A stretch of 64,000 nucleotides of DNA from Hexactinellida sp. DTS-2022 (taxonomy: Eukaryota > Porifera > Hexactinellida). The translations under genes and the position numbers were made by a program. The stretch covers positions 4,092,001-4,156,000 of the forward strand of contig JAPNXP010000011.1 in NCBI GenBank assembly GCA_028753945.1. Reading direction: 5' to 3'. Position 1 is the first letter of the stretch. Each line of letters begins with the position of its first letter. Positions 1 to 64,000 of this stretch are shown here, piece after piece. The notes beneath the pieces were generated by a model. That model made no database searches, was not told where the DNA came from, and was given only the letters and a program-made list of their open reading frames with translations.

Positions 1-1199
1 TTGATCGTTCAATACATTTTCCACCTTCTCAATTTCCAATTCATTTCTAATTGGATATTGTACTAATATTCTCTGGACGCGAAGTATAGCAACTTTTAAT
101 TCCCCTATTCCAACCACTGCTCTATTGAAGTCAATGAACAACCGAAAGTAAAGGTACATTAGTGCAAGAAATCCGAACACTCGACTTGAAGTGAATTTCC
201 CTCCTCCCATAGCATAACTACTTAAACAGACCATAAGAATGTATAGTAAAGGAACAGATACTGCGAGGATATTCGCCAGTGCTTTGAAGAAATAACATGC
301 TAGAATTATATGGAATTCCTGTCTCCTGATGCGTTTAACTGAATCGGCTACTGCATACTCCCAAGCAAATGCCTTGATGAGACGAATTGATTCAATAAAT
401 TCCCTCACACGCTTGTTTCGAATGTCTGAGTACCTCAACGCGTTTCTATACAGATGGTTAATGGCATAGCTAATACTGAATTGCAATAAAAAGTGAATAC
501 CAAATCCTATTAGAATAAATATTGCCAACCATCCGATCTCAGTATAGGCTAGCGCTACCAATACTATTACCCAATGGGAGAGACTATTAAATAAATCATA
601 AAATTAAATACTTCATCGAACTTGAACAGATCTGAAGTAATAATGGTGAGAATATTCCCAAATGAAAGCATCTGTGTCTGAGAACACGACATAAATTGTA
701 ATTTGTCATAGATTGCTGCCGTCAACAAAATTCGATATTTCATGCCAACTATATGTAGACAGTACTCAACAGTTTGACTAAAGAATCCAACAAAGACAGC
801 ACAAAAAGCAACTAAAATTGCAATACTGATTAGCTGCCACATTGCATAGAGATTGGAATTCTCAAGTGCTCGTATTTGCCAAATCAACAGACAGAATAAC
901 CCACACTGCATTGTTATAAACACTAATCCCAAACAAATAATAAATACTAACGGTAGTACCTGCGTGCGAATGAGTGCTAGCCATAACTGCGGCTGCTTTC
1001 CTTTCTTATTGGAATTCTTAAGCTCTTTTTCCCAGTAATGAGAGAACTTGTTATAGAGATAATGCGCATCAAAAGTATCTGGTAAAATTGGTAATCTTGC
1101 TAGAGTGATAGGTGTCCGTGAAAATAGTTCTTTCACACTAAATGCAAGTATCCATAGGAAAGTTAATGAAGAAAATGACTTGTTGTTTTTATCTGACAT
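1..1199 (-). CDS. ABCC4-like (MRP-type) ABC transporter, 5' part, frameshifted, runs off the left edge
   Basis: The gene reads leftward from ATG at 1199. The first 210 residues hold the N-terminal linker (LPILPDTFDAHY, then a WEKEL motif) and the first helices of transmembrane domain 1, ending in TSDLFKFDEVFNFM, the counterpart of the SNDVNKFD stretch of ABCC4-type proteins. A stop appears at 567-569. Reading on from about 565 to 1 in another frame continues the same family without a gap: VALAYTEIGW, then the coupling-helix region IRLIKAFAWEY, then RVQRILVQYP, which marks the end of TMD1. The frames differ by one base at a GGG run, so one missing G (mutation or assembly error) would explain it. 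No spliceable intron fits. The nucleotide-binding domains lie beyond the window. Family known: efflux of organic anions and cyclic nucleotides across membranes; the substrate here is unknown. Confidence 0.8.
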
Positions 1200-1788
1200 T
1201 TAGAGTTACATTTGTAAATATAGCTCTACTTTCTCCACCTCTTGGTGTTATGCTTTATAATACTCGTTTGTGATGTTCCTATTCTGTCATGACCATTTTT
1301 AGTTACGTAGCTCTATTTTATTGGATATACCGCAAGTGATGCAATCCAATTAAGTATTTGTTATTGTGTAGCCCAAACAATGAGTCATGATGTGGAAAAC
1401 AGTAATTTATTAATATGCTTCTCTAGTATAGTATTGTAGTTTTAAATTTATACTATAAGATGCACAGTTATAAATCGTTGTGTCGGATTTCCAGCTGGGA
1501 GTACGCACCCGCCTGACCAGACCATTGGTGATAGAGATTTCAATTTGGACAGGAGATCGAGGATTTCCTGGAGATGTGCACCTCGAAGCCCGATTTCCAG
1601 TGACTCTTTTATAATTCGAATTACAATCGAAAATATAGATATTCATAGATGACTCGATGTGAGATATTGTATTCTTTTAAGGATGTTCTTTCTATTTATC
1701 AATTAAAATGAACAGGTCGCTAACCAATTTGAGGTTTATTAACGGTTTTACGTAAATCAGCCATCTTCGCCATATTGTAATTGCACTA
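1200..1788. other. Upstream region of the ABCC-like gene
   Basis: No gene seen. The left half should hold the 5' UTR and promoter of the leftward ABCC-like gene. The right half is a dispersed repeat listed separately. A 78-codon frame at 1410-1646 lies inside that repeat and has no family resemblance. Confidence 0.5.
1481..1786 (+). repeat. Dispersed repeat, copy 1 (partner at 9310-9672)
   Basis: Shared blocks with 9310-9672 in the same orientation include GGATAGAGATTT-like, TTTCCTGGAGATG, CACCTCGAAGCC, AAGGATGTTCTTTCTAT and AGGTCGCTAA, in the same order. Divergence and small indels suggest an old repeat family of unknown type. One copy lies just outside each end of the 2523-8810 transposon. 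Confidence 0.6.
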
Positions 1789-1961
1789 CAGTCAACTCTC
1801 GTTATAACGAAGTGCTTGGGACCTGTAAATTTCTTCGTTATAACGGATATTCGTTATAAGCGGATAATAATTAATGAATTTAGTGCTCTGGGGGAAAATC
1901 TCCATTTCATTATAAGCGGTTATTTCGTTATATCCGACTTCGTTATAACGGGAGTATATTG
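1789..1961. mobile_element. pogo/Tigger-like MITE, copy 1
   Basis: The ends are inverted copies of ACTCYCGTTATAACGAAGT: left at about 1794-1813, right at about 1936-1955. The left tip CAGTCAACTC is preceded by TA at 1787-1788. The CAGT...CGTTATAACGA tip is typical of pogo/Tigger-derived miniature elements. A reversed relative lies at 13550-14140. No coding capacity. The right tip is less well defined than the left. Confidence 0.7.
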
Positions 1962-2098
1962 ATTCTATAAGATTATTTGAATTTTTTAAAATTCGAACAT
2001 TAATTAAAAGATATTTAATTAATATGAAATGTAGTTCGAATATTGATATTCTATTTAAATACTAAATTTATTTGGTCAACCGAATAATTCGTAACCCA

Positions 2099-2189
2099 GC
2101 CAAATGCCAAATGCCAAATGCCAAATGCCAAATGCCAAATGCCAAATGCCAAATGCCAAATGCCAAATGCCAAATGCCAAATGCCAAAT
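2099..2189. repeat. Heptanucleotide tandem repeat (GCCAAAT)n
   Basis: Thirteen almost perfect head-to-tail copies of GCCAAAT. Open frames through it on both strands are artefacts of the repeat. Confidence 0.95.
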
Positions 2190-2522
2190 ACTTATATTCG
2201 GGAACCAACCGAATATCAAGTATATTTGGCAAATAGTAATTGGTCTATCCGAATACTGAACAGGTGTGGCATATCTGTGCGACAGGTACGGCGAGTGCCG
2301 TGCCACTGTTTCAATTGATTTCCAAATATCTGGGGCTTTATCACACATTGCTAAAATGAAATAGACTGAAACCGCTAAAAACAAGTTAAAATTCATCTGT
2401 GGTGTAACCGATACGGATGTTACTACCATCTATTGAAAGGTTAATGGTGCAGACAAACACTGTAACGATGGCGGTTAAATAGTTGATAACGATTTTGTAT
2501 ATAGGTAGTCCGTCGTCGCCGT
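2190..2522. other. Intergenic, no gene seen
   Basis: AT-rich single-copy-looking sequence between the heptamer array and the large MULE-type transposon. Nothing recognisable. Confidence 0.4.
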
Positions 2523-2528
2523 CGGATA

Positions 2529-2636
2529 CCGACAATTCGTACCACGACAATTCGTACCACGACAATTCGTACCAGACAATTCGTACCAGCGACAATTCGT
2601 ACCACGACAATTCGTACCACGACAATTGGTATCTAA
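2529..2636 (+). repeat. Left iterated arm of the 6.3 kb MULE-type element
   Basis: Seven units of a 15-bp repeat (CGACAATTCGTACCA with 14- and 16-bp variants), inverted relative to 8655-8804. The right arm has extra units, so the arms expand and contract independently. Confidence 0.9.
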
Positions 2637-3041
2637 TTTGATTGGTCTAATTATTTATAAAAGTTAGGTATAAATTATTGTATTTTAATTTGAGTATTAA
2701 ATTAAGGAATAAATTGCTGTATCTACAGTAAGATTAGAATTATAATATCTTGTGATCAACTAAATCGTTTCTATGAAGATGGAATTTATCTTTAAAATGA
2801 TAAACTAAACAATAGCAGTAGCTTCTATTCATCTGAGTAACTTTGATTGTTCTCAGGTAGCTTCGTCATGCTTCTATTCAGCTTCTATTCACCCGAGTAA
2901 CTTTGATTGTTCTCAGTAACTTCGTCATTAACTGGTTGCAAAATAAAATTATACAGCTATAAATAAAAATAGAGACAAAATTTATCAATTATAGTACTAT
3001 TCCAATACCTATATCGTAACTCAAGGGAAAGAAAAAAACAA

Positions 3042-4475
3042 ATGGAGCCCCCTCTGGCTCCGCCTTTTAGGCTACTGAAGACAGAGAGAGGAGGAAACAA
3101 GCTGGTGGAGAGAGGATATATTTACGGACAACATAGGAGAGTAGGAGAGGTGACGCATTGGCTGTGCGAGAAGAGAGGGATTTGTAATGCTAGAATACAC
3201 ACCCAAGGTACGGAGATAGTGAAGCGCACGAATGAGCACCTCCACGCCCCTGACGAGCAGGCAGTGAGCTGCTGTGAGACCAAGATAGGCATCAAGAGGC
3301 GGGCACGGGAGTCGCAGGACAGCTCACACCACATAGTGGGGGAGAGTATGGCGACGGTATCTGAGGGCACGGCTGTTAAGCTACCCAAGCTGGACAGCCT
3401 GAAGCGGACGATACAGCGCCAGCGCGTGCAGCAGCTGGCAGCCCCGGTGCAGCCTGCCGGTCTGGAGGAGCTGGTGCTACCGACAGAGTACCAGCAGACA
3501 GCCAAGGGGGAGCAGTTCCTCCTCTACGACTCGGGACCGGAGACGCAGAGGATCCTCATCTTCGGGACACAGCGCAACCTGGAGATGCTGCGACTGTCGG
3601 GCTACTGGATGGCTGACGGCACCTTCAAGACGGCTCCCTCCCTTTTCGCCCAGGTGTATGTGGTGCATGCACTCCGTGGAGGGCCTCAAGTCATGCGGGA
3701 TGGTCACCTGCTGCCGAGTCTGTTCGTGCTGCTGCCCAACAAGACGGAGGCTACCTACAGGAGGATGTGGGAGCAGATTCGCCTACTCTGTCCCCTTGCC
3801 CAGCCGAGGCGGATGCTCTTGGACTTCGAGAAGGCTGCGATTAACAGCTTTGAGGCGGTGTGGCCGGACACACTGGTCAAGTGCTGCTTCTTCCACCTCA
3901 CGCAGAACGTATGGCGCAAGGTGCAGGCTGCTGGCCTGCAGGCTGCCTACAGCCAGGACGAGGAGCTGGCTCTGCGCATCAGACACCTCCCAGCTCTCGC
4001 GTTCGCCCCGCTCACGGATGTGCCCGGCCTGTTTTCAGCTGTAGCGACGCTGCTCCCGATGCCAGAGGCCGCCGAGCTGGTCCTGTACTTCGAGGGGACC
4101 TACATCGGGCGTATTCTCCCAGGCGGCACATACCAGGCGCCGCTGTTCCCTATCGACCTCTGGAACTACCACATGGAGACGCCCTTCGGACTGCCTCGGA
4201 CTACCAACGCCGTGGAGGCCTGGCACCGCAGCTTTAACGCCACTGTTGGCTGCCACCATCCTACCATATGGAAGTTCTTAGCTGCCCTGAAGCGGGAGCA
4301 GGGCCTTGTGGAGGTGCGGCAGGCTAAGTTCACCGCGGGAGCGGCGCCCACCAAGCGGAAGAGCGCACAGGCTAACGAGGAGAAGCTGGTTAATCTAGTC
4401 ACCACTTATTATAGTCGTAATCGTATAGAGTTCTTGAGAGGAGTAGCACATCATTTCAGTTTGGGAGCGGATTAA
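3042..4475 (+). CDS. FLYWCH zinc finger + MULE-superfamily transposase (477 aa)
   Basis: Single-exon frame from a true ATG. Residues about 10-70 read as a FLYWCH zinc finger (YIYGQHRR, then HWLCEKRGICNARIH, ending HLHAP). Residues about 185-420 are a MULE transposase core: ADGTFKTAP with Asp192, LLDFEKAAINSF with Asp261, a CCFFHLTQ motif at about 281-288, and NAVEAWHRSFN with Glu392, giving an intact-looking DDE triad. Family known: cut-and-paste transposition of Mutator-like elements. The gene is far richer in GC than the surrounding DNA and its codon use differs from the neighbouring host genes, which suggests recent arrival or a different mutational history. A nearly identical inverted partial copy starts only 18 bp past the stop. 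Confidence 0.9.
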   Translation: MEPPLAPPFRLLKTERGGNKLVERGYIYGQHRRVGEVTHWLCEKRGICNARIHTQGTEIVKRTNEHLHAPDEQAVSCCETKIGIKRRARESQDSSHHIVGESMATVSEGTAVKLPKLDSLKRTIQRQRVQQLAAPVQPAGLEELVLPTEYQQTAKGEQFLLYDSGPETQRILIFGTQRNLEMLRLSGYWMADGTFKTAPSLFAQVYVVHALRGGPQVMRDGHLLPSLFVLLPNKTEATYRRMWEQIRLLCPLAQPRRMLLDFEKAAINSFEAVWPDTLVKCCFFHLTQNVWRKVQAAGLQAAYSQDEELALRIRHLPALAFAPLTDVPGLFSAVATLLPMPEAAELVLYFEGTYIGRILPGGTYQAPLFPIDLWNYHMETPFGLPRTTNAVEAWHRSFNATVGCHHPTIWKFLAALKREQGLVEVRQAKFTAGAAPTKRKSAQANEEKLVNLVTTYYSRNRIEFLRGVAHHFSLGAD

Positions 4476-5626
4476 TACCTATCACTAGGCTGTTAATCCC
4501 TCTCTTCTGAATTGGTGTGCCACGCAGCTAAGAACTTCCATATGGTAGGATGGTGGCAGCCAACAGTGGCGTTAAAGCTGCGGTGCCAGGCCTCCACGGC
4601 GTTGGTGGTCCGAGGCAGTCCGAAGGGCGTCTCCATGTGGTAGTTCCAGAGGTCGATAGGGAACAGCGGCGCCTGGTATGTGCCGCCTGGGAGAATACGC
4701 CCGATGTAGGTCTGCTCGAAGTACAGGACCAGCTCGGCGGCCTCTGGCATCGGGAGCAGCGTCGCTACAGCTGAAAACAGGCCGGGCACATCCGTGAGCG
4801 GGGCGAACGCGAGAGCTGGGAGGTGTCTGATGCGCAGAGCCAGCTCCTCGTCCTGGCTGTAGGCAGCCTGCAGGCCAGCAGCCTGCACCTTGCGCCATAC
4901 GTTCTGCGTGAGGTGGAAGAAGCAGCACTTGACCAGTGTGTCCGGCCACACCGCCTCAAAGCTGTTAATCGCAGCCTTCTCGAAGTCCAAGAGCATCCGC
5001 CTCGGCTGGGCAAGGGGACAGAGTAGGCGAATCTGCTCCCACATCCTCCTGTAGGTAGCCTCCGTCTTGTTGGGCAGCAGCACGAACAGACTCGGCAGCA
5101 GGTGACCATCCCGCATGACTTGAGGCCCTCCACGGAGTGCATGCACCACATACACCTGGGCGAAAAGGGAGGGAGCCGTCTTGAAGGTGCCGTCAGCCAT
5201 CCAGTAGCCCGACAGTCGCAGCATCTCCAGGTTGCGCTGTGTCCCGAAGATGAGGATCCTCTGCGTCTCCGGTCCCGAGTCGTAGAGGAGGAACTGCTCC
5301 CCCTTGGCTGTCTGCTGGTACTCTGTCGGTAGCACCAGCTCCTCCAGACCGGCAGGCTGCACCGGGGCTGCCAGCTGCTGCACGCGCTGGCGCTGTATCG
5401 TCCGCTTCAGGCTGTCCAGCTTGGGTAGCTTAACAGCCGTGCCCTCAGATACCGTCGCCATACTCTCCCCCACTATGTGGTGTGAGCTGTCCTGCGACTC
5501 CCGTGCCCGCCTCTTGATGCCTATCTTGGTCTCACAGCAGCTCACTGCCTGCTCGTCAGGGGCGTGGAGGTGCTCATTCGTGCGCTTCACTATCTCCGTA
5601 CCTTGGGTGTGTATTCTAGCATTACA
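3183..5626. repeat. Near-perfect 1.1 kb inverted repeat (palindrome) of the MULE transposase gene
   Basis: 3183-4285 pairs with 4524-5626; coordinates of paired bases always sum to 8809, so there is no net indel over 1103 bp. Only a handful of substitutions were seen (for example GG versus CA, which changes Gly-Thr to Gln-Thr). The spacer is 238 bp and contains the 3' end of the intact gene. Both edges are abrupt. Confidence 0.95.
4493..5626 (-). pseudogene. Truncated inverted copy of the MULE transposase
   Basis: Mirror copy of codons about 48-415 of the transposase at 3042-4475. It lacks the start codon and the first half of the FLYWCH finger; the frame enters through unrelated sequence at about 5640 with no ATG. 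It ends in a foreign nine-residue tail just after FLAA. All three catalytic acidic residues are kept. The absence of both gene ends argues that it is non-functional as a gene, but it makes the locus a large palindrome. Confidence 0.85.
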
Positions 5627-5649
5627 TTTCTTCTCTCTTTCCAATCAGC

Positions 5650-7140
5650 CAATGTCATCCTCTCCTCTCTCCTCTCCTCTCCATCAGGTGCAGCTACCAA
5701 AGAAGAAGGACAGCTGTCAAGATGTGGTAGCTGCACCTACAACTCTCTCTCCACCAGCATTTTTCTAAGTTATCTCTTAATAATTCTACAATAATCAAAT
5801 CAAAACTTAATTCTACAATAATATAATCAAAACTTAATTCTACAAATCTACAATTATTTCTACAAATCAAATCAAAAACTTAATTCTACAACTCAATTAA
5901 TCAAATCTTCGTTATTTTTTATCTATTTTGTAATCATTATATTATTATTTTTATTATTATTGTCCAATTGAATAAATCATTGTAATCAATTCTTTTAAGT
6001 TTTAATTAACCATTATAATAACTAAAGGATAAGCCGACATGGATTAATTATTATCCTCTGTTCTACAAGAGGGATTTGAACTGGGTCTGTAAGTACTGTA
6101 GAATCAGGTTAATACGAAGAAAGATAAAGCGAAATATCGGTTAAAGCGCACAAGGTTAGATTTAACTGGCAACGGTTAATACGAATTTCGCACAAGAGGA
6201 ATAAATTTTGATGAACTGTAGTAGCTCATTTTTGAGAGCTGTTCTAGCTGGCAAAGTAAGGGGATTGGTTAACCGTTCTGAGATTACGGTTGCGATTCGT
6301 ATTCGGGTTCGTACTCCCTTCTTACTTTCGTACTCCCTTATTCGGGCACTGTCATCGGGAGCAGAGGCTGCCCATGACTAGAATTTACCCGGATCTTAGA
6401 AGTACAATGGCTAGTAATGTGCAATCCCAAAGTGTATAATCCATATTTTCTAGATTCATTCAGAAAATATAAAAAACGGTTGGTATCTTTAGGATGTGTA
6501 GTATTTCTAGGAAAATAATATGCAGTAATACGATGTGTTTTCCATTCGTACTCAAAATTATAATATATACATTTATGATCGCATCATAGGTGGCTTGATT
6601 AAGGGTACTGAGAAAGTAAGTAGTAAATTAAATAGGTACACTAGAAAATCATGAATATGCGAATTCGTGACCTACGGTGAATAATTCAAATGTTTTGAGA
6701 AGGTGAAAGAATGCAAACGAAAATAATCTGAAAAATATTAACTGATTTTCCATATTTTCGTGCAACAATGTTGCAAGAAATGGAACATGTTCAATTCCAT
6801 GCAACATGTTGCATGCAATAATATTGCGTGCAACAATCAACATACACCATACAACTAAGTTGTATGCAACTTTGTTGCATCGTGTATGGTGGGTGAATAT
6901 GGCTTAAGTACGTGGTTAACTTAGTGAATACTGAGGGTGATCAGTAGTTATTAGAATTTCATGAATTAATGAATTGAGACAATTATTATTATATAGTCAT
7001 AGTGGATAGCATAAACTACACTGAAAAGTTGCTAGAATGAAAATTTGAAGGCAATGCTAATAAGATAATTGAGAATTAGTTTCGTATAGTAGCTCATTAC
7101 TAGTTGGACAAGTATAGATTCGTTTCAAGTGATCTTTTCG
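5650..7140. other. Interior of the MULE-type element, no gene seen
   Basis: AT-rich non-coding sequence. Noted: a 13-bp inverted pair GTGCAGCTACCA / TGGTAGCTGCAC near 5690-5736; AATTCTACAA-rich low complexity at 5780-5890; pogo-like fragments with GTTAATACGAA near 6090-6190; a dense set of TTGCAACA-type palindromes at 6760-6890. None supports a gene. Confidence 0.4.
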
Positions 7141-7145
7141 ATTTA

Positions 7146-7928
7146 CTATGTGGCTTTCCAGTATAATATTGTGCATGCTTCACGCACAACGCTTGATTGC
7201 TCGACAATTAGCGAACCACAGAATTTGAGACATGTGAGATAATGGTTTACAACAGTAACTGAAAATGCACGATGCCATGTTTCTACAGCGTTCGTGGTTA
7301 TAGGTAATCCGTATGTAACTAAACTGATTTCATTCCACATTGGAATTGGGAATAAAGGCAAATCACAGTATCCGAATTGATCCTTTTTCCCCGACATATG
7401 TATTCTTATGATAAGAAAAAAGGGCAATGCTTCAGTTGGAAATTGGGATTTAAGCTGTTCAAATGGTGTTAATATATACTGCGGGGGTAAGTAAATATGC
7501 CAAAGTAGGCAACTTTCTACAAATTAGTGCGAAATCTGGATCGTTCAAATACCGAATTTGTAGACATAATTATTGTACTTTCCTATACACTGATTGCGAT
7601 AAGTGGAAAATCAGCCCTTGAAATACAGTGGAATTGCTTTATTAGCAACTCGCATTTTGCATGGAATTTGGTTGCTAATAGGGGAACAGAAATAACATTA
7701 AAAGCTCGCTTGGGATATTAAAATATGTTGCAAATAGAGCAATGTTGCTAATAGGGGAGTTGCTAATAAAGCAATTCCACTGTATGTCATTTGCCAACAC
7801 TTCTCTGAAAGGTTAATCGAACCCTGCTCGAAATCAATCAAAAGGTAATTTGGGTTGGAGTCTGGACTTAAGCGTTTGATACTATTCCACATCCTTCTGT
7901 TTTCCCAAGGAATCGACAAATAATCCAT
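7146..7928 (-). pseudogene. Decayed MULE transposase fragment, split by a MITE
   Basis: Reading leftward from 7928, RRMWNSIKRLSPDSN and LLIDFEQGSINLSEKCWQM match the TYRRMWEQI...LLDFEKAAINSFEAVWPDT part of the transposase at 3042. After a 157-bp insertion the match resumes with frameshifts and stops (FHLSQSVYRKVQ, DFAL.CRKLPTLAYLLT), then reopens as LPLFPIPMWNEI and TTNAVETWHRAFSVTV, which keeps the third catalytic Glu. It is more divergent from the 3042 gene than the 4524-5626 copy, so it is an older relative rather than a recent duplicate. Confidence 0.85.
7626..7782. mobile_element. 157-bp TA-flanked MITE inserted in the decayed MULE gene
   Basis: Perfect inverted tips CAGTGGAATTGCTTTATTAG at 7626 and its complement ending at 7782, continuing to GCAACT. 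TA flanks both sides (7624-7625, 7783-7784), as for mariner/pogo-type insertion. Removing it rejoins the transposase reading WQMT to the FKG/FHLSQ stretch. Confidence 0.92.
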
Positions 7929-8654
7929 ACTATTTTAAAAGTATATTCATTAAATTCATTAAATAGACAACAGCTCTCACCAGAACCATTCTAGACAACA
8001 ACACTGCACTGTAACTTTATTTAATATTAGGCTAATATAAAGTGAGATCTTCCGTGTCAATTTGAAGTTTATTAATTAATTTCGGATAAACCACTGTTAA
8101 TCTTGTTACCAGGGGTAGAATCTACACTGATAATATCTATCAATGACTCATTAAATTGTATGTTGAAACTTGAAATTTATAAGTTAGGGCATATACAACT
8201 AGACGCTTAGAAAGTTGAGTGTTTTAAAAGATTGAATCCTTGCCATTATGATATAGTAAGAAAGTGAGACTGTTCGCTACAACTTACAAAGGGCATTCGG
8301 TACTGGTTCCATAAACGTTTCTCATAACTAATAATCATTCAATAGAATGAAAGCATATATTAATGATATTTTTAAACATCTCGTAATTGAGGTTAAATTC
8401 AGAATGGATCAAAGCAAGTAAGAGTATGTAATTACTCAACACTCGCAGAATAAACTTATTTAATCTAGTTTAAATAAATAGTCACACAATGATTAGTTAC
8501 CAAGTAAAAGGAATTCTTGATCTTGTAACGTTATTTCGTCAATTATTAGATTGCATCGTAAAAGAATAAAATATGCATTCAAATTCACCAATTCAATCAT
8601 ATTTTCATTAGAATAACAAAACAACTCTTATAAATAATTAGACCAATCAAATTA

Positions 8655-8804
8655 GATACGAATTGTCGTGGTACCAATTGTCGTGGTACGAATTGTCGTG
8701 GTACCAATTGTCGTGGTACGAATTGTCGTGGTACGAATTGTCGCTGGTACGAATTGTCTGGTACGAATTGTCGTGGTACGAATTGTCGTGGTACGAATTG
8801 TCGG
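8655..8804 (-). repeat. Right iterated arm of the 6.3 kb MULE-type element
   Basis: Ten units of the 15-bp repeat in inverted orientation relative to 2529-2636. Some units read GGTACCAATTG instead of GGTACGAATTG. Open frames across it (NSYHD or QFVPR repeats) are artefacts. Confidence 0.9.
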
Positions 8805-8810
8805 ACTTCC

Positions 8811-10306
8811 CGTCGCCGTACCACTTTGAATAATAAAATTCTTCCCGAATCCGCTGTCCACTTTTGAAAAGCATGTGCCGCGGCTGTGAACTATACTATT
8901 TGGTGGCAACCTTCACCCTTGCTATTAAATTTTCATCAGACCGAAATTACACTTGTACGACTCCAAGAAAATTTCTTTGTAGGATTCTTTATAAGGCTGA
9001 AACGAATATACCGAATATTCGAATATTCGTTCGAAATGATTGAACGTATATTAGTTCGTTTCCAAACTAATATTCGTTTACTACTTTTTGGACAACAACA
9101 TGATTTTTGTATAGTTGGAGAGATCGTTAGAAATTCTTACCTTTTTGTGTCCATTTTAAGTCTAGTCCACTTTGTAACTATGATGAAACTATTGTAACAA
9201 AAAGCTATTTTCACTGTATTTTTAGTGTGCTTCTTCTAGTAAAAAACATTATAGCTGCTACTATAAGTTTTTTACTATAAGTGCACACTATTTAATTCGT
9301 TCTGAACTTCTGATAGAGTTCCAGCCGTACGCGATGGCCTGACTTAGTCTGACTAGACCATTAGGGATAGAGATTTTAAATTTAGACATAGGATAGAAAA
9401 TTTCCTGGAGATGATCACCTCGAAGCCTGAATTCTCAATTTTGACTTTGTTCGTCAGTTATATCGAAATTTGTTTTCTGGTCTAGTTACTCTTCGATAAT
9501 TCGAATTAGTAATTGAAAATATAGAGGTTGTATTCTCCTAAGGATGTTCTTTCTATATATCAATTAAAATGAATAGGTCGCTAATCAATTCTACGTTTTA
9601 TTAACGTTTTTTTACGTAAATCAGTTTTGACGTAAATCTTCTCCATGTTGTAATTATAATTACACTATAGTATCTTTTGAACATATTTACATAAGCCTAT
9701 TATGCTGCTAGATAATGACTGTAATTTGATTGGTTGTAATGAAGCTGTGATTCATACAAAATTAAAACACTTGGAACATTTTACTTATTCCTATACTTAT
9801 TCCTATTTCTATTTGTAATAGTTATTCTTAGTTTATTAACTTAATTAAAAATTTGAAATCTTTACAATTAAAACATTAAATTAAGATGAATTGTAATTTG
9901 AATATTGAAATTATATTTGAATCAAACGTTGGGTGCGGCTTGTGCAAAGCCGCTGGTTTTTATAGTATAGAATCTAATTCGGATAATTAATTACTAGTAT
10001 ATTAGGAATATAATTTGTATTTTCATACATTAAGTCATCTTAATTATATGTTATGGCACAAGACAATGCTTGTAAGTATTCTTTAGAAATATTTCTATTT
10101 ACAAGCACCTTACTAGCTATTGTATTCAATTGTATATGTTATCCATTGTTGATAAAAACATATAGATAGGCAGAAATGGTAAATAAATATAAATAAATAG
10201 ATTTTAAAACGTACATATATAAATTTTATATTACTTGTATCAATAAATTACTTGAATTAATAAAGTACTCGGTATCAATAGTATCAATAAAGTTTTTGGA
10301 TTACTT
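8811..10306. other. Intergenic region upstream of the first GLUT12-like gene
   Basis: No gene supported. A 103-codon plus-strand frame at 8886-9197 is AT-rich, runs through GAATATTCG-type repeats and has no recognisable motif. 9310-9672 is a dispersed repeat (separate entry). 9673-10306 is AT-rich and should hold the promoter of the gene starting at 10307; ACATATATAAATTT at about 10212 could serve as a TATA element. Confidence 0.4.
9310..9672 (+). repeat. Dispersed repeat, copy 2 (partner at 1481-1786)
   Basis: Same order of blocks as copy 1: GACCATTAGGGATAGAG, TTTCCTGGAGATG, CACCTCGAAGCC, AAGGATGTTCTTTCTAT, AGGTCGCTAA. It carries an extra stretch of about 60 bp around 9440-9500. Confidence 0.6.
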
Positions 10307-13189
10307 ATGGAGAACGAATTGACTAATAATATTTCGCAAGAAAATTTGGAATTACAGACATCAGATTCAACGCCTTTCTTACCTACTAATCTTTCAACAG
10401 AACAAGGTATTACAAATGAAGATATTCTCATAAAACAAAAAGGAAATAAAATTGGATTATTAGCTGGGTTTCGAGTGCCTATTTATATCTGGGCAGCTGC
10501 TATACTCGCTACGACAGGTGGAATTCTGTTTGGCTATGATCTGGGTATAATATCAGGCGCCATTCTGCAACTGAGACAAGATTTCTGTTTGGGAATTGTC
10601 AAGAGTGAGGTGAAGAGTCTCAATTATTTATTATATTATTAAGAAATAACTTATACGAACCGTTCGGTACATCCCTTACATCCCTTCATCCCTTTCTACC
10701 ATTTTCCATAGTTTTAAGCGGTTTATCAATAATACCTGTTGAAAGCTAACTTCTAGGTTGATTTTGAATTTCATTAATTTGAACGCACCTGTCTGATCCC
10801 AACCAATGTTATTCCATACATTTCTCAGCCTTAACCGTTTCGTACTAACGATGTTATGCTATATTTATTCCTGTAGGTAGTTGTGAGCTCGCTTGTGGGC
10901 GGAGCTGTAATTGGCTCTCTCACCGGAGGAATCCTTGTGGACTTCCTAGGCAGGAAATTCTCTATAATACTCGACTCTATTATATTCTGTGTGGGAGCAG
11001 TAGTGATGATTATCTCTGAGAACATTTGGACGCTTGTCATAGGCAGGTTGATACTAGGCTACGGGGTGTCTCTAATGGCCACTGCAGAGTGCGTGTATGT
11101 GAGTGAGATAGCCCCCGCCAGTAAGAGAGGAATGCTAGTCTCTCTTAACGAAGTGGGGATATGTCTGGGGATACTCCTGGCTTATTTCATTGGGTTTCTG
11201 TTCGTTGGTAAGTGCAGTAGACTATCATTAGAACTCACACAAGGGGACTGTGTATATCCCGAGTATGTATTATCTGAATTTATTTGTAAGCACGAACAAC
11301 AGCAGTGCCACCAAGAGGGTGTAATGGTACTGGTTAACTTATTTAACCCTCTAGACTATTTAATTGTAATTTATAGTCAGTTAACTTATATCAAATTTTA
11401 AGGTTTTGCTGAATTGAATAATGCATTTATGATAATTTCATTATTTGGATCTGTTTATTTATTAATCACTATCAAAGAGACTTATTTTTTAATATTGAGC
11501 AACCATAGTAAATAGCATTATTTACTTTAATTAGGATTGAGATTCGAAAGTTTCATAAAATTTCTATCCATTAGACGTAAACTATACATTTATATTACAG
11601 CTACGGGAGCATCTCTTGATTTTCGCGCGCCTAGAAAAGTTTCTTCAAACTTCGCGTCTGAATGAAATTTTGATTATATTAATGTTACACTTTTTTGACA
11701 TTTTGGAATACAAAAGTTTATCTCATATTATTAACTCCCTCCTCTTTGCAAGCGCTAGGTAACGTTTTAACTATCCCTAATTATCAGAAAATTAAATATT
11801 TAATTGATTGAGAGAGATATTATTCGTTTGATTTGGTATAAGGATATCAGTTAAGAATGTATACTTATGGAAGTATTTATGAATTTCTCTCCACAGACGT
11901 CCCCGAGGGCTGGAGGTACATGTTCGGTCTGAGCATCATAATAGCAGTGGTGCAGGGAGTAGGCACTCTCTTCCTGCCCAGAACTCCTCGCTACCTCCTG
12001 CTCAAAGGCAAGGACGAGTTAGCTCGCAACACGCTACAGAAGATCAGGGGGAGAGATGCAGATGTAGATGGCGAGTTTAATGAAATGAGAGCTGCCATTC
12101 TGGAAGAGAACAAGTATCATTGGTATTGATACAGTTATAGATATTACTGTAGACTTTCGTTAGTACGAACACCAGGGGACCATGTAAATAGGTTCATGTT
12201 AATATGTTTAAAACCAATATTATTTGTAATGAAAAGGCTTTGAAGGAGACTGAAATAGTGTTCGTATTAACGGATTATACTCTATCTAGTTATAGTCTAC
12301 TCTGCTTAATCCAGTTACTAATTAATTAGGATAAATATCCTAGAAACAACTCCCAATTATTTGAGGTAGATTACGAGATTATTCCTTGTATCATAGGTGG
12401 GATCTGTTCCGCTTTAAGGACTCCATGCTATACCGCATGCTGATCGGATGCACGGTTATTCTGTTCCAGCAGCTGAGCGGACAGAATAGCTTGCTGTACT
12501 ACACGCCTACACTCCTCAAGGTGCTGGGATTCCCTTCCGATCAAGCAGCCACACTGGCTACAATAGGTATAGGAGCAACGAAGTTTATATTCACTGTCTT
12601 TACATTCTTTGCTATTGATAAGATAGGTAGACGTCCCCTGCTGCTGGTTGGTATTTCTCTGCTAGCTATCTCAATGTTATTATTGGGTAGTCTGTCGATT
12701 GCATATATAGACCCACATTTAGTGCTGACTAACAATTCGTCTTTGCACCTCTCCAACTGTGATAACAATAGCTTGTTAATACAAGCTGAATACATTTTTC
12801 CTGTTAACTTAACACTGTCTACTTCTGAACAGACATCACTTACTGTTACCAAATGGATTTCCCTGATTCTTCTAATGGTGTATGTAGGAGGCTACGGACT
12901 CAGCTTTGGTAGTATAGGTTGGCTGCTTTTGACTGAGTTCTTCCCTCCGTCAGTTCGCGGACAAGCTGTATCTCTGTCTACTACAGTTAATTGGGTTATG
13001 AATCTGTTGATATCCGTGTCGCTGTTGAGTGTATACCATCTGTTGCTTGGTTATATGTACATAGTGTATGGATGTTTCTGTGTGTTGGCATTTGTTTTTG
13101 TGTATTTTACAGTGCCAGAGACGAAAGGCAAGAGTTTGGAGAAAATATCTCAAGAGTTTAAGAAAAGACCGTGTAACTGTATCAGATAG
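10307..13189 (+). CDS. SLC2A12: GLUT12-like facilitative sugar transporter (SLC2A class III), 4 exons, 550 aa
   Basis: Exons by GT-AG rules and homology: 10307-10609, 10877-11207, 11897-12122, 12397-13189; total 1653 bp, in frame, phases 0, 1 and 2. Motifs in order: GGILFGYDLGIISGA in TM1, VVSSLVGGAVIGSLTGG then DFLGRK, CVYVSEIAP and RGMLVSLNE, LPRTPRYLL after TM6, WDLFRFKDS, QQLSGQNSLLYY in TM7, DKIGRRPLLL, a long glycosylatable TM9-TM10 loop, FPPSVRGQA, and a PETKGKSLEKIS tail. The VVSSL, CVY.(S/A)EIAP and WDLFR blocks and the long TM9-TM10 loop point to GLUT10/12. The usual GP.PW of TM10 is FGSIGW here. Expected role: hexose entry at the plasma membrane. Exon 3 is nearly identical to that of the paralogue at 37878-42165. 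Confidence 0.93.
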
Positions 13190-13549
13190 CTTTTAATTAA
13201 TTAACACGAAATGTATTGATAATGATATAATAAGTTTGAGATTTTTACCGATATGCATTTCACTCACAATTAGTGTGATAGTTTATTTGATGCAAATATT
13301 ATTAATGCACAGCATGCGTATGTTCCTGATTAATTCATTAAATATACAATTTCCATGCTGCCCAACTTGCCGAAAGGACTTATTTGTTATTGATTATATT
13401 TGAAATAATTGGATGGTTTATGTAAACAAATTACTAAAATGAATTGAAAATAAAATGGTGACAGTAAAAAAGGACTTAATAATAACTTGACGGTGTCCTT
13501 ATAGGCTTACAAGGGTTTATATGGTAAGTAGCTCATGCAATTGGCTATC
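13190..13549. other. 3' flank of the first GLUT12-like gene
   Basis: No gene. Contains a block around 13265-13350 (GATAGTTTATTTGATG, ATGTTCCTGATTAA) that recurs near 18310-18370, so it belongs to another old dispersed repeat. Confidence 0.4.
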
Positions 13550-14140
13550 CAGTGAACTCCCATTATAACGAAGTTGGATATAACGAAATGGATATTTTCC
13601 CCCAAACACTAGATTGACTAGAAGCATTAATTATTCTGCGCTTATCAGAGCATTAAGTGCTCCTTATTTTTTGGAGCGCCCTCTCGCTCCGCGCTCCTAT
13701 CAATAAAAAGAAGCTGCGCTCCTGTTTACGCTCGTCCGATAAAAAAGGAAAGTTCTCCCGCTCCTGAAAAATTGGAGCGCGCTCACTTTGCAACGCTCCT
13801 TATTTTTGTGCACCAAATTATGCTAAATAAACAAAGATGTTTATCTAGTTAATTAATTCTGATTTTCGCTTAAAAACTGCGGCAAGAACATGGAAACTTT
13901 GTTATTATTACATTATCTCTAAATATTTCCGTACCAAATAACATGCTCTAATTACCCAATTTATCGATGTTCCGTGATTCCTCTATTATTTAGGTAATTT
14001 TGTATTGGATTAGTGATATTTAAAAGGAGTGCGCTCCAGTGAGCGCGCTTCCTTAATGCTCTACCGCTTATAACGAATAGCCGGATATAACGAAGGAATT
14101 TACAGGTCCCGTACACTTTGTTATTACGAGAGTTGAGTTT
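13550..14140. mobile_element. pogo/Tigger-like MITE, copy 2, split by a nested hAT-like element
   Basis: Left tip CAGTGAACTCCCATTATAAC at 13550, right tip reading CGAGAGTTGAG at about 14128-14138; relative of 1789-1961 in reverse orientation (shared TTTACAGGTCCC and GATATTTTCCCCC / GGGGGAAAATCTCC). The match is interrupted in the middle by the 418-bp insertion described next. Confidence 0.75.
13646..14063. mobile_element. hAT-like non-autonomous element with GCTCC/GGAGC-rich arms
   Basis: Tips are CAGAGCATTAAG (13646) and the complement of TAGAGCATTAAG (ending 14063). Flanks GCGCTTAT (13638-13645) and CCGCTTAT (14064-14071) are an 8-bp target duplication with one mismatch, and the interrupted MITE confirms the insertion point. 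The arms are full of GGAGCGC, GCTCC and GAGCGCGC words in both orientations, concentrated near the ends. The tip resembles TAGGGCATTAG of the element at 22909. Confidence 0.82.
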
Positions 14141-15206
14141 AGTTATATTATACCAACTCCATCAGTATAATAACCAATAATAGAAAATTTCAATAGCAAA
14201 ATGAATTAATTGCAGTACATATATTATATAGCATTATTTTCATATTTCAAAAATATATTTCTTTGGGCAAGATACCCAAACAACAAAAATTCAGCTATAT
14301 TTGGGGATTTTATGAGTATTCAAATAAATTTAAAGAGGTTTAAATTATTGATGTAGTTTGTCATTAATTAACATAAGTACATAACTAACAAGCTACACCG
14401 ATTATCTTTGATGTTATTTAACACTGGACAAAATCTATACTATGGCACTAATTTAGTAATCTAAAATATAGTTTTGTCATAAGGCCGCATAAAATAAATA
14501 ACTTGTTTATCATCCCCGCCCGCCCCAATTTTACCATCCGTCCGGATCTATTTTATTATTATCTTAAGAACATAATCGTACAAAATATAAGCAATAAACT
14601 TGTGTAAAGTACCTACTATGCATAAATTTAGAATAAGTCCTATATTTTAGAGCATTACTTTAATTATTTGGGCATTGTCATGTTTTTTCCAATTAAATTA
14701 AATTTTTATTTTTGGCATAGGATGATGTTAGTATTTGCATATCGATGGGAATAAATAATAAAAATAAAATCCCGTCCGCCGTCCCAATTTTCTCGAAAAA
14801 TATGGTTGATAAACAAGTAATTTATTTTATGTGGCCTAAAGTAAAAATTCACTAATTTAGAACAGAATTCATCTTTATACATAATAAGATACATTATATA
14901 GTGAGTTTACATTTAATAAGATACGTATATCGGTATATGTACTATTATACATTTACATTTAACATACTGAACAGATAGATAAATTGCAACTTCCCCAGTA
15001 CGTACCACAATAATATTTTAATATTACAATAAAAACGGATTTAGATTGAAATTAAGGCTTGTTATACCGGGTTTCTAAAGAATTCCTTGTTTTTATTGCA
15101 ATCATCATTAATACGAATTAACAATTACATAATTAGCTATAGACACACTATCTATAATACAACAATACTAATAATACAAGCTATCCTCAAACAAAAAATT
15201 CATTCT
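14141..15206. other. Intergenic, repeat-rich, no gene seen
   Basis: AT-rich. Contains an imperfect inverted repeat (about 14443-14530 and 14790-14866, listed separately) and otherwise nothing recognisable. The 3' UTR of the leftward gene ending at 15207 lies at the right end. Confidence 0.4.
14443..14866. repeat. Imperfect inverted repeat, possible MITE
   Basis: CACTAATTTAG near 14446, then AGGCCGCATAAAATAAAT and ACTTGTTTATCATCC, is mirrored by GATAAACAAGTAATTTATTTTATG, GGCC and CACTAATTTAG near 14810-14862 (partly degenerate). A related arm lies near 18515-18560. No target duplication identified. Confidence 0.45.
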
Positions 15207-17291
15207 TCAAATTTTATGGATACACAAAATGCTCACAGTTAGATATGCAATAGAAAATAGTAGAATGATTAATGGCATAAACACCCTGAATGTTGGATGA
15301 AAAAGACAGGTAACTTTGTATTTACATAATAATCCGGGGTATATTATTTTATCCAATGCTGGAAGTGCTATGATGTCATGATCTTTGAAATCATTTCCCT
15401 TTATCCTAGTGAGGGGAACTCGAGTTGATGCATTTATTTTATAACCAAATTGATTAACGGTCATTAGTGTATCATATTCAATAAATATTTGTGGAGTATA
15501 CATGCCACTGTACTTTGTAGTACAGTTAACTTTGGTATTGTTGTTGATTGGATGACATTCAGCTTGTTCCTGTGTATTTTGATTGTTAATAGAAGATTTT
15601 GTGTGACAAACAAAGCTAAATGTATTTGCAAGCAGTATGTTATTGGCAAAATAACATGGCGATTCTGTTTTAAGAATCAAATGCATTGGATGTGATGCTA
15701 CATAAGTGGAATTCTTTGGAATCCATGTCTGAAGATTTGGATGTGTTGTATCATAAAAATAATATGAGTTAAGTTGATAACTTTTGTTTTTGAAATGAAT
15801 CTGTTGAGGTTTAACAAAATTACCGAAAAAGCTGTTTTGAGAACAATTATTGGATTTATATTCACCTCGATAATTAAAATCTTGAATCTCATTTATTTCT
15901 ATGGAGATCTGATTGTCAGGACAGAACCTATTACCTAATTCAGTTCCTTTTAAGAGATAATAATCTCCCGGTTTCAGATGTAGAATTTCGTTCCATTTAA
16001 TACTGAACAAAGGTGCCAGAAATCCCGAAAATAACAAACTCGCCATGATTATAATAACAATATAAGTAGTTATTATTATTTTATTTTTAGGTCTATAAAA
16101 GGTATGATGCAATTCGTCCTGGTTAGTATATTGTATTGCATTATCGATATTTTCCTCATCTATCAATCTTAATATCTTGGGGTCATTTTGTTTATAACCA
16201 CTGTATTTGACCTTAGTTTTATTCCGAAAGTATAACCACAGAGTGATTAGAAAAAGTAAATAGAGTATGCTTGGTAATATTGTAATCAGCTGGATTGCGA
16301 TTAGTGTTGGAAAAATAATTGCTTTGGTTAACGCGGTATGCCCTAAGAATGGTTGATAATAAAAGTATTCTAAATTTGAATTAATTAAATTAATTAAATT
16401 AATTATATACAACGCTATATATTGGATAAAAGCGCTGATTGTGTTTAGAGTAGCAACAGATATTGTGCCCCATGCTGCTATATGGAACAGTTTTCCTGCT
16501 TTAATCTTATCAGCATAATGAGTTTCATCCAGATATGCTGTGTTGAGATCGTTTCTAAAATTCTTAATATAGTTCGAAACTTCTCTCTGTGTGACTCTCA
16601 CGAATGAGAATATCGTTGGACCACGAATTATTGTTTCATAGATACTCATAGGCAATACTAAAAATAGGACAATTATTTCAATAAGTGCTTGTACATATTC
16701 ATTTTCTACTCTAGTGCTAATGTATGAAATATATTTTGGAAGAATTATCTTGTCGATTATTACCGCTTGTAAAACATTATAGGAAAATCGTAGTGATATG
16801 ACAATTGAAATGATCGCCAAGCTAAATTTCTTTCCTCGAAAGTAGCATGCAATTTGATACAACATTGTGACAGCAAATAGTATTATGCACTCATTGAATG
16901 CAGCACACAATCCTTCTATTATTTGCCTGAACCAAGACAGGTCTCTCCAATCGGACTTGCAAATGTATGTAATAAAATAGACAGCTGAGATTATGTTAAA
17001 TACATTGAAACATACCATAGACAGAACGATGCACATGATGGTTTTGAAGTGCTGATAGTACCCAGTAATCACCTGGTTATCTTCACTCATTGTCGCCACG
17101 TGCTTAGCAATATAACGGTACTTGAACACCTGCATTATCAGCTGACTGGCTAGGCGGATATTGATAGGCAGCATAACCAAGGAGATCAGTATGTTGATTA
17201 GGAATGTTGTTCCAAATATGATCTGGGAGGTTGTGTCTCTCCCGTTTGGATCGAGAATTGAGAAAGTGAATGAAAGTAACGTATAAAACAT
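15207..17291 (-). CDS. Unrecognised polytopic membrane protein with a cysteine-rich glycosylated ectodomain (694 aa)
   Basis: Single-exon frame from ATG at 17291. By eye there are eight hydrophobic segments in the first 430 residues (about 22-46, 84-110, 127-150, 156-180, 202-222, 270-300, 322-356, 404-429). Then comes a hydrophilic domain of about 240 residues with nine cysteines and sequons near 482, 502, 527, 584, 589 and 620, then a last membrane segment at about 669-691 and a short tail. The positive stretches at 353-365 and 395-403 suggest these sides are cytoplasmic and the Cys-rich domain is outside or lumenal. I do not recognise the family. The 5' end is duplicated and truncated at 21541-21684. 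Absence of introns matches the neighbouring 7TM-like genes. Confidence 0.75.
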   Translation of the reverse strand: MFYTLLSFTFSILDPNGRDTTSQIIFGTTFLINILISLVMLPINIRLASQLIMQVFKYRYIAKHVATMSEDNQVITGYYQHFKTIMCIVLSMVCFNVFNIISAVYFITYICKSDWRDLSWFRQIIEGLCAAFNECIILFAVTMLYQIACYFRGKKFSLAIISIVISLRFSYNVLQAVIIDKIILPKYISYISTRVENEYVQALIEIIVLFLVLPMSIYETIIRGPTIFSFVRVTQREVSNYIKNFRNDLNTAYLDETHYADKIKAGKLFHIAAWGTISVATLNTISAFIQYIALYIINLINLINSNLEYFYYQPFLGHTALTKAIIFPTLIAIQLITILPSILYLLFLITLWLYFRNKTKVKYSGYKQNDPKILRLIDEENIDNAIQYTNQDELHHTFYRPKNKIIITTYIVIIIMASLLFSGFLAPLFSIKWNEILHLKPGDYYLLKGTELGNRFCPDNQISIEINEIQDFNYRGEYKSNNCSQNSFFGNFVKPQQIHFKNKSYQLNSYYFYDTTHPNLQTWIPKNSTYVASHPMHLILKTESPCYFANNILLANTFSFVCHTKSSINNQNTQEQAECHPINNNTKVNCTTKYSGMYTPQIFIEYDTLMTVNQFGYKINASTRVPLTRIKGNDFKDHDIIALPALDKIIYPGLLCKYKVTCLFHPTFRVFMPLIILLFSIAYLTVSILCIHKI

Positions 17292-18892
17292 TATGGTGAT
17301 TCCTAATCAGGTTTATGTGAATTAAAGGAAATATCAAATAATATAGTCTTCCGAAGGTACAATAATATAGTACCTAATAGCACGTCCTATGCTAAGAGCT
17401 TGCACTTAACATATGGTATCACATTACTGGATTGATCAAAAATAGACATACACTCTATATTTTCTATGGAATATTTTAATCTGGCTTGACCTCTCTTCAA
17501 TTGGTACTAAGTTGTATAGGTAATTTGAGCTATTCTCCTTCAGGAATAATTAATTAATCGATTAAATTAATTAGTTTAAATTTAACGTTGCTGATTGAAT
17601 GTTGTAAGCCTAAAATTATGTGTGAGGATAAATCCATGGTGGAGTGCAAAACAGAACCCTAATAGGGGCTTTAAAGACACTTTTATGGTGTATTCTGGAA
17701 ATAAAGTTCTTAATCCGAAAAAGGTGTCTTAGAAAATGCACCGGATTTGGCTAGGCAAAAGTATCATAAAGCCCATACGATAAAGGGGCAGTTTTGATAG
17801 TAGTCCTTCTATGTACTATCGAGCTACGAGACGCAATAAGTAATACTTAGGTACAAAATTGGATTTGGAAGGGAATTTAAAGTTCAGTAAGCGAGCACAT
17901 ATTCCTCTACGCTACAGCCAAAGATCTACATACATTGGATGAAGTTTCCTGCAAAATTGAGTTTTTTCTGATTCGGAAACAGTCAATTTATAATTAGTTT
18001 TATTAGTTATTTTTATTTATTTTACTGATCAATATGCTCTTATTTATATTATTAATAATAATTATTATTAGTTAATTCAAGAAAATTGTTCGATTATGTA
18101 ACAGGAAGGTCCGGATCTAATCATAGCTTCCGGGCACTATATCGGAGACGCCACATAAAGGGCCCTTTAGATCGCACATATACAGTCTGTAATACTCGTG
18201 CTACCAATATACATATTAAAACAACAAAACATTATAATTGCGAAATGTATTCGGCATCCACAGATTGATCGCCACTGTGCCTCCAGAAATTGAAATCGGA
18301 CCATTTGTGTGATAGTTTATTTGATGTAAATATGAAAAGTGTCAACATGTTCCTGATTAAACCAATAAATATTACAAATTCAACAATCTTCTGAGGTGAT
18401 TTAATGAGCATTCACATAATTTAAATAGATTTTAATCTTTAATCTTATTTTGTCAATATTTTAACAAAAAGTTTCTAGATAAATAATTAAAACAAAATTA
18501 TTTAAAACTAGTGCAATTTAGCAAAAGTCATGCAAAATAAATTGTTTATATTGACCCCTTATTTGAATTAACAATTTTATAGCCCGGATAAAGGTATAGT
18601 ATTGAGTATACTTAACATGTATCTGGACATGCGTTTGTTCAGCATAGTTACTTACATTCATATAGTAATTTGTAATGTTAATGAACTAATATATTTTAAA
18701 GAATTCCTTAGGTAAATTTATTTATTATACACCGGAGTACACTAATTGCAAACGAGATTTTATCTAAAGAATTATTATGCTAACAGCTAACTACTTTAGA
18801 ATTGTCCCAGATATTGATTACTCTAATATGATTACACTTTTGACCTTACCACTTACAAAAATATTGTGTAATCTCCAAAGTAAAGACTACAC
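17292..18892. other. Upstream region of the 694-aa gene; source of a segmental duplication
   Basis: No gene seen. 17150-18005 (5' end of the gene plus upstream DNA) is duplicated in the same orientation at 21541-22375: shared blocks include GGAAATATCAAATAA, GTATCACA, TGAATGTTGTA, GAGCTACRAGAC, AGCCAAAGATCTACAT and GTCARTTATRATTA. 18300-18600 resembles 13265-14520 weakly. A 60-codon frame at 18086-18268 has no support. Confidence 0.45.
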
Positions 18893-18982
18893 GTATTTAT
18901 AAGTGAATTTGTATAATAGACTATGAGTGAATTTGTATAATAGACTATACTTATTTATAAGTGAATTTGTATAATAGACTAT
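18893..18982 (+). repeat. Short tandem repeat upstream of the 7TM-like cluster
   Basis: Three copies of a unit containing GTGAATTTGTATAATAGACT, spaced about 26-38 bp, with TTATTTATAA between two of them. Confidence 0.8.
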
Positions 18983-18994
18983 GTTAAAACTGAA

Positions 18995-19128
18995 ATGTTG
19001 TTATCCTGGTTGACTTTGGCATTATTATATTTATATGCCTCTTTCCTCTCTTTTTGACAATTATCTTTTTCTTTTGGTCTGTCTCTTTGTTGGATATAAT
19101 CCAACATAAATGGAAGACCAAGTTTTGA
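18995..19128 (+). pseudogene. Fragment of a 7TM-like family gene (TM1 and loop 1)
   Basis: From ATG at 18995 the sequence reads a hydrophobic TM1 broken by a stop, then after a frame change FFWSVSLLDIIQHKWKTKF and a stop. This matches the CFWSVYLLDAIQRKWK signature at the start of each of the five intact family members. Nothing further of the family follows before the intact gene at 19371, so it is a 5' remnant of a lost copy. Confidence 0.85.
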
Positions 19129-19370
19129 GTATAGAGCATTCCATGTTATTCTATCTAAGTTTATTTCCTATTTACTAATTTACTGCATTCGATTATTTTT
19201 CTTTTTTTCATTGAATTTTCCTACCGTTAGTAATTAGAAATAGCAACGTGGTCAAAAGGATGATTTATGTATACCTATTCTATTAAAAACACAAATCCCT
19301 AATAGGTAGACTGTAACACTATATATGTAGCTACAGACTACAGTTATAATAGTATATTTCAAAAATTAGT

Positions 19371-20483
19371 ATGTTTGAATATTGGCTTTTTAGGATATTA
19401 TTGGTGTTATTAATACTTCAGTTCCTTCTGCTATCTGTTGTTTCTTGCTTTTGGTCTGTTTATTTATTAGACACGATTAAGATTAAATGGAAGGTTTTTA
19501 AAAGAGCATCAAAGTGTATACAGCCAGGAAATAATGATTCTATACAGCAGTTATTAGCTTATGATTCTAAAACTGAATATGTAAAGTTTGTATTTCTCTT
19601 CTTTATGAACTTGGTAGAATGGTTGACATTCCTGTTTTGCGTTATAGGATTTATACTAAGAAATGCTAAACAGTTTCGATCGCATAGGCCCACATTCCAA
19701 ACAGAATTCAGTCTTTTAAACGTTTCTAGTAATAACAGTGAAATACGTTCAAATATTATACCATTTGAACAAAACCTTCGTTATATTCCCAACATGTTCC
19801 TTGTTCTGAGTTTAATTCTATTGGCAAGTCTATGTATGTATCTATCAGAGAGATTTGCAAAGAAAAGTTGGATTAAATCGAATTGTATACCTTATTTAAT
19901 GGGTTTCTTCTTGTGTTCGGAAATGGGAATTCAAATACTTGCATTTTTTTGTGTCATAGAGATAATTACTTTATGGTGCGACAAGTTATTTCTCATAATA
20001 GCATTTATAATTGCTATCAAGCAATACAGGAAACTTGCAAACATAATCAACTGGTCAATCGTTGACCTGAAGATTAGTAGAAACTATCCATTGTTGAAAA
20101 GACAGATTAATTCGAAGCGTATGTTCACCAGGGTGTTTAAATTAATTTTGACAGGGATTCTCCTTCTGATAATATCAGAACTTTTAGGGATCATTTTACA
20201 CACTACATCGTTACTGCTACGCCTACGAGAGGATAATACTTTTAGCGTTCACTCCTTATTCTTGTGTGAAGAATTGCATTTAGGTAACCTTCAAATCAAC
20301 CTTATATTCTCAATAATCCATTACACTAACCTTGTTATTGGATTAATTGGAGTCTCGTTTATTTTCATTCCATATATAGGATATGGACTCTCTACAATGT
20401 GTGCTATTCTATGGAGACTAATCAGAGGGAAAACTGGATACAGAACGCACTTTAATAATGACCTCCGTGCTCCTCTCATCTGA
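19371..20483 (+). CDS. 7TM-like membrane protein, family member 1 (370 aa)
   Basis: Intronless frame from ATG. Seven hydrophobic segments by eye at about 6-32, 72-96, 141-163, 176-198, 203-221, 257-283 and 313-340. Loop 1 (CFWSVYLLDTIKIKWK to AYDSKTEYVKF) and loop 3 (KQYRKLANIINWSIVDLK) are basic, so inside by the positive-inside rule. The loop after TM2 carries sequons (NVSS, NNSE) and the loop after TM6 an isolated Cys, so outside. That gives an outside N-terminus and an inside C-tail with WRLIRGKTGYRTHF, which is the topology of a GPCR. I see no DRY, NPxxY or other named GPCR signature. The family is unrecognised. It is closest to member 2, whose last 40 residues are almost the same. Confidence 0.85.
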   Translation: MFEYWLFRILLVLLILQFLLLSVVSCFWSVYLLDTIKIKWKVFKRASKCIQPGNNDSIQQLLAYDSKTEYVKFVFLFFMNLVEWLTFLFCVIGFILRNAKQFRSHRPTFQTEFSLLNVSSNNSEIRSNIIPFEQNLRYIPNMFLVLSLILLASLCMYLSERFAKKSWIKSNCIPYLMGFFLCSEMGIQILAFFCVIEIITLWCDKLFLIIAFIIAIKQYRKLANIINWSIVDLKISRNYPLLKRQINSKRMFTRVFKLILTGILLLIISELLGIILHTTSLLLRLREDNTFSVHSLFLCEELHLGNLQINLIFSIIHYTNLVIGLIGVSFIFIPYIGYGLSTMCAILWRLIRGKTGYRTHFNNDLRAPLI

Positions 20484-21430
20484 GAATTACATAAATGTGT
20501 CTGTAATTATATTTTGTAATAAGCTTAAGGGAGTTTTTATATAGATCTTCGAGATCACAGTTTACTATAGTATACTGGCTTGCATGCTCAAAAGATCAAT
20601 TTTATAAACTGACAAAACTGATCTTTCTCGTTTCCTGAACCTACTTACTGAAAATTGTGCTCTATTATATAAGTATAATTATTTGTAAGCATATTCTTTA
20701 ATTTGATAATATATATTCTTAAAACTAAAGTGTTGTGTGTTTGTTTGTTTGTCCGGATTGTATTAAAGTGATGGGGGAAACCGCATTAATAATTGAGGCT
20801 AAAACAGTATGCTGATTACGAATTTCGTATTTTCAAATTTCTAATCAGAATATTTATTGTTCTTGTTTACAAAAATATGTAAACAAATATTCAAAATTCA
20901 AGATGAACACAGAGTCAGCTTCCAACGAGTATTATAAGTAAACAAGATAAAAGAATGGATAACGGTAGAAAGGGATTTATATCTCTATAACAAATATTTA
21001 CTCACTATATAATCAATGGTTTAGTGAGGAGTAAGGACGCATAGCGGTCGTTAACTTGAGGATGCGTAGCACCATCCGTCGTAAAGCGATTGTTTATTTT
21101 ACTATAGAAATGCAATTATAATTCGTAATCAATCTATCCATCATTTCTTGGTAACAGTTATATGCAAGCATGATATAGCTTATATCTCTATCTGACTATG
21201 GATACATATATATCATACGTTTATGGTAATCACATAAATACCCGGCCAAATTTGCTGTACGTAGCAAAGTATTATCACTACCAATGTTGCCTAGCTACAA
21301 TGTACTTAGTTAGATATGTTACGGATATTCTCTGAGCTCTACTCTTATTCTAATCGAGTGCTTGTGTCAGTGAAAGGAGATAAATTAATTATCAAATCAA
21401 TTAATAATTAGAGCAATAAGAATGCTTAAT
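20484..21430. other. Intergenic after family member 1
   Basis: No gene. Holds a dispersed non-autonomous repeat (20690-21100, separate entry); the rest is AT-rich without recognisable content. Confidence 0.4.
20690..21100 (+). mobile_element. Dispersed non-autonomous element (Helentron-like ends), copy 1
   Basis: Starts with an AT-rich lead, GTTTGTTTGTTTGTCCGGA and TGATGGGGGAA. The middle has TATGCTGATTACGAATTTCG and GTAAACAA words. It ends in GGAGTAAGGACGCATAGCGG and GTCGTAAAGCGA hairpin-like sequence. The same start and end modules flank the 45542-46812 insertion. A GTTTG-run start and hairpin end recall invertebrate Helentron-type repeats, but class assignment is tentative. Confidence 0.6.
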
Positions 21431-21540
21431 AATTGTAAGTGTGGAGGATCAAAAATATAGGATCGCATTTACTAAAAAACGATCGCGATCGTGCATCCGA
21501 TCCATAATAAAATAAGTTCGTCGATCCCACTCTTATCGTC

Positions 21541-21684
21541 AAAAAGGATATTGATAGGTAGCATTACCAAGGAGATCAGTATGTTGATTAGGTATTTAGC
21601 TCCAAATATGATCAACGATGCTGTATCTCTTCCATTTGGATCGAGATTGGAGAAAATGATTGAAAATAACGTATGAAACATTAT
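21541..21684 (-). pseudogene. 5' fragment of a paralogue of the 694-aa membrane protein
   Basis: From ATG at 21684 it reads MFHTLFSIIFSNLDPNGRD, then LINILISLVMLPINIL, parallel to the first 46 residues of the protein at 15207-17291 with a single-residue indel-free match. It then runs into GATCG-rich repeat DNA. There is no rest of the gene. Confidence 0.88.
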
Positions 21685-21743
21685 GAATATCTTTAATAAG
21701 TTTTTGTGTGTACTAAAGGAGATATCAAATAACATAATACACT

Positions 21744-21919
21744 CATGGGCGTAGCCATGGGGGAGCCTGGGAGGGCCTGGTCCCCCAAAAATTATACCTG
21801 GGCCCCCCAAATTTTCTAAAATAACTTTGAATAAGGATCATAAAATACTCATAAAAATAATGGCCCCCCCTAAAAAATTTTCGGGCCCCCCCAAAATTTT
21901 ATGGTTGGCTACGCCCATG
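21744..21919. mobile_element. 176-bp hAT-like MITE
   Basis: Inverted tips CATGGGCGTAGCCA at 21744 and its complement ending at 21919. Flanks AATACACT (21736-21743) and AATAAACT (21920-21927) form an 8-bp target duplication with one mismatch. The interior has paired G- and C-runs (GGGCCCCCC, CCCCCCC). Confidence 0.85.
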
Positions 21920-22375
21920 AATAAACTCCAATATTAAATTGAATACTATATTATGGCTTATTAGGTCCTATTTTCTAATATATTGAACTCAACATTTGAT
22001 ATCACACTACTCCATAGCATGAACTAGTATATTTATTCCATAGATAATACGATCTAAATGGACCTTGATTAGGTGAGGGATGTATGCGTATTGGGCTCAT
22101 TAATTAATTATCAAAATTGAACGTATCTAACTGAATGTTGTACACTAAAATGATATAAGGTGATAAGTCGATTATGGAGTCTTCGAATTTCGAGCTACAA
22201 GACTTAATAAGCTCTAACTGTTAAGTAGATGCAAAATTGGTTTTGGAAGGGAATTTTAGTCAGTAAGCAAGGAATTCTGTTATAGCCAAAGATCTACATT
22301 TGATGATGCTCCATAGAGAAGTGAGTTATTTATTATTCACTTAGAAACCGTCAGTTATGATTAATTGGTTTTGTA

Positions 22376-22908
22376 GAAACCGTTTCACACGAATGCTGAA
22401 TTCTAACCGAATACTTTTTCCAATATTCAAATTGGAGCATGGAGCTTTAATTACTAAACTACTTAAACTTAAACTAAATAAAAACGGAGTAGAAACTAAT
22501 TATTTTCTTAGTTTATACTCAAATACTTAATTTTCATGCAAACTTTACACAGGGTATTTAGTTGAATAAAGTACTGGTCACTTTAAATAACGGATAAATA
22601 GATGAGCGACAACAAGTATCTGCTATATTGTACCTTATAATGTTCAAGATTAGTAGAATTTTTCTTATTACTGGGTGGATAATTCTATAAAGTGGGTGTA
22701 GAGTATGCAGACTTGTTGAAGCCTGAAGGGAGTCAATTTCGGAAGGGATGACCAAACCACCTGATGAGAATAAACGTGTAGAATAGATTTCCCAGTTTTT
22801 TCTAAGTTTGTTTGCGTGTCAGAATTGTAATATAAATATTGTGATAGGAAATGAAACAGTATTTGCTGTTGAGTTATAAACTAGGTTGCAATAGTTATAA
22901 TGTGTAGA
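22376..22908. other. Intergenic, no gene seen
   Basis: AT-rich; a 65-codon minus-strand frame has no support. Ends in the TGTGTAGA target site of the next element. Confidence 0.4.
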
Positions 22909-23419
22909 TAGGGCATTAGGATCGAACGATCAAAGATCGCGCGATCACGATCGCGATCCTTTTTTGACGATCGAAGCAGGATCGTCGATCGTATTTTACA
23001 GAACGATCGAAATGGAGATCGCGATCATTTTTTTGTATAAATTTTCGATCCTACATTCCGATCTTTAGAAAAGGTTGCCCAATTAAATTAATCCACCAAA
23101 CCACCTAATTTGTTTAACACTTATGTATTTAATTTGAATACGATTATTAATTCAATTTATCCATAAAACAGGCCCGTAACAATAAAATATTTTTCAGGTT
23201 GTTGAAAATCTAACTTCACAGTTTCTAAAACTTGGTCAAGTTGAAACCTGAGCATCCTGAATAGTTACTACGGCGAATAAGAAATGATCGAAAAAATGAT
23301 CGGGATCGGATCGGCGATCATTTGTAAAAATGCGATCGGGATCGAGATCGCGATACTATTTTAAGTGAAGATCGGGATCGAGATCGCGATCAATTTTTTG
23401 GCGATCGACTAATGCCCTA
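22909..23419. mobile_element. 511-bp hAT-like foldback element with GATCG-iterated arms
   Basis: Tips TAGGGCATTAG at 22909 and its complement ending at 23419. TGTGTAGA occurs immediately outside both ends (22901-22908, 23420-23427), a perfect 8-bp target duplication. Each arm of about 130-140 bp is a near-continuous run of GATCG, CGATC and GATCGCGATC words; the middle about 200 bp is ordinary AT-rich DNA. GATCG-rich fragments at about 21430-21540 and 42838-42890 are probably remains of the same family. Confidence 0.93.
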
Positions 23420-23427
23420 TGTGTAGA

Positions 23428-23858
23428 CAAATTACTTACTTTACCGAGTCACGTAATAGACATGTTCGTACTAACAAGAGTCTACTGTAGTGATATTTAG
23501 ATATAATATATTAGTAAAAAGATCAATCAAAAATAATTCAACTGAAAAACAAGACGTTCTAATCCATGGAAATCGTTTACACTGCAACACATACTCTATA
23601 TTGCGTATTATAAGTTGATATTTTGAATCAGCAAATTAGTCATTACAAATAAAACATTTGTGCTTCATATAGTAGGGTAACTATTAGAGGATATTCAGTG
23701 CGTTTTAAGTATCATATGACAACATAGTTCAATTGAAAGAGATATTAGTTTATTCTATTTGACTAATCAATATAAACCAAGAAGTTTAGTACTACCACGG
23801 TCTGTCTTAAATACAAGAAGATTCTATAGTAATAGTATTACAATACTCATAACTGATA
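23428..23858. other. Upstream region of family member 2
   Basis: No gene; AT-rich. A frame starting at 23759 overlaps the true gene out of frame and is not supported. Confidence 0.4.
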
Positions 23859-24959
23859 ATGGTGGACAATTGGCTGGTGATTATAATTTTAATGTTATTT
23901 TTAATACTTATAGTTCTTTTGATAAATTATGTGTTTTGTTTCTGGTCAGTTTATTTATTAGACGCGATTCACCGTAAGCGAAAGGTTTATAAAAGAGCAT
24001 TAAGGTGTATTCAGCAAGGAGATAATGATTCTGTAGAGAAGTTATTAGCTTATGATTCTAAAACTGAATATGTGAAGTTTGTATTCCTCTTTTTTATGAA
24101 CTTTGTAGAATGGTTGGGATTCCTGTTTGGCTTCATTGAAGTTATACTGGGTAATGCCAAACATTTTCATCTATATAACCACACAGTCCAATCAAATATA
24201 TTAAACACTTATAGCAATTACAGTAAAATACATTCAAATATTATGTTAAAACTAGAAAGACTTTCCAATATTCCAAATCCGTTCCTTGTTCTGAGTTTAA
24301 TTCTATTGGCAAGTTTATGTATGTATCTATCAGAGAGAATTGCAAAGAAAAGTTGGATTAAATCGAATTGTGTACCTTATTTAATCGGATTCTTCTTCTG
24401 TTGGGAAATGGGAATTCAGATTTTATCATTTTTTTGTTTCATAGAGATAATTGCTTTATGGTGCAACAAGTTTTTACTGATAATAGCATTTATAATATCT
24501 ATTAAGCAATACAGGAAACTTGTTATGATTTTCAACTGGTCAATCGTAGATCTAAAGGTTAGTGGAAACTATCAATTGTTGGGGAGACAGGTTAATTCGA
24601 AACAAATAATGACCCAAATGTTTGCATTTCTTTACACTGGTGTTCTTCTTCTGATAGTATCCGATCTTGTGGGAATTATTCAGCTGACTCTAACTATAGG
24701 ACTACGAGAGAATAACCCTTCCAGTTTTCGCTCCCTTTGTGAAGAACCACACTTTATTATAAATCCTGAAATCCACATAATTTTGTCAATAATCCAACAC
24801 GTTGACCTTACTATTGGATTAATTGGAATCTCGTTTATTCTCATCCCATATACAGGATATGGACTCTCTACAATGTGTGTTATTCTATGGAGACTAATCA
24901 GGGGAAAAACTGGCTACAGAACGCACTTTCATAATGACCTCCGTGCTCCTCTCATCTGA
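23859..24959 (+). CDS. 7TM-like membrane protein, family member 2 (366 aa)
   Basis: Intronless, from ATG at 23859. Same layout as member 1: TM1 with VFCFWSVYLLDAIHRK, the basic loop RALRCIQQGDNDSVEKLL, AYDSKTEYVKFVFLFFMNF into TM2, a variable glycosylatable loop (NHT, NYS), TM3 with SLCMYLSERIAKKSWIKSN, TM4, TM5, KQYRKLVMIFNWSIVDLK, TM6, a loop with CEEPHF, TM7, and the tail WRLIRGKTGYRTHFHNDLRA. The C-terminal 45 residues match member 1 almost exactly, while the outer loop after TM2 hardly aligns. Function unknown; receptor-like by topology only. Confidence 0.85.
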   Translation: MVDNWLVIIILMLFLILIVLLINYVFCFWSVYLLDAIHRKRKVYKRALRCIQQGDNDSVEKLLAYDSKTEYVKFVFLFFMNFVEWLGFLFGFIEVILGNAKHFHLYNHTVQSNILNTYSNYSKIHSNIMLKLERLSNIPNPFLVLSLILLASLCMYLSERIAKKSWIKSNCVPYLIGFFFCWEMGIQILSFFCFIEIIALWCNKFLLIIAFIISIKQYRKLVMIFNWSIVDLKVSGNYQLLGRQVNSKQIMTQMFAFLYTGVLLLIVSDLVGIIQLTLTIGLRENNPSSFRSLCEEPHFIINPEIHIILSIIQHVDLTIGLIGISFILIPYTGYGLSTMCVILWRLIRGKTGYRTHFHNDLRAPLI

Positions 24960-26104
24960 GAATTACCCTAAACTTCCCCACATTTATATAAATAATCTAT
25001 ATTATTAAATTCAATTGTTGAATGTGTTTGTGTGTTTGTTTGTCCGAATTATATTAAAGTGATAGGGGAATAGATATATTCAAATAATCACTTAGGAACG
25101 GAAAAAATATTGAATTATATAGACAATATACGCTACACGCTTGAATAGGGTATTTTGAGGGTGTAGGCATTTTTAGATATTATTCGACAGACAATCAATA
25201 ATTTTTTCTAAACTCCATACAAATTTAATAAATCCCTGTATGCCTGGACAGAACACAAAAATGGTTGAAATCCCTGTAGAGTACAGGAATCCCTGTTCGG
25301 TTGACATGAATGGACTGTTAATCATCTAGTTACACCTTATAAGATATTCCTATTTATTTTGGCAATTTTGGTTCTAACAACTAATTAACTGTTTTACAAA
25401 TCCAATACACTTTTACTTTAGAAATTTTACCTGTCATTATAGCTGGTAGTTTTTTCTGTAGTATTTGTTGGGATTGCTAAATTCTTATTATTGTATTTGA
25501 TTTTTGTAGGCTACTTTTCATACTTTTGAAAATATTAGACTAGAAAGCTTCATCTTAATCGCCTATTTTGGTAACATCAACTGGTAGATCTAGCACCAAT
25601 AGAATGTATGTTTGCCCCCTCCCCCCATGGCAATTTATATTCCCCCACTAGTTGGAAAATCCTGGCAATGTCCCTGTGCTTAATTGGGTAACTTTTGTTA
25701 AAGGATAGTTTGACTCGATTAAGCGGTTCGGTTTCTTATAAGATATTTCAATATAATCAATATTCAAATTTAAGACCTTTATGTTAATTAATTAATCAAT
25801 CCCACAGTCTCCCTTAATTATATTTGAGTATCTCTAATGTATATTTGACCCAATTGATTAGTAATCTATTTTCTATCAAAAGTTATTCAACTAAATCATC
25901 TTGTTCCAAAGATTGATTAGTTTTTTTAATTAAAGATGTGCCAAATTATTATTACAGGATAGTAAGTATAATTTGGTTAGGAAGGAGCAACCAGTAGATC
26001 ACTATAAATATAAGTAAATATATATTTAAATTAAAAAAAATTTATATGTAGATTATTATATAGCAATTAAAGCCGACTACAGCTAATAGTAGTAAGTAGT
26101 ATGT
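24960..26104. other. Intergenic after family member 2
   Basis: No gene. 24990-25075 is a short start-module fragment (GTGTTTGTTTGTCCG, AGTGATAGGGGAATAG) of the dispersed element seen at 20690 and 45542. Around 25615-25680 a C-run with CCCCATGGCAAT resembles hAT-MITE interiors. The rest is AT-rich. Confidence 0.45.
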
Positions 26105-27460
26105 AAATTAAACCCGCACATAACGGTGTCATAGTGCCAGCGCCCCCCCAAAATAATGTCCCTCCGGACCTGTGGCCAGGGACGTCGCCACGGAGGGGGG
26201 CATAGGGGGGCAATGCCCCCCCTGGTAGAAATCCTCGCCCCGGGGCAATGCCCCCCCTGGTAAAATTTCGTGCCCCGGGACATACCCCCCTGCTAAATTA
26301 TTGCCAAATAACGTTGTATGTGTATTATTATTATTATTATTATTATGTATACAAGCGCGCTTCGCTTGCTTTCGCTGCGCGGCTGCAGAAAGCACCGTTC
26401 TGGTGCCTCATATATCCCAACCAACAAATAACAGAAGTAACGTTTTGAAATTCCTTATAACGTCTACATCTAAACAACAAATATATACACATGGGTTGTT
26501 AACAACATCATATTTGGAATCAGCTTACTTAATTACTCCATATATAGTCGTTGGAAGTAAGCGGCCACGATCCTTTAAAACATGTAAATTACAAATAATT
26601 GATTGGATTTATTATTTTTTTCTCGCCCAATTAAATTGCAGTTTCAGATTGGCATTCTATAATGCACTCTTAACAAATGTTAGAGACATTAAATCAATTT
26701 ATACTAATTGAATGCTAGCTGCTAATCCATACTGTGCCACGATCGAATTTAATTGGTTAAAGGTTTTGTTACCTTTTGAGATTCAAGATGTGAATATTTT
26801 TCTTAGATCTATATTAGAACTTGTTTCTAGATACGTAGTTACCCACCTCCCTGCCAAATTTCAAGTTTGTAGCTCTTACCCAGTATCTCAATCAATTCCG
26901 AACAACAAACAACAAATAAAAACAAACCATTTAGATTTAATATATAAGATAGAAACTTGATAATTTCATATTATAATCGACTCTCGTTGATACGAATTTT
27001 GTGAGGGGGGGCATGCCCCCCCTGGTAATTTTGCCGCCCCCCCTAGATGAAAAATCCTGGCGACGTCCCTGCCTGTGGCCCTAGGGTCAGCTGTCCCCCC
27101 GGACCTATGGCCCTAGTGTCAGCTGTCCCCCCTCAGGATTAGATGTCCCCCCCCCCCCTCGGACTAATACTAGGGTCCCACAACAATAAATTTCACAATG
27201 TACATCACTATAGTTTCATATTCTACATTTATAGTAGTACGATTGGGGGACATCTAACCCTGAGGGGGGACATCTGACACTAGGGCCACAGGTCCGGGGG
27301 GACATCTGATCCTAGGACTACATGTCCGGAGGGACGTCTGACCCTAAGGCTACATGTCCGGGGGGACATCTGATCCTAGGGCTACAGGTCCGGGGGGACA
27401 TCTGACACGGGGGGACCGCTGACACTCCGACAACGGGTCTAATATGGTTTAATTACACTG
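26105..27460. mobile_element. Foldback element with iterated C/G-rich arms, carrying a nested hAT-like element
   Basis: The tips align as inverted copies: TAAATTAAACC...GTGTCATAGTGCCAGCG on the left against the complement of CGCTGACACTCCGACAAC...GGTTTAATTA on the right. The right arm is built of units of about 30-34 bp (GGGGGGACATCTGATCCTAG followed by GGCTACAGGTCC); the left arm has the complementary words (GGACCTGTGGCC, GGGTCAGCTGTCCCCC). The 895-bp hAT-like insertion at 26177-27071 sits in the left arm. The outer limits are approximate and no target duplication was found. Confidence 0.7.
26177..27071. mobile_element. 895-bp hAT-like element nested in the foldback arm
   Basis: Inverted tips CAGGGACGTCGCCA at 26177 and TGGCGACGTCCCTG ending at 27071. 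CCTGTGGC lies directly outside both ends (26169-26176, 27072-27079), a perfect 8-bp target duplication inside the arm repeat. Both ends continue as GGGGGGCATGCCCCCC-like hairpins. The interior has an (ATT)n run at 26328-26347 and frames of 136 and 82 codons without recognisable domains, so it is judged non-autonomous. Confidence 0.92.
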
Positions 27461-28361
27461 ACACTGTATTGTGTAGCTCAATTGATTTTTAACAAGCAAA
27501 TTTGTTGTTAATAATTAGTTGTTACAAATGTAGGAAAAATTGCGCATCATAATTAATATGATAATACTCGGTGTTATTACCAGAGTTTATGTTTTCCATG
27601 AGATAATGCGAACTCATTTAATAATAATGTTGTCACCATTTCTCTAATTGAATTTATTATTTACATGATGGTTTTCCATATCTGATTATTAGAACATCTC
27701 TAGTGTATATTTGGATCAATTGATTAGTAATCCTTTTCTGAGTAATTTTTACATTAGACAAAACAATTGACCAGTAAGTACGAATGATTTGTCTTTCAAC
27801 ATTTACACATTGATGTTACTAAGAAATTATTCCGACGCCGTTGGGTGATGATTTGTAGTGGATCAGTAAATTAGTTATTAAATTTAACTCAAAAATGGGA
27901 TATATATTTAAAAATTATAAATTACCTCTAGACTATTCATTTGATTTCTGGTCATATTAATACTTATCACAATTCTTACCACATTTATGTTTTGCGGGTA
28001 CAGTACGCCCTCGCTATCCAAACAAAAGTTCCAAATATTTTTATAATAAATAGAAGCTATATATAGAAGCTATAGCTATATAGCTTCTATATTATTATGG
28101 AAATATAACTATAAGTCACAGACAATTATTTTGAGTATTACACTATTTGTTTCGGTTGATCCCAAGCTTATTTACATAACCCTAATAAGTTTTCAAAAAT
28201 CGATGTCTAGATATTTCAGTTACATTATCTCTTATTCTTACTGCTTCAATCAATATCTACGGTGTACGTATGTTTGCCTTCATATCTATTTATTTCCGAG
28301 TAGTAGTTTGATGATATCCTTATCAATCATGTAACCATATTATAGAATATTCAACAACAGG
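27461..28361. other. Intergenic, no intact gene
   Basis: AT-rich. A stretch at about 27945-28000 weakly resembles TM1 of the 7TM-like family but is too degenerate to call. CAGTACGCCCTCGCTATCC at about 28000 looks like a pogo-type tip. A palindrome AGAAGCTATAGCTATATAGC lies at 28068-28090. Confidence 0.35.
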
Positions 28362-28369
28362 ATTGTAAG

Positions 28370-28491
28370 ACGTAGGCGACAACTTTTAAGGCACAAAAAC
28401 GTTGGGGGCCTAATTTGGAAAATCTCAATAATATACCCCAAACCTTGACGGTTGGGGGCCTGATCCTGAAAAAATGGAAGTTGACGCCTAT
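28370..28491. mobile_element. 122-bp hAT-like MITE
   Basis: ATTGTAAG occurs immediately on both sides (28362-28369, 28492-28499), an exact 8-bp target duplication. The tips are imperfect inverted copies, GTAGGCGACAACTT and the complement of AAGTTGACGCCTAT. The interior repeats GTTGGGGGCCTRAT. Confidence 0.82.
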
Positions 28492-28689
28492 ATTGTAAGA
28501 TACAGTTTCTCCGTTTAATAGAATCACCTCGGAACCAGGTTGCTTAGACCCGATTAAGTTGGGAAATCTATTAACCGGTGGCTCTATTAAGCGGAGTCGA
28601 TTGTATTGTAATAGATATCGTATCATTACTAAGAATATACTCAGTTACAAATGGAACTTAAAGGTAATGCTGATCTAACAGTCAATTAC

Positions 28690-28698
28690 TATATAAAG
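28690..28698 (+). promoter_or_regulatory. TATA-like box before family member 3
   Basis: TATATAAAG 62 bp before the ATG at 28752. The same nonamer stands 33 bp before member 5. Recurrence in front of two family members is the only support. Confidence 0.35.
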
Positions 28699-28751
28699 AA
28701 TAATAGAGGAAATTGAACATATAGTTGGTTTTAGATAAAATAGTATAAAAA

Positions 28752-29876
28752 ATGATGAATTATTGGATATTCGTCTTACTTCTGGTAGCATTAATATCTA
28801 CCACGATTATTTCAGGAATTGTGTTTCTATTTTGGTCGATTTCTTTACTGGACATGATCAATCGTAAATGGAAAGTTTATAAAAATGCATTAAAATATAT
28901 GCAAGAAGGAGATAATTCTCAGAATCTAATAGTATACAACTGTGAAACTGAATTTGTGAAATGTGTTTTGCTCTTCTTTATGAATCTGATGGAATGTCTG
29001 GGGTTATCCTTTACCCTTTCTATGCATATTGTTACTTTGTACATTGAGCACAATCAAGATGAGATTTACAAAAATGTGTCTACTAATTTCATATATGAAC
29101 ACCTACACTATATTTCCTTTCCGAATCAATTCGATAATTCGAAAACCATCCTGTATCCTGTCCTTATCCTCCCAAAAATATACAATATTTGCTTTTCAAT
29201 TGGTTTAATATTATTCGCTTGTATGTGTATGTATTTATCATCGAGGTATGCAAGGAAAAGTTGGATGAACGCAAACAAAATACCCTACTTGATTGTCATT
29301 TTCTTAGTGTATGAAACAATCACACAAATTCTAGCATCGTCATGCACAACATACATCATTGCTTGTTGGTGCGATAATTTCTTTCTGATTGCATCTATTG
29401 CAATAGTATTCAAGCAATATGATGAATTCGTAATGGTCATCAACTGGTTAATTTTTGATCTAAGAACTAATAGAAAGATTTCTTTAATGAAGAGACAAAT
29501 TCAAATGAAACAGACGTTTACAAGAACATTTCAATTTCTTAGAATGGGTATTATTTTGTTGATAATATCAGAGATTATATACAGCATTTCATACACTTTA
29601 GTTTTAATATTTCGGAAAAATACATACTCAATCTTAAGCTACATTTCACTTTGTGATGATCCTAACTTCGTTGACCCTTCAGGTCGTCTCATTTTCGAAA
29701 TACTTCATTGGACAGGATTTATTCTGGCAATAATTGGAGCCTCCACTCTTCTCTTACCATACAATTTGTATGGTCTCTCAACAATGTGTATTACGCTATG
29801 GAGATTAATCAGAGGAAAAACTGGATTTAGAACTCACTTTCATGTCGATCCAAAAACTCATCTCTATACCAAATGA
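28752..29876 (+). CDS. 7TM-like membrane protein, family member 3 (374 aa), most divergent
   Basis: Intronless; two adjacent ATGs, the first chosen. TM1 ends in FLFWSISLLDMINRKWKVYK. The basic loop is shorter (QEGDNSQNLIVYNCETEFVK). TM2 includes FFMNLMECLGLSF. A long variable outer loop holds NVST. TM3 has CMCMYLSSRYARKSWMNANK. Later segments carry FKQYDEFVMVINWLIFDLR and the tail WRLIRGKTGFRTHFHVD. Signature positions kept across all members are the FWS.(Y/S)LLD motif after TM1, the KSW in loop 2, the NW..(V/F)DL in loop 3, and GL(S)TMC...LWRLIRGKTG at the end of TM7. Function unknown. Confidence 0.83.
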   Translation: MMNYWIFVLLLVALISTTIISGIVFLFWSISLLDMINRKWKVYKNALKYMQEGDNSQNLIVYNCETEFVKCVLLFFMNLMECLGLSFTLSMHIVTLYIEHNQDEIYKNVSTNFIYEHLHYISFPNQFDNSKTILYPVLILPKIYNICFSIGLILFACMCMYLSSRYARKSWMNANKIPYLIVIFLVYETITQILASSCTTYIIACWCDNFFLIASIAIVFKQYDEFVMVINWLIFDLRTNRKISLMKRQIQMKQTFTRTFQFLRMGIILLIISEIIYSISYTLVLIFRKNTYSILSYISLCDDPNFVDPSGRLIFEILHWTGFILAIIGASTLLLPYNLYGLSTMCITLWRLIRGKTGFRTHFHVDPKTHLYTK

Positions 29877-30677
29877 TGTTTCCAATCTTTATTTTCTGAA
29901 CTAAATTAATAGTATTTGTATGCATAGCCTGATTCAATTCGTTTTGAGATGTTAATAATTGTCAAACTTGGAATCAGAGATACAGAAAAAGGAAAAATAA
30001 TCTATGAAAGTGTGTTAATATAATTAACTTATTTTCCTCTTTATAAGACCTGAATTATAGTATCATTGTGAGGAATAGCCATTAGTGCTATTAGAGTTTA
30101 ATTTATGGCGTAAATTCTGAGTGTATTGTAAATAATGTATGTGGTTAAAAATATTAATTTTGAATAAAATTAAAATTTCCATTAAAATCAGTAATTAAAC
30201 TATCATCTGCAGACAACAGTCCAACGAAAATGGTCTTACTTTGTTGTATTTAAAAAAATTATATATACAGTGGATAAATTATGGTTATTAAAACATCATA
30301 CAGAAAATGTCTACGAATATATATAATATGGTTCTTAAAACTAGAATATACTTATAACCGGAATCTACCGTAGTATATTTAGTGGAGATACGAATAACAA
30401 TTGTTGTATAACAAAATATAACGAATATAACATTGTAAAACCTCCAAAAGTGAACACCTTCAATAAATGAACAACTCCAAAATATGAACACTTTTTCTCG
30501 GTCCCAAATTTCCTCATTGTTTTACACAGTGTTTACTCTTCAACTTCTGAACACCTCTGAAAAGTGATATATGAACACCTAATCTGGTCACAATTATCCA
30601 AATTGTATAGGATATGAGTCATATGACCTCTTAAAAATTAACAAAGGATTTGGGGAATTTTTAAGCCATGTTGGAAG
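29877..30677. other. Intergenic, no gene seen
   Basis: AT-rich. 30423-30600 has GAACACCT / AACACCTC words typical of one end of degenerate pogo-like elements, but no second end was found. A 67-codon frame at 30288-30491 is not supported. Confidence 0.4.
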
Positions 30678-31073
30678 CAGGGTTGCCAACTCTCATTATT
30701 TAAAACCTCCCGCCCTCTTTCATTCGAAATCTCACGCTTTTTTATTAAATGTAAAATTGTGTCATCAATTTTAGAAACTATTTATTCTTCTATTTTAAGA
30801 CACATCTATTCTAAAATTATATGTAAATTTATTTAAACAGTTTTACTCATTGTGTTGAATCAGTATATTTTATAATTTTGCATCACAATAGATAATTATT
30901 TCTTGTTTTTTTATAAATTCTGCACACTTTTATCAAAATAGATAGGGAGCATAAAATTCAGGGTTGAGGATAAATAAAACCCTAATATACTGCTTATTGA
31001 GGTGAAAAATCATTTCTCACGCTTTTCTCAAAAAAAAAAGGACATAATATCACGAATTAAGTTGGCAACCCTG
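30678..31073. mobile_element. 396-bp hAT-like MITE
   Basis: Inverted tips CAGGGTTGCCAAC at 30678 and GTTGGCAACCCTG ending at 31073. Flanks GTTGGAAG (30670-30677) and GTTGGAGG (31074-31081) form an 8-bp target duplication with one mismatch. CAGGGTTGCCAAC is a widespread hAT-type tip. Confidence 0.88.
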
Positions 31074-31187
31074 GTTGGAGGGGGTGTTATTTGATCTGCT
31101 TGAGATGGACTTTCTGGAGGCTTTTCACACTTCTGTAAATGCACAGATAATTCATGATGTGGCTTCATTAGACAATATGTGATAACT

Positions 31188-31295
31188 CAGGGCTGGCGGG
31201 AGCAGTTATAAAGTGGTCAGGCCATGCCTTGACCGGCCTAACTAGCTACGAAAGTTTGGCCAGGCTATTGGTCTGACCGCTTCCGCCGGCTTTGT
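31188..31295. mobile_element. Small inverted-repeat element, probable MITE
   Basis: CAGGGCTGGCGGGAGC near 31188 pairs imperfectly with GCTTCCGCCGGCTTTG near 31278-31293, and GTGGTCAGGCC pairs with GGTCTGACC inside. A related GGTCAGGTTAACC fragment lies near 34040-34110. No clean target duplication. Confidence 0.5.
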
Positions 31296-31687
31296 AACTT
31301 ATAAGTTACTATTGGAGGTAGAACCTGGACAAGACACTTTAGCATGCCTGGATGTCCGAGCACCAGGTCCGGGGGCAATATAAAAGCGAATAAAGATTTG
31401 TATGCATAAATTGTACATGTATAATCCCACAAACCTTTGCTATAACTTTGCATAGAAGAGCAAGATCTGGATAATCTAATTTGTAGCAAATGTGTCCTAC
31501 GTACTTCTAACATCAAAGTTGGGAATTACATTTTTAATATGAATAGCTCTCAATTTTAATATATGTAACTTAAACTAATTAATAGAAATAGATAATAAAA
31601 ATTAAAGGGACATTACTCATAAGTAAATTCTGAAACGATATAAATTAATTACATTATACGGGGAAGGTAAAAGGTAAAAGGTAGTTT
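31296..31687. other. Intergenic, no gene seen
   Basis: Between the small inverted-repeat element and the 3' end of the leftward family member 4. An 83-codon frame on the minus strand has no support. Confidence 0.4.
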
Positions 31688-32797
31688 TCAGATTAGTGGG
31701 GTATTGAAATCATTTCGGAAGTGCGTTTTGTATCCAGTTTTTCCCCTGATTAGCCTCCATAAAGTAACAGTCATTGTTGAGAGTCCATATCCTGTATATG
31801 GGATGAGTATAAACGAGATTCCGATAAATGCAATTATCCATCTCGACCAGTTTAGGATTTGGATTGTAACGATAATATTATGAGCTCGAATTTGTATTCC
31901 TTCACAAACTGAGAAGTAGTGAATCCCAAAAGCATGATTTTCTTGTTTCATCAATAGAGGAATGAGTGATATAGTACTGGATATGATACCAGATATTATC
32001 AGAAAAGGAATCCCTGTCCAAATGAATGCAAATATTCTGGTGAACGATCGCTTTGATTTAATATATCTCTCCAACAAAGGATAATTTTTACTAACTTTTA
32101 GATCTACGATTGACCAATTGATAATCATAACAAGTTTTCTGTATTGCTTAGTTGCAATTATAAACGCTGCTATCAGTAACAACTTGTCGCACCACAAAGC
32201 AATAATTTGAGTTCCACAGAATGCTGACATAATCCATAATGGAATCTCACACAGAAAGAAAATACCTATCAAAGTGGGTATTCTGTTCGATTTAATCCAA
32301 CTTTTCCTTGCATATCTCTCTGATAAATACATACACAGACTTGCTATTAAGTTTATGCCTAGAACAAATAACATGTTGCTAATAGGAGAATAGTATCGGC
32401 CAAATGCAAAGTCTTGATATATAATACTGTTCTCATGATATATTTTTTGTTCATAATTAATACTCGATCGATTTGTTGGACTGTAGTCTTGGTAACTTTG
32501 TATTGAACTTAGAATTAGGAAAATAGAGCCACATAGGAATCCCAACCATTCTACCAAGTTCATGAAGAAGAGGAATACATACTTCACAAATTCAGTTCTA
32601 GAATCGTAAGCTAATACCTGCTGCACAGAATCATTATTTCCTTGCTGTATCCATCTCAATACGTTTCTATTGATCTTCCATTTACGTTGAATTGCGTCCA
32701 ACAAGTACACTGACCAAAAACAAAATACAATAGTTGTTAGAAGAAATATGAGAATCATAATCATCAAACAAATAATAATCAGCCACAGTTCAACCAT
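31688..32797 (-). CDS. 7TM-like membrane protein, family member 4 (369 aa)
   Basis: Intronless, the only intact member on the minus strand, head-to-head with member 5. TM1 WLIIICLMIMILIFLLTTIV, then CFWSVYLLDAIQRKWKINRN, IQQGNNDSVQQVLAYDSRTE, TM2 in FLFFMNLVEWLGFL, a variable outer loop with NRSS, TM3 with SLCMYLSERYARKSWIKSNR, TM4 and TM5, KQYRKLVMIINWSIVDLKVS, TM6, a loop with VCEGIQ, TM7 with IGISFILIPYTGYGLSTM, and tail LWRLIRGKTGYKTHFRND. The first 90 residues are very close to member 5, whereas the second half and outer loops have diverged. Confidence 0.85.
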   Translation of the reverse strand: MVELWLIIICLMIMILIFLLTTIVFCFWSVYLLDAIQRKWKINRNVLRWIQQGNNDSVQQVLAYDSRTEFVKYVFLFFMNLVEWLGFLCGSIFLILSSIQSYQDYSPTNRSSINYEQKIYHENSIIYQDFAFGRYYSPISNMLFVLGINLIASLCMYLSERYARKSWIKSNRIPTLIGIFFLCEIPLWIMSAFCGTQIIALWCDKLLLIAAFIIATKQYRKLVMIINWSIVDLKVSKNYPLLERYIKSKRSFTRIFAFIWTGIPFLIISGIISSTISLIPLLMKQENHAFGIHYFSVCEGIQIRAHNIIVTIQILNWSRWIIAFIGISFILIPYTGYGLSTMTVTLWRLIRGKTGYKTHFRNDFNTPLI

Positions 32798-33057
32798 TTA
32801 GATCGTAAGATAGTTTATTGTCGTAGATTAATAGTGTATTGTTTTTATTTATTATTTATATAAATACAACATTTGCAATGTAATTCAATGACCCAATGGT
32901 TTCTACTTATAAATAATGGGATATATAATATCTGAATAGTTCTGAGAATAAAATTACCAATAGGACAATACGTATTGTCCTATTGATAATTTTATGACTC
33001 AGAACTATTCAAATTTCAAAAATTCACTTCTATATGTTTGATTATGTGATTAATATA
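32798..33057. other. Upstream region of family member 4
   Basis: Should hold the promoter of the leftward gene; contains an imperfect palindrome around 32935-33010 (GTTCTGAGAATAAAATTACC and its complement around GACAATACGTATTGTC). Confidence 0.45.
32857..32864 (-). promoter_or_regulatory. TATA-like box before family member 4
   Basis: TTTATATAAA on the minus strand about 60 bp upstream of the ATG at 32797, a spacing like that before member 3. Weak support in AT-rich DNA. Confidence 0.3.
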
Positions 33058-33620
33058 CACTAACCAGCCAAAAGTATTTGTACAAATTGAATTTGAATGC
33101 GGACACAATAGTCGTCTGGTAACATATTAACGGCTATTTAAACTACTCTGAAATGACTCTAAATATCTTGCTATAGTTACAAACTAAAAAATATGTTGAA
33201 TTCAAGTAATTTTAGAAAATATCCATGAAGTGGCACAAGTGTATCTGCCACGTGCCACTTGTGGCTCAAGTGGCACAAATGGGAATGTGGCTGTAATTCA
33301 GTAGAAAATGAACGTATTGATTTGAGATTATGCACCTAGAGTAATTCGATCATGTGGAATTCAAATCTGGAATCAGAACTTCTATATTCTCATTCAATCT
33401 TGATGATCAGAAATAATATATTTAATTAGCTAATTATATAGTTAATGAGTTTAACACCTCCATATATATGTAAATTCTAAAACTTGCTATTTTATTACAC
33501 TTTATATATCGTTTTATGTAAATAGCAATGTTAATGTATCTACCAATGCTATTATGCTTCTAGAGGCTTCAATGTATAAATACAAATTATAGCTGTTCAA
33601 ATACTTTTGGCCGGTTAGTG
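33058..33620. mobile_element. 563-bp TA-flanked element (Tc1/mariner-like tips)
   Basis: Inverted tips CACTAACCAGCCAAAAGTAT at 33058 and its near-complement ending GGCCGGTTAGTG at 33620. TA stands directly outside on both sides. CACT..CC.GCCAAAAGTA is typical of Tc1-like ends. No transposase frame inside, so non-autonomous. It lies in the spacer between divergent members 4 and 5. Confidence 0.88.
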
Positions 33621-33622
33621 TA

Positions 33623-34997
33623 GATTCATCATAACAATATTTGTCGATTGTAATAAATAACCTAAAACATCAAAATATCTCTTAGGATGCACTAAATTTT
33701 AATACTCATCCAAAATATTCAATTAACATGAATAATAAAGAATTAGCATATTCCATTCTTTAACAAATCATTTGATCCCAAAGATAATGTGATGTGATTA
33801 TTATATTTGGCCACAATAACCATGATGTTTTTGGAACTGGTTTTAAATGTTGATCGTCTAAAATCTTCAAAAATCGATTCTTATAAATGCCAAAATTCTA
33901 ATATTATATTCTTCTAACACCACTCCTCGATATTCTAACTAACGATAACTTTAAAGTATATTACTATTGAAATACTAGATGCTACATTCAATTCTTTATG
34001 AGTAATACAAACTTTAGGGCAGTAGCCATCAAAATAAAATGGTCCGGTTAGGCCAAGCTGGATACAGTACCAATCTGACCGAGTGGTCAGGTTAACCTAA
34101 CCAAACCTTTTACATTGATCGAATTTTCAAATTAGGCTTCGCTTGTGCCATAATGAAGTTGTTAATTTCCTTTGTTTGATAACACTTCAGTTCTATTTAG
34201 TGTTAATTAATTAATTAATTAATTAATCAAATCCAATTCTATCGTTTCAACTTGGGATAATTATATTCATTCAACTTGTAATATCGAGTAGGCTTCTATT
34301 TTGCAATTGAAAACCAAAATTATATGCTATTTGTTACCTTCCGAAACACTTTTCTGAAACTGTTTAACACCTTTATATAGTGATGATTCCATGACAAAAA
34401 ATCTTGAAGTTAAAGCTGTGCATTGGAGGCACTACCAATCGAACAACTTCCAAAAGGATAGTACCTTTAAAGGAACATGCTGTCGGCACAGCTGTAATTA
34501 TAGATTTTTAATGTCCATTTTGACGAAAAGATTACACATCTAATTATGATAATAGTACTTCATGAACTCCCGAAAAAGAGAGAAGTATTTAATACTATAT
34601 TTAACATTTTTTCGCAATAAAATGCAAGTGTATACAATTGTTCAATAGTTTCAGCAATTATTTAAGTCCTAAACCACACAATACACGAACTGTTGTACGC
34701 ATCTTTGTTTTAATAGTGAACTTATGAAATATAATTAGTATAGTTGTTTTGTAAACATCTATTTTATTAGCCGTTTTATTAATGTAATTTTAATAACGAT
34801 TACATCAAATCAGTTATGTAATTTGTAATCCATTTTTACATTGTGTAATAAATTTAGTTTTATTTTGAATAATGAAAATTGCTAGATAATTCATTACATA
34901 GTTAATTCAGTAATAATTCAAAATATCCTCTTACCGGGTTTATAAATGGTCACACCCCTTTGAAGTAATAATTTGGTACAAAGTATAATGCAGTAAT
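33623..34997. other. Intergenic between members 4 and 5
   Basis: No gene. (TTAA)n run at about 34203-34227; GGTCAGGTTAACC repeat fragment at 34040-34110. Otherwise AT-rich. Confidence 0.4.
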
Positions 34998-35006
34998 TAT
35001 ATAAAG
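34998..35006 (+). promoter_or_regulatory. TATA-like box before family member 5
   Basis: TATATAAAG 33 bp before the ATG at 35031, identical to the nonamer at 28690. The short distance would imply a very short 5' UTR. Confidence 0.4.
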
Positions 35007-35030
35007 GATATTGTATTCGCACAATCTAAA

Positions 35031-36128
35031 ATGCTTCAACCGTGGCTGATTATTATCTGTTTGTTGATTTTGTTTCTATTATCTATTTTAGTCACTATTG
35101 TATTTTGTTTTTGGTCAGTGTACTTGTTGGACGTAATTCAACGTAAATGGAAGATCAATAGAAACGTATTGAGATGGATACAGCAAGGAGATAATGACTC
35201 TGTGCAGCAGGTATTAGCTTACGATTCTAGAACAGAATTTGTGAAGTATGTATTCCTCTTCTTCATGAACTTGGTAGAATGGTTGGCATTTGTTCCTGGC
35301 ACCATTTTCTTTTTACTAAATTACACAAAATTATTTAAAGAAAACAGGCCGAAATATCAATCAAGTGTCAACCCTGAAGCTTTTAATCATTCCACTGAGA
35401 ATATCATCTTTAATTCAAGTTTATATTATCCACCTTTTGGAAATTTCTTCTTTGTTCTGGGTTTATCCTTGATTGCAAGCATGTGTATGTATCTATCAAA
35501 GCGATTTGCGCAAAAAAGTTGGATAAAATCAGATAAAATTCCTATTTTACTAGTTACATTCACCCTGTGTGGGCTTGCAATACAAATCCTGTCATTATTA
35601 TGTTCAATAAGTTTGATTGTATCATGGGTTGATAGGTTATGTCTAACAGTGGCATTTTTAATTGCATTGAAGGAATTTAAGAAACTTAGGATGATAATGA
35701 ATTGGTCTATTGTCGATTTGAAGGTTAGTCACAATTATTCCCTGCTTAAGAGACAAATTAAAATGAAGAAAATTTTCACCAAAACATTCACTGTTATTTG
35801 GGTGGGAGTCATTTTTCTGTTCATATCACAGTTCTTATACACTATTAAGCTGACCATGATAATCGTCTTACGAGATGATAATAATTCCCGCCATATTTCT
35901 TTGTGTGAAAGCTCACACTTCTCCAATCCTGAGATATTGTCTACTATCAAAGTTTTAAACTGGATCGATATAATTTTAAGTTTAATTGGTGCTTTGATTA
36001 TTCTCTTTCAATTCATCGGATATGGACTCTCCACAATGTGTGTCGTTCTATGGAGACTAATCAGGGGAAAAAGTGGATACAGAACGCACTTTAATAATGA
36101 GTTATTTGTCTCTTTGATTCAAGAATGA
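35031..36128 (+). CDS. 7TM-like membrane protein, family member 5 (365 aa)
   Basis: Intronless, from ATG. CFWSVYLLDVIQRKWKINRN and IQQGDNDSVQQVLAYDSRTE are nearly the same as member 4. The outer loop after TM2 has NHSTE and NSSL sequons. TM3 reads ASMCMYLSKRFAQKSWIKSD. Loop 3 is KEFKKLRMIMNWSIVDLKVS. The loop after TM6 has LCESSHF. TM7 ends GYGLSTMCVVLWRLIRGKSG. The two inner signatures (after TM1, after TM7) are the best-conserved parts and the two outer loops the least. Confidence 0.85.
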   Translation: MLQPWLIIICLLILFLLSILVTIVFCFWSVYLLDVIQRKWKINRNVLRWIQQGDNDSVQQVLAYDSRTEFVKYVFLFFMNLVEWLAFVPGTIFFLLNYTKLFKENRPKYQSSVNPEAFNHSTENIIFNSSLYYPPFGNFFFVLGLSLIASMCMYLSKRFAQKSWIKSDKIPILLVTFTLCGLAIQILSLLCSISLIVSWVDRLCLTVAFLIALKEFKKLRMIMNWSIVDLKVSHNYSLLKRQIKMKKIFTKTFTVIWVGVIFLFISQFLYTIKLTMIIVLRDDNNSRHISLCESSHFSNPEILSTIKVLNWIDIILSLIGALIILFQFIGYGLSTMCVVLWRLIRGKSGYRTHFNNELFVSLIQE

Positions 36129-37877
36129 AGTTTTCCACCAAACTGAGTTGAAATCTTTAATTTATCATTATTTCTTTAAGATTATTTGAAATAATTCCTA
36201 AATTAAGCTTTACTAATATATAAATAATTCTACGGTATGTTTCAAATTCATTTCTAACATGAATATTTATTCAAATTATTTCCAATATGAGTGTGTATAT
36301 ATTTTGCTATACTATCTATATGCTTGATAATATTATTAAACGGTTCAAATATTTCTTTATTATATAATTGGTTAAGGACAAGGGCGTAAATCCATGCTAC
36401 AAAGTGGGAGGGACGTTTTCACATTTGATGTTAGGAACTTTCCCTACCACAAAGACCTACCAAAAATCCTTTTTTGTAAGCAGCTTATGTACCACTTAAC
36501 TGGAACGATGCGAACCTAATAGTATATGGGAGTTTATATTGTGGACAATTCTTGTGCCCTTATATCCTGTTTAAGAAGTTGAGTATTTACAACCTAGGTG
36601 AGAAGAATATACTCAAGATATTACCTTTGACATGAGCTAATAGCAGGCTTTTTTCTCGTTAAACTTTCTGCGCGCCTAGAGTAAGTTTGAGTTCGTTCAC
36701 ACGCGCCTAAAATAATCAGTTTGCATACGTCTATGAGGGAATCTCTCGATTTTCGCGCGCCTAGAAAAACAGCCTTCCAAAATAACGCGCCTAGAGGCGC
36801 TTCGCGCACGCCTAGATGAATCCTGGTTAATAGACTTCTTTTCGCTTTTTGGATATAGAATATGAAGGATACACTTAAGTTAGATCAAGGTGTTCTTTCA
36901 GAAATTCATTGTATCTCACGACGCCCTAGAATTTTTTTCATGACATCCAGTTTGAGAAACACTTGTTACTATATGAAACTGATCCCCACCAACTACACAC
37001 CCTGGGTAAGGGGAATCCAAATTTATTATTATCATTATTTTCCCAAATGCAAAAAGATTCTATGATCCGTTAAATTCTTAACTCCTACTTCATCACTTGA
37101 TTCGAGTCAAAATTTGATCAAACTGTACTTAAGCAAACAGTAATTGAATCCAATCCTGACAAAAAGTGGGGGGACAAATTATATAGGTGTCCCCCCACTC
37201 CAAAAAGTGGGGGGGATGCGTCCCCCCCGTCCCCCCCGTCCCCCCCAGGATTGACGCCCATGGTTAAGGGTACAGCATATAAATTAGTTTTTATTATACA
37301 ATACATATGTTTGGTACCTCGATCCTAACTAAATTGGATCAAAATGAATAATACTATATCGTAAATTGCATCCAGATCATTTGTTTGAGTATAAAATATT
37401 CTGAATGCTACTTTATTTCTCGGCCCCAAAATATAATCATTAGAGAATAGAGATCAACATCAGGCTCATACCATAAAGTTATATGAAGAGCTATAATTAT
37501 TAATACAATAATTTATTTTTCATTTTTATATCTGATACATAATGAGTAGCAATTTATCAAACACTAAAATATTGGAAGTTACTTATATATGGGTCAACAC
37601 CTTTTCTAATATAATTTTAAAGCATTGGCAAGGTCATTTTTAACATAGAAAATTCGTGAAGCGAATCCTGATTTTTAAGAAAAAGGTGTTGGCCAATATA
37701 TCGGCGGTCAATATAAAAGTAAGCCCTTTGTTTTGACATCATATACTATAATTTTGTTTGGCATAATCTATTTGCCTACCCAGTCACAATAATATTTAAT
37801 TGTTCAGGTAACAAGTTTGTAGCACAGATAAGTATTAATAAGCAGTACACAATTATGATGGAGCATGAATTAACGTA
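36129..37877. other. Intergenic between the 7TM-like cluster and the second GLUT12-like gene
   Basis: No gene seen. 36650-36815 is a cluster of GCGCGCCTAGA words (also in intron 2 of both GLUT12-like genes and at 40250-40290). 37160-37255 is G/C-run rich, with GGGGGGACA and GTCCCCCC forming hairpins and CCAGGATTGACGCCCATGG at its end, like the interiors and tips of hAT-type MITEs in this window. The rest is AT-rich. Confidence 0.45.
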
Positions 37878-40800
37878 TTAGCAAAGTTTCTTGTTCTTAA
37901 ATTCTTGTGAAATCTTCTCTAAGCTTTTCCCCTTTGTTTCTGGTACCATAAAGTATACAAATATGACAGCCAGCACACAAAACGATCCGTAGATAATATA
38001 CGTGTAACCAAGAAGTGCATTATAGAGACTCAATAGAGTAAATGAAACGATGAAATTCATCATCCAGTTAACTGTTGAGGCTAAAGACACCGCTTGTCCC
38101 CTTACTGATGGAGGAAACATTTCCGCAAGAATGAGCCAAGCGATTGTACCAAAGCTAGTTTCGTAGGCAGCAATATATACCATTAGCAGAATTAATGATA
38201 CCCATTTAGCTACACTGAGTGATGTCTGTTCAGAAGTGGAGAATGTGGCATTAACAGGAAAAGTGTATTCGGATTGAGCTGAGTGAGTTGTGTGGCCACA
38301 GTTGGAGTTATCCATACCCGAGTTATTAGTTGTGACTACCACTAAATGTGAATCTATAAAGACAACTGATACACCACCCAGCGATAGCATGGAAATAGCC
38401 AGAAGAGATGCGCCTATCAATAGGAGAGGACGACGACCTAGTTTATCAATGGTGAAGAATGTAATGGGAGATGAAATGAATTTTGTTAGTCCTAAGCATA
38501 TAGTAGCGAGTGTAGCTGCAGAGTTTGAAGTGAAACCGATTGTTTTTAGGAGAGTCGGTGCATAAAACAATATACTGTTTTGTCCACTTAACTGTTGGAA
38601 AAGAGAAATTGTTGATCCAATGAACATTCTTAGAATCATGGAGTCTTTAAGACGAAACAAATCCCACCTAAATACAACAAATGTAATAGCTTTGTTAACA
38701 ATATTATAAAGTACCAAATATAAGTTACAATTCTTTCTGGATTTTCTGGATATTGTTTGAATATCCGTCAATATATATCCCTAACTTACGTACTTGTATT
38801 TATACCACAGTAAACTCTCGTTAATACGAACACGGATAAGGCGAAATATTGGTTAGGGAGTGTACAAAGTTTAATTTACGTACCCTATATATATGGGTCT
38901 GACTGAATGGTGGAAAATGGTGGAAAACATCCGAGAGTGGTGGAAAATGGTGGAAAATGGTGGAAAACTACTTGACTGAATGGTGGAAAATGGTGGAAAA
39001 TGGTGGAATTTCTGAATTTTCGTCGAAATGACTGAATGGTGGAAAGTGGTGGAATTTCTAAAAAATCGACTGAATGGTGGAAATGGTGGAAAATGGTGGA
39101 AAACGACTGAATGGTGGAAAATGGTGGATAAACGGGGGCTGACTGAATAGTGGAATCTAGTGGAATCTAGTGGAATTTGACTGAATAGTGGAATCGAGTG
39201 GAATTTGATTAAATTGTTAAACACTACGTATATGCTATAAGCTACGTGTGTATCATATTACGTTAATTTTCGCCCATGTAAAATTGTTTGCAATGATTAA
39301 ACTAGTGTTGTGCATGAAGTGGCACAATATGATACTATATTAGTATTCTTACTAATCATCTCTATTGAACTGCCCAATGAATACCAACTGGATTTGATAA
39401 GGAATTGTTGATAAATAATGTTAATAAGATGTGTCTAAATAACATGGTAACAAAGCCTAACTAATAAATCCTATTGTGTCACTTCATGCACAACACTAGT
39501 TCAATCATTGCAAACAATTTTACATGGGCGAAAATTAAAGTAATATGATACACACGTAGCTTATAGCATATACGTAGTGTTTAACAATTTAATCAAATTC
39601 CACTAGATTCCACTAGATTCCACTATTCAGTCAGCCCCCGTTTTTCCACCATTTTCCACCATTCAGGCGTTTTCCACCGTTTTCCACCGTTTTCCACCGT
39701 TTTCCACCGTTTTCCACCATTTTCCACCATTCAGTCGTTTTCCACCATTTTCCACCATTCAGTCATTTTCCACCATTTTCCACCATTCAGTCGTTTTCCA
39801 CCATTTTCCACCATTCAGTCATTTTCCACCATTTTCCACCATTCAGTCGTTTTCCACCATTTTCCACCATTCAGTCGTTTTCCACCATTTTCCACCATTC
39901 AGTCGTTTTCCACCATTTTCCACCATTCAGTCATTTTCCACCATTTTCCACCATTCAGTCGTTTTCCACCATTTTCCACCTTTCAGTCGATTTTTAGAAA
40001 TTCCACCACTTTCCACCATTTAGTCATTTCGACGAAAATTCAGAAATTCCACCATTTTCCACCATTCAGTCAAGTAGTTTTCCACCATTTCCACCATTTT
40101 CCACCACTCTCGGATGTTTTCCACCATTTTCCACCATTTTCCACCATTCAGTCAGACCCATATAAAGGATATCACCATTACAAAATTATCTTCCGCATAG
40201 ATTTAATTTGAGCTCACTCACTTGCGCTAAAATACTCAATTGTAATTACGTCTATTGGGATATCTCTCGATTTTGGCGTGCTAATTATTAATGAGAATAT
40301 GTAGTATAATTACAAGTAATTATATTATATTATGAGTAATAGTTCGCGTCTAATAAGGTATGTATATTAATCCCTGGCATTATATAGGAAAAATATATTA
40401 ATAAAAGTTATATAATATTATATTATACCAATGATACTTGTTCTCATCCAGAATAGCAGCTCTCATTTCATTAAACTCGCCATCTACATCTGCATCTCTC
40501 CCCCTGATCTTCTGTAGCGTGTTGCGAGCTAACTCGTCCTTGCCTTTGAGCAGGAGGTAGCGAGGAGTTCTGGGCAGGAAGAGAGTGCCTACTCCCTGCA
40601 CCACTGCTATTATGATGCTCAGACCGAACATGTACCTCCAGCCCTCGGGGACGTCTGTGGAGAGAAATTCATAAATACTTCCTCAAGTATACATTCTTAA
40701 CTGATATCCTTATACCAAATCAAACGAATAATATCTCTCTCAATCAATTAAATATTTAATTTTCTGATAATTAGGGATAGTTAAAACGTTACCTAGCGCT

Positions 40801-42165
40801 TGCAAAGAGGAGGGAGTTAATAATATGAGATAAACTTTTGTATTCCAAAATGTCAAAAAGTGTAACATGAATATAATCAAAGTTTCATTCAAACGCGAAG
40901 TTTGAAAAGAAACTTTTCTAGGCGCGCGAAAATCGAGACATGCTCCCGTAGCTGTAATATAAATCTATAGTTAGGCACGCGAAAGCGAGATTAAACTAAA
41001 TCTATGAGCGCAGAAATATTGCCTGCATTATATCTGTGTATAATTTTCGATAATTTTGCTTTATATAATAACCCCTTTGTTAATATATATTCTGATGTAC
41101 AATGTTCTGTATTAAACTTCAATAACCAGAAAGAGCCTAGATATTTATCCTTGCAGAATCTACTGAATATAATTGTAATACAACTCACCAACCAACAAAT
41201 TGCTACAAACATATGCTAGTGCAACACCAAGCGAAATCCCAAACTGATTGATCGCAACTAGCATTCCTCTGTACTTAGCTGGTGCTATCTCACAGACATA
41301 GACACAGGTTGATGTAACACTTAATGAGATACCATAACCTACAATTAGTCTCCCTAGTACCAGCATCCAGTAATTCACTGAGAGCACTAGCACAAGAGCA
41401 CCTATAATGAATACCAATGCGTCTATTAGAATGGATACTTTTCTCCCAAGAAAGTCAACTAGCATTCCACCAGTTAGCGATCCGATGAAAGCTCCAGCAA
41501 CTGTTGAACTCGCCACAATCTAGAGTGTAATTAAAAATATTGAAAAGATGTCAAAATATTGAGTATACAGGTAAACCTCCCAAAGCGGCACCCATCGGGA
41601 GAATAATTTTGTGCCGCTTCTCGGAGGTTGCCGCTACTCGGAGGTGCCGCTTTGGGAGGTTTACCTGTATTATATCGTGATTTGTGAGCGAGCTAAATTT
41701 TTTAATGTCTAGCTACATTCATTATACGTCTAAATTATTTTGAATACCATTTAGAATCACATTACAAACTCAGGACTACACAATTAAACTTTTGCTTAAT
41801 TACTAGATAGTTAATTTAATACAAATTTAAATCACCAACACTAGTTTTACTCACTTATCATCAATTTACGTAATAAACAAGTACACACTCACTTCGTTTT
41901 GTAGGATTCCTAAACAGAATTCACTTCTCAGTTGCAACAAAGCCCCGCCTATTATAGCTAGTTGGTAGCCGAAAAGTAGTCCACATATACATGCAAGGAA
42001 ACCAGCAGCCCAAATGTACACAAATCCACGAGACCATCTTCTTAACCTGCTAATTTTACCCTTTAAGTTTGGCCCATTTGTTTTTTCTGCTTTTTGAGGA
42101 AACTTATCCTGAATGAGTGGCTTCGTTACTGAGGCGGCATCTTCCAAATTAGATTCTTTCTCCAT
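37878..42165 (-). CDS. SLC2A12: Second GLUT12-like sugar transporter (SLC2A class III), 4 exons, 539 aa
   Basis: Exons read leftward: 42165-41893, 41519-41189, 40654-40429, 38667-37878; total 1620 bp, in frame, with the same intron phases as the gene at 10307. Motifs: GLLFGYQLAIIGGALLQL, SLTGGMLVDFLGRK, CVYVCEIAPAKYRGMLVA, LPRTPRYLLLKG, WDLFRLKDS, QQLSGQNSILFYAP, DKLGRRPLLLIG, a long TM9-TM10 loop with sequons, FGTIAWLILAEMFPPSVRG, and PETKGKSLEKISQEF. Predicted hexose transporter of the plasma membrane. Exons 1, 2 and 4 differ widely from the paralogue, but exon 3 differs at one base. Intron 3 (1.76 kb) is swollen by a foldback element; intron 1 holds a 100-bp MITE. Confidence 0.92.
38888..40166. 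mobile_element. 1.28 kb foldback element with TGGTGGAAAA-iterated arms, in intron 3
   Basis: The tips are TATATGGGTCTGACTGAATGG on the left (about 38888) and its complement on the right (ending about 40166). The left arm (to about 39205) repeats GGTGGAAAATGGTGGAAAAC with GACTGAATGG separators; the right arm (about 39595-40160) has the complementary TTTTCCACCATTTTCCACCA units in larger number. Inside, a unique inverted stretch (AAACACTACGTATATGC, TGTGCATGAAGTGGCACAAT) also pairs, leaving a loop of about 150 bp. It is non-coding; frames rich in FHHFPPF are artefacts. No target duplication was found. Confidence 0.85.
41568..41667. mobile_element. 100-bp TA-flanked MITE in intron 1 of the second GLUT12-like gene
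   Basis: Perfect inverted tips CAGGTAAACCTCCCAAAGCG at 41568 and its complement ending at 41667, extending to 26 bp. TA directly outside on both sides. Its interior is almost wholly palindromic (TCTCGGAGGTTGCCGCTACTC). Confidence 0.93.
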
Positions 42166-42509
42166 TGAATGCCTGTTAAAGTATAAAATAATATATGATG
42201 CAATTAACTACCAAATTATTTATTACTTGTTCCTTATTTTAAGTCTCCTCAAATATTAATTTATATTATGGATATTTATATCTGCTTGTTCAAACCGATT
42301 TTTCTCAAATCTGTCATTCATTATAATTCAGTTATTACTGTGCTTAAAATTCTTAAGTAGGCCAGATTGAAATCACTGCCTTGTCGTATATATCCACACT
42401 TGATTATCTAAAATATGAAATATAGTGGTTATTAGCAAAGTTTTCTATAAACTAATAGTTGATAATTAATTAGCTTGGTTATTTCAAATACCTAAACTTA
42501 TAATGCTAC
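42166..42509. other. Upstream region of the second GLUT12-like gene
   Basis: No gene; AT-rich promoter-side sequence ending in the AATGCTAC target site of the next element. Confidence 0.4.
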
Positions 42510-42797
42510 CAGTGGCGCAAACAGGGGGGGGGTCGCGGGGGGACGTGCGCCCCCCCGTAAAAGTTGAAGGGGGGCAACATTAATGGTGCAGGTATACCGT
42601 GCCCTCTGGATAAAAAATAAAATGTTCAATATAATTTAGGATAGTAAAATATACTTATAATTCATTCAAAAAATGTCTTTTGTTGCAATCAATTTTTTTC
42701 TGGGGGCAAGCCCCCCAAACCCCCAAAAAATCGCTCAATACACTCGCTCCGCGCCCCCCAAACTTTAACCTCAGACTTGTACAAATTTGTGCCTATG
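42510..42797. mobile_element. 288-bp hAT-like MITE
   Basis: AATGCTAC lies directly outside both ends (42502-42509, 42798-42805), an exact 8-bp target duplication. Tips CAGTGGCGCAAA and the complement of CATAGGCACAAA match at 9 of 12 positions. Interior G-run GGGGGGGGG and C-run pairs form a hairpin. Confidence 0.88.
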
Positions 42798-42805
42798 AAT
42801 GCTAC

Positions 42806-43529
42806 ACTAAATATGTATATTACATTAATGTAGGAATAGGATCTTTCGATCCGTGATCGTACGATCAGGATCGCGATCCTTTTCTGAGAACGAAATTGGG
42901 TTAAATGATGGATTATAAATAGACTGCATTAAGAAATACATCAATTTTATACCGAAAAATATGTTTTGTAGAAACTTTCATAGCATATAATTAAGAGCGA
43001 TAAATCTAATTCATAGTGATCTATTTACCTATAGACACTTCAAATGAAGAACTAGCTTAGAGATATTTGGAGTTATTAATGAAAATTAATTAAAAAAATA
43101 TTATATATAGATGTATATTTCTACTTACGTAAATAATTGAATTAAAATCCCATAATTGGGATTAAATTGCATTTCAATTCACATGACAACATAGGGATTC
43201 TATTTTGTATTCAAAACAGAATCTCGAGGTATACATACGAATGAATAGATTGTATATAACATTTGGAAATAATGGTCATAATAAGCTGTGATAAATATTA
43301 TATGCCATTTCAGATTCAGAATATTGTTCCCACAATTAATTGCTAAAATTAACATAATATATTCTATTTAGCCAACTTACATAATTATATGACCAGTGAA
43401 ATCTCATCTTGTTAGCTTTAATTCGAAATTAATCATCATTACTATATTCCGAAATGTGTCCCCCGTTATCATCTGCTTAAATAGAATTGAGATAGAAATA
43501 GCTTTTTTGTAGGTTAGAAAATAGATAAA
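42806..43529. other. Intergenic, no gene seen
   Basis: 42838-42890 is a GATCG-rich fragment like the arms of the element at 22909. The rest is AT-rich and without recognisable content. Confidence 0.4.
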
Positions 43530-43670
43530 TTAATGATACGAGCCCTTCGGTCTCGGTCCCTTCGCGACGGATCACTCTCTCACAAAGTCGCTTCGCTACT
43601 TTTGTTCGTTCGTATTAGACACTACGCAACGCAATTAATTAACGGCCGCTTCGCGGCCTTACTCTCCTAA

Positions 43671-44709
43671 ATATCACTCTTAAATAAGTTAAACCTGTGA
43701 CTTGTAAATTACACGTACTCAATTCAGTATGCTGCTATATGGGACCCAAGTATGTCAACTAATTAATTAATTAATTTCATCAATATGTAATTTATTATGC
43801 AGAAGATATAGGTATAGTAAATAGTTGAATTATTTTGATAGTAATATTATGCATACTTATGTGATTGACGTAAGCAAATAATACACCAATCAACAATAAA
43901 GTGATTATTTTAACAAGGGTGGGGTTGGCTAACCGATCTGAGGCAATGGTTACAATTAGATTTCTCGCCACGGTTAACCGGTTAACCGCCCATCCTACTC
44001 AATACAATAAATCCTTTATAAAAATTGATTATACTACAGAATAAGACTCAGGTGTATAAAGTATAACTGCATAAGTATATTAACTGATACATTTCGTGCT
44101 TTAGGTAAATTTAAATCGAAGTTGTCCAATAAAATTTATTAAGTGGTGATGAGAAATGGATTTAGGACTACATATTCTGATAAAATTCAAAAAAATTTAA
44201 TACTTTATACATTAATTTCCCAATAAATCTGCTGTTATTCAACAGACCGGTTAACTGGTTACTAAAATCTCTAACGGTTAACCGATGTCAGCAACGGTTA
44301 ACCGGTTAATTTTAACTTGAGTCTGAGAGGCTCCAATTATAAAAATTGATAAAGCATTAAGTTACCGGTCTCCAAGTGTGATTTTTGGCATATATGGGTA
44401 ACTTTTGGCACCCGTCAACAATTTGAGGTTTTCACTCAAAATTTCTCACACCTCGACAAGTTATGACGTCATTGTCACATTTCGAGAACCCTGAAAAGTC
44501 ACTTAATCGCACATAATTCGCGCACTCTAAGAGATAAAAATCTGAAAATTTAATAGAACATGCACATTAATGATGCGGACACTTTGGTAACACCAGATTT
44601 CCAATAAGCTTACTCATGATCACATGATGACGTAATCACTAAAATTTCACATTTTTAAATTTGACTATTTAGGCCTATTTACGCTTTATAATCAATGTTA
44701 GAAGTGTAT
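43671..44709. other. Gene-free stretch left of the MULE transposon
   Basis: Contains GGTTAACCGGTTAACCG-type repeats at about 43935-44000 and 44240-44310 (also near 6270) and TGACGTCATTG-type sequence; no gene. Confidence 0.4.
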
Positions 44710-44890
44710 AAACCATACACCAACCGAAAAGCGGTTGGTATGTGGTTGGGTTCTGCCGCAAAGCGACCTAGCAAGCGAAGCGCACTAGTATATGTCGATA
44801 TACTGTAAAATCAATCTATATAGATACTAGCGTGCTTTGCGGTAGAACCCAACCACATACCAATCGCTTTGCGGTTGGTATGTGGTTGGA
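44710..44890. repeat. Inverted-repeat block, possible MITE
   Basis: GCGGTTGGTATGTGGTTGGG near 44731 pairs with CCCAACCACATACCAATCGC near 44849-44868, with CGCAAAGC / GCTTTGCGG next to them. No target duplication seen. Confidence 0.6.
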
Positions 44891-44952
44891 TTGACGTAAG
44901 CTACTACATCACGAATAGAAATAAACTGATGGAAGCCAAAGGGGACGCAACA

Positions 44953-45137
44953 TTAGTTCGAATTTCAAAGTAGTCGTTAGTTCGAATTCTGCATGTAGTC
45001 GTTAGTTCGAATCTAATTAGGTAATGTAGTCGTTAGTTCGAATCTAATTAGGCCATGCAGTCGTTAGTTCGAATCTAATTAGGTCATGTAGTCGTTAGTT
45101 CGAATCTAATTTAGTCATGCAGTCGTTAGTTCGATTC
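44953..45137 (+). repeat. Left iterated arm of the FLYWCH-MULE-RING transposon
   Basis: Six copies of TAGTCGTTAGTTCGAA, four of them followed by TCTAATTAGG-like sequence and ATG, period about 31-32 bp. Inverted partner at 48262-48437. Confidence 0.9.
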
Positions 45138-45541
45138 ACAACCAGAGAAAAATATGTTATTTTATCACTCCTTTTGATGAATTAATTTTTAGACGTTGTT
45201 CAAAACAATTTTAATTAGTTCCACATAACTGTGAATTCTACGACTTCCTGTAAGTGTTCATTAAAAAAGTATAAAAGGTGCATCTATTTCCCCAAATTTT
45301 ATATATAATTGTACTAACTTATTATGGAATATACCATCGGAGAATATATTCGGAGCAAAGGAAAAGTATATACTTCATCAGACGGTTACAAATATTTTTC
45401 TTCTAAAGCTTTCGGGAGTAAAATACATCCCAGATGTACCCTTTTCATGAAGAGTTGCAAAGGTACTGCTAAACTTGATCTAGAGGTTAATTTATTATAT
45501 TTAAATCCGTTCATAATCATCCTTTGGAAAATTACAAATGC

Positions 45542-46812
45542 GGAATATACATCTATATTATTAAATCTCGATTGTTGTTTGTTTGTTTGTTTGTGTGTGT
45601 GTGTGTTTGTCCGGATTATATTAAATTGATGGGGGAATAGAAACCGCAATTAATATTGGGATATAAACTAACTTTCAAATGTTATAATAGGTAAACAATT
45701 CTTATAATAGGTAAACAAGTATGCTGAACACGAATTTCGCGTTTATAAATTTCTCATATGAATATTTGTTGTTGTTGTTTACACAAAATAGGTAAACAAA
45801 TTAATGAAAATTCAAAATCAACCAAGAAGTTAGCTTCCAACGGATATTATAGGTAAACAAGTATGCTGAAGACGATTTTCGCGGTTATATTTTTCTAATA
45901 TGAATATTTGTTGTTGTTGTTTACACAAAATAGGTAAACAAATTAATTAAAATTCAAAATCAACCTAGAAGTTAGCTTTCAACGGGTATTATAGGTAAAC
46001 AAGTATGCTGAACACGAATTTCGCGTTTATAAATTTATCATATTAATATTTGTTGTTGTTGTTGTTTACACAAAATAGGTAAACAAATTAATTAAAATTC
46101 AAAATCAACCTAGAAGTTAGCTTTCAACGGGTATTATAGGTAAACAAGTATGCTGAACACGAATTTCGCGTTTATAAATTTATAATATGAATATTTGTTG
46201 TTGTTGTTTACACAAAATAGGTAAACAAATTAATTAAAATTCAAAATCAACCTAGAAGTTAGCTTTCAACGGGTATTGTAGGTAAACAAGTATGCTGAAC
46301 ACGAATTTCGCGTTTATAAATTTCTAATATGAATATTTGTTGTTGTTGTTCACACAAAATAGGTAAACAAATTAATGAAAATTCAAAATCAACCTAGAAG
46401 TTAGCTTTCAACGGGTATTATAGGTAAACAAGTATGCTGAACACGAATTTCGCGTTTATAAATTTATCATATTAATATTTGTTGTTGTTGTTTACACAAA
46501 ATAGGTAAACAAATTAATGAAAATTCAAAATCAACCTAGAAGTTAACTTTCAATAGGTATTATAAGTAAACAAGTGTGCTGAACACGAATTTCGCATTTA
46601 TAAAATTCTAATATGAGTATTTGTTGTTGTTGTTGTTTACACAAATAGGTAAACAAATTAATGAAAATCAAAATCATAACGTCCCTATCTACCATTTCCA
46701 TGGTAGAAAATGTGAGGAGTAAGGCCGCACAGCGGCCGTTAACTTTAGGTGCGTAGCACCGATCTGTCGCAAAGCGACCGAGACCGAAGGGCTCGTATGC
46801 ATTGAAAACAAA
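45542..46812 (+). mobile_element. Dispersed element (Helentron-like ends), copy inside the MULE transposase gene
   Basis: Start module GTTTGTTTGTTTGTGTG...GTCCGGATTATATTAAA at about 45570-45640; end module GGAGTAAGGCCGCACAGCGG to CGACCGAGACCGAAGGGCTC at 46716-46795; both as at 20690-21100. It interrupts the codon run ...NYKC|KRSAQC..., and ACAAATGC / ACAAAATGC at the two junctions may be a target duplication. Most of its length is a 143-bp minisatellite. Confidence 0.75.
45709..46675 (+). repeat. Minisatellite, about 143-bp unit, seven copies
   Basis: Each unit contains GGTAAACAAGTATGCTGAAC, ACGAATTTCGCGTTTATAAA, TTGTTGTTGTTTACAC and ATTCAAAATCAACCTAGAAG. Unit starts fall near 45709, 45852, 45993, 46139, 46281, 46424 and 46565. 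The unit is the interior of the dispersed element amplified in tandem; the copy at 20690 has a single unit. Confidence 0.9.
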
Positions 46813-48261
46813 ATGCAAGCGAAGTGCACAATGTTCAAGCGATGGGCTAAGACATGTATTTGATGAGGTTACAAGGTTAGATCCCTCAGCATCTGATATA
46901 TCCTTCAATGAAATCGAGTCAGCAATGTTTCGTTCACTGAGAATGCTTCAACCTAAGATTCCTCATACAGCCTTGGAATTTTGTGAAATTTTGCCCACCT
47001 CTAGAAGATTTACTGAAAATTTAAAAGCCATAGTAATATTGGAAAACCAAATAGGGGTAATTTTTTTCTCTGACCAAATATACAACATCGCATCAGACAT
47101 AAGAAACATCCAATTTGATGGGACTTTCCACACTGTCCCTGAACAATTTTGTCAGCTTTGGACAATTTTTTTCTACATCGAGAGCCATACTTTTCCAATC
47201 GTCCATTGCCTCCTGACCTCCAAAAAAGAGGAACTTTACCATGCTGTTCTGAACAATATTTCCAACATGATTCCACAATTACATCCAACTACTGCCATGT
47301 CAGATTGGGAGATAGGCGCCCGAAACGCGTTGAAAGAAGAATATCCTACCACAAATTTAAGTGGCTGTTGGTTCCATTGCACTCAGGCAATTTGGCGAAG
47401 AATCCAGAAGTGCTGGACTGATCCAGGTATTTCGAGAAAATAAAGAATTTACAGCTTTCATAAGAAATCTTATGGCCATTCCTTTCCTCCCCCTGATCTT
47501 ATTCGATCAACATATTCACAACTACAAGTTCCTTCGCTACATAATAATGATGAGTCTAAACTAAAGCGAATAATAGAATATTTTGAAAGGCAATGGCTAA
47601 CTAAAGTTCTTCCGGAAGAACTATCTATTTTTGATATTGACAAAGGGACAAACAACGGAGCAGAATGCTATCACAGACAGCTTAAGGGGCGAATCAAGTG
47701 TAGTCATCCCAGAATTTGGAATTTTTTGTCAATCTTAAATGAAATAATAACTGAGACCTATCTTGAAATAGTTAGATGCCTCCAGGGTCTGGAAATAACA
47801 AGACCAAGAAAAAAGAAAAAATGTATTACATGAAAAACGCCGCACTTTATTTAAAGAAAAATTGTTATCTGGATGTTATTCACCTATACAGTATCTCAAG
47901 AGTATAGGATGTACAATAAGTAACGACAACTATGTGGAAGAGCTGGACCTATCTGACTTATCTGATTTGGAATCTTCACACGAGACAGAAATGGAGGTCC
48001 GAAATACTCAGTGTGTGGTCTGTCTACAAAGAAATGATGCCACTTACCTATTTCTGCCATGTAGACATGCGAACTGTTGTCGAGATTGCAGTGACAGGTT
48101 GTAACAACAGGATCAGCCCTGCCCAACCTGCCGTGCTCAAATTCAGAGTAGACTTCAAATATTTTTTAGTTAATGCATACATTTTCTTTCTCTCTTTCAA
48201 CCTTCTTGTCATTTTATTAGATTAAATAGAAGTTAATTCCAAATTAGATAATTCAAGTTAA

Positions 48262-48437
48262 TTCCAAATTAGACCAAATTAGATTCTAACTAACGACTAC
48301 ATGTCGAAATTAGATTCGAACTAACGACTACATGACCTAATTAGATTCGAACTAACGACTACATGACCAAATTAGATTCGAACTAACGACTACAAGCATA
48401 ATTCGAACTAACGACTACTTTGAAATTCGAACTAATG
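48262..48437 (-). repeat. Right iterated arm of the FLYWCH-MULE-RING transposon
   Basis: Five copies of the complement unit (TTCGAACTAACGACTA), spaced about 31 bp, inverted relative to 44953-45137. Confidence 0.9.
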
Positions 48438-48935
48438 CATGCGCCTCAAGCCAAACTGGATTAATCAAGTATGCAATTTCGGAAATAATGTAGGCGAAGA
48501 TTAAATCATCAAACCTCAATATGTGCAATGATGCAGCAATAGGAGGTTACATTTTTGTTATGGCCTGGCGCAGATTTAGTGCGAAGATTATAAAAATTTC
48601 TAGAGACATGCAATACATTCTGTTTTACAATGTGACAAAATTATTTGTCGATTGAACCAAAAGTGTAAGAGCTGAATCCAAATTAGTTCCTACGTGACGT
48701 CACATTCCCATAAATCGGTATACGTGTGTCTCATTGTATGTTGTGTTATCATCTAAAATTGTGGGCGAATCGAAGAAAAACTGAAAGAGTTATTCCCAAA
48801 TATGTGCGTTTATGACGTCATAATCCCGTTATTTCGCTTAGAAAACCAATAGATCGTTGTCAGCGTATAAAATTACCCCTGTATGCCAAAATTTTCAGCT
48901 TTCTAGGACACGTAGTCTTTCCTATTAATTCTGGA

Positions 48936-48970
<35 letters not shown>

Positions 48971-49011
48971 CAATTGCGCTTTTTAATATAAAGATAGATA
49001 GATTATTAATC

Positions 49012-49193
49012 ACACAGCAGTCACTTCAGGAGAGTTCTTGAATGTTAAATCTTTCTCCTCGTCATTCAGGCCCCAGCTCCTTCCTTATTTTCATTGGACT
49101 TAAGAATGGATTGATCTACTACGGTTGATGGCTCGTAAATATTGTTGACTTTGGAAACAGGAGTGGACTTCAGAGATTGTTGTTTCTCCTAAA
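49012..49193 (-). pseudogene. Terminal-exon-like fragment, copy 1 (partner at 54178-54350)
   Basis: On the minus strand an acceptor-like ...TTTAG precedes codons reading EKQQSLKSTPVSKVNNIYEP, then STVVDQSILKS and ENKEGAGA, where a one-base loss (GGGGCC versus GGGGCCC in copy 2) shifts the frame. The continuation is LNDEEKDLTFKNSPEVTAV and a stop. The two copies support the same reading frame by complementary damage. The protein is unrecognised; it looks like a hydrophilic C-terminal tail. Confidence 0.5.
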
Positions 49194-51224
49194 TTATTGC
49201 CTATTTGATTATAACTAATGTTAATTAAGCTGAGAGGACATTTTGTTAGAAAGCTGAGCTAACATCATCTGAGGTTGAAATTAGTCGTATTAATTAGTTG
49301 TATTTCTAGAAAAAATCATTAAATATTTGGAAAATGTTCCTGCTTGTTAAAAAATGTTTCTTTTGATAATGCATCTCATTTGGCATTTAGATATCTGTTG
49401 CCATGAACATTGTCGGTGACTTCCGTATTAGTTAAAGTCGTCAACCAATTAAACACAAACGTGATTATTTACGTAACGCTGGGACAAACCCCCATATAAC
49501 GCTCTGTCACATTTCGCTCAGCACAACATAATGTCAACATTTAACATTTGAACGGTCTCTGAGTAACCGGTTTACTGTGACAGCGAATATATTTTCTAGT
49601 TATAATAATCTTTCTCCCAGTTATTCAACAAAATAATTCACCTTCAAAAGCTTACATTCCCAGGTGTTCTATGTTAATATGTACTTATATTCGTATTATA
49701 CGTGACATGGGAGGGATAATCAATGTACAGTGGTGTTTGCCTTATAGAAATTCCTACATTAGTAAGTTTTTTTTAAGTCCCTAAGGAGCATTTAATGTTA
49801 ATTTTGTTCCTCTGATAGCAGTTAGCCTATTTTCAAGGGAATATCGTGCAAATTCTACATTATATTACGCGAACACTACTCTAGTATTACTTTACATTTA
49901 ATAAATCCTTACTTGTATGTAATTTTCTACATTGTTACTTTTCATATCAAAGAATATCCATCCGTTTTGAAATTATCTTAATTATTAGTTATGTTGTTCA
50001 ACTTATCACATCTACTTGAAATACTGAACCATCTTGAGTCATCTATGACTGAACCATTATTCTGGCAAGTTGATAATTTATCAGTTCAGCTAGAGACATT
50101 TTCGTCATAAAATAGTGCTACTAAGCACTAAAAAATATATTTCAGAATTTCTACAGGTATACTAACAAAGCAATTTTATTGCATATATCTCGCCATGGCT
50201 TCAAACTACGTAAGTACTTTTTCAGCATTGAATATAGCACAGTTATAACGTCAGACAAATAGTAGATTTTATTTCCTGAGATAAAGCTACAGTAATTGAT
50301 TTACTGTAATTTGTTTGCGTAGAAAATCAACAAAATATTATGCAATTCTCAAGAAAGATCGTCCATGTATATAAATATCAAATTTTATCAATATCTAGAA
50401 AAAGTTCATTCATTCATTCATTCATCTCTAAATTATTAGTTAATCTAACTAACATCTGTTGACAGGTAGGTATATATCATTAATGTGTGATACTCTACAA
50501 AATAGGTCGAAAATTTAATTTGAATTGCTAGTATTGTTTTTCAAATTATAACTGTGCAGCTAGGGTCACTTTCTTTTGATTAGTTATTAATAATAATTAT
50601 TAAAAAAAAGATTAGGTTTAACTCTTTTTCCCATTTACTAGGTTCTAACAAAATACATACAGTGGTGCAATAGCATTTGCTCTAATAGCAATATTATATC
50701 GCTCTATTATAAAGTTCTTTTCAGTCCAAAAATGCAGCTTGCATTACAGTGATTACACGAACGCTACTGTATTGGATTAATTTGTTATAATAAAGATGCA
50801 AAGTGCACCTAGTAAGAAGCTAACTTACCTTGATTAGTATAAAGTTTAAATTTTAATAAAACTTAACAATTCATAGTTTAATACTATCTACGTATATTGG
50901 TAGAATTTATAGATACTATAGTTGTACTTATATGAATGTAATTGCTTAGTCTAAATTTAGAGATCAAATTTCAACTTTGATAGGAGAACTAGTTTACTCA
51001 ATTCAACTTTGTCAATAGTTATTTCAACTTAGCTATAGAGATATTATATAATATTTATTTGATTAGTCTTTAAACAAATACAGCTGTCACATGATATTCA
51101 CATAGGCATCTAATATTGACACGATATAATCAAGTATATTCTTGAGTTATCATAATCAGTTAGTTTGAGAAACACACTTCTATTGCAAAAATTACAATTT
51201 ATAATTATTTATTGCTATTTAGCA
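49194..51224. other. Long intergenic stretch, no gene seen
   Basis: AT-rich. Noted: (TTCA)n at 50407-50425, and nothing else with coding or repeat signature. The right end should contain the promoter of the AMOP gene. Confidence 0.4.
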
Positions 51225-52361
51225 ATGAACATCATATCTTTTCTACTCTTGAGCTACTTCACAATCTACTCGGTTACCTTCGCATTCTCACAAGACGAAT
51301 GCTCCAACGCGCCAACCAACGCTAAACCATTTATCCTGCAAGAAGTAGGCGGAGAGCAGTTAACTATAAACATACCCTGCCTACCCAAGAAACCTGAGCA
51401 CACTAACATCAAATGTAAATTTGAGTCATTCCCAGATATTGTTTCTGATGGGAAAATATTGGGAGAAACACAGGTCTCATGTGTAACACCCGCGTTTATC
51501 AATCTCGGAATTCAAAAGGTATTTGTGTCAGTTGATAACGGAGGTTCATTCCCGTATGTCGGAAAATTCTTTGTGCAGAGTGAAGATTTTCTAATGCCAC
51601 TTCTCAGTATTGAGGATTACATGTCCGGCGATTTATTCGATTTCACGACTGACAGGATCGTTACCTTATTTTGGGATAAGAATTTAATCCCGCATGACGT
51701 TATAACATTGGAATTAATATTGATTGAAGACCCAATATTAGAGTTGATAAATTGGATGGAAAGCACAGTTCTAATTGAAGACATAGACAATACTGGAAAA
51801 CTATCATTCAGTTTCTCCAATGTTGCTATCTCTATTGAAACACGAAAAAAGTTTGAAAAAATACCAATAACTATTGGTAAATTCATACTAACTAATCCTA
51901 GCACGAGTTTATACCTGGGTGGGCCTAGTCTTTTGGTTACCTTCATAAACATACCGTTTTCAGCATGCAAACTATTCGATCCTATCTTGGAGCAAATCCC
52001 GAAAGGAACCCTTCCCTGTCCATGCAACACAACACAAGCGAATAATGACAACAACTACCATGAAGACCCGGATACACCCAGTCAAAAGTTCTTCCATCCA
52101 GGTGTGGCCACCTGTTTCAGATCAGTTCCTAGTGAATACGGTTCCAGCGAACAGTGTTGCTACAATGCAAATGGTAGCATTAACATAGGAACCCAAGGAT
52201 CGGGAACAGCTGATACCTACAGTCCAGATGTTAGTAATATTAAACATATCATTTATGATGTCTTGCCATGGATCGTGTGCTGTAAGGTAGCAGGTCGCTG
52301 CGAGTACTACGCGAAATTCAGACCTTCTAATAACTGTAATAATTACATACCTCCTCAATGA
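51225..52361 (+). CDS. Secreted AMOP-domain protein with an IPT/TIG-like region (378 aa)
   Basis: The first ATG in the frame is 51225; the frame stays open 60 bp upstream without an ATG. The N-terminus is a clean signal peptide (MNIISFLLLSYFTIYSVTFA). Residues about 45-118 read as an IPT/TIG-like domain (CKFESFPDIVSDGK, VSCVTPAF, VFVSVDNGGSFPYVGKF). Residues about 262-376 match the AMOP domain: PCPCNTTQA, FFHPGVATCFRSVP, EQCCYNANGSI, DVLPWIVCCK, CEYYAKFRPSNNCNNYIPP, with its Cys pattern. There is no C-terminal membrane segment, so it should be secreted. AMOP domains occur in MUC4, SUSD2 and isthmins and are linked to adhesion or matrix interaction; the role here is unknown. Intronless. Confidence 0.88.
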   Translation: MNIISFLLLSYFTIYSVTFAFSQDECSNAPTNAKPFILQEVGGEQLTINIPCLPKKPEHTNIKCKFESFPDIVSDGKILGETQVSCVTPAFINLGIQKVFVSVDNGGSFPYVGKFFVQSEDFLMPLLSIEDYMSGDLFDFTTDRIVTLFWDKNLIPHDVITLELILIEDPILELINWMESTVLIEDIDNTGKLSFSFSNVAISIETRKKFEKIPITIGKFILTNPSTSLYLGGPSLLVTFINIPFSACKLFDPILEQIPKGTLPCPCNTTQANNDNNYHEDPDTPSQKFFHPGVATCFRSVPSEYGSSEQCCYNANGSINIGTQGSGTADTYSPDVSNIKHIIYDVLPWIVCCKVAGRCEYYAKFRPSNNCNNYIPPQ

Positions 52362-53040
52362 ATTAATAATGAACTGTACAGACATAATACTGAACTTGAC
52401 ATTAGTTATTTGAGTTGATTTTGATACTTTTCTATTATTCTGTACTGTATACTATGTACATACTTGAAAAACTACACCATAGTACCTATTGTGTTTAATG
52501 ATTATTCTCTGTCTTTCCCCAAGTGGATAGTTAAAGGGTTTATATCACGATCTTACGAAAAAGTATATTTTCGGTATATAGAACCCAGTTAAACGAAATT
52601 CGGTTAATAAGTCATTATTTGAGTATCTCGGAGGATTTCGCAATTCGGAGGACATTATTTGAAGGCCCACTAAAGCTCAAAAAGTTTGGTACAAATGTTT
52701 AATTAGTATGAAAAATGCCAACTACAAACAAACATACAAGACTAAAAGAAATGAGTAAATATGGGGAACAACTATCTATCTATGTCTGTTTGTTTGTTTG
52801 TCCAGAATTAATTGGAAAGACTACGAGTCCCAGAAAGCTGAAAATTTGTATACAGGGGTAATTTTGTACTGCAACAACGATCTATTGGTTTTTTGAAGAG
52901 AAATATTCACATTCAAGGTGACAAAATATGTTAGCCAATTAAATTCGAGGGTTTGTTAGTATGGATTAGCAGACTTCATCAATTAGTATAAATAGATTGT
53001 ACATAATCTGATTGAGTGAAAATATATTCATTTAACCAAT
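52362..53040. other. 3' flank of the AMOP gene
   Basis: No gene. 52776-52900 is a start module (CTGTTTGTTTGTTTGTCC, then CTACGAGTCCCAGAAAGCTG) of the dispersed element family; it matches 48850-48995 in reverse. Confidence 0.5.
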
Positions 53041-54125
53041 CATGGCCTACTTAATTTACGGCCGTGTATGTCACCGAGAAGGCCAAATAAATAGAAGGCC
53101 AGTTTATAAATTCATTCTAGGATAAACTATACCTCCTATTGTTATTATTTGGGTTGTATATGAGGTAATCAACCATTGCGAGTCAAATGTAAGAACTTTT
53201 TAGAATCTCAGATTTGTGGTTAAGCTGTTTAGGCGCCATTTCATGGTGACGGTAACAATTTATGGTAAAATGAAAAAAATTTCAAATATAATAAATTTCA
53301 TTTTCTTCATACTTTCTGATAATTTTATAACAAGAATACTAAAATAGGGACATATTTCACACTCCCAAGGCTACTAAATCACGAAATGGCGACATTCTAA
53401 AAATTCTAGAATTTATAAAGCAACCACATGCTAAAAATACTAGTATCCGAGTTACAACTTACTATTTTCGTCCATAAAATTTCTAATTTTGCTGCTTTAT
53501 ATACAATAATCATTCTCATTATATATTCGGAAATGTATACTAAGCATATTATCAAAATATCTTCATTTTCTCGTTCTTTTAGACTCGAATTGTATCTATA
53601 GTATATTTGTGGTGTCGTCATTAAATGGCGCCCAAACAGCTTAACCACAAATCTGATATTCTCAAAAGTGGTTCCATTGGACTCGCAATGGTTGATTACC
53701 CCATATACATCCAAATAATAACAATAGGAGGCATAGTTTATCCTAGAATTAAATTTATAAACTGGCCTTCTATTTTTTTGGCCTTCTCGGTGACATACAC
53801 GGCCGTAATACGCCGTATATTAAGTGGGCCATGAACCAATCAATCATTTGTCTATTCTATTGCCTGTTTTTCTTTAGTATTATTTGGGTTCGAGCTTTCT
53901 TATCGTGCACCTGAAATATATTGAGCTACTAATGGGAGATTTGAATTTCCCAAACAAATTACATTGTATTTGTATTTTATTAAGGATACTTTATGAGGAA
54001 TATATTTAATTAATACACCACAAAGATGTAGAATTCTAAATGATTTATTTCAGGCGTAGTAAGGCCGCATTGAGGCGTAAAGCGCCGAACAGTAACAAAG
54101 CGACCGAGACCGAAGGCCTCGTCGA
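52770..54125 (+). mobile_element. Possible dispersed element (Helentron-like ends) enclosing a long-TIR element
   Basis: Start module at 52776-52900 and an end module at 54057-54125 (GTAAGGCCGCATTGAGGCG, AAAGCGACCGAGACCGAAGG) in the same orientation. The 793-bp element at 53041-53833 lies between. Pairing of the two modules into one element is inference. Confidence 0.4.
53041..53833. mobile_element. 793-bp element with about 195-bp terminal inverted repeats
   Basis: Starts CATGGCCTACTTAATTTACG at 53041 and ends with the near-complement TTAAGTGGGCCATG at 53833. AACCAAT lies directly outside both ends (53034-53040, 53834-53840), a 7-bp target duplication. The arms pair over about 195 bp with few mismatches, including GTGTATGTCACCGAGAAGGC, CTAGGATAAACTAT and CAGATTTGTGGTTAAGCTGT; the right arm has a 12-bp extra at its tip. 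The loop is AT-rich and non-coding. Superfamily not recognised. Confidence 0.9.
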
Positions 54126-54177
54126 ATTAATAAGCGTACAAATTTGTTACCCATAATCAGTTTGTTGGCACAATAAT

Positions 54178-54350
54178 TCACACAGTAGTCACTTCCCGAG
54201 AGTTCTTGAATGTTAAATATTTCTCCTTGTCATTCAGGGCCCCAGCTTCTTCCTTATCTTCATAGATTTAAGAATGGATAGTTCTAGTACGGTTTATGGC
54301 TCGTAAATATTGTTGACTTTGGAAACAGGTTTGGACTTCAGAGATAGTAG
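54178..54350 (-). pseudogene. Terminal-exon-like fragment, copy 2 (partner at 49012-49193)
   Basis: Reads LKSKPVSKVNNIYEP, then a stop and small indels, then EDKEEAGALNDKEKYLTF and KNSREVTTV with a stop. Here the GGGGCCC run keeps the frame that copy 1 has lost, but a TAA replaces a Ser codon. It is a diverged duplicate of the same exon. Confidence 0.5.
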
Positions 54351-54626
54351 TTTTCAGCTAGATAAAATTATACCAAAATTAGGAAAAGCCAGAGTAGTAT
54401 ATAACCGTGATGAGAAATAGCAAGGATATATGATCAGAAGGATATACTACAATATTTCTTGGTTTGAAATTTGCTCATCTATATCCCTCCATCAAGATCA
54501 CTTTCGCAATGGCACTATTTAAAATGATGTCTTTTATCCTTCAAAGCATGAAAATAAATGACCATCACTCTTAATATTACAGATGTGATGACAACCTCCG
54601 ATATTGATGCAACACTCATCAATGTG
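54351..54626. other. Short intergenic stretch
   Basis: AT-rich, no gene; possibly intron-side sequence of the duplicated exon to its left. Confidence 0.3.
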
Positions 54627-55521
54627 CAGTGGTGCTAGCCCATCTTGCCGAAAGCCATCATGCCGAATTTACTGATACGTATTGTGTAAGTGAAAAACTT
54701 AATTAAGTAATTGTTAACTAAATATTACTTAGTAGCTAAAGAGAGATGAGTGAATCTTTAATAAATAAAGTAAGAAAATAGAAAATAACAAAAAATAGTT
54801 AGTATGATAAATTGTGTGATATGCCACGTAGAAATTCGAGATGAGGAATAAACAAATATTCATCAACAAGTTTCTCTATTCTTCTTTTAGCTGAATTTTT
54901 TTTTCTTTGATTTGGCCAGTTCGTGACCGCTTCGAAAATTTTCCACCGTTATCTCGTTACCACTCTGTTCCGCTACAATTTTACGAATGAGTTTGGAAAT
55001 TTAAGGATGTGTTATATTTATCCTGATATCAAAGACTATATGCCAACCCTCAACATAATTGTTGGTTCTTGGCAGTGCACACTCAACCCTATCTCTTACA
55101 TTCCACAATCCAATGGAGAATAAAGGGTGGCGGCGTCTACCATGATACTCCAAACCAATCCATTTCGAAATAATCAAGAAATTCGCTTAAATCATCACTA
55201 GTTCATCACTGAGTGAGGATAAAAATTCATCCTTTATAGGTAACTTTCTTCCACTGAATATTGTTGATGAAAATTTCATTTTACCTTTAATTGTGAAATG
55301 AAAATATATATTTATAAGAGGTATCCTTATTGAATCGTTTACAAGTTACACTATATTCCTGATGTTTACATCAGTACATTCCATTTAAAACTATTTATTA
55401 TCGTATCAACACCATTGGAATTTGGGATTATAAATAATATCGTCAGTATGGCTTTCGGTAAGATGGCTTTCGTCAAGAATATTTCTGTAAGATGGCCTTT
55501 CGGCAAGATGGGTGGACACTG
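54627..55521. mobile_element. Probable 0.9 kb TIR element
   Basis: Tips CAGTGGTGCTAGCCCATCTTG at about 54627 and the complement of CAGTGTCCACCCATCTTGCC ending at about 55521, both continuing into GCCGAAAGCCATC / GATGGCYTTTCGGC. The right end repeats AAGATGGCYTTTCGG three times. A trace of the same tip (CTGCCCAACTTGCCGAAAGG) stands near 13360. The interior is AT-rich with a 66-codon frame of no recognised family. No target duplication found. Confidence 0.6.
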
Positions 55522-55544
55522 GACACGATGCATTCAGTAAAAGC

Positions 55545-56540
55545 TTGTTTTGTGTACCCGGGGGAGACAGGAACACTCATATGAAGCTAGGGTATTAATA
55601 ATGCAGTTATGAGTACACTTTCCATTCGAATTATCACATTCATTAATGTTAACACATTTCGTCTGCCCTAAATCTTGTAACCTTGGCGACCAGAGCAGAA
55701 ATAGGAGCCTGGCATATTTGTACAGTTATGTGAATAGTTCGTATCCGTAATTTCGAATTAATTAATGTCAATACAAGATGAGAGTTCTTCTTTTATGTAC
55801 CCAGACTGACATGAACATTCTCAAGAACCATAGTTTTTGATGCAATTTTTGTGAACAGTTCCCATTCCCAGAGTCGCATTCATCATTATCAGCACAATAT
55901 GATATTCCTAGCAGATTATACTTCATGTATCGGAGAGGCAGGTGCTCTCGAATGAACCTAAATATTTGTGCAATTGTGATCACAATTTCCATTTGTTGTA
56001 TTGCATTCATTGATATCAACACACTCTGATAATCCTTGTTTCTCGTACCCAGTGAAACATGAACATTCGAAGGAACCTATATTATTGGTGCAATTTGTGA
56101 ACAATTTCCATTTGACACGCTACATTAATTAATTTCAACACAATCAGTTAACCCTTGCTTCATGTACCCAGGAAGACAATAACACTCGTATGAAATTTCA
56201 ATTCACTGATTCGCATTCGTTGATATTAGAACGATCTGTGAATGCTAGCATCATATAGCTTGGTAGTCAGGTGCGGTAATAGGACCCAGAGTGTTGGTAC
56301 AGTTGCGCGAACAATTTACCACTGTGCTCATATTCATCAACGTCTGAACAAATACCCATTGCGTTATAAATTTCATCTGGATAAATGCAGTCACAAATTG
56401 TATTTCTTTCATTTTCAATTCTCTAACAGTACGTCTCCACTACATTCAATGGATTTATTGAAACATTGGTAATCCTGACCTACACAATTAATACAGAGTG
56501 TTTGATCGTACACTTATGTATTAGTATCATGAATGCAAGA
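55545..56540 (-). pseudogene. Decayed array of calcium-binding EGF-like repeats
   Basis: On the minus strand, pieces of cbEGF modules appear in succession: SECVDINECNTTNGNCDHNC, ECSCFTGYEKQG, CADNDECDSGNGNCSQ, CQSGYIKEELSSCIDIN, NCTNMPGSYFCSG and YECSCLP followed after a frame change by GYTKQAFTEC. The DINEC spacing is that of calcium-binding EGF domains in large extracellular proteins. Stops and frameshifts separate nearly every module and no start or splice pattern restores a gene, so it is a dead fragment of a multi-EGF gene. Confidence 0.8.
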
Positions 56541-56606
56541 AGACCCACCCAGCTGAGCTGAAATCCCAAGAGGGCAATTCTTCCAACACAAATAAAATTC
56601 TAATAA

Positions 56607-57038
56607 TCTGAAAAGGCGAGACAATTCCCTGAGCCAATCCCAGTGCCACTCATCGACCCCGTAACCACAACAATCAACCAATCAATTGACAGGTTGATGC
56701 TCTCTCTCGAGCAGAGAAGAGTCCATCTCCTAACCCTCTTCAGGGACACACAGGAACAAGTAAGGCACAATCAGGTGGTTCTTCAACAGATGGAGGAGCA
56801 GCTAGTCGAGTCCCGACGAATGCTTGAAGGCGTAATGATCCATAATGACCTCTTCTCCATGCAGGACAAAATAGTGTCAGAATTGGAAGCTAAACAGGCA
56901 GAACTACGAGCCATTGCACCACCACCTCAAGAAGTGAGGTTCCCGTGTGACACACAGGGCCTAGATGGAGACATCTACAAAAATATTCTGCTTAAATGTT
57001 ATTTGTCAGTTAACTGCCAAATTAATTCATTAAATAGC
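56607..57038 (+). pseudogene. Orphan coiled-coil exon, TRIM-like (possible broken gene)
   Basis: Open frame with no ATG near its start, beginning after AAAAGGCGAG (acceptor-like) and ending at a strong donor CAG|GTAAAT at 57038/57039. It encodes INQSIDRLMLSLEQRRVHLL, then QEQVRHNQVVLQQMEEQLVE and VSELEAKQAELRAI: about 100 residues of heptad-rich coiled coil, then RFPCDTQGLDGDI. This fits the coiled-coil segment after RING/B-box domains in TRIM-like ubiquitin ligases, but no RING, B-box or downstream exon is visible on either side. It is either an isolated exon copy or an exon of a gene with very long introns. Confidence 0.5.
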
Positions 57039-57059
57039 CAGGTAAATTTAAAATTTTGA

Positions 57060-57334
57060 CCGGATTTCCTCATGATTATATATTATGTCAGGAGCAATCA
57101 ATCACAATTGATTTCATAAATAAGTATCTACATATATGTAGCTATTTTGATATCAGAGGTCCACAAAGTATTTTATTAGTTGATGGAAATAACGTCATAA
57201 CTTTTTAAGTTGAATTTATTAGATCTGATAATTTTCAATAAATTAAATAAAATTCAAGATAAAAAGAATAAGTGGTTAATTATTTTCCGATAATTGATGG
57301 TTAAGTCAAATGAAAAGAAAATAAAGAAATGGTA
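57060..57334. other. Short intergenic stretch
   Basis: AT-rich; 3' UTR side of the leftward DGLUCY gene. No other content. Confidence 0.4.
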
Positions 57335-59143
57335 TCAAATATTATCGCTATGAAGTAAACATTTCGCAATCTGATCAATCACATTATCATGTACTCCTAT
57401 GTCCAGGCCATCTACACGCAGTCCCAGTTCCTTACTCATCCCATCACGAATTCCTAACTCACACATCAGAGTTAGTAAATCTCTCTGTTCAGTTGTGGAA
57501 AACAGAATACCTTCAGTATGTTTCCAGGACTGGTACCCGATCCCATGCATTGCATACCTCCTATGCACTTCACAGTTCCTAGCTGCCAACACGCCTGCAG
57601 CTATTGCGTAACCTCCCCAGTTGGAAACACCAGCTGACACCAAGAAATCAGCTGCATCTGCACTGGCTATAATGCCTCCCTTATCAACGTGCTTAATAAC
57701 ATTATCCATAACTTTACCCATTCCCCATTCATTGCCACCGTCTCCAACAGAAACTGTCTGATCAAACAGCTTAATCCCATTAACCACAGTAGCTATTCTG
57801 GTGCAGTACTGAGATATATCATGTGCATGCATAGTGTAGAAATTCCCATCTCTAGCTGGTCCAGAATGTTCTATAGTTAATAAGCAGTCGAATAGAGCTC
57901 TGTTACTATCGCTACTAGGCATTAAGGCCTCTATCGAAGCAAGAGACTTCAGTTCAATATTATTACCTGCTTTGCTCCAGTCAAACAGATCCATACATTT
58001 ATGTAGAATATTCCTCATTTGCTCTCCACTGTGCAAGAGAGTTATTTTCTTGCCGAGATATGATAATACCTTGGCAACAGCAAACACACCTGGAATGCCA
58101 TCTGTCTCAAAAGGCACATCAAATTCGTAGTTGCAAGGAAACTCGCTTATAATTGCTACAGTGTCACAATGGGATAGGTAGAGACAGGATTTCAAGAGAT
58201 CGCCTTTTACAATCAAATTCCTAATCCCGCGCATATTCAGGTCTTGAGATATAACAGTCTCTAAGCTATTGATGACGTCACAAGCTCGTTTCGATAAGAA
58301 GGACACAAACACATCAGGTGGTTCTCTCAGTGCTACAATCTCAATAGGAGCTATTAACTCGGGTTTCGCTTCTAGGTCACTGATGAACATGTGTCCCGGG
58401 TAGTGAGTGAATACTCTCCCCAGCTTAGCAGAGACTAGTGCCTGCTGTGTTGTGACTCCGCAGCCCCAGAACACAGGGACGTCTCCCTCAGAGGGAGCTG
58501 TGTGCTCTCCGAAGTCTGGTGCAGATATCTCACGGATTCCTATTCTAGCCGGGCTCCCAATCCAAACAGGCGCGCCATGGCTACCAGGAAAAGAAGCGCT
58601 CACTTCATGAGCCAATCTTAGAAACTCGAATGGGATATAACGCATTGATACAACCATGTTGCACTCAAAAGGAGGCACAGATACACATTGGATATTGGAT
58701 ATGTACATTGCCACACTGTTGTTAAGCTGTATATGTCTCTGTGGAATGCCTGAGTTAATTAGCGCATGCTCAAATGTATACGAACAGCCTAGATAGAATG
58801 CAACGTAATCCCTAACATCTTCACCCTTCAGAGTAGATACAGTACTGGTCTGTTCTCCATCCTCCAACACTCGGTACATACTGACGTCTGTTCTCACGTC
58901 TGAGTCAGGGCATAGAGAGCCAGGTGATACCTCATTGGGAGCAGAGACATAATGACACGGACAAGGTACTGGGTTAGATTCACAGAATAGTTTGAATCTG
59001 CTAGCGAAAGAGGCCTCTAGGAGTACTACATTGAATTGAATCTTGTTAGCGCAGAGACCGGCCGTGTCTCCAGTGTACTTGCATGCTCGAATCAAATGAC
59101 GTAGTTGTGTTGCTGACAGACTGGCGAGCTTAGATGAACTCAT
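57335..59143 (-). CDS. DGLUCY: D-glutamate cyclase (DGLUCY-type), 602 aa, intronless
   Basis: ATG at 59143 is preferred because MSSSKLASLSATQLRHLIRA opens the conserved part; two in-frame ATGs upstream (to 59299) would only add AT-rich, non-conserved residues. The first half is the DUF1445 hydro-lyase-like domain (YTGDTAGLCANKIQFNVV, FCESNPVPCPCHYVS, VAFYLGCSYTFEHAL, VFWGCGVTTQQAL, THYPGHMFISDL). The second half is the DUF4392 domain (CDTVAIISEFPCNYEFDVPFETDGIPG, split here by family blocks, IEHSGPARDGNFY, then the signature GDGGNEWGMGK). Known for the human protein: conversion of D-glutamate to 5-oxo-D-proline in mitochondria. Length agrees with the family's roughly 600 residues. No introns, unlike vertebrate genes. 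Confidence 0.93.
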   Translation of the reverse strand: MSSSKLASLSATQLRHLIRACKYTGDTAGLCANKIQFNVVLLEASFASRFKLFCESNPVPCPCHYVSAPNEVSPGSLCPDSDVRTDVSMYRVLEDGEQTSTVSTLKGEDVRDYVAFYLGCSYTFEHALINSGIPQRHIQLNNSVAMYISNIQCVSVPPFECNMVVSMRYIPFEFLRLAHEVSASFPGSHGAPVWIGSPARIGIREISAPDFGEHTAPSEGDVPVFWGCGVTTQQALVSAKLGRVFTHYPGHMFISDLEAKPELIAPIEIVALREPPDVFVSFLSKRACDVINSLETVISQDLNMRGIRNLIVKGDLLKSCLYLSHCDTVAIISEFPCNYEFDVPFETDGIPGVFAVAKVLSYLGKKITLLHSGEQMRNILHKCMDLFDWSKAGNNIELKSLASIEALMPSSDSNRALFDCLLTIEHSGPARDGNFYTMHAHDISQYCTRIATVVNGIKLFDQTVSVGDGGNEWGMGKVMDNVIKHVDKGGIIASADAADFLVSAGVSNWGGYAIAAGVLAARNCEVHRRYAMHGIGYQSWKHTEGILFSTTEQRDLLTLMCELGIRDGMSKELGLRVDGLDIGVHDNVIDQIAKCLLHSDNI

Positions 59144-60579
59144 TTTTGAGGAAATTCTAAAACTATAAGGATGCTTCAGGGAAATTATAGTGAATTCAAT
59201 GTAAATTAATTGTTTTTCCCAGACTGACATAATTAGTAATAATGATTGTCGTGGTTCTTTAATAATGCAAAAATTAATAGTCAGTCTAATTTGCGTCATT
59301 AATAGTCGTAGTTTATATGAAATTTATTTGTTAATGAGCGAGCAACAGAATTAATACCAACATCTGGGAACCTTCGAAATTTGTTAGAATCTACGAACTT
59401 ACTTGAATGCTTAAAGCAGGGTTCGACAACCTTTTAGTATGCGGGCCAGATTTAGTCATTTGCTGTAATACTCGGGCCAAGTGTTCTACCGTCCTTTGGT
59501 CTTACTTGTAGTTTATCCACTTTAGAATTGTTAATTATGACTACGTAAATATCTATTGACTTTAGAAATTTTGTTATAAGAATAAGTTTAAATAATTTGG
59601 ATTTCAATTGAATGATCCAAACTGAAGTTATATTTATTGCATGTTTATTGAGAGCCGCGGGCAAGAGGTTGCCGACCCGTGGCTTAAATATTAACCAACT
59701 ATAAGTAGAATTAGCATTTAGGTTTCTATTTGTTTTATTGGATTAATGGATTAACTAAATTTAGTACCTTTGCTTGCAATCAAATCCTCAATTAGTTTCT
59801 ATATAGTGTACAATCTATTACACTTGAAAGTAAAAAGTTCGGGATTATGTCGTATATTTAGCATAGGGAATTAATTAAAAACCTAATACATATGTGAATT
59901 TGAAGAGAGTACAACTAATATTAATCCTTAATCTAAAATAAAGCGGATATAATATTGATTAGAAGGAAATGTGCAGACAACAAATGATAATTACGTTTCG
60001 AAGGACCAGAGATGGTTTAATAAATTTTTAATTATGACTGGTGTTTGTATAAAAATCATAAATTACAGCTGTGCCGACATAATTTTTCACTATCACTCAT
60101 CCACCAATTTCTATGTACTAGTTCCTCAAATAAAAGTTATAAAGTATATTTCTGAAACATAAATTATGTAATTATGTTGTTTAATATAATATATCCTGCG
60201 TAGTCTACAAGACACGCGTGTTCATTATTTTGTAAATCGCACATAAAAATTTTGATATAAATATGTGATCTCCATGTGAAATGAAGAAAAATTTGGTAAC
60301 ATTTACTGTTAAACATATTTAATAGTTAATAGCGATTTATAGTAATTTCCAATTAGTGATATTATTAGAAATGCTCCTACTGATTGGTGCCCTGACTTCA
60401 TGTTATATAACGAAAGAAGTTTCTTAAACTACATATTTGAATTTCAATAATTTACAAATTTGATTCTCACCTGACTTACACTAAAACGAGTCAGGATTCG
60501 AATACAAGGAAAGCCTAACTAACTTGAGCTAATCTAATGAACAACTAGCAACCTAAATCCACGAGAAATAGTAATTAAA
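59144..60579. other. Intergenic between DGLUCY and the glycosyltransferase-like gene
   Basis: Holds the DGLUCY 5' region, the hAT-like MITE at 59417-59681 and AT-rich DNA. No gene seen; short frames of 63-70 codons are unsupported. Confidence 0.45.
59417..59681. mobile_element. 265-bp hAT-like MITE
   Basis: Tips CAGGGTTCGACAACCT at 59417 and the near-complement AGGTTGCCGACCCGTG ending at 59681. Flanks GCTTAAAG (59409-59416) and GCTTAAAT (59682-59689) are an 8-bp target duplication with one mismatch. Subterminal GCGGGCCAGA / GCCGCGGGC also pair. A fragment at about 63765-63798 (GGCCGCATTGCAAATGAGGG) resembles its right end. Confidence 0.87.
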
Positions 60580-62604
60580 TTAAAATATTTTAGTGAAAGG
60601 TTGAAAGGAGAACGTGGGAATTACTTCTGGTATCTTGATATCGTGATTTTTCTCTGATAAATCAATGTTTTGAAAATTAACTTCGCTCTCCAAAGTGCCT
60701 TCCCGATAGCAGTCATTTGCATTCCAATTCAGGATGGTCATTCTTGTTTTCGGTGCTAACGATCCCCTCTTATCAAAAATGTACACTATATCTTGCTGCT
60801 CAGGAGTGATTAAATTCAAGTAATACCAGTACCAGCTCGCCCATACACTGCGTTCCCAATTACTCCAGTTGCCTCTGTTGTCCAGATAAGATACAGGAGA
60901 TTTCGAAAACGCATAATAAGGAACATTTCTAGATTCCTTCTTGTACCATTTCAAAAATGAAATCCATTTGCTGAGTTCAGGAACGAAACTCCTCACCCAA
61001 CGGATATTACCCAACATGACTGAGCTATGCTCCGGGTAATATTGCCCTGGGTAGGGTGCCTCTAAACTCCATCCAGCTATTCTCTCGTGAAGTTGTCTTG
61101 ATTTACTCTTAATCAACACCGCTTTCAAGTATTCATACCAAAAGGGAGAAAGCATAAGACTATCTTCAAGAATGAGAATGGGAGAAATATTTTCAGTGTC
61201 AACACTGCTGTAAGCTTCTAACCATTGATTTAGTTGCCCTCTGTGTTCATTCTTCAAGACTAGTTTTAATTTACCATGTGGCCATAATAGTTTTTTAATA
61301 AGGATTAAAGTAGGCAGATCATAGTATCCTAGATATCCAATGTCAAACGAAATGACAAGGTCGATTCTATCCCCTTCATATTCAACATTTAGTAATGAGT
61401 CCAAAAGTCGGTTCAAAGAATCTGGTTTATTGCATGCAAGCACTACAACTACTAAGTCAGGTTCGGTTTTGTAGGTAACATTTGCATTTAGTGCGTTAAA
61501 ATCAATCCAATACTTGTGTTCTTTGAAAAAAGTATCATCTTCTCCTGATAAAGTATTTAAAACTAATTTTGATTTTTTGTCATATATATTGACAGTATTG
61601 TTGATCCCAAATTTTGTTGAGTATCTTGCACATGTAGTGGAATAATGATCTCTCAACCCCTCTGACACATAATGGTTCCATATATTTTCCCCAGAGTTTA
61701 AGATTTCAGTGTCGTATTTTTGATTATAGTCGTTTTGGTGCACAAGATGAATTGAATGGGAAGCATCAAATGACTCCACTTCATTATGGACTCCAAAGTC
61801 CACCATCGCATTGTCACATCTTGCCCTACCGAAGAGTACCTCTGAAAACAGATCAAATTCGATAGTCTCTTTTGTAAGAATAGCATAGTCTTGTGCATCA
61901 GGGCGAAATTCCTCAGCTTTTTTAAAGTATTCCAAAACTTTAAACTCATCTTCTACCGGCTCTTTAACATCAATATTAAATCTGTTACCAAAAATAATTA
62001 TCTTTTGCCTTATAAAACCCTTCATCCATAATTGTTTGATAGCCTTGAGTGTTTGTACAAGAGAAGTCTCAAATAGATCGCATGCATTAGCTTGCATATA
62101 AAATAATGATTTACTGAGGTTCATTGCAATTCTATGTGTGTCCTTATACGTGGGTGTAATAAATACAGGATAGAGAGGGGTTGGATGGGCAATTACATTT
62201 GGATAGTGTTTTTTTATGAGGTCTGTAGTTACTTCACTGTTTGTCAATACTACAAATTTGACGATTCCACGGAAACACAAAAAGTTACTCATTTTTAAAA
62301 AGTTTGTTTGAACACGAACCCTGTTTTCATTTTCAGGATCATCAACAAAAGAAGTATGAATTGTCAACAAATACATGTCATTTTTGTATGTTGTTTTCGG
62401 TTGAAATGTTATCTTTTTAGGATCAGATTGTAATAATATTGAATCTTCCGTAGCTTGATCCATTTTAGGATCAGGTTGTAATAATATTGAATATTCCGTA
62501 GGATTATCCAATGTAAGATACCCACGGTATAAAGTTGGGCAAAATAACAGAACTAGAAGTATACCTAGCAAGCCAATCTTCTTTACGCGATTAAAATGAA
62601 CCAT
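60580..62604 (-). CDS. Type II membrane glycosyltransferase-like protein (674 aa)
   Basis: Short basic N-terminus, one signal-anchor (about residues 10-28, IGLLGILLVLLFCPTLY), then a long lumenal part. Residues about 375-600 resemble a GT-A glycosyltransferase of the GT2/GT13 kind: LVVVVLACNKPDSLNRLLDS, LVISFDIGY, and ILEDSLMLSPFWYEYL at about 473-488 where related enzymes have an acidic metal-binding E-D-D. Here the last acid is Ser, so metal binding or activity is uncertain. Residues about 75-300 hold a second GT-A-like region (IVKFVVLTNSEVTTDLIKK, FGRARCDNAMVDFGV, ASHSIHLVHQNDYN). Likely Golgi by topology. Residues about 38-53 contain a recent internal duplication (YSILLQPDPK / DSILLQSDPK). 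Intronless. Confidence 0.75.
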   Translation of the reverse strand: MVHFNRVKKIGLLGILLVLLFCPTLYRGYLTLDNPTEYSILLQPDPKMDQATEDSILLQSDPKKITFQPKTTYKNDMYLLTIHTSFVDDPENENRVRVQTNFLKMSNFLCFRGIVKFVVLTNSEVTTDLIKKHYPNVIAHPTPLYPVFITPTYKDTHRIAMNLSKSLFYMQANACDLFETSLVQTLKAIKQLWMKGFIRQKIIIFGNRFNIDVKEPVEDEFKVLEYFKKAEEFRPDAQDYAILTKETIEFDLFSEVLFGRARCDNAMVDFGVHNEVESFDASHSIHLVHQNDYNQKYDTEILNSGENIWNHYVSEGLRDHYSTTCARYSTKFGINNTVNIYDKKSKLVLNTLSGEDDTFFKEHKYWIDFNALNANVTYKTEPDLVVVVLACNKPDSLNRLLDSLLNVEYEGDRIDLVISFDIGYLGYYDLPTLILIKKLLWPHGKLKLVLKNEHRGQLNQWLEAYSSVDTENISPILILEDSLMLSPFWYEYLKAVLIKSKSRQLHERIAGWSLEAPYPGQYYPEHSSVMLGNIRWVRSFVPELSKWISFLKWYKKESRNVPYYAFSKSPVSYLDNRGNWSNWERSVWASWYWYYLNLITPEQQDIVYIFDKRGSLAPKTRMTILNWNANDCYREGTLESEVNFQNIDLSEKNHDIKIPEVIPTFSFQPFTKIF

Positions 62605-62855
62605 CTTAAGAATTCACTAAAAGAAATAATTACATAAAACATACAAGTATGCATTTGGGGTTTCTACAAAATAAATCATGAGACTGACCTCTGAGGTGAA
62701 CACAAGTTTACTTGAGAGTAACCTGTAATTACATTATTGCCCAAATGGTTTGCATTTTAGTGTCTACTAGCGCGCTACGCTTGCTCGATCGCTTCGCGAA
62801 TGAGTGAAAACTGTTGGAGTTATTACTTAATTTGTTATTTCATGTCGTCGTAGTT
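62605..62855. other. Upstream region of the glycosyltransferase-like gene
   Basis: No gene; CGCGCTACGCTTGC and GATCGCTTCGCGAATGAG near 62770-62805 form a short hairpin similar to end modules of the dispersed element. Confidence 0.35.

Positions 62856-64000
<1,145 letters not shown>

Follow-up and report, generated by a model that had tools for sequence, protein, structure and literature searches.

The genes clustered in the 64,000-nucleotide stretch of DNA analysed here (the window) belong to a large, genome-wide superfamily of single-exon membrane proteins. The most likely reading of these proteins is that they act as surface receptors and form a family apart from those GPCR families that have names, although we place it slightly short of an even chance. 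The four linked subfamilies of the superfamily count 75 loci in the 112-Mb genome, of which 46 have uninterrupted frames. A distant branch adds at least 14 further uninterrupted frames, bringing the genome-wide number to at least 60. The window genes belong to subfamily A, and subfamily B is its larger sister. The cluster singled out in the preliminary description is real, yet it is a small part of the whole. The subfamilies (A, B, C, D and the others) share a common ancestry. Two single sequences of the distant branch, G and H (L068 and L069), link weakly to A, B and C (0.7-18.4%, with C-H at 65.7%). Their links to D reach 81.8 and 86.1%, and those to F 98.8 and 99.1%. Because the links to A, B and C are weak, the placement of G and H rests on F and D. 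The superfamily is recognizable by a tryptophan in the first membrane segment (TM1; 44/48 proteins), a glutamate in TM2 (46/48) and an acidic residue in the TM5-TM6 loop (46/48). Judged by titles and abstract openings, the family is described in none of the papers listed by our literature searches.

Five intact genes and one remnant make up the window cluster. A19 (370 aa; 19371..20483, forward strand) served as the reference for identities, which range from 43 to 67% across the other genes. A23 (366 aa; 23859..24959, forward) is 67% identical to it, and A28 (374 aa; 28752..29876, forward), the most divergent of the five, 43%. A31 (369 aa; 31688..32797) lies on the reverse strand and A35 (365 aa; 35031..36128) on the forward strand. 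Each gene is a single uninterrupted frame. The sixth copy is a 5' remnant of 31 codons (19024..19116, forward; tblastn with A35, E 1.6e-5), whose translation spans TM1 and the beginning of the TM1-TM2 loop. The earlier claims of five intact genes of 365-374 residues, one 5' remnant, absence of introns, and tandem duplication with gene birth and death are thus all upheld. The window also encodes an AMOP-domain protein, which points to an animal host.

The history of the cluster can be read in part from its repeats. A segmental duplication of five collinear blocks (70-82% identity) links positions 17156..20779, which hold the 5' end of a 694-aa gene, A19 and flanks, with positions 21546..25070, which hold a fragment of the 694-aa gene, A23 and flanks, both on the forward strand. 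The 694-aa neighbour was considered as a distant family member, as its LWLYFRNKTKVKYSG resembled the family C-tail, and was rejected after profile comparison gave 0.8% and at most 0.4%. Silent divergence points to a gene-conversion tract over codons 1-80 of A31 (32558..32797, reverse) and A35 (35031..35270, forward), in inverted repeat I1. Inside this tract pS is 0.12-0.15, versus 0.44-0.75 elsewhere, and third-position identity is 0.90-0.95. Beyond codon 80, the latter is 0.30-0.75 per 20-codon bin, with 0.0 in the last bin, a short one. Duplications and a patchy pattern of silent divergence mark the family. The strong conservation of A31 and A35 after TM1 is in part due to the conversion tract.

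Single-exon genes with copies scattered over many contigs could also be the cargo of a mobile or viral element dispersed through the genome. Two loci, L033 and L034, lie about 2.5 kb from each other in opposite orientations and even encode the same protein. However, the homology flanking subfamily B copies varies from a few bases to more than 1.4 kb and has no common ends, and purifying selection acts on the copies as a family. Searches with two short peptide patterns gave 85 matches in viral contigs and 157 in contigs of prokaryote genomes, none of which was confirmed. A mobile origin is therefore mostly refuted, and we consider it very unlikely.

Seven membrane crossings are the best assignment for the superfamily proteins, rather than a proven one. 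A group-balanced hydropathy profile shows six main peaks, one of which is 33 residues long and was divided here into TM4 and TM5. Within this long peak, both low-confidence structure models break the helix, at residues 193-196 in the first and 200-203 in the second. Together, hydropathy and helix breaks make seven the best assignment, and an odd number is favoured because only an odd number fits the charge pattern. The seven hydrophobic segments described before stand in this sense, but a per-protein hydropathy count is less uniform. Six raw peaks were counted in 33/48 proteins, and when runs of at least 30 residues are counted double, just 28/48 reach seven, with eight in 14, nine in four and six in two.

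The proposed orientation, N-terminus out and C-terminus in, agrees with the computed charge distribution. Lysine and arginine are commoner in the predicted inner than in the predicted outer parts of 42/42 family proteins, by count as well as by density. The distribution of sequons also supports this predicted topology. The outer loops hold 73, versus 40.5 ± 5.9 in shuffled sequences, a number reached in 0/300 shuffles, and the inner loops 25 versus 31.8. Outer loops that can be glycosylated, as proposed earlier, are visible as sequon enrichment. For subfamily A alone, both sides are enriched (outer 30 versus 14.4, inner 17 versus 8.5), and its inner excess stems in part from the invariant NWS of 'NWSIVDLK'.

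Orientation bears directly on a kinship with the seven-helix ion channels of the insect Or/Gr type (7TMIC, with GRL and PHTF). These share with our proteins the seven segments, a length of about 370-400 aa, and lineage-specific multigene families with very low sequence conservation. Extreme divergence is normal in the 7TMIC superfamily (PMC9998090). The same paper takes seven TMs, together with an N-terminus inside the cell, as the main definition of that superfamily, whereas the N-terminus is predicted outside in 42/42 of our proteins, which makes membership highly improbable.

Sequence and profile searches placed the proteins in no known family. Pfam gave no convincing match for 28 members, and no GPCR family stood among the best 25 of the 26 families matched at E up to 10. 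Three more members (E up to 0.1) and four L070 members (E up to 1) matched no Pfam GPCR family either. For five members, NCBIfam yielded no convincing match, the lone one being a thiazolyl peptide family (E 0.0049, one member), and PHROGs just three matches (E 0.021 to 0.078), each with a single member. Profile searches against the PDB were likewise without a convincing match. With respect to Pfam, NCBIfam and PDB, the term 'unrecognised' used in the preliminary description was well chosen.

Two AlphaFold2 models, built from the five window proteins only and differing in which member was put first, are of low confidence (pLDDT 55 for the first and 53 for the second). With VIA-align, which aligned 816 chains to the first model and 49 to the second, the first resembles GPCRs among the matches listed and the second shows no GPCR-like bundle. 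As the second model did not repeat the resemblance, we do not use it as proof of GPCR likeness. Foldseek against the PDB found no match better than E 0.17. Insect Or/Gr channels, which have an Orco-like fold with a cytoplasmic anchor domain, were absent among the VIA-align matches listed, which excludes nothing.

Could these proteins be true GPCRs, descended from a known class and eroded past profile recognition? With GRAFS GPCRs, and class A in particular, they share the seven segments of the best assignment, the external N-terminus and the internal C-terminus. Class A genes often lack introns and lie in tandem duplicates, as here, and taste and pheromone receptors have a short N-terminus, as do our proteins. 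Nevertheless, the predicted loop lengths and motifs of the superfamily are unlike those of ordinary GPCRs. In class A receptors the TM1-TM2 loop is short and a disulfide ties TM3 to the TM4-TM5 loop. With the boundaries set here, subfamilies A, B and C have a longer inner TM1-TM2 loop (40-43 aa), and their TM4-TM5 loop has about 4 aa and on average no cysteine. The paired cysteines of the superfamily lie instead in the TM2-TM3 and TM6-TM7 loops, where they align in 37/37 proteins outside subfamily A and in 0/11 within it. Subfamily A, and with it the window genes, has lost this aligned pair. Accordingly, of the cysteines earlier ascribed to both outer loops of the window proteins, the one after TM6 is present (5/5) and the one after TM2 is not (0/5). 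Further hallmarks of class A are (D/E)R(Y) ending TM3 and NPxxY within TM7. An arginine at the end of TM3 is conserved in A and B (37/37) and missing from C, D, F, G and H (0/11), and NPxxY was not seen by eye in 15 aligned superfamily sequences. Two genes of this genome that resemble GPCRs show no relation to the superfamily. We consider a descent from known GPCRs unlikely.

A similarly unlikely explanation is that a non-receptor family, be it a channel, transporter, scramblase or structural membrane protein, has multiplied. Near-invariant charges in or beside the membrane segments, here the glutamate within TM2 and a lysine at its start, occur in channels, as do long helices of the kind present in both low-confidence models. 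A first PDB profile search even matched pannexin-3 over TM6-TM7 (E 0.059). This weak match, the sole likeness to pannexins and innexins, vanished at E up to 10 with a 28-sequence profile, and pannexins have four helices rather than seven, the best assignment here. Neither transporter nor channel families were among the Pfam matches listed for the 28 members. Moreover, transporters less commonly form multicopy families that are dispersed and turn over rapidly.

The contrast between a conserved inside and a variable outside exists among the window five (63% identity in inner versus 24% in outer loops), but it is partly a product of gene conversion. The hypervariable outer loops were earlier read as evidence of recognition-driven selection, a reading that finds no support. 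Among the window paralogues dN/dS is the same inside and outside (0.29 and 0.31), which gives no hint of change driven by recognition. In the outer loops, silent changes increase alongside the amino-acid changes, and together with gene conversion this leaves no sign of positive selection there. In subfamily B, the excess of amino-acid change is located in TM5-TM7 (dN/dS 0.90, 95% 0.68-1.18) and not in the outer loops (0.46, 0.30-0.68). A value of about 0.9 may reflect relaxed constraint rather than diversification.

Judged from sequence features, a receptor role would be the likeliest function, although multicopy surface-protein families may serve other roles. We picture single-exon, seven-pass proteins of a lineage-expanded superfamily that expose the N-terminus and keep the C-terminus inside the cell. 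Their helical bundle would receive a ligand, and within it TM5-TM7 change fastest among recent subfamily B copies. A putative disulfide from the TM2-TM3 to the TM6-TM7 loop, lost in subfamily A, would hold the outer face. The signal might reach a conserved partner by way of the C-tail and two inner loops, TM1-TM2 and TM5-TM6, which are both long and basic. A more far-reaching version is possible but doubtful. It holds that these at least 60 single-exon, seven-helix genes are the main chemoreceptors of this animal lineage, with the orientation of GPCRs, a disulfide joining outer loops one and three, and inner-loop signalling to a partner, and unrelated to GPCRs or insect-type channels.

GPCR surveys based on Pfam profiles are blind to this superfamily. 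One such survey, on the sponge Amphimedon (Krishnan et al. 2014, PMC4302439), retrieved proteins via Pfam GPCR_A clan profiles, and our superfamily would escape it because it has no Pfam match. If the host of our genome is an early-branching animal too, the Amphimedon repertoire outlined there would be a parallel case of a multigene 7TM set specific to one lineage. In our genome, a class A profile run over all six frames, a search that intron-split genes can escape, found one place above the cut-off and one below. If the superfamily is a receptor set, candidate surface receptors would far exceed this yield, and chemical sensing in the lineage would become directly testable through the gene list and the short sequence signature. 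A silicatein-like active-site pattern occurs at one site in the genome, where it reads as a cathepsin type.

The intronless membrane-protein genes of the window are part of a superfamily with loci elsewhere in the genome, which most probably works like a surface receptor. As the preliminary description had stated, the window holds five intact, single-exon genes with uninterrupted frames, A19 (19371-20483, + strand), A23 (23859-24959, +), A28 (28752-29876, +), A31 (31688-32797, -) and A35 (35031-36128, +), as well as a 5' remnant of a further copy, 31 codons long (19024-19116). The other window members are 43-67% identical to A19. A19 and A23 are products of a segmental duplication, with copies of some 3.6 kb at 17156-20779 and 21546-25070; it also carried along the 5' end of the adjoining gene for a 694-aa protein, whose first 47 codons recur at 21541-21681 (-) with 74% identity. 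The tree grouped four of the window genes (95/94), but did not settle the placement of A28 relative to the copies on contig C1.

The observation of a family cluster was largely right, and its extent had been understated. The surrounding genome comprises 112.4 Mb on 18 contigs, with the window in contig C3. A search with one member matched 33 places, among them a weak match (25% identity) which is a member of a second, larger subfamily. Used as a query in its turn, this protein matched 64 places, some belonging to subfamilies A, C and D. Searches with further members reached subfamilies C and D, and also a distant branch, F-H, whose loci lie on contigs C11, C7 and C1; within 6.2 kb of C11, four of its genes with uninterrupted frames stand together. 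Merging the places of four genome searches gave 77 loci, 48 of them with an uninterrupted frame (at least 340 aa without stop, with either an alignment of 300 aa or more or a length of no less than 380 aa). Since two of the 48 are of the distant branch, subfamilies A-D account for 75 loci, 46 of them uninterrupted. In the distant branch itself, 14 single-frame loci reach E ≤1.3e-6, namely 12 from one search, one more from another and the query of a third; three others are weaker. All of these locus counts are lower bounds, and an uninterrupted frame does not equal a functional gene, as shown by at least one frame, L044, that lacks an ATG close to where it begins.

Profile-profile comparison joined all six pairs of subfamilies A, B, C and D at 94.1-99.6% probability across 269-358 columns. 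F of the distant branch reached 85-90% with B, C and D but had no link to A (0.3%); the single sequences G and H were joined mainly via F and D. As controls, reversed alignments reached at most 15.1% in 30 comparisons, and a sugar-transporter exon and the 694-aa protein at most 1.0% in ten. Shared residues include a Trp in TM1 (44/48 proteins), a Glu in TM2 (46/48) and an Asp or Glu in the TM5-TM6 loop (46/48). In two outer loops, all 37 proteins outside subfamily A carry a single aligned Cys per loop, and none of the 11 within it does. The outer loops after TM2 and TM6 had been described as cysteine-bearing; in the five window proteins this holds for the TM6 loop, with one Cys at another place than the aligned one, but not for the TM2 loop, which has none.

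Seven helices are an assignment, because plain hydropathy counts per protein give seven in 28/48 when long runs count twice, and otherwise six in 33/48. Group-balanced hydropathy has six main peaks, one of them 33 residues long. We read this peak as TM4 and TM5, joined by a loop of about four residues, since the helix is broken there in both structure models, and since six helices would put the strongly basic following loop outside. With seven helices, the inner loops of subfamily A carry net charges of +2.4, +3.3 and +7.6 and the C-tail +3.7, while the outer loops of A and B are neutral or negative; the last outer loop of the three C proteins has +0.7. Lys and Arg are more numerous inside than outside in 42/42 proteins. 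Outer glycosylation sequons (73) exceed those in shuffled sequences (40.5 ± 5.9; equalled in 0/300 shuffles), and inner ones do not (25 versus 31.8). Taken by itself, subfamily A also has an inner excess (17 versus 8.5, equalled in 2/300 shuffles), due in part to one invariant NWS. Charge and sequons support the proposed orientation, with a predicted outside N-terminus and inside C-terminus.

This orientation agrees with the earlier suggestion of receptors, a plausible but unproven reading. The superfamily does not conform to the sequence features of GPCRs that were looked for. Two genes of this genome that resemble GPCRs have no similarity to it, and a class A GPCR profile found one place above and one below the cut-off genome-wide. 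The insect Or/Gr-type channels (7TMIC) are defined mainly by seven TMs and an intracellular N-terminus; the N-terminus of the superfamily is predicted to lie outside. On these grounds, the superfamily is filed under no known family. Neither Pfam (28 members; best E ~0.01, to unrelated families) nor NCBIfam (five members; one stray match) gave a convincing match. Profiles of 28 and 6 sequences found no credible relative in the PDB; with a profile of five sequences, pannexin-3 came up at E 0.059.

The conserved inside and hypervariable outer loops of the preliminary description are borne out by amino-acid identity among the window five (inner loops 63%, TMs 52%, outer loops 24%), but not by an outer excess of dN/dS (0.29, 0.37 and 0.31, respectively). 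The ratios are similar because synonymous divergence increases along with the amino-acid changes (dS 0.86, 1.02 and, saturated, 2.53), and misaligned outer loops could contribute to this. Silent divergence is uneven along the family genes. Between A31 and A35, pS is 0.12-0.15 in codons 1-80 and 0.44-0.75 elsewhere, and third-position identity 0.90-0.95 versus at most 0.75 beyond. We read codons 1-80 as a probable gene conversion, which would in part account for the conserved stretch after TM1. In the best-sampled subfamily, B, change is concentrated in the last three helices rather than in the outer loops, as dN/dS among 20 recent copies is 0.90 (0.68-1.18) in TM5-TM7 and 0.46 in the outer loops (TM1 0.76, 0.35-1.94; TM2-TM4 0.39; inner loops 0.41; C-tail 0.37). 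Such an excess fits a ligand pocket, and relaxed constraint would look alike. The inner-loop codons of B also have a low dS (0.10 versus 0.28 in TM5-TM7 and outer loops), and therefore conversion or nucleotide-level constraint may act on those stretches.

Homology in the flanks of B copies is of variable reach and without common ends, which fits segmental duplication and disfavours a mobile-element origin. Scans of viral and prokaryote genome contigs, each with two short peptide patterns, confirmed no relatives there. Two B genes in opposite orientation, L033 (C16:4929854-4930915) and L034 (C16:4933371-4934432), lie about 2.5 kb apart and encode identical proteins. The two stretches compared are identical at 3688 of 4062 positions, and the pair is a recent inverted duplication, a conversion or an assembly effect.

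The adjoining 694-aa protein, multi-pass and encoded by a single exon (15207-17291, -), belongs to a second unnamed intronless membrane family. It has no convincing Pfam match, and no fewer than 12 relatives whose open frames span at least 500 aa lie on contigs C17, C16, C12, C11, C14, C8, C6, C3 and C1. Similar sugar-transporter exons bracket the cluster in opposite orientation (10877-13189, +; 37878-38780, -), perhaps as an older inverted duplication. At 2973-5644, two near-identical, inverted transposase frames lie 17 bases apart (FLYWCH/MULE, a Pfam assignment made on the first frame); this stretch has 46-54% GC, compared with ~35% on either side. A tandem repeat with a repeated FSTIFHHS..FHHFPPFS frame (39585-40211) is probably non-coding. 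Finally, about 660 bases of almost perfect trinucleotide repeat, with several frames open and a strong GC skew, occupy 62808-63509.
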